From positions 1 to 43,944 of the IMG/VR virus record IMGVR_UViG_3300032240_001906: 43,944 nucleotides of DNA; one strand, given 5' to 3'. The DNA comes from a virus. A program made the translations under genes and the position numbers. The notes under the pieces are model-generated. The model had not been told where the DNA came from and did not search any database. It saw nothing but the letters and a program-made list of their open reading frames with translations. Shown one piece after another: positions 1-43,944 of the stretch (position 1 is its first letter; each line of letters opens with the position of its first letter).

Positions 1-87
1 GTAAATTGCGTTGTCGCCGCCGGTTTGTCCGGTGCTTTGTTGTGCGCTAGATTGAAGCTTGGCGCGAATTTCTGCTAAAGTTGCCAT
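1..87 (-). CDS. gp32: ssDNA-binding protein gp32, N-terminal fragment
   Basis: Only the first 29 codons are inside the window; the gene runs off the left edge. The fragment begins MATLAEIRAKLQ and ends GGDNAIY. I recognise this as the style of gp32 N-termini in T4-like phages of aquatic bacteria: a short helix, a Gly/Ser/Gln linker, then the DNA-binding core. In T4, gp32 coats single-stranded DNA during replication, recombination and repair and represses its own translation. An AAGGA ribosome site lies about 12 bases before the ATG at 87. The 131-base gap upstream contains a hairpin and a late promoter box. The assignment rests on a short N-terminus and on recall of the family, so it is likely but not certain. 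Confidence 0.65.
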   Translation of the reverse strand, partial: MATLAEIRAKLQSSAQQSTGQTGGDNAIY

Positions 88-149
88 AATGATTTTTCCT
101 TAATGTTGATTTATTATGCCATTTCTTTAAAGCCCACTGACTAAAAAGA

Positions 150-181
150 AAAAGTGCATATAGTTAACTATACGCACTTTT
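150..181 (-). terminator. Hairpin, probable terminator after the 819-aa gene
   Basis: An outer 8-bp stem (AAAAGTGC at 150-157 with GCACTTTT at 174-181) encloses, after one mismatch, the 14-base palindrome TATAGTTAACTATA at 159-172. On the minus strand the stem is followed by TTTTTCTTTTT, the usual tail of a rho-independent terminator. A late promoter box abuts it at 181-188, so it could instead lie in the gp32 leader. Confidence 0.6.
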
Positions 182-188
182 ATTTATG
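181..188 (-). promoter_or_regulatory. Late promoter box CATAAATA upstream of gp32
   Basis: On the minus strand the bases read CATAAATA, one change from the T4 late box TATAAATA. It is 93 bases from the gp32 ATG and touches the hairpin at 150-181. Whether transcription starts here is uncertain, because initiation would fall inside the first strand of the hairpin. Confidence 0.4.
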
Positions 189-218
189 ATGTCAAACAGA
201 TTGACTGTTAATATTAGT

Positions 219-2678
219 TTATTTTGCCAAACTTTCTAATTTCTTCATAATGCTTTCCATACTTGGATCGCGCATCATATTCTTGTTAAAGTCTTGTCCG
301 CTGTTGCCGCGATCGCCTATGCCTTCAACTTTGGTTTTGATATTACCAACTAATTCTTTTAATCTTGCTAGACCGTCAGTTGGTTCAACTGCGTGAGTTT
401 GACCGTGACGGTTTTGCCATTCCATTGTAAGTTTTTCCATAAACTTTTCAGCTAGTTCTCTTGCCTGTTGTCCTGCCTTGTCTCCAAATTTTTCGCTGAT
501 CGTTTTTTCTACATCGATGGCTATGCCTTCCTCTCCTCTAAATGGACCAACATTTGGATTATCTCTATTATAAAAACTCTTAACAATTTTAGCAACTTCT
601 TGAACCATGGATCCTTTATCCTCTTCCATTGTGCCAGGAGGAGGATCCATGTCTGTATTTTCATCAGCACTATTTTGTTCCATGTGTTGTAGCTCGCTCA
701 TGGTGTCACTTAGAAAGTCTTCGTCGTAGCTGATTAAATGTCTAGCCTGCTTCGGACTCATATTCAATTTTTTTACAAGAACCATGCCGATTGCTTTAAC
801 TAGTTCGCCTTCGTTTGATGAATCGTATGTGATACCTTTGTCTGCTAATATTTTAGCAACTTGGTAACTTGTGCGATCTTCAGGAGACTCGGCAACTGGT
901 GCTTCAGGGGCAGGTTCAACAGGTGCTGGCTCTGCTGGTGCTGGCTCTTCGGCGGGCGCTTCTGTATCGCTGATTCCTAGTGCTACTGCTAGTTCAGGGT
1001 AATTCTCTTTTGACCATGCTTTGAAAACTTCAATTGGCTCGGCACGTAATTCTTCAGAGCGACCGGCTTCTTGTTGGAAAGCATTTTCTAGTTCTTCACT
1101 GTTAATTCCGTATTCATTAAAAAAGTTATACGCTGTGTCTAATTGAAGTCCACCTTCTGGTAATGCTTCAATAGCTGCCTTTAATTCTTTGATTTGTTCT
1201 GGCGATAGTTTGCCTTGCTCAACTGCTTCTGCCCAGTTTTCAAATGCGGCAAACGCACTTTCTTTAACTTCATCGTCGCACACGCATTTGGCTACTGGAC
1301 GATCACATGCATCACAATATTCGTCTTTATTTTCGCCAACATAGTCCTCTAAATCAACTGTGTCAGCTTCGCTCATAATGCTGTGAATTAGCGGAAAGAA
1401 TTTGGCAATTTCTTCTTTGAAATTAGTTTGAGTAAATGCCTGCTTGTATTGTTCCATAGTAACATCGTCAAGTTCCATCATAGGATCGTCGATGCCTTCG
1501 CCTGAAAATTCTGCCATCCATGATTCATAGTGACCACGTTTGCCAAGAGCATTAATATGATTTTTAAGGTGGTGTAATTTTGCCATTGCTCTTTCTGTGA
1601 TACCACTAGCATCGGCATGTAAAGAAGGACTACGAACTTGTCTACTAAATTCTTGTAATTGAGCAATTTGTTCGCTCATTCTAATAATTGCTTTGCCTGC
1701 TGGATCATGCGGAATGCCACCATGATCTACGTGTTGTGCCATGGCAAAAGCACCAGCTGGATGAATAAATGGATACTTAAAACGCTCGCCATCTTTGTTT
1801 TGAATAAAGATTGCTTTGATCTTTTTAGGATGACTTCTAGCACCAGGGTACATTTCGTCCATAGATTCGTGATGTCTAACAATAACTTCTGTAGATCCGC
1901 GAACAGCACGGCTTGTTTTTTTGGTACTCTTATTGTTCCAACGGCCTTCTTGTAGACCTTGATGTGTTCTATCTTTCAACATTGATAGTAGTTTTTCAGC
2001 AACTTCTTCAGGATGATCTTCATATGCTCTACCTAAATCATATTGAAGTTCGTCAAATTCTTTTTGGATATAACGACCAACAGGATGAGTGATATTAGGC
2101 GAATCCACTATTTTCAAAATAGTGTCACTATTGAATTCTGGGCTGTTTACTACTTTTCCAACTTTTTGCATCAATGCGTCGTTGTCAACACTAGGACTCA
2201 TTCTTGATATCATTTGATCACGTGGAGTATTTGTCAGTTCGCGACCATTGTTTTCTGATACACGTTTTTTAATTTCGTTCATACTAGGTTTTTCCTTTGG
2301 GCCTTGCGTTGCGGCCATTTGTTGAAAATCATTTTTGTCTAGGTTTGATTTGGCAATATCTCTAGTGTCAAATCTTAATAATCTACGCATGGCAAAAAGA
2401 CGCATTTCTTTTAAGAAATTATACCATGACTTTTTAGCAAGGTCGTCTTGATTTTCTGTGATTCCTTGGCTGTAGTAAATTTTTAAACTTCCAAGATCGC
2501 CCAGGCTAATACTAACACGGCCTAAGTTTACACCTTCTTGAACAAAGTCAAAATCAAAGAAACGTGCAGCGGCAGGATCAATTGTAACGGACCCGTCGTC
2601 ATCGCCCATTTCTAAATTTTGAAATCGGCTTCTTATTTTGTCAAAGACATCCTGACTGATTATTTCGATAGCATTCAT
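219..2678 (-). CDS. Unrecognised large protein (819 aa), probably virion-associated
   Basis: I recognise the N-terminus (MNAIEIISQDVFDKIRSRF) as a family seen in T4-like phages of aquatic bacteria, but I know no function for it. Visible parts, in order: a conserved-looking N-terminal domain of roughly 120 residues; a charged central region rich in Lys, Asp and Glu; a Cys cluster CDACDRPVAKCVC resembling a zinc knuckle; an Ala-Glu-Pro linker made of repeated PAPAEP/PAPVEP units (genome 874-967); and a helical, acidic C-terminal third ending PSMESIMKKLESLAK. That last motif recurs inside the 330-aa protein at 4337-5329. The gene follows gp17 by 11 bases and has a late box 5 bases before its ATG with no Shine-Dalgarno sequence. 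Position in the packaging cluster suggests a head or virion role, which is inference. Confidence 0.75.
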   Translation of the reverse strand: MNAIEIISQDVFDKIRSRFQNLEMGDDDGSVTIDPAAARFFDFDFVQEGVNLGRVSISLGDLGSLKIYYSQGITENQDDLAKKSWYNFLKEMRLFAMRRLLRFDTRDIAKSNLDKNDFQQMAATQGPKEKPSMNEIKKRVSENNGRELTNTPRDQMISRMSPSVDNDALMQKVGKVVNSPEFNSDTILKIVDSPNITHPVGRYIQKEFDELQYDLGRAYEDHPEEVAEKLLSMLKDRTHQGLQEGRWNNKSTKKTSRAVRGSTEVIVRHHESMDEMYPGARSHPKKIKAIFIQNKDGERFKYPFIHPAGAFAMAQHVDHGGIPHDPAGKAIIRMSEQIAQLQEFSRQVRSPSLHADASGITERAMAKLHHLKNHINALGKRGHYESWMAEFSGEGIDDPMMELDDVTMEQYKQAFTQTNFKEEIAKFFPLIHSIMSEADTVDLEDYVGENKDEYCDACDRPVAKCVCDDEVKESAFAAFENWAEAVEQGKLSPEQIKELKAAIEALPEGGLQLDTAYNFFNEYGINSEELENAFQQEAGRSEELRAEPIEVFKAWSKENYPELAVALGISDTEAPAEEPAPAEPAPVEPAPEAPVAESPEDRTSYQVAKILADKGITYDSSNEGELVKAIGMVLVKKLNMSPKQARHLISYDEDFLSDTMSELQHMEQNSADENTDMDPPPGTMEEDKGSMVQEVAKIVKSFYNRDNPNVGPFRGEEGIAIDVEKTISEKFGDKAGQQARELAEKFMEKLTMEWQNRHGQTHAVEPTDGLARLKELVGNIKTKVEGIGDRGNSGQDFNKNMMRDPSMESIMKKLESLAK

Positions 2679-2683
2679 ATTGT

Positions 2684-2691
2684 TATTTATT
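2684..2691 (-). promoter_or_regulatory. Late promoter box AATAAATA, 5 bases before the 819-aa gene
   Basis: On the minus strand AATAAATA is followed by ACAAT and then the ATG at 2678. The box overlaps the gp17 stop codon. There is no purine-rich ribosome site. With T4-like spacing, transcription would begin at or next to the A of the ATG. Confidence 0.6.
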
Positions 2692-4276
2692 AATAATTGC
2701 TCACATAAATTGGCATTGGCATTACAAGGTCTTCGTAGGTATCTTCACGCATTTTATCGTAAATTGCAGGATCCCAATCCTGTAATGTCATAATCATACG
2801 TAACGCTAATAATAAACCGCTAACCAAATCGTCGTGCTGTCCTACTTTAGCTTCAAAACTCATGCCTTTAGCTACAAATGTTTTTAATTCGCTGATTAGA
2901 CTTTTGCTGGATAATTTAAGACGCTTGGTTTCAATTAACTGTTTGAGTTTAGAACAAGCACTAATTTTGCTGTTATGTGTTGTATTAAATCCTTTACGGA
3001 ATCTACGTACATGACCTCTTTTAACGGGTTCGCTTAAGAATAGACCAGGTATAGTTTCTTCGCCGAGTTCAGCAATAGAGACTAGTGCCGCTTCACCGAT
3101 GTTGTTGTTTTCTACGCTATAATATAAAGTTGGTTGAGATCCTTTTGAAGCACATTCATCTGTAATGTACTTACAAATATCTCGCAACATTCTTGCTTGC
3201 CCTTGTACTGGAGTTAGATTATGATGCCATTCTGCTACCTGTATAAAACTAGGCAATTCAAGTACTTGAATGGCGCTAGGATCCCCTCCTGTACCTAAGC
3301 TAGGATCTAGTGCTACAATATAGGTACACTTAGTATCAATCTTTTTATACCAACGTACTTGTCCCATTCTTAAAATAGGTTCTGTTCCGTGTATATCACT
3401 TAGTATAATACTGCTGATTAATGTTTCGTCAAATACCAAGAATTCACATTCGTGTTCTCGTCGGAATCGTTCTTCACCAATACGACTACGTTCTGTATTT
3501 GCCCATGCTTCGTCGCGTTCAGGATGCTCACTCCAATGTGCTTTGAAAGGAAAGAATCCGTTAGCACCTACATCAGTTGTAGTATCTTCTTCGTCAAATT
3601 TTCTGTTAGCTTCTTTCCATATCTGAGCAAACTGATCTTCATCACTGTTAGGAGTTGACGTGATAATTGCCTTACCACCTGTTGCTAGTGTAGGTGAAAT
3701 AGAAGTCCAGAACTCGCTGGCAATGTTTGGCGGAACGAACGCAAACTCGTCGGCGTATAGCAATGATAGTGACATACCACGACCGGTATTTTCTGTGGTT
3801 GTCTGTGCTACTATACGACTACCGTTGTCAAATTCAATACTTTGTTTGTTATAACTTGTTACACCGCATCTTATTATATCAGGACACAATTCGTAGGCAT
3901 AACGTATACGACTCATAATTTCTTGAGCACCTGTATATTTGTGAGCGGCAATTAGAATTGTACTATCTGGTACAAACATTGCGTACCATAACAAATATCC
4001 TGCGGCTGTTGTAGTCTTACCTGTTTGTCGAGGCAATAAATTTACATTAAAACGATGTTGGTGATAACTTTCAATCAATCTACGTTGATAGTCAAACGGT
4101 TCATATTTTAACTTACCCTTAACAGGGTGTTGTATATAAAAAAAGTTTTCTAAAAAATAATGTGGACCATTGATAGGATCCTGACATTTAAGTAAATGCT
4201 CAATGTCGTCTTCTGTAAAGCGTTGCTGACTGTGAGCTGTCTTTACTAGTTTACCGTCTAAGTTTTTTGATCCCAT
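2690..4276 (-). CDS. gp17: Terminase large subunit gp17 (packaging ATPase and nuclease)
   Basis: gp17 is the motor that pumps DNA into the prohead through the portal and cuts the concatemer. This copy is 528 residues against 610 in T4. The ATPase domain has Walker A PRQTGKTT at residues 82-89, Walker B LLYADE at 172-177 with catalytic E177, and a coupling motif TSTP around 207-209. The nuclease domain shows ALDPSLGTGGD with D324, SVENNN with E389, and GQHDD with D482/D483, which match the acidic metal-binding triad of the RNase H-like fold. The start MGSKNLDGKLVKTAH fits relatives. A terminator and a late box with 5-base spacing lie just upstream, so it appears to be transcribed separately from gp16 rather than in the tight gp16-gp17 pair of T4. 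The 819-aa gene follows 11 bases later. Confidence 0.97.
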   Translation of the reverse strand: MGSKNLDGKLVKTAHSQQRFTEDDIEHLLKCQDPINGPHYFLENFFYIQHPVKGKLKYEPFDYQRRLIESYHQHRFNVNLLPRQTGKTTTAAGYLLWYAMFVPDSTILIAAHKYTGAQEIMSRIRYAYELCPDIIRCGVTSYNKQSIEFDNGSRIVAQTTTENTGRGMSLSLLYADEFAFVPPNIASEFWTSISPTLATGGKAIITSTPNSDEDQFAQIWKEANRKFDEEDTTTDVGANGFFPFKAHWSEHPERDEAWANTERSRIGEERFRREHECEFLVFDETLISSIILSDIHGTEPILRMGQVRWYKKIDTKCTYIVALDPSLGTGGDPSAIQVLELPSFIQVAEWHHNLTPVQGQARMLRDICKYITDECASKGSQPTLYYSVENNNIGEAALVSIAELGEETIPGLFLSEPVKRGHVRRFRKGFNTTHNSKISACSKLKQLIETKRLKLSSKSLISELKTFVAKGMSFEAKVGQHDDLVSGLLLALRMIMTLQDWDPAIYDKMREDTYEDLVMPMPIYVSNY

Positions 4277-4281
4277 AACTC

Positions 4282-4289
4282 TATTTAAT
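4282..4289 (-). promoter_or_regulatory. Late promoter box ATTAAATA, 5 bases before gp17
   Basis: On the minus strand ATTAAATA is followed by GAGTT and the ATG at 4276. It lies directly downstream of the terminator at 4295-4318. There is no convincing Shine-Dalgarno sequence, so a leaderless gp17 mRNA is predicted. Confidence 0.55.
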
Positions 4290-4294
4290 GAAAA

Positions 4295-4318
4295 AAATAG
4301 CCTCCGAAGAGGCTATTT
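4295..4318 (-). terminator. Rho-independent terminator with UUCG loop before gp17
   Basis: A perfect 10-bp stem (AAATAGCCTC at 4295-4304 with GAGGCTATTT at 4309-4318) closes a 4-base loop. On the minus strand the loop reads TTCG between C and G, the very stable cUUCGg tetraloop, and the stem runs into seven T residues. It should end transcription from the 330-aa gene. Confidence 0.85.
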
Positions 4319-4336
4319 GGATTATATCCTAAGGTA

Positions 4337-5329
4337 TTATTTTAGACCAGATAATTTTAAAAGATCCGCCATGCTTTCGTTAGCACTTTCTGATTTTAAT
4401 CTACCATCAGATTCTGCTGATTTTAACATTGCCGCACGATCAGCATAGCTTCCGCGCTTGACATCTTTGGCAGCATCTTTTTCACCTTTGGTAGGATTCT
4501 TAACGTGCTTTAATGCGTCAAACTTTTCATTTGCGCCTTCTTTGGTGTTTCGTACAGCATCGGCAGAATCACCGGAAGCTGCCTTACGTTTATAAGCAGG
4601 AATATTAACTGGGTCCTTTGGATCTAGATCTTTAAGACGATCTTCAATTCCTTCTTCCATATCATCTTCTTCAACTTCTTCAGATTCGCCAATGAATTGT
4701 TTGTACTCTGACATTAATTTTTCTGCGATACTTTCCATTGTAGGATTTTCCTTTTTAGGATTTCCTCTTGGCATGTTGCCATCCATTCTATCTTCGGCAC
4801 CTGGAGTATTTTGTACTTTGGCAAATTCGTTAGGATCAAACTCGTTGGTGTCAGTTGGATCAGCAGGACTATTGTCATACTCGGCTTCGTCAGTTTCTTC
4901 AGGTTCTTCTATATTGACTTCTTCGCCATCGTCGCCAAATTCATCAGCATCAGGATTTAATTTGTCAATGACACTACGCATCTCGTCACCGGCAGTTGGG
5001 GCAGGTCCATCATGGGACATTGAAGGCTCTGCTGTTAGAGTAGCAGGATCATGTTCAATACCAAGATGTTCTGGCTCAACTTTATGTACACCAGCTAGTG
5101 TCATAATTTGTGTTAGCATATTAGCAACTTCATCGCCAGTTGCAGCTGTTGCGTTGATGCTAAAGCTAGCGGCTACAGGAGGATGATCTGAACCTGACAT
5201 CATACCCATTCCTGGCATTGGCATCATTCCGCATTCTGCTACGGTGCTTTCTTTAACCATTGTTTTTTCAACATTTGGATTTTGGGCATCAAGCTCGGCT
5301 AGACGCTTTAGTACATTAATCATTTGCAT
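4337..5329 (-). CDS. Acidic unrecognised protein (330 aa), possible prohead core or internal protein
   Basis: No enzymatic domain is recognisable. The N-terminus is MQMINVLKRLAELDAQNP, followed by a Met/Gly/Pro-rich stretch (residues 31-48), a short ordered-looking segment (50-90), a strongly acidic region (about 130-230), the motif PTMESIAEKLMS at 196-207, a second possible cleavage motif FIGES at 212-216, a lysine-rich part, and the tail SMADLLKLSGLK. The sequence LAE near the N-terminus fits the L/I-x-E site cut by T4 prohead protease gp21. If translation starts at the second ATG (5323), LAE falls at residues 8-10, the register of the T4 capsid-targeting peptide. The first ATG has the better ribosome site (AAGGAA, 6 bases away, overlapping the stop of the preceding gene). 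It sits between the 199-aa gene and the gp17 terminator. A core or internal head role is inference. Confidence 0.7.
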   Translation of the reverse strand: MQMINVLKRLAELDAQNPNVEKTMVKESTVAECGMMPMPGMGMMSGSDHPPVAASFSINATAATGDEVANMLTQIMTLAGVHKVEPEHLGIEHDPATLTAEPSMSHDGPAPTAGDEMRSVIDKLNPDADEFGDDGEEVNIEEPEETDEAEYDNSPADPTDTNEFDPNEFAKVQNTPGAEDRMDGNMPRGNPKKENPTMESIAEKLMSEYKQFIGESEEVEEDDMEEGIEDRLKDLDPKDPVNIPAYKRKAASGDSADAVRNTKEGANEKFDALKHVKNPTKGEKDAAKDVKRGSYADRAAMLKSAESDGRLKSESANESMADLLKLSGLK

Positions 5330-5331
5330 AG

Positions 5332-5931
5332 TTATTTCCTTGGGTCTGGAGCAGGAGTTAACATGCTCTTTGTATTTGCTGGGGTATCAATATTATATCT
5401 AGCGGCAGTTTCCATAGGAATTTCTTCGCCGCGGGCCTTACGTTCTAATTTTAATAGATCGTTTAACTCTTTGACAAATCCTGTATTGTATTTGTCACCG
5501 TAGTAATCTTCAAATTGAGGGTTACCTGCTTCTTTGTAATCTGGGTCATCTAACAAAGCACCTTCTCTTGGTGTTGTTTCGATGTGCTGATATTCTTCTG
5601 TCGGTTCGCCTGGACGACGAACTACTAAATTTTGTTTGCTAACTCCTAGCTCTCTAGTTAAGTATTCAGTTAGCTCTTGTTGTGTAGTAGGATAATCTAA
5701 TGAAAATTCATAGATGCTTACTTCACAATTTTTAACTTGAGGAAAATCTAAAGGTAAAGCCTGAATAGGTGTTTTAGATTTTTTAACAGAAGTTAAAGTT
5801 TCACCTTCTGTATATCGACCCAACAATGTTTTCATTGTGTCTTCTTGTTCAGTGGTGAATTCTCCAGCAACTTTGACCTTAAAGTCATATCGCTTGATTG
5901 ATTCGGATAGGTATTCTTTGAAGTTTTTCAT
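5332..5931 (-). CDS. Putative capsid-targeted internal head protein (199 aa)
   Basis: The N-terminus MKNFKEYLSES matches the capsid-targeting peptide of T4 internal proteins (MKTYQEFI[A/T]EA) in length and pattern: Met-Lys, an aromatic at 4, Glu at 6, an aromatic at 7, and L8-S9-E10, which fits the L/I-x-E rule of prohead protease gp21. Cleavage after E10 would leave 189 residues. The next part (residues 12-80) alternates in a strand-like pattern, followed by a charged, partly disordered C-terminal half. I do not recognise a wider family. The gene lies between gp16 and gp17, starts 6 bases after the gp16 stop, and has a late box 7 bases before its ATG with no Shine-Dalgarno sequence. Packaging inside the head is inferred from the N-terminus; gp21 is not in this window. 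Confidence 0.75.
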   Translation of the reverse strand: MKNFKEYLSESIKRYDFKVKVAGEFTTEQEDTMKTLLGRYTEGETLTSVKKSKTPIQALPLDFPQVKNCEVSIYEFSLDYPTTQQELTEYLTRELGVSKQNLVVRRPGEPTEEYQHIETTPREGALLDDPDYKEAGNPQFEDYYGDKYNTGFVKELNDLLKLERKARGEEIPMETAARYNIDTPANTKSMLTPAPDPRK

Positions 5932-5937
5932 AGTGTA

Positions 5938-6411
5938 TTATTTATTAAGATTCTTTAGTTTTTCTAGGATACTATTCCTGTCTGTTAGGATATAACCCTC
6001 ACCGTTTACAGTATCACCACCTTCGCCATGCTTTTTATCAATGGCCAACTTTTTAAGTTGTAGATCAACCATTTTTAGTTTTTTATCAATTTTGTTACTT
6101 TTAGCGGTAATGGCTGCATTTAACATCTGTCCAGCAACTTCGAACATCCTTGTACTATAGCGAGCTTCTACATTCATACCTAAGTCCATGAGATCATCGT
6201 AGGCTTGTTCTGCTTTTGCTGCCAGGGCATCTAGTTCTCCATCAGCCATATCTCCGAGCCCTTTTACTTTGGGCAGGGCGGCAGAAATTTTATCAAATTC
6301 TTCTAGCTTATCTTGTAGATCTATGGTGGTTGGTATTTGAGCAGGAGCAGGCTCAATTAGAGGTTCCTCACTAGTGGGCAAATTTAATAATTCTTCAAGT
6401 TTCTTTGTCAT
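5938..6411 (-). CDS. gp16: Terminase small subunit gp16
   Basis: gp16 forms a ring that recognises the packaging substrate and regulates gp17. The protein is 157 residues against 164 in T4. The central segment resembles T4 gp16: AEQAYDDLMDLGMNVE, then a helix with AGQMLNAAITAKSNKIDKK and a third helix KLKMVDLQLKKLAIDKKHG; together these would form the oligomerisation core. The first 50 residues are Pro/Glu-rich with PAPAQIP and probably flexible. The gene lies 11 bases downstream of gp4. In T4, gp16 is directly followed by gp17; here two other genes separate them. No strong ribosome site is visible before the ATG, so translation may be coupled to gp4. Confidence 0.85.
   Translation of the reverse strand: MTKKLEELLNLPTSEEPLIEPAPAQIPTTIDLQDKLEEFDKISAALPKVKGLGDMADGELDALAAKAEQAYDDLMDLGMNVEARYSTRMFEVAGQMLNAAITAKSNKIDKKLKMVDLQLKKLAIDKKHGEGGDTVNGEGYILTDRNSILEKLKNLNK
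5939..5946 (-). promoter_or_regulatory. Late promoter box AATAAATA, 7 bases before the 199-aa gene
   Basis: On the minus strand AATAAATA is followed by ATACACT and the ATG at 5931. The box overlaps the end of gp16. No ribosome site is visible between box and start codon. Confidence 0.5.
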
Positions 6412-6422
6412 AATCTTACTTA

Positions 6423-6863
6423 TTATTTTGAGCGCCCATTATGGAAAATATCGCGTTCGTTTATCACACGAAATCTTATGTTTTGATTCCTACACCATAG
6501 TCCTGCAGCTTCCCACTTGGCCATGTTTTTAACATACTGGGCTTGATTGTAGGGATTTTTACCAACTTTTTCTTTAATCATTTGATTAGCTGGTTTAATT
6601 TCTACCATCTCTGTGTGATTTTTCATATTCTTGTCAAGATAGACAATTAAAAAATCAGGTACGTAAACAGTACCTTTTCCAGTTAACGGATCTCTATAAG
6701 GAATTCTTACAGGCTCGCTGGCCCATTGTTGTACACTAGGATTATTATCGCAGAATTGCATAAATGTCAATTCCCAAGAACTTCTATATATAGGAGGTTT
6801 GTTACCTACATACTTTTCTGGGTTTCGAACTTTGTATACGTCTTTGGCAAACTTTAAACTCAT
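6423..6863 (-). CDS. gp4: Head completion protein gp4 (TnsA-like nuclease fold)
   Basis: In T4, gp4 (also called gp50/65) acts on the filled head before the neck is attached. This copy is 146 residues, close to the 150 of T4. The recognisable core is YRSSWELTFMQFCDNNPSV, then WASEPVRIPY, VPDFLIVY and MVEIKP. These give E31, D70 and E88-x-K90, the acidic residue pattern of TnsA/PD-(D/E)xK endonuclease folds, suggesting trimming of DNA at the packaged end. The ATG at 6863 overlaps the stop of the upstream 122-aa gene (ATGA), so the two are translationally coupled. gp16 follows after 11 bases. Confidence 0.9.
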   Translation of the reverse strand: MSLKFAKDVYKVRNPEKYVGNKPPIYRSSWELTFMQFCDNNPSVQQWASEPVRIPYRDPLTGKGTVYVPDFLIVYLDKNMKNHTEMVEIKPANQMIKEKVGKNPYNQAQYVKNMAKWEAAGLWCRNQNIRFRVINERDIFHNGRSK

Positions 6864-7228
6864 GCCACAATATTTCTAGTGATCTCTGCAGCCGGAGTGA
6901 ATTGGTTAGCATAGCCAAGAAAACTTGTCTTTAGTCTATTGTAATTTAAAATTTCTCCAACTAACGCACTAATTTCAACAGAATCTAAACCTTTTAGAGT
7001 ATCTAAAATTATCATAGGATTATATCCATCAAGTTTAGCCTGTTTCATTATTACCACTGCTGTTGACTCAGCTGAAGCTTGTTGAAATCCTCTATTTTCA
7101 AAGAATCCAACCATGGCATTAAATGTATTTGCGTCAAGTTCAAACGGCTTTGAGTAGTAAGCATCAAGAGCTTGAATTGTAGAATTCTTAGCAGTAGGTT
7201 GAGGAAGGTTACTATAAGTAGTTGTCAT
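6860..7228 (-). CDS. Small structural protein of T4-like aquatic phages (122 aa), function unknown
   Basis: The sequence is compact and mostly helical, with FELDANTFNAMVGFFENRGF in the first half and MKQAKLDGYNPMIILDTLKGL followed by SALVGEILNYNRLKTSFLGY in the second. I recall similar small proteins beside head and tail genes in T4-like phages of aquatic bacteria, where they are usually called structural, but I know no demonstrated function. No membrane segment or signal peptide is present. It starts one base after the stop of the 393-aa tail-tube-fold gene and overlaps gp4 by four bases, so it is part of a tightly coupled three-gene unit. A baseplate or head-completion role is possible. Confidence 0.8.
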   Translation of the reverse strand: MTTTYSNLPQPTAKNSTIQALDAYYSKPFELDANTFNAMVGFFENRGFQQASAESTAVVIMKQAKLDGYNPMIILDTLKGLDSVEISALVGEILNYNRLKTSFLGYANQFTPAAEITRNIVA

Positions 7229-7229
7229 A

Positions 7230-8411
7230 TTATGGGCCGCCTGTTAATTTTGAAGGAGTTGTAGGAGTAGAATTATTAATTGAAGAATTATTTCCAGAGA
7301 ATAAATTAATTCCTAATTTTCCTGATGAGTTAATTCCTGCTTGACTTAACCCGACTCTTACTGCCTCTCCTACACCGCCTGGTTGGTTTCCTGTTGCTTG
7401 TACGTTTCCTAAAACTCCAGCAATAACACTGTAGCCTTCGTTTTTTAGACTATTTTTGTTTATTTGTCCAATATTTTTTCTTAAATTATTACCTTGTATC
7501 GCAATATTTAAATAATCAAGAGGACTTTTATTTTCTTTACCAAGCAGTCCAAATATAGAATCGGCTCCAGCAATTACACCACCTGGGCCTAGTAGTTTAT
7601 TACGACCGTTTCCACCTATGCTTAGTGGGCTTGGCGTTGTATCATAATAAACAGAAGCAAATCCTGCTGGTTCTTTACCCCTTTCAATTTTACCTTGATT
7701 ATACAAAACTGTTTCGTAGGCAATTGTCATTTTATTAGACAATACTCTGCTACCTTCGTTTTGATCAACGTTATCGTGAGACCAATCTGAAATTTTTGGA
7801 TTTACCAAAGTATACTGACTAAATCTTTGTTGGTGTAATACGTAAATGTCAATAGATTGAAAAAATGGGGCAGTTGCGTTTTCTGTTGAAGACCTAAAAG
7901 ATGCCAATGAATTATTATAACCGTATTTGTAATCGTTGGTGCCGTATTTTGTATCTGAATACTGAGGAGGAACACCTGCTGGTAACTTAGTTACTGCGTT
8001 GTCTCCATATGTACTATCGGCATAATAGTACTTGAAGTAATTTGTCCACAGATCTCTAGAAATGTTGCTGTTATCATCATGGAATTCCATGGTAACGTTA
8101 CTATATTTTATTCCTGTTTGTACAACAGTTCTTCTGTTATATTGATTAAGTGTTTCAGTGGTAAGTGTAAATTTTGGAAGGTCGGTCTTTTTTACTAAAA
8201 ATCCAACATCCCTAGATTTCCAGCTAGGATCTCTAATTGCTTCTTGGTTTATATTAAAAACAACATAATATAAAAAAGCAACTTTTGGATTACGAGCGTA
8301 GGTATTTCTAACGTAGAGTCTATCAGCATGTTGGTAATCGCGAGGCTGTGCCTGTTCACCAAATATACCTTTTCCTACGCCACTTAAAAAATTTGTAAAA
8401 GCATTTCCCAT
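7230..8411 (-). CDS. Tail-tube-fold protein, probably gp54-like baseplate-tube junction
   Basis: The first half has the layout of T4 tube-related proteins: FLYYVVFNIN as an opening strand, DLPKFTLTTETLNQYNRRT matching the T4 gp54 stretch beginning MPENRLSYET, then YSNVTMEFHDDNSNISRD and WTNYFKYYYADSTYG, as in the gp19/gp48/gp54 fold. The C-terminal third is Gly/Asn/Ser-rich and low in complexity, as in gp54. At 393 residues it is longer than T4 gp54 (320). In T4, gp48 and gp54 start the tube on the baseplate. The gene comes just after gp19 but behind a terminator, with its own late box 5 bases before the ATG and no ribosome site. A second tube-like protein of another role cannot be excluded. 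Confidence 0.6.
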   Translation of the reverse strand: MGNAFTNFLSGVGKGIFGEQAQPRDYQHADRLYVRNTYARNPKVAFLYYVVFNINQEAIRDPSWKSRDVGFLVKKTDLPKFTLTTETLNQYNRRTVVQTGIKYSNVTMEFHDDNSNISRDLWTNYFKYYYADSTYGDNAVTKLPAGVPPQYSDTKYGTNDYKYGYNNSLASFRSSTENATAPFFQSIDIYVLHQQRFSQYTLVNPKISDWSHDNVDQNEGSRVLSNKMTIAYETVLYNQGKIERGKEPAGFASVYYDTTPSPLSIGGNGRNKLLGPGGVIAGADSIFGLLGKENKSPLDYLNIAIQGNNLRKNIGQINKNSLKNEGYSVIAGVLGNVQATGNQPGGVGEAVRVGLSQAGINSSGKLGINLFSGNNSSINNSTPTTPSKLTGGP

Positions 8412-8416
8412 ATGAA

Positions 8417-8424
8417 TATTTATG
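8417..8424 (-). promoter_or_regulatory. Late promoter box CATAAATA, 5 bases before the 393-aa gene
   Basis: On the minus strand CATAAATA is followed by TTCAT and the ATG at 8411. It sits 6-8 bases beyond the terminator stem at 8431-8458. There is no Shine-Dalgarno sequence. Confidence 0.65.
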
Positions 8425-8430
8425 CCAATA

Positions 8431-8458
8431 AAAAAGCCCAGTATAATCTGGGCTTTTT
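8431..8458 (-). terminator. Rho-independent terminator after gp19
   Basis: A perfect 11-bp stem (AAAAAGCCCAG with CTGGGCTTTTT) encloses a 6-base loop at 8442-8447. The minus strand continues into six T residues. It lies 18 bases after the gp19 stop and could work in both directions. Confidence 0.9.
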
Positions 8459-8476
8459 GTATTGATAAGTTATCTA

Positions 8477-9109
8477 TTAACCTGTAGCGCCACCTAATGT
8501 ACGTACAGCGTTGCCTAGTCTTGTACCAATTCCACCAGCAGTTAGCGAATCGCCGTCTTCTGTGGTTTGTAGTGCGTTATCGTAGGCAATTGATAAAGAA
8601 ATATCAACTGGATCGTTACTTGTGTAGTCAGTATTTGAATAAGTTGCCTGCTTGATGTAGCAGCCTGATAGTTTAAATGTTTCTAGTACTTGATAATCAA
8701 TTGCTCCATTACCACCATCTAGAATTTGTATTAATGTATCAAACTTATAATCAACTCCGCTAGCGGCAGATGCTTGCTCGTAGAAATCAAATTGTTTCTG
8801 AAGTTGTAGACCAACTAGTTTCTGAACTTGTCCAGATACATCATCACGAACAGTTAATTTAATATCAGCCCAAGAATGTCTTCCTGCTAATTTAATTGTA
8901 CTGTTGTAAGCAGATAATTTAATTTCTTCAAAAGTAACATCAGGACGAGTAACGTTCATTACCTGTTTAGTTAATTCTGTAACTTCGGCGCCGTCAGCAA
9001 ATTTCGTTAGAAGAACTCTAAAACGATATTTTAACTTTGGCATCAGTAGACCTTGGTTTACACCTTGGGCTACTGGTACTCCGAAACTTTTTAAACTTGA
9101 AATTGCCAT
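8477..9109 (-). CDS. gp19: Tail tube protein gp19
   Basis: gp19 stacks as hexameric rings to form the inner tube through which DNA passes. The N-terminal segment MPKLKYRFRVLLTKF, then VTRPDVTFEEIKLSAYNST, RHSWADIKLTVRDD, and later FKLSGCYIKQATYSNTDYTS with PVDISLSIAYDNA, follow the known order of strands in T4-like tube proteins. The length is 210 residues against 163 in T4; the extra residues are mainly an N-terminal arm and a Gly-rich tail. The gene follows gp18 with an AAGGAG ribosome site and its own late box at 9133-9140, and is closed by the terminator at 8431-8458. Confidence 0.95.
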   Translation of the reverse strand: MAISSLKSFGVPVAQGVNQGLLMPKLKYRFRVLLTKFADGAEVTELTKQVMNVTRPDVTFEEIKLSAYNSTIKLAGRHSWADIKLTVRDDVSGQVQKLVGLQLQKQFDFYEQASAASGVDYKFDTLIQILDGGNGAIDYQVLETFKLSGCYIKQATYSNTDYTSNDPVDISLSIAYDNALQTTEDGDSLTAGGIGTRLGNAVRTLGGATG

Positions 9110-9132
9110 GTTTGGCTCCTTATTCTTTTTAA

Positions 9133-9140
9133 TATTTACC
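9133..9140 (-). promoter_or_regulatory. Late promoter box GGTAAATA upstream of gp19
   Basis: On the minus strand GGTAAATA is 23 bases before the gp19 ATG, with an AAGGAG ribosome site between them. This is the long-leader arrangement; it would allow gp19, needed in many copies, to be made independently of gp18. Confidence 0.5.
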
Positions 9141-9142
9141 TA

Positions 9143-12100
9143 TTATAGCCCGGCAGCAATTGCCCCAGTTTTCTTAATTCTCAATGGAATGTAGATAAAC
9201 TCAACTGCTTTAACAGGCTCAATAGCAACATCTAACCATAACTCAGATCTATCAACTCTAGCAGGAGTGTTGTTAGAAGTGTCGCATACAGTAATGAAGT
9301 CATATAGAGCACGTTGACCTACTAATTCTAGTAATAGGCTATCAGCGGCAGCTTTAATTTCTCTGCGTGTCTGAGCATCGTTAGGTTCAAACAAATACGG
9401 CTTGGCTAAAATAGACAATTGTCTACGTAGATAAGCAACTAATCTTGCTACGTTAATTCTATCTAAAGAACTAGCTAATGCTTGACGTGTATATTGTCCA
9501 AAGTTAACAAGTCCTGCTCCAGGTAATGTAGCAATTGGGTTAATCTTAACACCCGCAAGCACATCGCGTAGACCTTGATGTAATGATGTTGTGTGGAATT
9601 CACCAGTCATACCGTCAATGTATCCAACACTTGTAGCATTGTCAACACCACCTCTACGTAAACCAGCAGGAGCAAACCATGGATAGCTCTTATTATCGCT
9701 GTTAATGATTGTACGTAACATCATGTGACTTGGAGGAACAACAATGTTGTTACCTGTGTTGTCAGTTGTATAACCACTTGGATAGAACATAGCCATGTAG
9801 CTATCGTAGCTAACAGCGCCTGTGTCACCGTTGTCATAGGCCAACGCTGTGTTATTGCCCCATGCTGTTAGTGCTGTGCCATTTGGCTCTAAGCGGAATG
9901 GTGTATCACCAACTACAAAAGCTGTTTGTCCACGATCTGTGTTGAAAGCAATCATATTCTGAATTGCTTCTGGATATCCAGGAGTAGCAATTAAGTTGAA
10001 TACCAATGTATCTGTGTCGCGGATTGCGGCATTTGTATCTAGTGTAGCCTTAAGAGCTGCAACAACTTGACCACGTTGAGCAAAACGACCAAATCTTCCA
10101 CTACCGTCTTCGTTGATTCCGTGCTGTGTTACCCATCTATCAGTGTAATATGGGTCCTGTCCGTTCATAACGTCGTCGCCGTTGATGGTATATCTTGGGT
10201 TAACACCATCGTTGGCATTGATATTAATATAACCTTTAACATATTTCTTAACGTTGAAACCACTACGTCTTGTGTTCCATAGTTTCATACCACGTGGGTA
10301 TAAAGCTGGATCAGGACAATCTGGATCAACATAATCATATGTTAATAATTTAGTAATTGGATCAGGATCAACGTCCTGTCCAGCACCAGACCAACGAGCA
10401 TCAGCAAATAACCAACCATTTGGTGTTACTTGATCTGTAGTATCTTGTTCTACCCACATACTATCGGCAGCATTATAAACATAAATCATATGTCCATATT
10501 CTTCTATAGATGCTGTACTAATCCAGATATCACCAGTTACTAAAGATCCACCATCGCTTTGAGTAGTTGGCTCTAATGCGGCAACGATTGGACCGTTGAT
10601 ATCTGTACTTGGATAGAATGTTCTATAACCAACCCAGTTCCTTCCGTTGTTAATTAAAACGTCTACTTCGTCGACTACGTTGCTATACCATAATTGTCCA
10701 TCAGCTGGAGTTGTAGTAGGAGCAGTAGCCTTAGCTTCAAATGTTAGAGGTCTCCAGTTAGATACTAGATATGTAAATCCATCAGCTGTTGGAGCTGTAT
10801 AAAGATTTGGAGTACCTGCTTTTGTTACAGGATTATAGGCAGCTAAACCAGGATAAATTGGGCTAGACTGACTAATGGCACTAGCAAGAGGTGCGTGTGT
10901 ACCATCTAGTAATTCAAAATCACCGCCTAGGGCATGTTTGAATGTTAATGTTCCTGCTGAAGCATTATATACCGCAGTTACATTAACTAAGCCGGCAGCA
11001 CTTAATGCGGCTGGAATATTGGCAGCTACAGGTACAGAACCAGATCCTGCAACAGTAACAGTAATTGATGAACTCCATCCTGCTGTATTTGCTCTTGTTT
11101 CTCTAATAGAGAATGTGCTAGCGGCAGCTTGTACAGCTGATGTGGCAGCAAACGTTACAGAAGTTGGTCCTGAAGAATTTCTTCTCCATAGCTTAAAGTT
11201 AGCAATGGTATTGTTACCTGTTAGGTTATTAATATTGCTATCAATAAACACAGTACCTACAGAAATATTTGCTCCACCACCTGCAGCATCCAGTGTATTA
11301 ATAGCGGCTGGAGTGCTAGTGTAAATTGGAGCGGCTACGGTATTCCATGTCATTGTAGCACCGTTGTAATACTTGACCAACCAATTTGCTCCAAAACCAG
11401 GAGATGTTGTCTTGACCCAAACACTGCCTGCTGTTGTTCCAGTGTCATATGTTGGATACTGATAGTGCGGGCTAACTGTTAGTTGTTTTCCGCCGTTAAA
11501 TCCTTGCTGTACTCTAACCCATGCGTTAGATCCAGCAGTGGTTTTATACCATAGTGTGATTTCATTTTCGCTGGTAATATAGATAGCGTAGTCGCCTTGT
11601 TGACCAAAACTGTCATTAGGTACCTTGCTAGAGGCAGCGGTTGTATAATTTGTGTTATCAATAATTAAAGGTCGTTTAGATACAAAAGATCCTGCGCCAC
11701 TTGGGTTCCATTCACTGACTCCGTATAATGAAGAGTCACTATCTACCCAATATGTTCCTGCTACCGGTTCACCAGCTGGAGCATCAGCTTGTGGAGATAA
11801 CATGCCAGTGTCGATATCAGCACGAACAATGTAAGCCTTTGAGCTAACACCTAACATACTGTAGGCAGCTTGTAAGCCGTACTCGTTCAACTCTCCGCCG
11901 TGCATTGGGTTGCCGCCAGCGTCTGTATAGAACAAAGGTGTTCCAAAAGTATCTGTTAAGTCGCGTTGACTTGTAATTACATAAACCTTGCCTGCGTTGG
12001 CAGCAAGTGTTCCTGTTGCGGTGCCAGTACCTGATGCGTTTTCTTTGTCTTGTGCTGTAGTAACAACAATTAAAGGCACAGTTCCTGGTGCCGCTGGTGT

Positions 12101-12157
12101 ATAAAAACTTTCATCGATTACTGAAACCGAAATTCCTGGTGAGCTAAGTGTAGCCAT
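9143..12157 (-). CDS. gp18: Tail sheath protein gp18, enlarged by inserted modules
   Basis: gp18 forms the contractile sheath. The N-terminus MATLSSPGISVSVIDES and the C-terminal third (about residues 670-1004, including FITVCDTSNNTPARVD and a closing FIYIPLRIKKTG) match T4-like sheath proteins. The protein is 1004 residues against 659 in T4. The extra length lies at about 131-570, where a G-D-x-W ... Y-x-G-x-x-W pattern occurs about six times (near 134, 188, 244, 301, 487 and 542), for example GSVWVKTTSPG and GDIWISTAS. Similar modules occur in gp14, gp15 and the fibres. In T4 the inserted domains of gp18 face outward, so these modules probably decorate the sheath surface. It has a good AAGGAG site and a late box 29 bases upstream; transcription diverges from the HNH-like gene. 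Confidence 0.95.
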   Translation of the reverse strand: MATLSSPGISVSVIDESFYTPAAPGTVPLIVVTTAQDKENASGTGTATGTLAANAGKVYVITSQRDLTDTFGTPLFYTDAGGNPMHGGELNEYGLQAAYSMLGVSSKAYIVRADIDTGMLSPQADAPAGEPVAGTYWVDSDSSLYGVSEWNPSGAGSFVSKRPLIIDNTNYTTAASSKVPNDSFGQQGDYAIYITSENEITLWYKTTAGSNAWVRVQQGFNGGKQLTVSPHYQYPTYDTGTTAGSVWVKTTSPGFGANWLVKYYNGATMTWNTVAAPIYTSTPAAINTLDAAGGGANISVGTVFIDSNINNLTGNNTIANFKLWRRNSSGPTSVTFAATSAVQAAASTFSIRETRANTAGWSSSITVTVAGSGSVPVAANIPAALSAAGLVNVTAVYNASAGTLTFKHALGGDFELLDGTHAPLASAISQSSPIYPGLAAYNPVTKAGTPNLYTAPTADGFTYLVSNWRPLTFEAKATAPTTTPADGQLWYSNVVDEVDVLINNGRNWVGYRTFYPSTDINGPIVAALEPTTQSDGGSLVTGDIWISTASIEEYGHMIYVYNAADSMWVEQDTTDQVTPNGWLFADARWSGAGQDVDPDPITKLLTYDYVDPDCPDPALYPRGMKLWNTRRSGFNVKKYVKGYININANDGVNPRYTINGDDVMNGQDPYYTDRWVTQHGINEDGSGRFGRFAQRGQVVAALKATLDTNAAIRDTDTLVFNLIATPGYPEAIQNMIAFNTDRGQTAFVVGDTPFRLEPNGTALTAWGNNTALAYDNGDTGAVSYDSYMAMFYPSGYTTDNTGNNIVVPPSHMMLRTIINSDNKSYPWFAPAGLRRGGVDNATSVGYIDGMTGEFHTTSLHQGLRDVLAGVKINPIATLPGAGLVNFGQYTRQALASSLDRINVARLVAYLRRQLSILAKPYLFEPNDAQTRREIKAAADSLLLELVGQRALYDFITVCDTSNNTPARVDRSELWLDVAIEPVKAVEFIYIPLRIKKTGAIAAGL
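10448..11767 (-). repeat. Repeated GDxW...YxGxxW modules inside gp18
   Basis: These bases encode gp18 residues 131-570. Six diverged copies are seen, with starts near residues 134 (GTYWVDSDSS), 188 (GDYAIYITSEN), 244 (GSVWVKTTSPG), 301 (GTVFIDSNIN), 487 (GQLWYSNVVDE) and 542 (GDIWISTAS). Each is followed after 15-25 residues by an aromatic-rich strand such as YYNGATMTW or NNGRNWVGY. Between copies 4 and 5 there is an Ala/Thr/Ser-rich, Ig-like-looking stretch. Confidence 0.6.
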
Positions 12158-12186
12158 TCTTTATCTCCTTGATGGATTACTTGTTT

Positions 12187-12194
12187 TATTTAGC
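12187..12194 (-). promoter_or_regulatory. Late promoter box GCTAAATA upstream of gp18
   Basis: On the minus strand GCTAAATA lies 29 bases before the gp18 ATG with an AAGGAG ribosome site between. It is 22 bases from the oppositely directed box at 12217-12224. Confidence 0.6.
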
Positions 12195-12216
12195 GCCAAC
12201 CACAGAAAAAATGCCA

Positions 12217-12224
12217 GTTAAATA
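12217..12224 (+). promoter_or_regulatory. Late promoter box GTTAAATA upstream of the HNH-like gene
   Basis: GTTAAATA lies 27 bases before the ATG at 12252, with the purine-rich AAAAGGGGAA between. It is divergent from the gp18 box. Confidence 0.45.
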
Positions 12225-12251
12225 CTAGACAAAAGGGGAACAAAAGGGCGT

Positions 12252-12587
12252 ATGAGAAAACTTTGTAAAACTTGCCAGCAACGGCCAACAGCCATTAATT
12301 ATTACAAGGAAGGAAAACCTTATTTTAGGTCTCAGTGCGACCATTGTGCTAGTGGCAGAAAAGAAGGAAGGCCCTTGTGGGCCCTCTCTGGATATAAAAA
12401 GAAATTATCTTGCGACAGATGTAACTACAATTCAAAATACCAAGAACAATTTAATGTATTTTATGTTGACGGTAACCCTAGTAATTGTAGATTTACTAAT
12501 TTAAAAACAGTATGTGCCAATTGCCAGCGCATATTACACAAACTTAATCTGCCGTGGAAACAAGGCGATCTTCGACCAGATTTTTAA
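12252..12587 (+). CDS. Cys-rich HNH-like protein (111 aa)
   Basis: Four CxxC pairs (C5/C8, C29/C32, C54/C57 and C88/C91) predict two zinc sites. The segment YVDGNPSNCRFTNLKTVCANC resembles the D-G-N ... N-L ... C-x-x-C core of HNH nucleases, but the first catalytic His is not in its usual place, just before the D-G-N. I recall small proteins of this type (ending PW..GDL.PD) in T4-like aquatic phages. It may be a small HNH or endonuclease VII-like nuclease, or a non-catalytic zinc-binding derivative. It is one of four plus-strand genes in the window, lies between gp18 and gp1, and its last 44 bases overlap the 3' end of gp1 on the other strand. Confidence 0.75.
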   Translation: MRKLCKTCQQRPTAINYYKEGKPYFRSQCDHCASGRKEGRPLWALSGYKKKLSCDRCNYNSKYQEQFNVFYVDGNPSNCRFTNLKTVCANCQRILHKLNLPWKQGDLRPDF

Positions 12588-13200
12588 TTGAACTAAACAA
12601 CTCATCAATAGTGGTGTCGTTGTTAATTACATAGTCAATATTGCCGCCTACCCAACTAGTTTCGCTGGCGTGAATCTTTAGTTGTTCTAATTTGTTCTTG
12701 CTTAATGACCAAGAGGCGTTGCCATCGGGTCCTCGATTAACACTGGCAGCGGCTTCAAACCATGCTGGATCTTCCCCTCGTTTAACACGAATAACTAATC
12801 CGCCAGCATTGTGTATAGCTTTGATTTCATTGGGAAAACGCACATCACTAATAACAATGTTGTCAGCGGTTTTACGCATTTTATTTTCTACACTGGCAAT
12901 CCATATGTCGTCGTGGAACCCGTGCCTACAGACTTCAGTGCCCCAGTATTGTAGCACCCATCGTGGAGTAAGATTAGGCATATTAAGACGTTCAGCCCAC
13001 CAGGTATCTACTTGTTCGCGCCACTCTCGGGCTTCTTTAGTTCTGCCTTCTAGTAATGTTCTATCCCACCCAAACACATTGGCCACTGCGTCTTTAAGTG
13101 TATTAGCAAAACTGTCTCTTCTAAATCCGTGAAAATTTACCAAATAATCAGCGGCAGTATCTTTACCAGCCCCGATTAGTCCTACAAACCCAATAATCAT
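12544..13200 (-). CDS. gp1: Deoxynucleoside monophosphate kinase gp1
   Basis: This enzyme phosphorylates dNMPs to dNDPs for phage DNA synthesis; in T4 it also accepts 5-hydroxymethyl-dCMP. The P-loop is at the N-terminus, GLIGAGKDT (residues 7-15). RRDSFANTLKDAVANVFGWD and later SDVRFPNEIKAI follow the order of dNMP kinase families. It is 218 residues against 241 in T4. The ATG at 13200 has a strong GGAGGTG ribosome site. A sigma70-like promoter (TTGACA, 17-base spacer, TAAATT) lies just upstream, unlike the late boxes of its neighbours, which fits early expression of a nucleotide-metabolism gene. Its 3' end overlaps the convergent HNH-like gene. Confidence 0.93.
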   Translation of the reverse strand: MIIGFVGLIGAGKDTAADYLVNFHGFRRDSFANTLKDAVANVFGWDRTLLEGRTKEAREWREQVDTWWAERLNMPNLTPRWVLQYWGTEVCRHGFHDDIWIASVENKMRKTADNIVISDVRFPNEIKAIHNAGGLVIRVKRGEDPAWFEAAASVNRGPDGNASWSLSKNKLEQLKIHASETSWVGGNIDYVINNDTTIDELFSSIKNLVEDRLVSTAD

Positions 13201-13220
13201 AGCACCTCCAGCGATACTAT

Positions 13221-13249
13221 AATTTATTATATTTTTGTGACAATGTCAA
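13221..13249 (-). promoter_or_regulatory. Sigma70-like promoter upstream of gp1
   Basis: On the minus strand TTGACA (13249-13244) is followed by a 17-base spacer and TAAATT (13226-13221; 4 of 6 matches to TATAAT). An alternative TATAAT in the spacer is too close (12 bases). The start codon is 20 bases beyond with a GGAGGTG site. Early or middle expression is inferred. Confidence 0.55.
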
Positions 13250-13256
13250 GTATTTT

Positions 13257-14015
13257 TTAGCCAATTACCCAAGTTAACGGAGTACCGCCTTCTTTGTAGT
13301 TAATTAGGTCTTGTTCTAAGGCTTCTATTTCGGCCTTACCCTCACCTTTTAGTGCTGTACCGTTAAGGCTTGTTCCGCCTTGTGGACTGGCAATTTGATT
13401 AAATTTTTCTCGTGCTTCACCAAGCATAATCTTACATGTAGCAAGAGCATAGTCTCTTAACCACTGTCCGGCAAATGTATCATTTAGTAGATTAAAATCA
13501 GGACGATGGTTATCTATCCATAATAATACTTCTTCGCTGCCTCTAGGACGTTGATCTATAGTTAACAATTTGGTAGTTTTGTTGAATATAAAATTAATTT
13601 CGCTACCGAACATTTTACCAACCATCTTTTGATATGACGCAAAGGCATAGTAAGTAGCTAGGCCGCCCATGTTTGTTGATGTAAGCAAATAAGTGTTAGA
13701 ATAAGCAAGGTTAAAGGGCTCGAACAAACTGCCGCCATCACCGCCGCCTGTTCTGCTACCTACACTACGACGATAAATCCTACGAACGTTTTCAATTTCG
13801 CTAGGAAGTACATATTGATTTTGATCTACTTCAAGTGTTAAGAACGCAAAACTTTCTTCAACGCTGTTACTACTGCGCTGTCTAAAACGTCTAAATGCTC
13901 TATCAATTGCGGTACTGTAATGAATGGGGTCTAGTTCAACATCAACCATGCCGGCGCCCAACATGGTTTGAATGTATTCTACTACTCTTTGTCGTTCGTT
14001 GTCTGCTTCAGTCAT
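13257..14015 (-). CDS. gp13: Neck protein gp13 (head-to-tail connector)
   Basis: gp13 and gp14 build the neck that seals the packaged head and receives the tail. The sequence begins MTEADNERQRVVEYIQTMLGAGMVDVEL, followed by STAIDRAFRRFRQRSSNSVEES and FLTLEVDQNQYVLPSEIENVRRIYRR, a pattern known from T4-like gp13. The C-terminal helix region (FAGQWLRDYALATCKIMLGEAREKF) is also typical. It is 252 residues against 309 in T4. I chose the ATG at 14015: an upstream in-frame ATG at 14222 would run into gp14 on the other strand and adds no recognisable sequence. A late box lies exactly 5 bases before 14015 and there is no ribosome site. gp13 here diverges from gp14; in T4 the two are adjacent in one direction. 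Confidence 0.92.
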   Translation of the reverse strand: MTEADNERQRVVEYIQTMLGAGMVDVELDPIHYSTAIDRAFRRFRQRSSNSVEESFAFLTLEVDQNQYVLPSEIENVRRIYRRSVGSRTGGGDGGSLFEPFNLAYSNTYLLTSTNMGGLATYYAFASYQKMVGKMFGSEINFIFNKTTKLLTIDQRPRGSEEVLLWIDNHRPDFNLLNDTFAGQWLRDYALATCKIMLGEAREKFNQIASPQGGTSLNGTALKGEGKAEIEALEQDLINYKEGGTPLTWVIG

Positions 14016-14020
14016 AGTAA

Positions 14021-14028
14021 TATTTATC
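14021..14028 (-). promoter_or_regulatory. Late promoter box GATAAATA, 5 bases before gp13
   Basis: On the minus strand GATAAATATTACTATG runs straight into the gp13 start. No Shine-Dalgarno sequence fits. This box and the gp14 box share a 40-base divergent region. Confidence 0.65.
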
Positions 14029-14040
14029 AGTTTACGGTAC

Positions 14041-14048
14041 GCTAAATA
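14041..14048 (+). promoter_or_regulatory. Late promoter box GCTAAATA, 7 bases before gp14
   Basis: GCTAAATA is followed by TAAGACT and the ATG at 14056. No Shine-Dalgarno sequence is present between box and start. Confidence 0.6.
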
Positions 14049-14055
14049 TAAGACT

Positions 14056-15252
14056 ATGCCAAGACTGTCTTTATACCGCCCCGAAAAAGGGTCAGATTTT
14101 AAGTTTTTAGATCGTGTTATCAACGAGCAATTCCAGGTGGGCGGAACAGATGTTTTTGTCCACAAATATCTAGGACCTATAGATCCTTTAGAAGGTGAAG
14201 CTAGTCCTACGCAACCTAACAATGCTAATTTTATAAAAGAACTAGGAATACAAGATGTATTGCTAATGGAAAACCGTGATAGACACTACGAGCCGGATGT
14301 ATATGTTGTACGTGGTATCTATGACATGCAAGACATTGATTTTAACCTAAGTCAATTTGGTTTATTTTTACAAAACGATACAATATTTTTAATGTTTCAT
14401 TTACGTGGTAGCTTTGAGTCACTGGGAAGAAAAATCATGGCAGGCGATGTAGTTGAATTGCCACATAAAAAAGACGAATATGCTTTAGATGATAGCACGG
14501 TGGCATTAAAAAGATTCTATGTAGTACAAGACGTAATTAGACCAGCAAAAGGTTATAGTCAAACGTGGTATCCTCACTTAATACGTGCCAAGTGCGTACC
14601 GTTAATTGATAGTCAAGAATTTAAAGAAATACTTGACAGCGATGCTGGAGCAGGTGATGGTAGTACACTAAGAGATTTGTTGTCTACATATAACAAGAGC
14701 ATTGAATCAAATAACCAAGTTATTGCTCAGGCAATTGCTGATGCTCCACAGAGCGGATATAATACAACTAACTTGTATGCTATGTCTGTTAGTAAAGACG
14801 GACAGATAATTCCTGCTGATGCGACCAACGAACTTGATACTGCCGCTAGTGGACAAGATGCTAGTATTGTAGTCCAAAGCCCGTCAACAACTATGTATGT
14901 AGGCTACTTAACAGGAGATGGTGTTCCTCCAAACGGAGCTCCATACGGCTTTGGAATCACGTTTCCTAGTAATCCTGATTCAGGATCGTTCTATCTTAGA
15001 ACAGATTATATGCCAAACAGATTGTTTAGGTACGACGGAACTCGATGGGTTAAGTACGAAGACAAAGTACGCATGACTATGAACAACTTTGGTTCTCAAG
15101 ATGTTGCTACAGGTACATTTGTTGGCGATGAAATAAGAGAAACACAGAAAAAATCTTTCATTAATAATACAGCAACTAATGTTATAGCTGGAAAAGTTGT
15201 AGTTGAAAGACAAGCTCTAAGTAAAGCATTGAAACCCAAGGCGGACAATTAA
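14056..15252 (+). CDS. gp14: Neck protein gp14, with C-terminal extension
   Basis: The first 190 residues match T4-like gp14: MPRLSLYRPEKGSDFKFLDR, QFQVGGTDVFVHKYLG, MENRDRHYEPDVYVVRGIYD and YVVQDVIRPAKGYSQTWYPH. gp14 joins gp13 on the portal side of the neck. This protein is 398 residues against 256 in T4. The extension contains a fibre-like module at residues 303-333 (FPSNPDSGSFYLRTDYMPN, then RYDGTRWVKYE), the same style as the N-terminus of the 391-aa fibre protein. I chose the ATG at 14056 because the homology begins there and the late box lies 7 bases before it; the longer reading frame from 13972 overlaps gp13. The stop codon abuts the gp15 ATG. Confidence 0.93.
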   Translation: MPRLSLYRPEKGSDFKFLDRVINEQFQVGGTDVFVHKYLGPIDPLEGEASPTQPNNANFIKELGIQDVLLMENRDRHYEPDVYVVRGIYDMQDIDFNLSQFGLFLQNDTIFLMFHLRGSFESLGRKIMAGDVVELPHKKDEYALDDSTVALKRFYVVQDVIRPAKGYSQTWYPHLIRAKCVPLIDSQEFKEILDSDAGAGDGSTLRDLLSTYNKSIESNNQVIAQAIADAPQSGYNTTNLYAMSVSKDGQIIPADATNELDTAASGQDASIVVQSPSTTMYVGYLTGDGVPPNGAPYGFGITFPSNPDSGSFYLRTDYMPNRLFRYDGTRWVKYEDKVRMTMNNFGSQDVATGTFVGDEIRETQKKSFINNTATNVIAGKVVVERQALSKALKPKADN

Positions 15253-16644
15253 ATGGATTATTTCTACGACGGTCAAGTACGCAGATACTTGACACAATTT
15301 ATGAGAATTTTAAGTAACTTTAGCTATAAAGATGCTAAAGGTCAGCTTGTGCGTGTGCCTGTAAGATACGGAGACATGAACAGACAGGTTGCTCAGATTC
15401 TAAATAAAAACAGTGAAAACGCTATGCCTAGTGCTCCGTTTATTGCTTGTTACATTAAAGAATTATTGTTTGACAGAACAAGACTACAAGACCCAACATT
15501 TGTTAGTAAAATCAATATTAGAGAACGTGAATTTAATAGTGAAACAAATTCTTATATGAATGTTCAAGCGGCAAACTATACAGTTGAACGTATTATGCCT
15601 AGCCCTCATGTAATTACTTTTCATGCCGATATATGGACTACCAACACTGAACAAAAATTACAATTGTGGGAGCAGATAGCTGTGTTGTTTAACCCTAGCA
15701 TGGAATTACAAACCACAGACAACTATATTGACTGGACAAGTTTAAGTGTACTCACACTTGAAAATCAAACATGGAGCAGTAGACAAATTCCCCAAGGTGT
15801 TGAACAAGATATTGATATACTTAACATGGTTTTTAAAGCACCTATTTGGATTACGCCACCTGCTAAAGTCAAGCAGTTAGGCATTATTACTAAGATTATC
15901 ACAGATGTTCATTCTTTTGCTTCAGGAGAAATTGGCACAGAATATGGACTATCGGGAGCAATTGATACTTTTGCTACTACAGAAAGTAGAGTAGTTGTTG
16001 CCCCCGGAGGTTATAATCTTTTAGTTTCTGACAACGGCGCAATATTGCTAAATCTTTTTGAAAACCAAGGAGACACTGTAGATCCATTAGTTCCTGGTAA
16101 CATGGCATCTTGGTATAAACTATTAGATCTTTATCCTGGACAATTTAAAGCAAACCTTAGTCAACTAAGATTAAAAAAATCTAATGGTGGAGAAATTATT
16201 GCTTATATTAGTGTAGATCCTTTTAATGACACTAGGATGGCATTAAACATTGATCAAGAAACTATACCTAGCAACAGTGAAATTGTTGGACGCACAACTA
16301 TAGATGCTATTATTAATCCTGAAACTTTTAATCCATTAAAACGTGTTGTCGCAGGTACAAGATATTTAATTTTAGAAGATATTAATAAGCATATCAACGA
16401 CGAAGATTATACAGGACCGGTAGCATGGAAAAATGCCGATCAATCTGACTTCCGTGCCAATGCCAATGACATCATTGAATGGAATGGTAGTATGTGGAAT
16501 GTAGTATTCAATTCTGAAGAAACCACAGATGTTATATACATAACTAATTCATACACAGGCATTCAATACAAATGGGAACACGGGTCGTGGGCCAAGAGTT
16601 TTGAAGGTCTTTACAATAGTGGAGATTGGCGATTAATTCTATGA
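15253..16644 (+). CDS. gp15: Tail terminator / sheath stabiliser gp15, with C-terminal extension
   Basis: gp15 caps the tail tube and sheath and docks them to the neck. The N-terminus MDYFYDGQVRRYLTQFMRI, then VRVPVRYGDMNRQ and PFIACYIKELLFDRTR, corresponds to the opening of T4 gp15 (YFY..SFRRY ... IRVPITY ... LPRINLHL); ERIMPSPHVITFHADIWT matches the next T4 block. Length is 463 residues against 272 in T4. The added C-terminal part (about 240-463) ends with two aromatic modules, IIEWNGSMWNVVF and YITNSYTGIQYKWEHGSW, similar to those in gp14 and gp18. The start directly follows the gp14 stop, and the stop overlaps the Nudix ATG (ATGA), so the three are probably one operon. Confidence 0.92.
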   Translation: MDYFYDGQVRRYLTQFMRILSNFSYKDAKGQLVRVPVRYGDMNRQVAQILNKNSENAMPSAPFIACYIKELLFDRTRLQDPTFVSKINIREREFNSETNSYMNVQAANYTVERIMPSPHVITFHADIWTTNTEQKLQLWEQIAVLFNPSMELQTTDNYIDWTSLSVLTLENQTWSSRQIPQGVEQDIDILNMVFKAPIWITPPAKVKQLGIITKIITDVHSFASGEIGTEYGLSGAIDTFATTESRVVVAPGGYNLLVSDNGAILLNLFENQGDTVDPLVPGNMASWYKLLDLYPGQFKANLSQLRLKKSNGGEIIAYISVDPFNDTRMALNIDQETIPSNSEIVGRTTIDAIINPETFNPLKRVVAGTRYLILEDINKHINDEDYTGPVAWKNADQSDFRANANDIIEWNGSMWNVVFNSEETTDVIYITNSYTGIQYKWEHGSWAKSFEGLYNSGDWRLIL

Positions 16645-17066
16645 GTCAGATAATATGTAGCGGCGGATTTTTTCTAGCAAAAGATACAGGCAGATTTTTA
16701 CTGTTATTAAGAAATCAAGGAAAGACGGCTGGCACATGGGGATTAGTAGGAGGCAAAAAAGAACCTGCCGATAGCACACCGGTTGATGCCTTAGTTAGAG
16801 AAATACAAGAAGAAGTTGGTAAAACTCCTCAAATAAAAAAAATAGTTCCACTAGAACTATTCACCAGCAACGATCAAAATTTTCAATATAATACCTATGT
16901 ACTCATAGTTGATCGAGAATTTGTACCTGTGTTAAATGACGAACATGCAAGTTATGCGTGGTGTAGTTTTGATCATTGGCCCAAACCCTTACATCAAGGT
17001 GTAAAAAACAGCCTAAGTAACAAAGTTATCAAAGCTAAACTAGAATTATTGTTAGATCTACTATAA
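16641..17066 (+). CDS. Nudix hydrolase (141 aa)
   Basis: Nudix enzymes split nucleoside diphosphates linked to other groups (for example oxidised dNTPs, ADP-ribose, NADH or capped RNA). The fold starts with SGGFFLAKDTGRFLLLLRN, continues TWGLVGGKKEPADS and carries the helix REIQEEVG. The Nudix box is near-canonical: there is one extra residue between the first Gly and the RE, and Asp replaces the first Glu. I cannot tell the substrate. The ATG at 16641 overlaps the gp15 stop; an upstream TTG at 16626 is less likely. It is the last gene of the gp14-gp15 unit and ends at the terminator at 17067-17098. An enzyme at the end of a late structural operon is unexpected. Confidence 0.88.
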   Translation: MSQIICSGGFFLAKDTGRFLLLLRNQGKTAGTWGLVGGKKEPADSTPVDALVREIQEEVGKTPQIKKIVPLELFTSNDQNFQYNTYVLIVDREFVPVLNDEHASYAWCSFDHWPKPLHQGVKNSLSNKVIKAKLELLLDLL

Positions 17067-17098
17067 AAGAAAACAGGACCCAAAGGTCCTGTTTTCTT
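17067..17098. terminator. Bidirectional terminator between convergent genes
   Basis: A perfect 14-bp stem (AAGAAAACAGGACC at 17067-17080, its complement at 17085-17098) has a 4-base loop CAAA. Runs of A on one side and T on the other make it functional for both the Nudix gene and the 81-aa gene arriving from the right. Confidence 0.93.
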
Positions 17099-17110
17099 GA
17101 GTGCGTTAAA

Positions 17111-17356
17111 TTATTGTAGATTAACAGTTTGTGGTTGACCTGCGCCGCCTTGTCCAGCTTGTTGTTGAAGTTGTTGTACTTGCTGATTAGCTTGTGCTCT
17201 AACAATGTCAATAACCGGTGCGCTGGTTTCAAACGGTAATTTAATCAATCCCATGATAACGACATTTAGTTCGTCAATAGATAAATCTAAATTAATTCTA
17301 GCTTGTTGTTGGCCTTGTTGTGTTGCTTGGCCTTGTGGTAATGGTGTACCTGTCAT
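17111..17356 (-). CDS. Small Gln-rich protein (81 aa), function unknown
   Basis: A polar, Gln-rich N-terminus is followed by a predicted helical core, INLDLSIDELNVVIMGLIKL with PFETSAPVIDIVRAQAN, and a second Gln-rich tail (QQVQQLQQQAGQG). I recall similar short proteins with a helical core of this type in aquatic phages, often near fibre genes, but no function. It is the last gene of the rightward block and is closed by the bidirectional terminator. It has an AGGAGAA ribosome site and an exact TATAAATA late box 27 bases upstream, so it should be strongly expressed late. A fibre assembly or small decoration role is possible only as a guess. Confidence 0.8.
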   Translation of the reverse strand: MTGTPLPQGQATQQGQQQARINLDLSIDELNVVIMGLIKLPFETSAPVIDIVRAQANQQVQQLQQQAGQGGAGQPQTVNLQ

Positions 17357-17383
17357 ATATTCTCCTGGAATGTTATATATGTT

Positions 17384-17391
17384 TATTTATA
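17384..17391 (-). promoter_or_regulatory. Late promoter box TATAAATA (exact T4 consensus)
   Basis: On the minus strand TATAAATA is identical to the T4 late promoter consensus. It lies 27 bases before the ATG of the 81-aa gene, which has an AGGAGAA ribosome site. Confidence 0.75.
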
Positions 17392-17416
17392 TCGGTATTT
17401 AATCAGTGATTAAAAA

Positions 17417-17806
17417 TTAGGTCTGAGCAGGAACTGGTGGAGGAGTCATTTTTGGTCTGTCTTCCTCTGGGATCCAAGGCATGGAATCGGCAGCTACTTC
17501 AACTGCAGTAAATTTCTTAGCATCGATGGCTTTTTGTATTTGTTCATTTACGTGTTTTTCGTATTCATCAACTACAACAGGCTTGATCCATCCTAGAACG
17601 ATTTCTTCTGTTAATTCGTTGTAAGGAATGTACTCTTCGGGATCAACTTTAGAGATATCCAAAGGAGTTGCTCCAGAGAACTCGCCCTCATTTCCGTCTT
17701 CGTCTGTGCCAATTTTTTTCCAATATGTTTGGAAAATAGCTTCTTCTAAGCCGTGTTTATCAATTTTCTTTAAACTTGTTAATTTCCAAGTGTATGTAAT
17801 AGCCAT
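17417..17806 (-). CDS. DUF7936-type small phage protein (129 aa)
   Basis: The order ITYTWKLTSLKK ... GLEEAIFQTYWKKIGTDEDG ... EGEFSGATPLD ... YIPYNELTEEIVLGWIKP ... HVNEQIQKAID matches a small family common in tailed phages of aquatic bacteria, which I associate with DUF7936 from memory. The first half looks like a beta domain and the second half a short helix, followed by a Pro-rich tail. The role is not known to me; family members usually sit beside tail fibre genes, as here. A CAGGAG ribosome site and overlapping late boxes (17832-17843) precede it. Confidence 0.82.
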   Translation of the reverse strand: MAITYTWKLTSLKKIDKHGLEEAIFQTYWKKIGTDEDGNEGEFSGATPLDISKVDPEEYIPYNELTEEIVLGWIKPVVVDEYEKHVNEQIQKAIDAKKFTAVEVAADSMPWIPEEDRPKMTPPPVPAQT

Positions 17807-17831
17807 TTAATAATCTCCTGAGATTTTGTTG

Positions 17832-17843
17832 TATTTATTTATG
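17832..17843 (-). promoter_or_regulatory. Overlapping late promoter boxes before the 129-aa gene
   Basis: On the minus strand CATAAATAAATA contains two overlapping NNTAAATA boxes (17836-17843 and 17832-17839), 25-29 bases before the ATG, with a CAGGAG ribosome site between. Confidence 0.6.
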
Positions 17844-17844
17844 T

Positions 17845-18162
17845 TTAATTTTGTCCGTCGCTATTTGCAGCCGCCAGAGCTGCCGATGCAGCCAGTGCTG
17901 CAACAGCCTGCTCTTGAGCAGAATTACCAAAAATTATATTCCAAATAGCTTGGGTCGCTGTGCTTTCTTTGGATATATCACTATTGACTGTTAATCTACT
18001 GCTTTCCAAATGTGTTGTTGTCTGGTTAGTATCTGTGTCAGTGTAAGAAATCAAAGTGTCCACAAACATCACATCCTGCTGTTCTGCCTGTACACCCCTG
18101 GGCTGTGTGGATTCAGCGTGATATCGTATACTGACTACATCTGTCTTTTTTGTAATTGCCAT
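17845..18162 (-). CDS. Small protein of unknown function (105 aa)
   Basis: I do not recognise it. The first 60 residues are beta-like (DVVSIRYHAE, DVMFVDTLISYTDTD); the end is a helical, Ala-rich tail (AQEQAVAALAASAALAAAN). It starts 3 bases after the stop of the 3524-aa fibre gene with an AAGGAA ribosome site overlapping that gene's end, so it is co-transcribed with the fibre. This placement directly behind a fibre with an S74 domain is where fibre attachment or assembly proteins are often found, but nothing in the sequence proves it. Confidence 0.75.
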   Translation of the reverse strand: MAITKKTDVVSIRYHAESTQPRGVQAEQQDVMFVDTLISYTDTDTNQTTTHLESSRLTVNSDISKESTATQAIWNIIFGNSAQEQAVAALAASAALAAANSDGQN

Positions 18163-18165
18163 TTA

Positions 18166-21100
18166 TTAGTTTCCTTTAACCGTATTTAACTCGGCGCGAA
18201 CCTCATCGAGTTCTTTCTTCAAATCCTTGATGGCTTCAATCAACAATCCTGCCAAGTTGCCGTAGTTCACCCCGTATCTATCTGTGTTTTCACTGTATGA
18301 AACTGCTTCTGGAACTATGCTCATTATTTCTTGTGCGATCACACCCAATTCTCTATCATTTAAAGTACTAGTGTAACCTGATTCCTCGCCCTCTGGTCGA
18401 TCAGTTCTATTGTAGTATACTCCTCGAAGTTGTGTAACTTTTCCTAGGGCATTATCAATTGTGATAATATTTTCCTTGCTACGGGCATCAGAATAAGCGT
18501 ACACGTTACTGGTGGCATATACTGTACCGTTGACAAATAATGCATAGTTACTATTATTACCGCCGTTAATGCCCACAGTGGCATTACTAGGTTGTCCATA
18601 GATTGCCCAGCCGCCGCTGGCATTATAGATACCCCATGTACCGCCATTACCCATGAATGTGGTATTACCGTACTGGATATTATAACCCTGCCAGCCGTTC
18701 AATCCGCCGCCATATGTGGACACATTACCGTAACTGCCGTAGCCGTTGACCTGAATGATACCATATCCGTAGTTTTGGAAATACAGTCCACAACCTTGTG
18801 GACGGAACCAGTTGTCTGCCAACACATAGCTCAACTGGCTGGTGCTGTTGGGATCCATATAGTAACCACTGTTATTGTAATCGTAGAATATTGTACCGTA
18901 AACAGCACCAGTAAAGTAACTGTATCCGTTGTAGTTGCCGCTGTTTAGATAGCGTACCCAACCGCTGAAGCTGTTGTTGGAAATATTACGTTGGTATAGG
19001 TTGTTGGCGTTATCTTCCCAACCATAGGCAATCTGTGTACCCCAGTATCCGCTACCGTTGCTGTGACGCAGACTGTCATAGAAAAACCATGTACCACTTG
19101 GGCCGCCACCGGGTACATCTCCGTGGAAAGCTCTGGAATATGCTGGAGTATTTCTAAATGCATCTGCATAATCTGTTGTATTGTATCTAGGAATTTGATA
19201 TCCACCAATTCTCCATACATTGGAATCGCTGTTTGCATCTAAATAATATCCAGTATTGTTAGCATCGTAGTAAATTGGAGATTGCATTGCTCCGTTTGCC
19301 CATACAGTACTTCCGTTATCCCAACGTAAGTTCCAACCTACAATACTATTTCCACCACCGTAGCCTAAGCGCCAATCGTTGGCGCTAACGTTGCTCATCA
19401 TACCCCACCATGTTGAGGCGTTGTTCATCATGAACGAACCGTTGTTGTTATATGCGTTGTGTTGATAGCTAGCACCGTTAGCGGCGACTACATAGTTCAA
19501 GTTGCTTGTACCGTTTGGATCGCAATAATAACCTGTGTTATCGCTGTCGTAGAAGATGTTGGCATACAATGTGTATCCAACGTTTCTTCCTGACAACATA
19601 ATTTCGTACCAACTGTATGTAGAACCACCCCATTTACCTCTTAGCCACCAACGACTTCCCTGATCTGCCGCTCCGACCAACTGAAAGCCAAAACCATAAC
19701 TGCCACTGCTGGTATAGTGCATGCCAGACTGAATACCTTGAGTATGTACATATCCGCCACCTTGAGGATGATCTGTGTTATAACCCCAGCAGTCGTAGAA
19801 ACCTGCTCCATAATACCAGAAATCGCTCCATGTTCCGTAACTTGTACCCCAACCGTGTGTATTGGTCCAATAGTTAGTATCGCCGGTAATATCGCTTCTA
19901 GGTGTACCACGCCATTGGATGTTTAATCTCTGGTTTGTAGCCGCAGTAATTCTGTTAAGGTTTGATGTACCGTTAGGGTCGGTATAATATCCTGTATCGT
20001 TTTGATCGTAGAATATTGGACTACGCATGTCGCTGGTACTACGGGCACTACCTCCTCCAACAGCAAAGTTCCAACCGCCGTTTTCAAACAAGATCATACC
20101 ATGGCTGGACAAGTTACTGGCGGCGCCGCCTGCGTTAGGATGACTCCATGCTAGACCGTACAAGTTACCAGTGTTAGAACCATCAGCTGGTAGCACCCAT
20201 GATTCGCCCATGGAGAATATCAACTGGTATCGATATGAACTGTATACACCATATACACCAATACCGTAGTTAGTAAACACCAAACGATCATTCATGTAAA
20301 CTTTGGCCAATTGACTTGAGTTATTAGGATCCAGATAGTAACTGGTGTTATCTCTATCGTAGTAGATATAGGCACGTATACTTGTATCGTTGTAGAAGAT
20401 ACCATATGTTTCAATACCGTTACCTGGTGCTAGATACATGTGAGTATATCTTGTACCACCTGTGCCTGACGTAGCAGTATAGAAATACCACTGACCTCCA
20501 GTACCAAATCGCATATACGCTTGGCCAAAGCTGGTGTTAACACGACCAAAATAGTAGGCCGGGGCATTACTGTTACTGCCGTTATCTACGTTGTAACCGA
20601 ACCCTGCCCAGTCCCAGGTATTGCCTGGTTCACTACACCACATTTGTAGTTGAACGTTACCAGTACCAGCACCGTTGTTGGCGGCAGTTAGTCTGTTTTT
20701 AATTGTAGAACTACCGTGAGTACCGTTGTTCCAAATACCGCCATACAAGTAAGTATCGCCGTTGGGGTTTACATAATAGGTAGTGTCATCTCTATCGTAG
20801 AAAATACTGGCTCTAGCAGAACTTCCTGCTATGTCTAACCAGTCTCCGCCAGAAAGACGTGCTCTCCAGTTTCCGTCCTGGTTTAGGAAACCAAAGTCGT
20901 TGCTGGTAGTTCCATATACATAACCACGAGTGGTACTCAAGTGATTTGAACGGAACTGTAGTTTTACGTTGCCTCCACTGCCAGTGATACCCCATCCTTC
21001 GCTGTTTTCACCGAAGAAGTGTATACCGTAGTCTTGGTTATAGATACCTTGGTTACCGTAGAATCTACCCCAGCCTGTAAAATATATATTGCTTACTCTT

Positions 21101-24100
21101 GAATAACTATTTGGATCCATGTAGTAGCTGGTATCATCTTTGTCGTAGAAGATAGGACTACGCATTGATCCGTTGGCGTATAAACTAGCACCAGTATCTA
21201 ACCACATCAATGCTGGATAACTCCAGTTAATACCTACACCGTAGTGAGGGTTTGTGTTGTTGTCAAAGTATCCAAAACTTAATTCGTTGGGGTTTTGGTT
21301 AGCAATACCCATGCTCCAACGACGATAGCCGCCACCACTGGTCAAGTAACCAATCATACCCATAACAGGACCGTGAGTGGTGTTACCGCTGTTGCTATAG
21401 GCATTCAGGTACATGTGTGGATAGTACGGAGCATTAAAGAATACCTGATAACGAGCATCGTCTGCGTAGACTTTGCTAGTGTCGCTTGGGCCAGTTTGTA
21501 ATGTCCACCCACTGGTAGAACCACCTATTCTTAATATTTTGAGTAAACTAATACTATTTGGATCTGTGTAATATCCTGTATCATTTGAATCATAGAAAAG
21601 TGGTGCTCGGAATGAAGCAAGTTCAGTGGTATTGTCACTATATGTGTAAAGTCTGTCAGTACCATTGTATTGTGTTCTAAATCCAGGACTTGTACTACCT
21701 CCATCAACAGTGGTTGAGTTAATGATAACAAAACCGCCTCGAATCAAGATTGAGTCATCGGCGTCGTTTTCTGTACGAATTACTAGGCGAGAAGTTTCTC
21801 CACTGGACAAGTTTGTGGCAGTTTCATAATAAATCTGTGCGCCGTCACTGGGGTAATTAACACCGCTTCGGAAATCAATTGTTGCACGACCGTAAGTGCT
21901 TTCAGACAACAATACCAAGTTGGCAGTACCTGAACCATAAGCTCCTCGACCAGTTGATACGTTTGCAGCAAGCGTTAAGCCGCCAAGATTTGAAGTGTTG
22001 TTAGGGTCTAGATAATAGCCAGTGTTATTACTATCATAGTATATAGGTGCTCGAACATCTGTGTTACTATAAACACGGTTAAATGTTACGTCATAACTAG
22101 TTTGGTTATAGGTGTTGTAACTTTGATAGATTGTAGGTGTTAACGCACGATCGTATCCGCCGGGCAATCCAGTGTCTGTGATACTAGTTACACGGTTGGT
22201 AGGAAACGTAGCGTAAGGAACATAGACCTTGACTGTAAAACCTTGCCAGTAACCATTACGCGGCCACCAGAAGCACAAGTTACCGCCATATCTAATAACC
22301 TGTAGACCAGAGATAGGACGACCGTTACTGATAAAGCTAACGTTGATGTTGGTGGCCGAGTAGATATAACCTTGACCTTGTATGCTCCAAGGCAAGTCTG
22401 TAGCGTAGCTATTACCTGTAATTTCAATGACCCATGGATCACCGTAGTCGGGCATTGGTATACTGGTCTGTACTAATGTACCATTAGTAAAGTCTCGATT
22501 AGAAGTCCATGGATAATATGATGTATTAAGAACTGTGTTACCACCAACTAGTAAACTGTTTACTGTTAAAGCATTTAAATTAGTAGTGTTATTTCCATCA
22601 ACATAATATCCAGTATTATTGGTGTCGTACCATATAGGTGAACGTAAGGATCCGTAGGCAGTAAAGATCGCAGATTGATCTAATCGTGCTCTAAAGTCAG
22701 CAACACCGCCTACGTTACCATAGAATGTTAAATCGTCTGTGGAATCAACACCTGTATAACCTATTGCCCAGTTACCGTTATAATTGCCTTCATCTCGGGT
22801 GAAACGAATTCCGCCCCATGTGGCTCTAGTTGGAACACGAACACGCAGGCCTTCTGCCCAACTTGCGCTACGAGCGTACGATTCAATATTTCCCGCAATT
22901 CGTAAACTAAGACCGCTTGAGTTTGGATCTAAGTAATAACCGGTATCGTCTAGATCATAGAAAAGAGGCGATCTTGTTGAACCAGCAATGTTTGCGTAAC
23001 CATAACTGTTTGTAATCAAGTTACCATATCGGAACTGCCACCATTCGGTTGGATAACTGTCATTGCCTCCAATAGCCATATACCAGCCAGCACCCCATCC
23101 ATTGGCATCTTTGTATATACCTGTGGACACGTGAGTTCTATAACCAGCGTTGTATAATACTGTTTGATGAGTCAGAGGTTGGAATTGTCCTGTACTGCCG
23201 GCACTAGGATCGTAGTTTCTTGTGGAAATTGGAGCATCTGTTAAACCAGTTACTGCTGTTGTTCCATAATCTGCTGGATTTCTTGTGTACAAGTTACCAC
23301 CAATTAAATTCAATCGAACAAACTGAGATGTACCGTTTGGATTGGCGTAGTAGTTTGTATCATTCTGATCGTAGAATATCGGAGATCTAACAGATCCATC
23401 AACATATAAATTCTGTCCCCAATCTAATAACATTAGACGTGTGCCTATGTTATTAGAACCAGCTCCAACAAAACTAGTAGATTCCCAAGTATGACGTCTC
23501 CAGGCAAATGATCCCGACCCGTCATTACCTGTGTAGAACACCATTTCACCTAATGAACTACCATTGCTGGCATATTGTTGATAGATACCCGATGATTCGC
23601 CGCCTGTACTAAAACCAATACCGTATGGAACAGGCCAGTCACCACCTGTTCTATACAAGGCGTACGGTGCTATTGATGCAGCACCAGTGAAGTGAACAAA
23701 TGCTCCTGTGATATCAACACCGCTCGGTGTTGCTAATAAGTTGTTACTGCTATCGTAGGCACCATAGTGTGTGACACTACCTTGTAGTGCTCCTGAAAAT
23801 TGTAAATTCTTTAAACGTGTTGTGTTGTTAGGATCTACGTAATAGTTTTGATCGTCGAGGTCATACCACTTTCTAGTGTAGAAGTTACCACTGTTGTCAA
23901 AGGCAGCAGAAATAGCATTCCAAGCTCCAAATGTTACACCGTTGCTTCCATTAATGTTAATGGCTCCGGTAGATGAACCTAGTAACGTTCCGCCTTGCCA
24001 CCCAGTACTAAAAGCGTGAATGGTCTGTAGATTACTTTGGTTTTGATAGAAGCGAATACGACCGTAACTACCAGAATCGCTGCCTGACCAGATACTCAAT

Positions 24101-27100
24101 CCAATGTCGCCACCTGATGTTGTAGTACCTGGTTGAATTCTTATAGTACCAGCAGTATCTAAGGCATTGATGTTGGATGTGCCTGCTGGATCAGTGTAAT
24201 AGCCAGTATTATCAGTATCGTAGAATATAGGTGCTCTAAAACTTCCAGCTGCCTGTACATAACTACGAGGAAAATAAACATAACCGGTGTTGTAAATGTA
24301 CTGACCTATTTGCGGACCAGTAGCATAGCTGTCCGTAGTAGCAAAGGCCATGTGCGTGCCTTGGCTATTGTTGTTGTGAACGTAGATACCAGCCTGTGCG
24401 GCATCAGCCGCACTACCCATAAATGTAATAGCTGCCTGAACGCCATTGCCTCCGGGTCCTGTACCATTATTAAAATGTAGACCACCTAATGTAGTTGATG
24501 CTACGTTAAATCCTGTAGTACCAAGACCCGAAGCACTATTATAAGTTAATTTTAACTGATTAAATCTACTAGCACTATTAGGATCGGCGTAATAAGTAGC
24601 ATCGTCTCTGTCGTAATAAATTGGTGAAGTTACACTGGCGGTAACGTTTAAAGCGCCTGCTGTAGTAAGCGTCATAGCTACACCAATACCAGCGCCCGCG
24701 TACCATCCTAGAGTAGTTGAACTAACAGGAAGATAATTAATCCAAGTTGGTGCGCCACCAGCAGATGCCCAGGCAAATCCTGCTTCACCGGCCGCGGCAG
24801 TTGCTCTGTTAACCGCAATAAATGCTCCGTTAGCAGCCGGGCTTGCTACAATTTGCCAGTTAGTATATCCTTGAGCTCCGCCATCGTAAGTTCCTTTTAA
24901 TAGGCCGCCTGCTGTAAATGTGTTTACTAGAGAGCTACTAGCTGGGTCAATGTAATAACCGCTATTGTTTGAATCATAATAAACAGGAGCATATACGTTG
25001 CCAGGAAATGTAACGTTTCTGCTATAGTCCCAATCAAATAAATTGTTGTAACCACCATAACTACCTATTATGCTAATATTATTAATAAAAACAGCATTGG
25101 CCACAGAGGCGCCGGTGGTATTACGACGAATCGTAATTCTTAAATAAGGACTGGATCCACTGTTATTGTCAATATCTCTGACATAGTTGTAATTAGGATA
25201 TCCGCCCCCGATATCTACATCATTGATCTTGGTAACCCATGTTGTGCCATCCCCCGATGTTTCCAAGGTAAGCCACATGTTATTTCCTTGGGCATTGCCA
25301 GCAAGAACAATACCATTCCAGAATTTATATCCCCAACCGGACCAGGTAAATCTTATTCTTTGTTGTGTGGTCGAATTTAAAGATATTGAGCCACCGTGAC
25401 GATGACTTAATTTTCCTCTAAACGCATCATAGAATGTTGACACAGTGGTACTAGACCAAGCCGTACCATTATAGAATTCTGCAGTGTTTGGAAGATTAAA
25501 TGCCAACAAGTCACTGTTAACACCGTCGCCTAATACAGTGCTACCGTTAAACAATGTTTGACTGTCGTGAGTCATGTTCAGCATAGAGTAACCAGCAGTA
25601 GCTCCAGATCCGTTCCATGCGTAGGAGTTAGCTGTTACTGTACCAAATGTTGGACTGTCATTTAACTTATAGAAAGGTACATCGTTGGTTAACTGACTTA
25701 GGTTAGTTAAACTTTGACTTGTGTAAGTTGTATACCATGTTAGATCTAGATAGTTACCACTCGGTGTAACTACTGTACTGCTATTAACCCATGTACCAAC
25801 ACTAGTGGTAATTTCGTACATACTTCCTTGACCAACAAGTCCAGGAAAGTAAGCATAAAAATCATAAGTGTTATTATCTACCTGTACAACACGAACTGTT
25901 TGAGGGCCGTTAGTGTTTCCACCAGTTCTATATAATTCACCGTTGGCATAGAAGTTACCAGATGACCCTGCTTGGAAACTAGATCCATTACTTGTTTTAA
26001 AGAATACCTCAGTAAATTGATCCTGACCATTAGAAGCATTATAACCCTGCATAGCGGTTATGGTCATGTGTAAAACATAACCTTGTTGGCTTGTATTCCA
26101 ACGGCCTAAATAAATCCAACATGGTTGTACACCGTTATTACCAATAGTATACTTAGCAATAGTGTTAGAAGATGTTAAGTAACCAGCATCGTTGGTTAAC
26201 TGACTAACGTTTGTCAAACTACCTGTAGTCCATGCCGGGTATGCTGTTACGGTGCTGGTTACATACTGTCCAGCACTTGTATTAGCAAATGCCGCGGCAC
26301 TAAAGAAACTAATGTTCCAGTTATTGATCCACTGAGTATAAGCGTAATTGTTATAACCAGCTTGGAAATCCGTGACAAATACCTGAGGATAAGACCATAC
26401 TGTATTAGTTTCACCAATAAAAATACAGTTATATGTACCGTCGTAGCCAAATCTTACATTTAAACTACCGCGAGTTTTTGTATTTAAATAGGCAAAAGTA
26501 TTATACCAAGTTGCTCCGCTGGCATTTTGATAACCACCACAGGTAATATCAAAGCTGGCACCATCATAGGTATAGACCTTAACGGTCATACGCATCATAG
26601 TATCAGTGTAACCTTGTGGCAATCTAATTTTAATAGCACCTGTCTGCGTTGACGGTGTGGCAGCAAAACTTGCTCCGCCTGGCGCTAATACGTTTAGCGC
26701 ACTTCCTGTTCCACTGTTGTCAGCAATACCACCTGTGGTTTTTAAATATCCAGAATAGACAATAACATTACCAGTTTGATCAACACGTAATTTTTCAGCA
26801 CTTACATTTCCGCTAGTTCTAGTAAAAACTGATAGCCAATTACCATAAGATCCGTCTCGTCCCCACGATAAGTATGATCCACCATAGCCCTGGCCGCCAA
26901 TATCAACATCGGCAAACTTAACGGAAGCATTAGTACTACCTGTTCCAGAAATTCTAAATACGCTTTCACCGTCTACTATTGTTCCTAGATGTAGTCTAGA
27001 AGTAGGTGTAATACCAATACCAGCATATCCCGTTGGTGTCAATGTCATTACCGCAGTAGACGGAGTAGCATCAGTTTGATCTGTTGCGTTGTTTAACGCA

Positions 27101-28740
27101 AAAATCATATTTCCTCTTGAATAGCTTGTACCTAGAGATTGGAAGAAAATAGCACCTTTGGTATTGGCTGTTTCGCCACTGAATCCAATACCTGAATATG
27201 CGTTTAGTGTATTGCTGGCTGTTGATTGAATTCTTAAAGCAAATCTATTTGCTGACGAATCATTGATATGAAATTTTGTACTAGGAGCAGTAGTTCCGTA
27301 TCCAAAGTTTAAACTAGGATCGACCCTCATTATTTCAGCGCCAGCTGATGTCTGCCATAAGAACTGTGCCAATGAAGGACTTGCTCTATTGGCTCTAATC
27401 AACATACCGTAAGACGAGTTACTGTACATAGATCCTGGTAGAATAGCACCGCCTGATCCAATAGTAATAGAACCAGCACTGGCTCCAATACTACCCCATA
27501 CATCTAAGAAGAAGTTGTTATTACCTACTGTACTTGTGTTAATACTTGTACGACCGCTACTATCAATAGACAATCTATTAGCACCAGCTGTTTCGTCAAG
27601 GATGGTAAATCCACTGGTAGATACGTTAGGAACACCTGCTACTAATTGAATAGTAGTTTGGTTTAGCGCATTACCGTTTAATCTCAGTGCCGGATTTCCA
27701 CCGTTACCAAAAATTTCAAAATATCTAGCAGGAGCAGGACTAATAATTGCAGCTCCGGGAGTAGTTGTTCCTAGGCCAGCATTACCAGATGTATCAACTG
27801 TAAAATAATCAGAAGAATTATTGTACTTGATTCTCCAGCTGTTACTAGAGTCAGCATTGTTAACATAGGTCTGCCATAGATCAGCACCGTCAATTCTGTA
27901 ATTAATACCAGCTTGTCTTGTTGTGGATCCGCTGCCGTTTTCAACAGCAATTTGTCCACCGCTTATATCACCATAAACATGTAATGGAAAAGCAGTGGTA
28001 ACAGAGTTAGCACCTGTACCAATACCAACATAACCAGAAGGAAGAATTTGTAATCTATCTGTTAGTGTAGCACCAGTTCTTAGAATAATATTTCCAGAAG
28101 CAGGAGATTCTAGGTAAGTGTGATTGTCACTGCCAAATCTTAATACGTTGCCTACAACACCAGCAACACTCTTAAATTTAATTGCTCTGTTATTATCTAA
28201 CTGTATGTTACCATTACCAACTGTTAATCTTTCAGTTGGGTTTGTTGTTCCAATAGCTACAAATCCTGTACTAGGTACATATACCATGCCTGTACTGGCC
28301 GCTGTTCTTACGCCAGCGTTACCAGAACTTGTATTAACAAATGTAATAAAGTTTACTGTAGAACTTGTAATGTCGTTGGTAATAACTACCTGAGATGCAG
28401 CAGAAACTTGTCCTGCTAGTGTACCATAAATTAGTCCACCAACACGTAGATCTTGACCAATACCCACACCACCAGAAATAACCAAAGCACCAGTAGTTGT
28501 TCCTGTGGCATTTACTGTACTAGGAATACTTACAACGGCAGTTGTAGTTGACGATGTGTTGGCAATTTGAAAAAGTGTACCTACTGTTCCTGTAAATGCC
28601 AGCGTTGTACCACTAGCAGTAAGAACTGTCATCGTAATTGTACCCGAGGTACCGGCAGTAGCACCTATAAAATCAATTTTGGGATCACTAGCTGCCCCTC
28701 TATTGGGCGTAATTATGATGTCTTTATCGGTCAATGCCAT
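18166..28740 (-). CDS. Giant tail fibre (3524 aa) with 16 YD..YYxDPN repeats and C-terminal S74 chaperone
   Basis: This is a fibrous receptor-binding candidate. In order: an N-terminal region with one TGALVISGGVGIGQDLRVGG module and fibre-type VGIGT..P repeats; QLTND.GYLT motifs near the middle, as in many fibres; domains with aromatic beta-sandwich character; sixteen copies of a motif such as YYDSNNTGYYLDPN, spaced about 280-580 bases apart, separating variable Gly/Ser/Trp-rich domains; a pyocin-knob-like stretch (SGWVRYLNSGNYN) near 18890-19000; and the S74 intramolecular chaperone beginning SDARSKENI at residue 3417. S74 domains trimerise the fibre and then cut themselves off in front of that Ser. 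A late box (ACTAAATA) lies 27 bases upstream with a weak AGGAT ribosome site. Confidence 0.93.
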   Translation of the reverse strand: MALTDKDIIITPNRGAASDPKIDFIGATAGTSGTITMTVLTASGTTLAFTGTVGTLFQIANTSSTTTAVVSIPSTVNATGTTTGALVISGGVGIGQDLRVGGLIYGTLAGQVSAASQVVITNDITSSTVNFITFVNTSSGNAGVRTAASTGMVYVPSTGFVAIGTTNPTERLTVGNGNIQLDNNRAIKFKSVAGVVGNVLRFGSDNHTYLESPASGNIILRTGATLTDRLQILPSGYVGIGTGANSVTTAFPLHVYGDISGGQIAVENGSGSTTRQAGINYRIDGADLWQTYVNNADSSNSWRIKYNNSSDYFTVDTSGNAGLGTTTPGAAIISPAPARYFEIFGNGGNPALRLNGNALNQTTIQLVAGVPNVSTSGFTILDETAGANRLSIDSSGRTSINTSTVGNNNFFLDVWGSIGASAGSITIGSGGAILPGSMYSNSSYGMLIRANRASPSLAQFLWQTSAGAEIMRVDPSLNFGYGTTAPSTKFHINDSSANRFALRIQSTASNTLNAYSGIGFSGETANTKGAIFFQSLGTSYSRGNMIFALNNATDQTDATPSTAVMTLTPTGYAGIGITPTSRLHLGTIVDGESVFRISGTGSTNASVKFADVDIGGQGYGGSYLSWGRDGSYGNWLSVFTRTSGNVSAEKLRVDQTGNVIVYSGYLKTTGGIADNSGTGSALNVLAPGGASFAATPSTQTGAIKIRLPQGYTDTMMRMTVKVYTYDGASFDITCGGYQNASGATWYNTFAYLNTKTRGSLNVRFGYDGTYNCIFIGETNTVWSYPQVFVTDFQAGYNNYAYTQWINNWNISFFSAAAFANTSAGQYVTSTVTAYPAWTTGSLTNVSQLTNDAGYLTSSNTIAKYTIGNNGVQPCWIYLGRWNTSQQGYVLHMTITAMQGYNASNGQDQFTEVFFKTSNGSSFQAGSSGNFYANGELYRTGGNTNGPQTVRVVQVDNNTYDFYAYFPGLVGQGSMYEITTSVGTWVNSSTVVTPSGNYLDLTWYTTYTSQSLTNLSQLTNDVPFYKLNDSPTFGTVTANSYAWNGSGATAGYSMLNMTHDSQTLFNGSTVLGDGVNSDLLAFNLPNTAEFYNGTAWSSTTVSTFYDAFRGKLSHRHGGSISLNSTTQQRIRFTWSGWGYKFWNGIVLAGNAQGNNMWLTLETSGDGTTWVTKINDVDIGGGYPNYNYVRDIDNNSGSSPYLRITIRRNTTGASVANAVFINNISIIGSYGGYNNLFDWDYSRNVTFPGNVYAPVYYDSNNSGYYIDPASSSLVNTFTAGGLLKGTYDGGAQGYTNWQIVASPAANGAFIAVNRATAAAGEAGFAWASAGGAPTWINYLPVSSTTLGWYAGAGIGVAMTLTTAGALNVTASVTSPIYYDRDDATYYADPNSASRFNQLKLTYNSASGLGTTGFNVASTTLGGLHFNNGTGPGGNGVQAAITFMGSAADAAQAGIYVHNNNSQGTHMAFATTDSYATGPQIGQYIYNTGYVYFPRSYVQAAGSFRAPIFYDTDNTGYYTDPAGTSNINALDTAGTIRIQPGTTTSGGDIGLSIWSGSDSGSYGRIRFYQNQSNLQTIHAFSTGWQGGTLLGSSTGAININGSNGVTFGAWNAISAAFDNSGNFYTRKWYDLDDQNYYVDPNNTTRLKNLQFSGALQGSVTHYGAYDSSNNLLATPSGVDITGAFVHFTGAASIAPYALYRTGGDWPVPYGIGFSTGGESSGIYQQYASNGSSLGEMVFYTGNDGSGSFAWRRHTWESTSFVGAGSNNIGTRLMLLDWGQNLYVDGSVRSPIFYDQNDTNYYANPNGTSQFVRLNLIGGNLYTRNPADYGTTAVTGLTDAPISTRNYDPSAGSTGQFQPLTHQTVLYNAGYRTHVSTGIYKDANGWGAGWYMAIGGNDSYPTEWWQFRYGNLITNSYGYANIAGSTRSPLFYDLDDTGYYLDPNSSGLSLRIAGNIESYARSASWAEGLRVRVPTRATWGGIRFTRDEGNYNGNWAIGYTGVDSTDDLTFYGNVGGVADFRARLDQSAIFTAYGSLRSPIWYDTNNTGYYVDGNNTTNLNALTVNSLLVGGNTVLNTSYYPWTSNRDFTNGTLVQTSIPMPDYGDPWVIEITGNSYATDLPWSIQGQGYIYSATNINVSFISNGRPISGLQVIRYGGNLCFWWPRNGYWQGFTVKVYVPYATFPTNRVTSITDTGLPGGYDRALTPTIYQSYNTYNQTSYDVTFNRVYSNTDVRAPIYYDSNNTGYYLDPNNTSNLGGLTLAANVSTGRGAYGSGTANLVLLSESTYGRATIDFRSGVNYPSDGAQIYYETATNLSSGETSRLVIRTENDADDSILIRGGFVIINSTTVDGGSTSPGFRTQYNGTDRLYTYSDNTTELASFRAPLFYDSNDTGYYTDPNSISLLKILRIGGSTSGWTLQTGPSDTSKVYADDARYQVFFNAPYYPHMYLNAYSNSGNTTHGPVMGMIGYLTSGGGYRRWSMGIANQNPNELSFGYFDNNTNPHYGVGINWSYPALMWLDTGASLYANGSMRSPIFYDKDDTSYYMDPNSYSRVSNIYFTGWGRFYGNQGIYNQDYGIHFFGENSEGWGITGSGGNVKLQFRSNHLSTTRGYVYGTTSNDFGFLNQDGNWRARLSGGDWLDIAGSSARASIFYDRDDTTYYVNPNGDTYLYGGIWNNGTHGSSTIKNRLTAANNGAGTGNVQLQMWCSEPGNTWDWAGFGYNVDNGSNSNAPAYYFGRVNTSFGQAYMRFGTGGQWYFYTATSGTGGTRYTHMYLAPGNGIETYGIFYNDTSIRAYIYYDRDNTSYYLDPNNSSQLAKVYMNDRLVFTNYGIGVYGVYSSYRYQLIFSMGESWVLPADGSNTGNLYGLAWSHPNAGGAASNLSSHGMILFENGGWNFAVGGGSARSTSDMRSPIFYDQNDTGYYTDPNGTSNLNRITAATNQRLNIQWRGTPRSDITGDTNYWTNTHGWGTSYGTWSDFWYYGAGFYDCWGYNTDHPQGGGYVHTQGIQSGMHYTSSGSYGFGFQLVGAADQGSRWWLRGKWGGSTYSWYEIMLSGRNVGYTLYANIFYDSDNTGYYCDPNGTSNLNYVVAANGASYQHNAYNNNGSFMMNNASTWWGMMSNVSANDWRLGYGGGNSIVGWNLRWDNGSTVWANGAMQSPIYYDANNTGYYLDANSDSNVWRIGGYQIPRYNTTDYADAFRNTPAYSRAFHGDVPGGGPSGTWFFYDSLRHSNGSGYWGTQIAYGWEDNANNLYQRNISNNSFSGWVRYLNSGNYNGYSYFTGAVYGTIFYDYNNSGYYMDPNSTSQLSYVLADNWFRPQGCGLYFQNYGYGIIQVNGYGSYGNVSTYGGGLNGWQGYNIQYGNTTFMGNGGTWGIYNASGGWAIYGQPSNATVGINGGNNSNYALFVNGTVYATSNVYAYSDARSKENIITIDNALGKVTQLRGVYYNRTDRPEGEESGYTSTLNDRELGVIAQEIMSIVPEAVSYSENTDRYGVNYGNLAGLLIEAIKDLKKELDEVRAELNTVKGN
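18169..18492 (-). other. Peptidase S74 intramolecular chaperone domain
   Basis: These bases encode residues 3417-3524. The domain opens SDARSKENI, with the catalytic Ser at the start and Lys in RSKEN, continues GVYYNRTDRPEGEES and LGVIAQEIMSIVPEAV, and ends in a coiled-coil tail (IKDLKKELDEVRAELNTV). In the family, cleavage occurs just before the Ser, here between Y3416 and S3417, releasing 108 residues. Confidence 0.93.
18850..24984 (-). repeat. Sixteen-copy YDxxNxGYYxDPN repeat in the giant fibre
   Basis: Copies lie near 24962, 24603, 24209, 23849, 23357, 22944, 22609, 22028, 21580, 21132, 20785, 20348, 19995, 19538, 19255 and 18870. The core is [SA]P[IL][FY]YD-x-[ND]-[ND]-[TS]-x-YY-x-[DN]-P-N, usually followed by x-[TS]-S and a strand. 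Seventy to 190 residues of variable sequence separate neighbouring copies. Confidence 0.9.
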
Positions 28741-28767
28741 GAGTTAATCCTGTGAATTTCTAACTAG

Positions 28768-28775
28768 TATTTAGT
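28768..28775 (-). promoter_or_regulatory. Late promoter box ACTAAATA before the giant fibre
   Basis: On the minus strand ACTAAATA is 27 bases before the ATG at 28740. It overlaps a short palindrome (CTAACTA ... TAGTTAG, 28760-28778). Confidence 0.5.
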
Positions 28776-28780
28776 TAGAC

Positions 28781-29130
28781 TTATTTCTGGATTTCTGTTT
28801 CGAGTTTTTCAACATCACAGCGTTCGGCCCACACGGTATAGAAACAGTTAATGTCTTTACTGAACAGATTATCGTTGCCAATAATAACTTTATTATCAAC
28901 AATTTCTTTTACAAATAACTTTTGATGCTTGCCTACTGGAGTAATATCCACGGTAATGCTGTCAGGATCAACCAACTTAGTCCAGTAATCAGGTAACTCG
29001 ATAGTATCTTTGCCTGTTAATCTACCACGTACATAAACACCATTTTCTGGTCCTTCTAAACTGCCGTAACGCAATCTCATTCCAGGTCTAGTTGGGTGAT
29101 CAATTACAAAAGATTTAGTTGTTGCGGCAA
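28781..29130 (-). other. C-terminal domain of the 3074-aa fibre (SLEGPENGVYVRGRL type)
   Basis: About 115 residues: FVIDHPTRPGMRLRYGSLEG, then ELPDYWTKLVDPDSITVDIT and CFYTVWAERCDVEKLETE. I recall this ending from other long fibres of T4-like aquatic phages. It occupies the position where S74 usually sits. A folding or capping role is inferred only from position. Confidence 0.7.
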
Positions 29131-32100
29131 AACTTCCGTTAACTTCTAGCGCATACGCAGGAGTCATTGTGCCAATACCAACTTTGTTAGTTGCTACGTT
29201 GGCATACAATGTTGCAGTTGTTCCGCCTTCTTGTCCATAGTATAAGTATCCTGTAATACCTGTACCATCATTAACAACTTTTAGTCTATGACTATTGCCA
29301 GTTGTTTGTCCACCAACATCTAATGTTACATAACCAGCACTTGGACTAACAGAAGCAATTCCTGCTCCCCCTGTGTATCCGTAACTGCCACTGTTTTGTT
29401 GTCCAGCTACAAATTGTGTTCCATAGAACTTTAGTGTTCCGCCGTCACCGTTGGTTGCTTGACGAACTGTGCTGTTTGCCGCAATACCAATGCCGCCGGC
29501 AACTTGTAATAATCCGTTAGTTTGAGCTGTAGTATAACCAATTAACGTATTACCCAACAAATCAATTCGAGCACGCTCAGTACCAGCGGTATAAAGAAGA
29601 ATTTGAGATCTAGTTAAATCAAGAGCAGTAGTTGTTGTTGCCAATCCGCCGCCATCTGATACTTTGAATCGGAATCCGCTACCTGTACCATTTGAAGAAA
29701 CAGCAGTTTGAATAATATTCTTTTCGTTATAGTTGCCTGTATAACCAGCAACAAACGCATCTGCGTATGTACCGTCAACTCCTCCGTTACGTGCTGCAAT
29801 AGATCCATTAACATATAATTTTGCGGAATATTGAATACCAGTGTCATTTATTGTTAGGTTATTGTTTGCAGCATCAAAGAAGAAGTTAGCACTACCAGTT
29901 AATAATCCACCAGTGCCTGGATACACTACCCTGCCGGCAGTTAATCCTGATACGGTAACGCTTCCTCCAACAAATACATCTCGGCCAATGCCAACACCGC
30001 CTGCTACTTGTAAAGCGCCTGTTTGTGTTGAAGTAGCATTTGTAGTATTGTAGGTACTGATAATATCATCTGTTTTAACAAAAGTTGTTGTAACAGTTGT
30101 ATATTGAATTGTTAACTGATTAGCAGTAATTGTACCATTAACGTTTAAGTCACCACCAATACCAACTCCACCTGTTACAACTAAGGCACCTGTAGTAGTT
30201 GATGCGCTGGCTGTGGCATTGGTAATACTAACAGCATTATTGGTTGTAGCACCCCTACCAGTTACACTTTGTAATGTGCTTTCATCCCAAACTGTTATTG
30301 TACCAGTTGAAGCACTTACTCTTGTATCTGTACCAGCTGTTAAAGTTTGTACACCTAAGTTAGTAAATGTAACGTTACCTGTGGTGTTGCTTACACCGAT
30401 ATAAGTTGTACCAACAGCACTTAACACACCGGTGTTGGTCATTGTCACTGTGCCAGTTGATGAACTTGCGCTCAATCCCGGTCCGGCAGTAATGGTCTGA
30501 ACACCTAAGTTGGTAAATGTCACTGTGCCTGTGTTAGCAGTTACGCCAATATAGGTACTGCCGTTGACGTTGGTTACACCTAAGTTGGTAATTGTAACAG
30601 TACCAGTATTAGCACTAACACCAATGTAGGTAGAACCTTGTGTAGAAGTTGTACCTAAGTTATTAATTGTGAAACTTGTACTTGGTCCAGCAGATGTCAA
30701 GCTAGCAATACCAATAGCATTTCCGCCAGTTGGTGTTACGCTGGTAACAACTCTGTTGCTGTTGTCATACAATGCGTTGGCATACAAACTGTTGGTTACT
30801 GTGGTTAATCCGCTGATTCTTACGCCACCAACAACATCAAGTGACGCTACCGGAGTTGCTGTTCCAATACCGTAGAATCCACTGCTTGGAATAAATGTTA
30901 ATCCATTTGGGCCGTCAGTTTTAATACTATTGTAACTGCCTGTATTAGCAACAAAGGTAACATAGTGTGTTGTGGTACTGGCAACATCGTTGGTAACAAG
31001 AATAGTTGTAGCAGAACTTACTGAACCAGCAAGTGCTCCATAAATTACACCGCCGACCCATAAGTCGCCTCTAATTCCAGCCCCGCCAGCAAGTTGTAAC
31101 GAACCTGTTACTGTACTTGTAGCACTTGTTACGTTGGTTACTGTTAGAATACCAGTTAATCTTGCGCCACCACTAACATCTAACGGATATAACGGAGTGC
31201 TGACACCAACACCTACGTTACCGGCAAAATAGTTTTGAGCTGATCCACTAGCATAGATATTATATTTTCCTGTACCTGCGCTGATCTGACTTTGATAACC
31301 AGAAACGTTAGTACTAGAAATGTTACTAGGATCTTGTGCTAAGAATCCAACATGGTTACTGATTACAGTTGTTGCCGCGCCATTTTTTGTTGGGTTAGCA
31401 CTAATGAATCCATACCAGTTAGCCACGCTACCTGCGGCGCTGGCTCCAAAGTCTATGCGACTATACTGACCGTACATGTTGGTATAAGCAACAGTATTGT
31501 TTAATATAGGTATAATGCTATTACCGTAATAAGTTGTAACAGTAGCAGTTGACGGAGTTAATGTATATTGTCCGTCAAAGAAGTTAACAACAGGGTTAGT
31601 TGGTGCACTGGTGCCTCCGCTGGCAACAATAAATGTTCCGTTAGGATTGCTATATGTACCGTTGAAATATAGAGGATTATTGGCGGTAGATCCAATTATT
31701 AAACCATTGTTGAATGTAGTTTGAATGTTGGTACTGGCGCCACGACCTGTTACGCTTTGTAATGTACTTACATCCCATACGGTTATTGTACCAGTGTTGC
31801 TACTTACTCTTGTATCTGTGCCTGCCGTTAATGTTTGTACACCAAGGTTAGTAAGGTTAATTGTACCTGTGTTTGCGTCAACACCAATGTAGGCGCTACC
31901 GTTAATGTAATTAACACCTAAGTTGTTGATTGTAAAGCTAGTAGCAGTACCGTTAGATGTTAAGTTGGCAATACCAATATATGTTGATCCTACGGCCGTA
32001 ACTCTAGTAACAACTCGATTGTAGTTGTCGTAGAGTGATCCAGCATATACACTGCCGCCAACTCCTACACCACCTGTGACAATTAACGCACCAGACGCAG

Positions 32101-35100
32101 TTGTTGAAGCGGCAGTTGCATTTGTAATATTAACAGCGTTATTGGTTGTGGCACCTCTGCCAGTAACAGTTTGTAATGTACTGTTATCATAGATTGTTAC
32201 AGTACCTGTTGAGCTGGTTACAACAGTATCTGTTCCAGCAGTAATAGTCTGAACACCTAAGTTAGTAAATGTTACACTACCAGTATTTGCTGTTACGCCA
32301 ATATAGGTACTACCGTTAACTGTGGTAACACCTAAGTTATTAATTGTAAAACTTGTTTGTGTTCCAGTAGAAATTAAACTGCCAATACCAATATATGTAG
32401 TTCCAGATGGAACAACACTAGTAACAACTCGATTATTACTATCGTAAACACCGTTGCCATATATACCTGTGGCATACAGCATTCCGCTAATACCAACACC
32501 GCCTGTTACAGTTAAGGCTCCGTAACCAGTTCCTGTACTTGCTGTATTATTTGTAATGCTAATGGCGTTATTAGTTGTGCCGCCGCGATTTGTAAGACTT
32601 TGGAATGTTGCTGTACTATAAACAGTTACAGCACCAACTGAAGCTGTAACAGCAGTATCAGTACCGGCTGTTAAACTTGTAACAGCGTAAGTGGCTATTG
32701 TAGAAGTTGTAATTACTCTTGCGTTGGTATCATATATAGCGGTAGCATATAATGATCCAACCAGTGTTAATGTACCGTTAACATAGGTTAAACTATTTGA
32801 GAAAGAAGTTGTACCTGTGTTTAACTGGAAGGGAATCTGTCCCGGTCCACCACCGGCTAAGTTTGTAGCTGTTGTAATAGAACCAGCAATAGTAGCGTGT
32901 AATACACCACCTACCCATAAATCACCTTGGATTCCTACTCCGCCAGCAACAGTTAATGCGCCAGAAGTAGTAGATGTTGATGCGGTAGCAGTGGCTAATA
33001 TTAATTGACCTGTTTTTATTGTACCGTAAGTTGCGCCTGTAAATGTTCCAGTAGTGCTTTCTGCTCCACTACCGTACCATTCTAAATCTCCTGTGTCGTT
33101 GGCACGACCTAAGAAAGCATTATCATCTTGGCTGTTATAATAGTGGAATCTTAAACCAATATCTTTGCCGTCATTTACACTCCATGTATTGCTATTACTA
33201 GGATTATGTAGTTCAATTATATTATCTGTATAGACCGTGTTAGTACTATACACATAAGTTGTAGCACCAGTGAATGTTACGTTATCAGCAAAGACTGCCT
33301 TGCCTGTTACATATAAACTTGATCCAATACCAACTCCGCCTTGTACATACAATGCGTTGGCAGAAACTGTTGTAGTACTAGCATTGACATTGGTAATGGT
33401 AACAGCATTATTGGTTGTAGCGCCTCGATTAGTTACACTTTGTAATGTACTTTCGTTCCATACTGTTACTGTTCCAGTTGAACTTGTAACACGAGTATCA
33501 GTGCCAGCAGTTAAAGATTGTACACCAAGGTTGGTAAATGTTACGCTACCTGTATTTGCTGTTACACCAATGTATGTACTGCCATTAACTGTGGTTACAC
33601 CTAAGTTAGTAATTGTAACTGTGCCTGTATTAGCACTAACACCAATATAAGTAGAACCTTGCGTAGAAGTTGTACCTAAGTTAATAATACTGAAACTTGT
33701 TTGTGTTCCGTTTGATACCAGGCCGCCTATACCAATGGCATTTACACCAGTTGGCACAACACTGGTTACAACTCTATTTCCAGAATCATAAATGGCAGTC
33801 GCTCTTAGATCTCTACCAACTCCTAGGCCGCCAGCAACAACTAATGCTCCGCTGTTGGTGGCAACAGAGTTAGCATTGTTAGTAATGTTAATAGCATTGT
33901 TAGTAGTAGATCCTCGATTGGTTATACTTTGTAGTGTACTTGTATTCCAAATAGTAATAGCGCCAGTGCTAGTGTTAATAGCTGTATCAGTACCAGCAAA
34001 AATAACAGTTTGGTTGGCATATAAATTAATGCTAGCAGTGGTTACTACCTGCGCTCCAGAAATATAAGCACTGTTACCAATATATAAATCGCCGCCAATG
34101 CCAACTCCACCACTGACAATCAATGCGCCAGACTGTGTCGATATAGCCGCTGTATTATTTGTAATACTAATGGCGTTGGTAGTTGTTGAACCTCTGTTGG
34201 TTATACTTTGGAATGTGCTTGTATTCCATATTGTAATGTTACCAGTGCTAGTATTAACAGCAGTATCTGTACCAGCGGTAATAAATGTTTGATTGGCATA
34301 TTGATTAATACTAGCAGTTGTAACAACTAATTGACCATTGACATAAGCACTTGTGTCTACATATAAACTTCCGCCAATACGAACATCTCGCCCAACGGCA
34401 ACTCCACCTGTGACAATTAATGCCGCAGAAGCTGTGGTTGTAGCATTTGTATTTGTTGTAATACTAATAGCATTATTAGTTGTGGCACCTCGGTTAGTTA
34501 TACTTTGTAAATTACTAGTATTCCAAATGGTAACAGGACCTGTGCTAGTATTAATAGCAGTGTCTGTGCCAGCAGTTAATGAAGCAACATAACTTCCGCC
34601 GGCGCCGCCGGATGTTAAAACTTGACTACCATTAGAATAAATGATGCCAGCATATAAATTTCCGCCAATACCAACCCCACCTGCTACAACTAAAGCACCG
34701 GTTGTGGTTGATACAGCATCTGTAGTGCGAGTAATAGTAGTAACAGTATTAGACATTGTTAATGTCTCATAACCGTCAACAATTATTTTTAACAGTCCGT
34801 TATGATTAGCAACAGTGACATTTTTATTTGATGTATTGCTTAATAATAGTGCGCTGGTATTTCCACCAGAATTATCTAATTTTAAACTGTAGGCGATACT
34901 TGGATATGTCAGAGGACTGTTAACAGTAATGCTAGATTGGCCACCTACATTTAATTTTCCGCCAACTCCAACTCCACCTGTAACAATCAATGCCCCAGCG
35001 TTTGTTCCGCCAGAATCTGTGCCATTATCAACGGTGACTACACCAGCTGTATAAATGTTACCACCAACACCAACGCCTCCTGTTACTTGTAACGCACCTG

Positions 35101-38005
35101 TATCAGTAGAATAACTTTGTGTAGCAGTTGTAATTGTAATAATACGATTGGTTGTAGCACCTCTACCAGTTACACTTTGTAGTGTAGATGTTACATAAAC
35201 TGTGGCGGTTCCAATATTATTTGTTACCACGGTGTCTGTACCAGCAACTAAATTTGTAACCGCATAATTACTTAATGTTGAAACATTAAGAATACGGCTA
35301 CCTGCTAACCACGCTTCGCTGTTGACGTATAGATATTTTACACCAGCGCCACCATTGGTAAATTGTAAACTATTACCATTTATAGTTGATGTATTATAGT
35401 TTGATAATAAAGATGTAATGGAATTAATGTATAAAGAATTCCAAGGTGTTCCTACTAATCCTAAATTTAATCCTGTGCTTAATGGGACAACTCCGTTAGC
35501 ACTTTGCCAGTTACCAGGTGTGCCACCATCAAATGTCCACTCGGCCCAGGTAGTATTTGTTCCAGGCGGCTGTCCAATTTTAATACCAGACCCTGCGGAT
35601 AATACCGCAGAATTTGTCAGCGTTGATAACCAAATAATCTTGTTACCGATGTCAATTTCGTTGCTGTTTAAGTATGTAACAGTACCGTTAACTGTTAAAC
35701 TTCCACCAATAGTTAAACTTCCGCCAATTTGTGCGCCACCTGCTACAACAAAAGCATTAGATCCTGAGTTAGTAATATTAACCGTGCCACTAATTTGTTG
35801 GCCACCACCAAAAGCATTACCAATGGTTGCAGTGGTAACAATTTCAGCGCCTAATATATAGGATAGTTGTGTAATGTTAGCAGAGCCGTTAACTTGTAAA
35901 TTACTATTAACAGTGGTTAATGAACCAGCAGGATCAATGGTAATATCGCCGCTTTGACTGCTAATTGTGTTTCCAGCAAAGTTTAAATTGCCAACAACAA
36001 TATTTCCAGGTGTTAGTGTTGTAGAATTAACTCCATCAGAAATAACCAAGCTAGATAAGTTACTTAGATTAATTGTAGCAGAATTAAAAGATACATCGCC
36101 TGTTCTTTGATTGACTAAGAAATGATCGCCAACACGGAAATCTCCGTATTGGTCAACAGTTTGATAATAAATCTTACCATCGTTTAATTGAATAATTTCA
36201 TTGCTTTGAACAGTTAGACTAAAATCGTCCGATAAGTCTTTTCCTGAACCAATAGCACTTAAATTAAAGGCAATTAATTTTAAATCAGTACCAGTACCGT
36301 TAGCAATAACACCTTGGTTACCAAATACGGCAGCAGATCCAATACATCTTAATTCAGCACCAAACTGATGATAGTCTGCTAGTATGATAGATGTAGCCGA
36401 TGACGGACTAACACCAGTTGAGTAAACATTCTGTGTACTTGTCGAAGCATCAGCGGCTGTTTTAAATCCCCAAACTGGACCACTTAGATAAATGTATCCA
36501 CTGGCCGTACTGGCAATTGTTCCACTGGCTAGAACAGTGCCTGATGGAGACTTATATGTGATTGTATCTCCAGCAACAAAGTTTCCAGTAACACCACTTA
36601 ATTTTAAACGTGTTTTACCAACACCGCCATAACCTGCGGTTCCTGCCACAGCATGAATTGCTTTGCTAGCAAAATAAACAAAACCATTTAGTAACTCAGC
36701 ACGAGCACCGTTGGTCATATACATACCAGTGGCGTTTGGAACAATAAATGTTGCTTCGTTCCATAACATTGCTGGTTCTAAACTGGTTGGATCTAATACA
36801 CTGGCATCAAGATAAGCACCGTTACCAGCATTGCCAGAATCATATCCATAAGGATCGCTGGCAGTAACGTTGGTACCACGTGTAATTACACTGAATCGTT
36901 CAACATAAGGACTACGTGTGGTAATTTTTGCTCCAGGAGCAAATTTAAACGCATAACCTGGTTTATAAAATCCGCCAACTGTAAAATCACTAATACAAGT
37001 TTCACCGTTGAGTAAGAAAGCAGATTGTGTGTTAGTAGCAGTGGTTGGGTAAACTGTAACTTCTCTTAGTCCTGCGCCTTTAACAGCAACACCCTGAGGA
37101 ATTGTTATTGGAAATTCTTCGTAATATGTACCAGCTTCAATGAATACAGTATCGCCTGATTGTGCTTGGGTTAGCGCATACTTAATAGTTTTAAAAGAAC
37201 TAATAAGTCTATGCCCGTCATTGCTATCACTACCAATGTTATCTGAAACATAGTGTACACTGCCATCATAAGACATTAAATCGTAGCCTTGTGCTACAAC
37301 CGTGCCACCAACATATAAATTTTTCTGTATACCTGCGCCACCAGCAACAGTTAACGCACCTGTAGTAGTTGAAAAACTAGCAGATGTATTACTAACATTA
37401 ATTTTGTTAGTAGTTGTAAATCCTCTATTAGTTACACTTTGTAAAGTGCTGGTATTCCATATAGTGATAGCACCAGTACTTGTACTAACAGCAGTATCTG
37501 TACCAGCAGTTAGAGAAGTTTGATTGGCAAACTGATTAATTGTAGCACTGGTGACTACCTGAGCTCCGCCTACAAAGGCATTGCCTCCAACATATAAATT
37601 GCCTCCAACTCCAGCACCACCTGTAACAGTTAATGCTCCAGAATCTGTACCTGCGGAATTAGTTGTATTTGTAATACGTAACGCATTAGATAAGTTAGGA
37701 TTTCTTCCTGTGATAGAATCTAATGTGGCTGTGCTATAGACAATAACTTGTCCAGTTGATGTAGTAACAGCAGTATCTGTTCCAGCACTTAAAGTATTGA
37801 CCACGCCGCCTAAAACGTTGGTAGCACTGGTAATAACACCATAAATTGTTCCGCCAACATATAAGTTTTTGCGTACACCAAGACCGCCGGCAATGACAAG
37901 TGCGCCTGTGTCTGTTGAATTAGATTCAAGTGTGCCGTTGACAAACAGTTGACTATCAACTGTTCCAGTTCCGTATATTCTTGTGCCGCTAAGGAGTTTT
38001 GCCAT
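28781..38005 (-). CDS. Giant modular fibre protein (3074 aa) with TGAL/GGVGIGG repeats and beta-helix
   Basis: The protein opens MAKLLSGTRIYGTGTVDSQLFVNG and is built mostly from two repeat types: about 17 copies of a module like STTTGALVVAGGVGIGG followed by LYVGG, and 12 copies of an AGTDTAVxTSTG module followed by TxWNTSTLQSVTNRG. A second motif, NGSTYIGVTANTGSVTFTNLG, recurs in the latter half. Around 36000-37280 there is a pectate-lyase-like parallel beta-helix: VSDNIGSDSNDGHRLISSFK, then GDTVFIEAGTYYEEFPI and VAVKGAGLREVTVYP. Two or three copies of an HYYN ... FLGR ... TG domain are present. The C-terminus (YGSLEGPENGVYVRGRL, then NCFYTVWAERCDVEKLE) is not an S74 domain. A late box lies 21 bases before the ATG and no clear ribosome site is seen. 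A fibre or distal tail role is inferred. Confidence 0.9.
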   Translation of the reverse strand: MAKLLSGTRIYGTGTVDSQLFVNGTLESNSTDTGALVIAGGLGVRKNLYVGGTIYGVITSATNVLGGVVNTLSAGTDTAVTTSTGQVIVYSTATLDSITGRNPNLSNALRITNTTNSAGTDSGALTVTGGAGVGGNLYVGGNAFVGGAQVVTSATINQFANQTSLTAGTDTAVSTSTGAITIWNTSTLQSVTNRGFTTTNKINVSNTSASFSTTTGALTVAGGAGIQKNLYVGGTVVAQGYDLMSYDGSVHYVSDNIGSDSNDGHRLISSFKTIKYALTQAQSGDTVFIEAGTYYEEFPITIPQGVAVKGAGLREVTVYPTTATNTQSAFLLNGETCISDFTVGGFYKPGYAFKFAPGAKITTRSPYVERFSVITRGTNVTASDPYGYDSGNAGNGAYLDASVLDPTSLEPAMLWNEATFIVPNATGMYMTNGARAELLNGFVYFASKAIHAVAGTAGYGGVGKTRLKLSGVTGNFVAGDTITYKSPSGTVLASGTIASTASGYIYLSGPVWGFKTAADASTSTQNVYSTGVSPSSATSIILADYHQFGAELRCIGSAAVFGNQGVIANGTGTDLKLIAFNLSAIGSGKDLSDDFSLTVQSNEIIQLNDGKIYYQTVDQYGDFRVGDHFLVNQRTGDVSFNSATINLSNLSSLVISDGVNSTTLTPGNIVVGNLNFAGNTISSQSGDITIDPAGSLTTVNSNLQVNGSANITQLSYILGAEIVTTATIGNAFGGGQQISGTVNITNSGSNAFVVAGGAQIGGSLTIGGSLTVNGTVTYLNSNEIDIGNKIIWLSTLTNSAVLSAGSGIKIGQPPGTNTTWAEWTFDGGTPGNWQSANGVVPLSTGLNLGLVGTPWNSLYINSITSLLSNYNTSTINGNSLQFTNGGAGVKYLYVNSEAWLAGSRILNVSTLSNYAVTNLVAGTDTVVTNNIGTATVYVTSTLQSVTGRGATTNRIITITTATQSYSTDTGALQVTGGVGVGGNIYTAGVVTVDNGTDSGGTNAGALIVTGGVGVGGKLNVGGQSSITVNSPLTYPSIAYSLKLDNSGGNTSALLLSNTSNKNVTVANHNGLLKIIVDGYETLTMSNTVTTITRTTDAVSTTTGALVVAGGVGIGGNLYAGIIYSNGSQVLTSGGAGGSYVASLTAGTDTAINTSTGPVTIWNTSNLQSITNRGATTNNAISITTNTNATTTASAALIVTGGVAVGRDVRIGGSLYVDTSAYVNGQLVVTTASINQYANQTFITAGTDTAVNTSTGNITIWNTSTFQSITNRGSTTTNAISITNNTAAISTQSGALIVSGGVGIGGDLYIGNSAYISGAQVVTTASINLYANQTVIFAGTDTAINTSTGAITIWNTSTLQSITNRGSTTNNAINITNNANSVATNSGALVVAGGLGVGRDLRATAIYDSGNRVVTSVVPTGVNAIGIGGLVSNGTQTSFSIINLGTTSTQGSTYIGVSANTGTVTITNLGVTTVNGSTYIGVTANTGSVTFTNLGVQSLTAGTDTRVTSSTGTVTVWNESTLQSVTNRGATTNNAVTITNVNASTTTVSANALYVQGGVGIGSSLYVTGKAVFADNVTFTGATTYVYSTNTVYTDNIIELHNPSNSNTWSVNDGKDIGLRFHYYNSQDDNAFLGRANDTGDLEWYGSGAESTTGTFTGATYGTIKTGQLILATATASTSTTSGALTVAGGVGIQGDLWVGGVLHATIAGSITTATNLAGGGPGQIPFQLNTGTTSFSNSLTYVNGTLTLVGSLYATAIYDTNARVITTSTIATYAVTSLTAGTDTAVTASVGAVTVYSTATFQSLTNRGGTTNNAISITNNTASTGTGYGALTVTGGVGISGMLYATGIYGNGVYDSNNRVVTSVVPSGTTYIGIGSLISTGTQTSFTINNLGVTTVNGSTYIGVTANTGSVTFTNLGVQTITAGTDTVVTSSTGTVTIYDNSTLQTVTGRGATTNNAVNITNATAASTTASGALIVTGGVGVGGSVYAGSLYDNYNRVVTRVTAVGSTYIGIANLTSNGTATSFTINNLGVNYINGSAYIGVDANTGTINLTNLGVQTLTAGTDTRVSSNTGTITVWDVSTLQSVTGRGASTNIQTTFNNGLIIGSTANNPLYFNGTYSNPNGTFIVASGGTSAPTNPVVNFFDGQYTLTPSTATVTTYYGNSIIPILNNTVAYTNMYGQYSRIDFGASAAGSVANWYGFISANPTKNGAATTVISNHVGFLAQDPSNISSTNVSGYQSQISAGTGKYNIYASGSAQNYFAGNVGVGVSTPLYPLDVSGGARLTGILTVTNVTSATSTVTGSLQLAGGAGIRGDLWVGGVIYGALAGSVSSATTILVTNDVASTTTHYVTFVANTGSYNSIKTDGPNGLTFIPSSGFYGIGTATPVASLDVVGGVRISGLTTVTNSLYANALYDNSNRVVTSVTPTGGNAIGIASLTSAGPSTSFTINNLGTTSTQGSTYIGVSANTGTVTITNLGVTNVNGSTYIGVTANTGTVTFTNLGVQTITAGPGLSASSSTGTVTMTNTGVLSAVGTTYIGVSNTTGNVTFTNLGVQTLTAGTDTRVSASTGTITVWDESTLQSVTGRGATTNNAVSITNATASASTTTGALVVTGGVGIGGDLNVNGTITANQLTIQYTTVTTTFVKTDDIISTYNTTNATSTQTGALQVAGGVGIGRDVFVGGSVTVSGLTAGRVVYPGTGGLLTGSANFFFDAANNNLTINDTGIQYSAKLYVNGSIAARNGGVDGTYADAFVAGYTGNYNEKNIIQTAVSSNGTGSGFRFKVSDGGGLATTTTALDLTRSQILLYTAGTERARIDLLGNTLIGYTTAQTNGLLQVAGGIGIAANSTVRQATNGDGGTLKFYGTQFVAGQQNSGSYGYTGGAGIASVSPSAGYVTLDVGGQTTGNSHRLKVVNDGTGITGYLYYGQEGGTTATLYANVATNKVGIGTMTPAYALEVNGSFAATTKSFVIDHPTRPGMRLRYGSLEGPENGVYVRGRLTGKDTIELPDYWTKLVDPDSITVDITPVGKHQKLFVKEIVDNKVIIGNDNLFSKDINCFYTVWAERCDVEKLETEIQK
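36000..37280 (-). other. Parallel beta-helix (pectate-lyase-like) domain
   Basis: Within the 3074-aa protein the order VSDNIGSDSNDG, FKTIKYALTQAQSGDTVFI, AGTYYEEFPITIPQGVAVKG and VERFSVITRG is typical of DUF1565/pectate-lyase-3 beta-helices found in phage tailspikes. No active-site residues can be assigned, so it could bind or cut a polysaccharide. Confidence 0.7.
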
Positions 38006-38026
38006 GTTTCAATACCAATATTAAAG

Positions 38027-38034
38027 TATTTATT
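38027..38034 (-). promoter_or_regulatory. Late promoter box AATAAATA before the 3074-aa gene
   Basis: On the minus strand AATAAATA is 21 bases before the ATG at 38005. No Shine-Dalgarno sequence lies between; an AAGGAG occurs farther upstream, next to the preceding stop codon. Confidence 0.55.
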
Positions 38035-38069
38035 TGATTAGGCAAACTGTAAAATAGGCACGAAACTCC

Positions 38070-38612
38070 TTAAACAATGCCTGACACTTCATCAAAATAT
38101 CCAGTTACCTGATAAACACCGTTGCTACGTTTTCTTTCAGCTGTAAGTTTATTTGGAGTCTGCTCTACTCCTGTGTATAATCTTCCTTGAATAGGGGGCT
38201 GATTTAAATATGAAAATCCTATCGAATGATTAATCGGATTTGTAATTGTTACGGTACTAGTTCCTTCGTAGCTAGTTATGTTACCTAAAAAATAAGTATC
38301 TCCTGTGGCTAATTCTATAGTAACTTCTGTTCCTATAGTTAGCCCGTTGTTCCATATAGGTAAACTAGACCACGATACCAAAGATGCTGTGGTATAAACA
38401 GCAGTAGATCTTAGAGTAAGTCTATTTCTGTCAGCTGGTTGTATATCATAATAATAACCAGATATAGATGTTGTTGTGCTCAATGATACTTCATCAAACT
38501 CTGCAGCAAATACTCCAAATGGTCCTGTTTTAATGGACGTAAAAGAAACCTCGTCTAATTCAACGTTAGTTTTTAAAACTCCATTTGGAGAAATTCTAGA
38601 AATAACCGCCAT
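38070..38612 (-). CDS. Small fibre-locus protein with FDEVS motifs (180 aa)
   Basis: The sequence begins MAVISRISPNGVLKTNVELDEVSF. The tetrapeptide DEVS occurs three times: near residue 20 (ELDEVS), near 39 (EFDEVS) and near the C-terminus (YFDEVS). The middle is a beta-rich domain (LTLRSTAVYTTASLVSW, IGTEVTIELATGD), and the end reads SNGVYQVTGYFDEVSGIV. I recall similar short proteins beside long fibres in T4-like aquatic phages. It starts 2 bases after the stop of the 1175-aa gene and 64 bases before the 3074-aa gene. It could be a connector between two fibre parts; that is inference from position. Confidence 0.8.
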   Translation of the reverse strand: MAVISRISPNGVLKTNVELDEVSFTSIKTGPFGVFAAEFDEVSLSTTTSISGYYYDIQPADRNRLTLRSTAVYTTASLVSWSSLPIWNNGLTIGTEVTIELATGDTYFLGNITSYEGTSTVTITNPINHSIGFSYLNQPPIQGRLYTGVEQTPNKLTAERKRSNGVYQVTGYFDEVSGIV

Positions 38613-38614
38613 GA

Positions 38615-41600
38615 TTATTCAAATACAGTATCAAGACTATCAGTTACAGGATTATAATACTGATAAACTCTACTTGTAAACCCAACTCTATTTCCTACAT
38701 AGACACTGTCTCGTACACCAATTCCTCCATCAACCAACACAGCACCTGTGGCTGTATTTGTACTGGTAGTAACATTAGTAAATTGGACAACATTATTAGT
38801 AGTAGCACCTCTGTTGGTTATACTTTGTAGTGTGCTTGTATTCCAAATTGTGACGTTACCGGTGCTGGTATTAACAGCGGTATCTGTGCCAGCACTAATA
38901 ATAGTTTTACTGGCATATAGATTTACAGTAGCAGTGGTTAATATCAAAGATCCATCAATGTAGGACGAAGTTCCTACATATAGTGCGCCACCAACACCAA
39001 CACCACCGGCAACAATTAATGCTCCAGATGTAGTTGAAGTACTCTGAGTTGTATTTTTAGTTGTTATAACATCGTCAGTGATAACCAATGTTGTTGTAAC
39101 TGTTGTGTATTCAATTGTTAATTTCTGAGCAACAATTTCTCCACCAACCCATAAACTTCCGCCAATGCCTACTCCACCTGCTACGGTCAAGGCACCACTG
39201 GTTGTCGATGTACTTTCAGTTGTATTGGTTACCCCAATGGCTACATTGGTTGTTGGCGTTCTACTGGTAATGCTTTGGAATGTACTTGTGTTCCAAACAG
39301 TAACAGCACCAGTACTGGTACTAACAGCAGTATCTGTTCCAGCGGTTAATGATGACAGTCCATAAGATCCTAATGTTGCTTGAGTAACAACTCTTGAACC
39401 ATTGTCAAATATATTACGAGCGTATAAATCGCCGCCAACGCCAACGCCGCCAGCAACAATTAACGCACCGGTTACGGTAGAATCACTGTTAGTGATATTA
39501 GTAATAGATAGTGCGTTGGTAGTTGTTGAACCTCTATTGGTTACACTTTGTAGTGTGCTGGTATTCCATATAGTAATAGCGCCAGTGCTGGTATTGACAG
39601 CAGTATCTGTGCCAGCAGTAATAAATGTCTGATTAGCATATTGGTTAATACTAGCAGTTGTAACAACCAACTGTCCATTTACATAAGCATTACCACCTAC
39701 ATTTAAATTACCGCCAATTCCCGCGCCGCCACTGACAACTAATGCTCCAGAATTTGTTCCAGTACTAGCAGTTGAACTGGTTACATATAATATTCCGCCA
39801 ACTGTTTCGTTATTAATAACAGTTAAAGATGTTAGTGTAGAATTACCAGCAATTAAATCTTGAAGATTAGTGGTACCTCCGACATATAAATTTTGTCCAA
39901 TGCCTACACCGCCTGTTACTTGTAACGCTCCTTGAGCAGTTGACAAAGACCCTGATGCATTTGTAATGATAATGGCATTATTAGTTGTAGCACCACGATT
40001 AGTTACACTTTGTAAATTACTTGTATTCCATATTGTAATATTTCCAGTGCTGGTACTAACTGCAGTATCAGTGCCGGCAGTGATTACAGTTTGGTTAGCA
40101 AATTGATTAATAGTTCCGGTGGTAACAGCTAGTTCACCATTGATATATGCGTTGCCACCAACCCATAAATCTTTTCTTATGCCAACGCCACCGTCTACAA
40201 TTAATGCTCCAGAACTAGTGCTTATAGAATTAGTTGTGTTTAATACGCGAACAATTCCAGTAAACGATGCTGTGCTTGCAACACTTAATGTGCTGTCCAA
40301 AGTTGTAGCACTAGTGACTTTTAATGTGCCGTCTATTAAGGTATTGTGTAGAGTACTTGTTCCTACTACATATAAACTTGGAGCGGTTAAATTGCCTAAA
40401 AGTGTAAAATTTGTGGCAGATAAATTGGTAATTGTGGCACTATTGGCACTAACTGTATTAAAATTAGACGGTCCTGTAACCGTTAACGTGTTTAGGTACG
40501 TTCCGCCCAAAACAGTAAGATTGGTAACAGTGGTGTTGCCACCAGTTAAATTTCCAACAGTGGTTAAACCGTTGATAATAATTGTGTTAAATGTACTCGA
40601 TCCAGCTACATTAATATTATTAACCGTTATACCTGTACTGGTATTAGTAACAATGATAGAATCAAATGTTGCTGTGCTTGGCGATGTAATAGATCCGGCA
40701 ACATTTAATGCTCCACCAATCCATACATCTTGTCCAATGCCAACACCGCCATTAACAACCAATGCTCCAGTGGTAGTACCTGTGCTGTTTACTCCGCTGG
40801 TAATAGATACATTAGAAACTGATAATCTATTGGTACTAGAATTCCAATTTAAATTTGAGGTAAATCCAGTAATACCGCTAGAGATTTGATAAGGAATAGA
40901 ACCAGGAGATCCATAGCGTAAATTTGTAGCTGTACTTGAGAAGTCAACTGTAACTCCTCCAACAGCACCCCAGTATGGAGTAGAACCGTTACTCAACAAT
41001 ACAAGGCCGCCGTCGCCAATTGGCAAGAACGCAGTTGAATCTGTGTCACTTTGATAAACAATGCTTCCAGCGGCACCACCAACTAGGTTATTAGATTTAC
41101 TAGCAATGCCTGATAGGTTTCCATAAATTGTTCCACCAACATATAAATTCTGACCAATGCCTGCTCCACCAACGACCGTTAATGCTCCGGTAGTAGTTCC
41201 AGTTGATACTGTAGAATTCCAAACTTTAACATCGCCGATATCAAATCCAGAATAAGATCCTTGTGTAGTATAGTCTTGATTAGGAATATCAACTACACCA
41301 CCGTCTATGTTATCGCGTACAACTAATCGACCTGTTAAATCACTACGTCCAATAAACATGTGATTATCGCCCATGTCGTGGTAGTGAATTACAATACCTT
41401 TATTGTACCCATCTGGGCCGCCTAATGGAGAATTTCCTGGCCCTGTACCTATGTCAATAACTGGATCTTGAATAGCTGTACTTGTAGAATCAATGATTGT
41501 TTGTGTTCCAAGGACACGTAAATTACCACTAATAACTACATCGCCGCCAACATCAAGATCTCGAGCAATACCAACACCACCGAGAGTATAGATACTGTTT

Positions 41601-42142
41601 GATAATGTATTAACTGAACTTGTTAATGTGCTGGAAACAATTAAATTGTCGCCAATATAAATTCCGCCTTGTGTGACAATACTACCGTCACCTGCTAGAG
41701 TTGCTGTAGTAGCACCAGTGACATACAACTTTTGAGTAATAGTTGTAACACCGTTGATAAAAACATTAGAATTAAAAGTTGCTGTTCCACTAAATGTACT
41801 GTTAGAAGTAACAGATAAACTACCTGCTCTTAGTAGATAGGTAACAGAAATTTGATCAAATGACAATACACCCGCAACGTTTAAATTGCCGTTAACGTTT
41901 ACATCGTTACTAAAAGTAGCTGTGTTGAGTACTAACAGTCCGTTGGTTAATGTTGTTGGACCATTAATTGTTACAGGACCGCGTATTGTTGCAGTTGTAC
42001 CAACAATAAGATTCTTTGCGATGGCCGCGCCACCGTTGACCTGAAGTGTACCGGTTGAGTCAGTTGAACTTGTAACATAGTTGGTACCTAGTACTACAAG
42101 GCCTCGCTTGGTTACGAAATCAGTTAAAATAGATGAGGCCAT
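38615..42142 (-). CDS. Modular fibre protein (1175 aa) with TGAL/GGVGIGG repeats
   Basis: It opens MASSILTDFVTKRGLVVLGTN and consists of 10-12 TGAL..GGVGIGG..YVGG modules and four AGTDTAV...WNTS modules. In the first third there is a domain with HYHDMGDNHMFIGRSDLTGR, related to the HYYN...FLGR domain of the 3074-aa protein. A region of short strand repeats (SATITNLSATNFTLLGNLTA) lies between. It ends VYQYYNPVTDSLDTVFE with no recognisable chaperone. An AAGGAA ribosome site precedes the ATG, and only 15 bases separate it from the preceding gene, so it probably shares a transcript with it. It is probably a shaft-like fibre segment. Confidence 0.9.
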   Translation of the reverse strand: MASSILTDFVTKRGLVVLGTNYVTSSTDSTGTLQVNGGAAIAKNLIVGTTATIRGPVTINGPTTLTNGLLVLNTATFSNDVNVNGNLNVAGVLSFDQISVTYLLRAGSLSVTSNSTFSGTATFNSNVFINGVTTITQKLYVTGATTATLAGDGSIVTQGGIYIGDNLIVSSTLTSSVNTLSNSIYTLGGVGIARDLDVGGDVVISGNLRVLGTQTIIDSTSTAIQDPVIDIGTGPGNSPLGGPDGYNKGIVIHYHDMGDNHMFIGRSDLTGRLVVRDNIDGGVVDIPNQDYTTQGSYSGFDIGDVKVWNSTVSTGTTTGALTVVGGAGIGQNLYVGGTIYGNLSGIASKSNNLVGGAAGSIVYQSDTDSTAFLPIGDGGLVLLSNGSTPYWGAVGGVTVDFSSTATNLRYGSPGSIPYQISSGITGFTSNLNWNSSTNRLSVSNVSITSGVNSTGTTTGALVVNGGVGIGQDVWIGGALNVAGSITSPSTATFDSIIVTNTSTGITVNNINVAGSSTFNTIIINGLTTVGNLTGGNTTVTNLTVLGGTYLNTLTVTGPSNFNTVSANSATITNLSATNFTLLGNLTAPSLYVVGTSTLHNTLIDGTLKVTSATTLDSTLSVASTASFTGIVRVLNTTNSISTSSGALIVDGGVGIRKDLWVGGNAYINGELAVTTGTINQFANQTVITAGTDTAVSTSTGNITIWNTSNLQSVTNRGATTNNAIIITNASGSLSTAQGALQVTGGVGIGQNLYVGGTTNLQDLIAGNSTLTSLTVINNETVGGILYVTSSTASTGTNSGALVVSGGAGIGGNLNVGGNAYVNGQLVVTTASINQYANQTFITAGTDTAVNTSTGAITIWNTSTLQSVTNRGSTTTNALSITNITNSDSTVTGALIVAGGVGVGGDLYARNIFDNGSRVVTQATLGSYGLSSLTAGTDTAVSTSTGAVTVWNTSTFQSITSRTPTTNVAIGVTNTTESTSTTSGALTVAGGVGIGGSLWVGGEIVAQKLTIEYTTVTTTLVITDDVITTKNTTQSTSTTSGALIVAGGVGVGGALYVGTSSYIDGSLILTTATVNLYASKTIISAGTDTAVNTSTGNVTIWNTSTLQSITNRGATTNNVVQFTNVTTSTNTATGAVLVDGGIGVRDSVYVGNRVGFTSRVYQYYNPVTDSLDTVFE

Positions 42143-42157
42143 CTTTTAGAATTCCTT

Positions 42158-43333
42158 TTACGGAACCATAGCAGTTCTTAATACATTTATCGTTTTACTT
42201 GTGGCAGCATCGGCTGTAAATTTAAGTCTTATATAATCAGTACCGCCTACATTGTTAAGATCGGCTGAAAATTCTCCTAAAGTATGTCCAACTCCCCTAC
42301 TAGAAATCGAAGCATATTCTGTTAGATATACTGTTCCAGTATTTGTTGCCAATAATAACAATTCACTTGACTGAAATTCTGCTGTTGCTCCTGTTCCTTC
42401 GTCAATCTGAACCAAATATTTTGCTGATCTAAAATCAGCCAACGAATAAGTGTCTATAACTGTGGTTACTATTGTATTTAACGTAGTTTTGGTAGAATCA
42501 AAAATGGTGTCAGCAATTCTAACACTTTCTGAATTCATTCTACCATAAATGTTTACATCTCCGCCAATACCTACGCCGCCTTTAACAGTTAACGCACCTG
42601 TAGTAGTTGATGTACTTGCTGTAGCATTAGTAACATTAATTCTATTTGTAGTTGTGAATCCTCTACCAGTTACACTTTGTAACGTAGATATATCATTAAT
42701 CTGAATATAGTTTGTACCAGTAATAAACGTAACTGTGATATCTGTTCCAGCGCTGATTACAGCACCAAATGTTGCTGTTGTTAACACAGGATGGCCTGCG
42801 GCGTAAAAGTCTCCGCCAACATATAGATCTCCACCAATGCCAACACCGCCTGCTACAACAAGAGCGCCAGTTGTTGTATTTGTTGCTCGTGTAGTATCTG
42901 TAACAGTTATATTTGTAACTGTGTTTTTAAATGTTGCGGTAGTTCCGTTGCTGACTAAGAAAGAACCAGTTGTACCTATACCAACAAATCCTGTAACGCT
43001 TGGAGCAATTTGATATAGTATAGATCCTGTTGTACCATTTCTAACAGCGTCAGTTGATGTGGATAAGGCAGCGGCTCCAGGTCCAATAAGTGTACCACCA
43101 ACATACAAGTTGCCGCCTACGGCAGCTCCACCGTTGACAATTAGAGCACCGGTTGTTGTACTTGTACTTTGTGTACTTGTAGTAATAGTCATATTGGTAG
43201 AAGTTACTTCACCAAATGTTTTATTTGGATCGTTGTATCTGATCCAGGCTGCGCCAGTCCATTGCCAAGTTATGACACCAATTACATATTTGTCACCTAC
43301 TTGTGGATTTGCTGGGAAATTTAATAATGCCAT
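42158..43333 (-). CDS. Fibre protein (391 aa) with N-terminal FPxNPxxGDxY module
   Basis: The N-terminus MALLNFPANPQVGDKYVIG, continuing WQWTGAAWIRYNDP, is a common fibre module also seen in gp14. Three TGAL..GGVGIGG modules and one AGTDI module follow. The C-terminal 120 residues form a different beta-rich domain (SLADFRSAKYLVQIDEGTG, AEFQSSELLLLATNTG, VLRTAMVP), which resembles C-terminal domains of other phage fibre or baseplate-wedge proteins. It starts 11 bases after the stop of the upstream gene with an AAAGAG ribosome site, and is followed by the 1175-aa gene. Confidence 0.88.
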   Translation of the reverse strand: MALLNFPANPQVGDKYVIGVITWQWTGAAWIRYNDPNKTFGEVTSTNMTITTSTQSTSTTTGALIVNGGAAVGGNLYVGGTLIGPGAAALSTSTDAVRNGTTGSILYQIAPSVTGFVGIGTTGSFLVSNGTTATFKNTVTNITVTDTTRATNTTTGALVVAGGVGIGGDLYVGGDFYAAGHPVLTTATFGAVISAGTDITVTFITGTNYIQINDISTLQSVTGRGFTTTNRINVTNATASTSTTTGALTVKGGVGIGGDVNIYGRMNSESVRIADTIFDSTKTTLNTIVTTVIDTYSLADFRSAKYLVQIDEGTGATAEFQSSELLLLATNTGTVYLTEYASISSRGVGHTLGEFSADLNNVGGTDYIRLKFTADAATSKTINVLRTAMVP

Positions 43334-43344
43334 AATTTATCTCT

Positions 43345-43944
43345 TTAGAATCCTGTTAATTGTAACCAGAATGTACTGGTCCCATCTTTTAAAAATTGTA
43401 ATTCAACACCGTATGTTGGATCAATCCAAAAATCTCCCACTCGTGGTAATAATGGAGTTGATGTAGAAATTGTAATTCTTGGAGTATACACCAAATAATT
43501 TTCATCTGGCTGTCCAGACACTGGACTATAGATTCCTTTTCCAACATATAGGCCGCCGTTGACTACTGCCGCTTGAGCTGTATTGGTTACAGTAGAACTT
43601 GCCGAGCTGGATACAGTTAATGTAGGAGTGACTAATTTTTGTGTAGTACCATCAAAGTATAAGGTAGATGTGCTATCAATTCTTGATGGAGCACCAATTA
43701 CCTCAGTTAATCCAAGATAGTAAGTAGCTGTAGTAGCTGTGGCAACATTAATAAAGGTAGATGTTGTTCCTAGCGACCCTGCTCCTGGTCCATAAATGTT
43801 GCCACCAACCCACAAATCTTTTCCAATACCTACTCCACCAGTGACTACTAATGCGCCTGTGGTAGTTGAAGTAGAATTAGTACTAGAAGTGAACAGTCCT
43901 TGTCCTGTAACTGTTAAATTGGTAGTTGTTACAGCATTTGCTAA
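43345..43944 (-). CDS. Fibre protein, C-terminal 199 residues (5' end outside the window)
   Basis: The reading frame is open to the right edge, so the gene starts beyond the window. The visible part begins in the middle of a fibre module (NLTVTGQGLFTSS), includes TTTGALVVTGGVGIGKDLWVGG-type sequence and a second diverged copy (VVNGGLYVGKGI), and ends with PLLPRVGDFWIDPTYGVELQ and a Trp-rich finish (TFWLQLTGF). That end is another example of the G-D-x-W module. The TTG at 43815 is not a true start, since the module extends upstream of it. Confidence 0.88.
   Translation of the reverse strand, partial: LANAVTTTNLTVTGQGLFTSSTNSTSTTTGALVVTGGVGIGKDLWVGGNIYGPGAGSLGTTSTFINVATATTATYYLGLTEVIGAPSRIDSTSTLYFDGTTQKLVTPTLTVSSSASSTVTNTAQAAVVNGGLYVGKGIYSPVSGQPDENYLVYTPRITISTSTPLLPRVGDFWIDPTYGVELQFLKDGTSTFWLQLTGF

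Follow-up and report, generated by a model that had tools for sequence, protein, structure and literature searches.

Judging from sequence patterns, several late mRNAs of an uncultured T4-like phage are probably leaderless (with a leader of 0-3 nt), and would arise from a promoter that lies 5 or 7 nt before the ATG. We analyzed a 43,944-base fragment of this virus, which we call the window. Its terminase shares 56.8% identity with the terminase of PA5oct, a jumbo phage of Pseudomonas, and 48% with the terminase of the Sinorhizobium phage Phosso, and other proteins in the window match PHROG families for tail sheath, tube, neck, and sheath-stabiliser proteins. By its terminase and these families, the source of the window is a distant T4-like jumbo phage. 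(A search for the host, by looking for the terminase in assembled bacterial genomes, found no match.)

An earlier note on this DNA had reported that six genes have the hexamer TAAATA just before the start codon, at 5 nt in four of them (the 819-aa gene, gp17, the 393-aa gene, and gp13) and at 7 nt in two (the 199-aa gene and gp14), and that none of them has a ribosome binding site. All six boxes are at these spacings, and we found no Shine-Dalgarno (SD) sequence within 18 nt of the ATG of any of the six genes. (There is a GGAGG upstream of gp17, but it is about 30 nt away, inside the stem of a terminator.) A seventh close-box gene, which encodes 157 amino acids, was overlooked in that first reading. 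The genes and their boxes are:

219-2678, minus strand: 819-aa gene, after gp17 (no match in a PHROG search); ATG at 2678; predicted leaderless
2684-2689, minus strand: TAAATA box of the 819-aa gene, 5 nt to the ATG; at 4-8 nt in 103/111 distinct orthologues
2690-4276, minus strand: gp17, terminase large subunit (PHROG 36964, E = 1e-122); ATG at 4276; predicted leaderless
4282-4287, minus strand: TAAATA box of gp17, 5 nt to the ATG; at exactly 5 nt in 121/136 close-box orthologues
5332-5931, minus strand: 199-aa virion structural protein gene (PHROG 14802, E = 3e-5); ATG at 5931
5939-5944, minus strand: TAAATA box of the 199-aa gene, 7 nt to the ATG
5938-6411, minus strand: 157-aa gene, weak match to the terminase small subunit (PHROG 16202, E = 8e-14; PHROG 445, E = 3e-4); ATG at 6411
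6417-6422, minus strand: variant box TAAGTA of the 157-aa gene, 5 nt to the ATG
7230-8411, minus strand: 393-aa tail-tube-like gene (PHROG 4542, E = 6e-10); ATG at 8411; predicted leaderless
8417-8422, minus strand: TAAATA box of the 393-aa gene, 5 nt to the ATG; at exactly 5 nt in 40/43 close-box orthologues
13257-14015, minus strand: gp13, neck or head-tail adaptor gene (PHROG 211, E = 2e-32); ATG at 14015; predicted leaderless
14021-14026, minus strand: TAAATA box of gp13, 5 nt to the ATG, back to back with the gp14 box; at exactly 5 nt in 55/55 close-box orthologues
14043-14048, plus strand: TAAATA box of gp14, 7 nt to the ATG; at 4-8 nt (mostly 7) in 54/56 distinct orthologues
14056-15252, plus strand: gp14-like neck gene (PHROG 11591, virion structural protein, E = 6e-77); ATG at 14056; predicted leader of 0-3 nt

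The remaining boxes are farther upstream and usually accompany an SD, as had been noted: eight other genes in the window have boxes 20-29 nt before the ATG, and most of these also have an SD. (The 3,074-aa gene has a box at 21 nt and no SD.) Two of the far-box genes serve as comparators below:

9133-9138, minus strand: box of the tail tube gene (8477-9109), 23 nt to the ATG, with SD
12187-12192, minus strand: box of the tail sheath gene (9143-12157), 29 nt to the ATG, with SD

The number of genes with close boxes (six), their spacings, and their lack of SD sequences are far beyond chance. When we shuffled 24 upstream regions 20,000 times while preserving dinucleotides, no shuffle put at least 4 genes at a shared spacing or placed 6 of them at 4-8 nt. 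Across the window as a whole, TAAATA is depleted (30 found versus 64.2 +/- 8.5 expected). Furthermore, when all hexamers were compared across 865 distinct upstream regions of relatives, the strongest enrichment at any one position was that of TAAATA at 5 nt (144 occurrences, versus a mean of 5.0 at other positions), ahead of the SD hexamers. The shuffles and this unbiased scan of hexamers rule out chance in A+T-rich DNA as the explanation.

The earlier note took the constant 5-base spacing as a sign of selection, and it proposed comparing the spacings and the ribosome sites in related phages. We made this comparison with about 240 related environmental contigs, which were gathered by searching with the terminase, gp14, and the 393-aa protein. 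The starts of the orthologues were picked by homology, independently of the box, and we considered a box to be close if TAARTA was found at 4-8 nt. The outcome agrees with selection, and the leaderless prediction withstood this comparison, which the note had also named as a possible refutation: the 5-nt spacing is kept in these contigs even as the spacers vary, and genes with close boxes mostly lack an SD. Specifically, close boxes precede 136 of 169 distinct orthologues of gp17 (121 at exactly 5 nt; the other 33, or about 20%, have a far box or no recognisable box), 43 of 44 of the 393-aa gene (40 at 5 nt), 55 of 71 of gp13 (all at 5 nt), and 32 of 70 of the 199-aa gene. For the 819-aa gene, the 103 close-box orthologues (out of 111) have spacings of 4-7 nt. 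For the 157-aa gene, TAARTA precedes the ATG by 4-8 nt in 48 of 66 distinct orthologues (39 at 5 nt), and the TAAGTA variant recurs among them. No close boxes were found for the orthologues of the tube gene (0/47) or the sheath gene (0/69), and every one of these has an SD (47/47 and 69/69). The spacers of length 5 include 85 different 5-mers, so it is the length of the spacer that is conserved, not its sequence.

Across all open reading frames in 80 relatives, the distance from the box to the ATG is bimodal, with 226 genes at 4-7 nt, 12 at 8-16 nt, and 127 at 17-40 nt (counting the first ATG that has a box biases this profile slightly towards short distances; the orthologue counts are free of this bias). 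Just 9% of the genes at 4-7 nt have an SD, versus about 80% of the genes at 17-40 nt. (The hexamer ATAAAT shares its bases with ATAAATA, so it is no independent control for this profile, and we did not rely on it.) To summarize the two classes, the box is either at about 4-8 nt without an SD or at 15-34 nt with an SD. The nearly empty gap at 8-16 nt is the range where an SD would not fit.

Orthologues that change their box spacing also gain or lose the SD. The orthologues of the 199-aa gene have either a close box without an SD or a far box with one: an SD is present in 4/32 with close boxes and 35/38 with far boxes (P = 4e-12). The corresponding numbers for gp13 are 7/55 and 13/14 (P = 2e-8), but the orthologues are not independent observations: spacing and SD both follow the phylogeny, and the P values make the cases look more independent than they are. 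By parsimony, there were only about five mode changes in the 199-aa family and about four in the gp13 family. In a test of spacing versus SD that controls for the tree, the direction was mostly as expected, with too few changes to reach significance.

We then considered where transcription would begin. The late box of T4 spans -13 to -6 (PMC2988020), so a spacer of 5 bases places +1 on the A of the ATG. In the 80 relatives, the base before the ATG is C or T for 214 of 226 close-box genes (95%), versus 67 of 127 far-box genes. Within a single relative of 322 kb, it is C or T for 18 of 20 close-box genes (P = 0.002). RNA polymerases prefer a pyrimidine at -1 and a purine at +1, and the base before the ATG in close-box genes matches the Y(-1)A(+1) pattern that initiation at the A of the ATG would have. 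In the spacing-7 class, 92% of the genes have an A at -3, and in 81% a C or T precedes that A, which suggests that their transcripts start on ACU-AUG; ACT is favoured before the ATG in gp14 and the 199-aa gene.

In several places, there is little room for anything but a very short leader. Intrinsic terminators lie just before two of the close-box genes:

4295-4318, minus strand: intrinsic terminator before gp17, with a 10-bp stem, a TTCG loop, and a T tract (-15.4 kcal/mol)
8430-8458, minus strand: intrinsic terminator before the 393-aa gene, with an 11-bp stem and T6 (-19.7 kcal/mol for the segment)

Between the end of the first of these and the gp17 box there are 7 bp, and the second directly adjoins the upstream side of the 393-aa gene's box. 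A terminator hairpin is kept in 61 of 136 orthologues of gp17 and in 37 of 43 orthologues of the 393-aa gene. Upstream of gp17, the gap between the T tract and the box varies, and the distance from the box to the ATG is 5 nt in 63 of 65 cases. Also, gp13 and gp14 are divergent. In the window, their ATGs are 40 bp apart, with two back-to-back boxes and the spacers between them. In the relatives, the distance between the ATGs is mostly 26-30 bp when both genes have a close box, and it rises, mostly to 36-46 bp, when gp13 has a leader with an SD. Together, the terminators and the divergent arrangement of gp13 and gp14 leave no space for a leader.

The arrangement of these genes also bears on two explanations in which the transcripts begin elsewhere. 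AU-rich upstream regions generally help initiation without an SD, and the close-box genes do lack an SD, so the box might be an AU-rich element in the RNA that is bound by the ribosome or by S1, with transcripts that begin farther upstream. We consider this very unlikely: the same box is also found 17-34 nt before SD-led genes, the terminators just before gp17 and the 393-aa gene would halt incoming transcripts, and with the ATGs of gp13 and gp14 just 26-30 bp apart, an upstream start would be inside the opposite gene. Nor would an RNA element predict a rigid 5-nt spacing with a pyrimidine at -1. Alternatively, most of the translation might come from coupling or from reinitiation on polycistronic RNA, with boxes that are incidental or are weak internal promoters. 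The 819-aa, 199-aa, and 157-aa genes begin 6-11 nt past an upstream stop codon, and coupling after read-through could contribute there. But gp17 and the 393-aa gene come after terminators, the divergent gp13 and gp14 have no upstream partner, and the box and the spacing are both conserved, which makes this scarcely plausible as the main route.

Other explanations accept the boxes as promoters but place one of the starts differently. The N-termini of gp17 and the 393-aa protein vary by a few codons among orthologues, as if the annotated ATGs might be wrong, with true starts downstream and boxes at a normal distance. However, in all six families that we tested, the third codon positions are the most variable from codon 2 onward (codons 2-6), so coding begins at the annotated ATG, and we consider misplaced start codons to be ruled out by this variation. 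The ATG is also fixed relative to the box: the in-frame codon that follows the box at 5 nt is ATG 176 times, and the next most common codon occurs 13 times. (TTG occurs twice, and GTG is absent from the top list of these codons. The close-box genes start with AUG, but the far-box genes with SDs are likewise ATG-only, so this does not discriminate between the classes.) The chance that the starts are misannotated thus seems close to negligible. Or the promoters could be real but imprecise, or they could initiate a few bases earlier, which would give leaders of several nucleotides at most of the genes. The spacings of 6-8 nt in the 819-aa, 199-aa, and gp14 families, and the preference for ACT before the ATGs of gp14 and the 199-aa gene, point in this direction. 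Against this, gp13 and the 393-aa gene are nearly always at 5 nt, and a spacing of 7-8 nt would still give a leader of no more than 3 nt, so we view this as unlikely.

In the leaderless reading that we favour, the boxes would be T4-type late promoters, presumably read by a gp55-like sigma factor on the host's RNA polymerase. The 5-nt distance would be selected so that transcription begins at the A of the AUG; at 7-8 nt, the start would probably be the A of the conserved ACT, which would give a 3-nt leader. Like known leaderless mRNAs, these would be translated from the 5'-terminal AUG, perhaps by 70S-type initiation. The capsid, tube, sheath, and fibre genes retain conventional leaders, most of which include an SD, so a single promoter class would feed two modes of translation. 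The central prediction of the earlier note, that late mRNAs are leaderless and start at or very near the ATG, thus gains support from the conserved spacing, the bimodal distances, the exclusion of SDs, the pyrimidine at -1, the terminators, the divergent genes, and the gp55-type sigma of relatives; it is not proven, as the true 5' ends are deduced.

The boxes resemble T4 late promoters, which have the sequence TATAAATA and depend on gp55, gp33, and gp45. They share the TAAATA core (with the variant TAAGTA), an A+T-rich region downstream (here, the spacer between the box and the ATG), the lack of a -35 element, and the association with late structural genes. Apart from the T tracts of terminators, we found no conserved bases over the 8 positions that precede the box. 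Unlike the 5' TA of the T4 sequence, the two bases that precede the core are mixed. Sites for the host's sigma-70 are at chance level (38 versus 34.7), and we rejected sigma-70 promoters as an explanation. A late sigma of the gp55 type (phrog_12791) is present in three large relatives (E = 1e-83 to 1e-85); no gene of the gp55 family was found within the 44-kb window fragment. A search for the gp45 family (phrog_223) gave no match anywhere, and the controls were silent as well.

In T4 itself, the boxes in the head and tail region (70-120 kb) are all 9-46 nt before the gene, and an SD precedes nearly every gene, whereas the window phage and its relatives have a large class at exactly 5 nt before the ATG without an SD. 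Similar late promoters (NATAAATA) are known from the cyanophages S-PM2, Syn9, and P-SSM2 (PMC2984593), and ATAAATA motifs from the jumbo phages CBB and GAP32 (PMC5259590). These phages share the box and the kind of genes with the window phage, but in stretches of P-SSM2, S-PM2, and CBB, the boxes are mostly at 15-40 nt, without a conserved 5-nt class. Indeed, the close-box class was absent from the stretches that we examined of T4 (100 kb), P-SSM2 (80 kb), S-PM2 (30 kb), CBB (48 kb), a PA5oct-like phage, and Phosso, which have at most one chance-like close box each. We did find close boxes in a cultured phage, the Pelagibacter phage HTVC008M (Kyanoviridae). Eight of its genes have a box at exactly 5 nt, and seven of these lack an SD; a second class, most of it SD-led, has boxes at 18-31 nt. 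It also has a divergent pair of close-box genes, for head closure and the DNA end protector, 26 bp apart. HTVC008M belongs to another phage family than the window phage and has a different set of close-box genes.

Known leaderless mRNAs, such as those of lambda cI and of mycobacterial genes, have no SD and start with AUG (PMC4965119; PMC4633059). Their 5' ends were measured, whereas we infer the leaderless state from promoter spacing; and here the genes are lytic-late and sit alongside SD-led genes under one promoter class. Late transcripts of phiKZ may carry very short leaders. In the jumbo phage AR9, leaders range from 26 to 491 nt (PMC5312081). Leaderless late mRNAs in T4-type phages were not reported in the literature that we searched, which excluded subscription papers; as evidence of novelty, this is weak. 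Late promoters of the T4 type are known, and so are leaderless mRNAs, but it appears that their systematic combination in T4-type phages has not been described.

The earlier note also proposed that head and neck proteins are made from leaderless mRNAs and fibres from conventional ones. The fibre genes do have far boxes, but the capsid, tube, and sheath genes are SD-led, while the tail-tube-like gene and a baseplate wedge gene (in the 322-kb relative) have close boxes. The major capsid gene, which we checked in that relative, is preceded by a strong SD and lacks a box, so the division does not fall between head and fibre. The close-box genes encode packaging, neck, and small structural proteins and some enzymes. 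Tube, sheath, and capsid are the highest-copy proteins of the T4-type virion, and a division between low-copy and high-copy parts is a better fit than head and neck versus fibres. We infer that the spacing class might control the amounts of protein. A broader proposal, which we offer tentatively and think is unlikely to hold in full, is that T4-type phages outside the model group use one promoter class in which the distance from the box to the ATG selects leaderless (for low-copy parts) or SD-led translation (for capsid, tube, and sheath), and that a phage-driven change to the ribosome, such as a phage bS21, might shift the balance late in infection. (One relative does encode bS21.)

Many uncultured T4-like giant phages, which form a large group, have the close-box arrangement, as does one cultured ocean phage. 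If our reading is correct, then much of the packaging and neck machinery of widespread environmental T4-like phages would be made from leaderless mRNAs, with other late genes led by an SD, and the placement of a late promoter can set the mode of translation. The orthologues that switch modes would be a natural set for studying leaderless initiation, start codons in such phages could be called more accurately, and HTVC008M, being cultured, would offer a laboratory system for the leaderless prediction.

The window (positions 1-43944) contains about half as many copies of TAAATA as expected (30 observed versus 64 expected), as if the motif were avoided outside promoters. Three of the window's genes are considered here:

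12252-12587, + strand, cysteine-rich protein of 111 amino acids
18166-28740, - strand, giant ORF of 3,524 amino acids, with the box at 27 nt
28781-38005, - strand, giant ORF of 3,074 amino acids, with the box at 21 nt and no Shine-Dalgarno site

The cysteine-rich protein had no match when compared to PHROG. Its orthologues have the box either at 27-32 nt or at 4-5 nt from the start codon, and in those with the 4-5 nt box, an AAGG-rich stretch precedes it.

As in the window phage, a class of boxes at 5 nt is present in the cultured Pelagibacter phage HTVC008M (sequences L355 and L188), at several genes (among them L355:18900-18960). This class includes overlapping divergent promoters that lie between the gene for head closure and the one for the DNA end protector. 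In three sequences with the gp13-gp14 region (L114, L121, and L143), 730-783 bp are inserted between these divergent genes. The insertions look like homing-endonuclease-type ORFs, and the inserted ORF in L143 appears to use the close-box start (TAAATATAAGACTATG).

In G001, the 322-kb relative (contig of L033), the box lies exactly 5 nt before the phage peptide deformylase gene (280693-281193, - strand; L099:3493-3993). G001 also encodes a homologue of ribosomal protein bS21 (37144-37296, - strand; above the cut-off for PF01165). The bS21 content of ribosomes may influence their preference among mRNAs.
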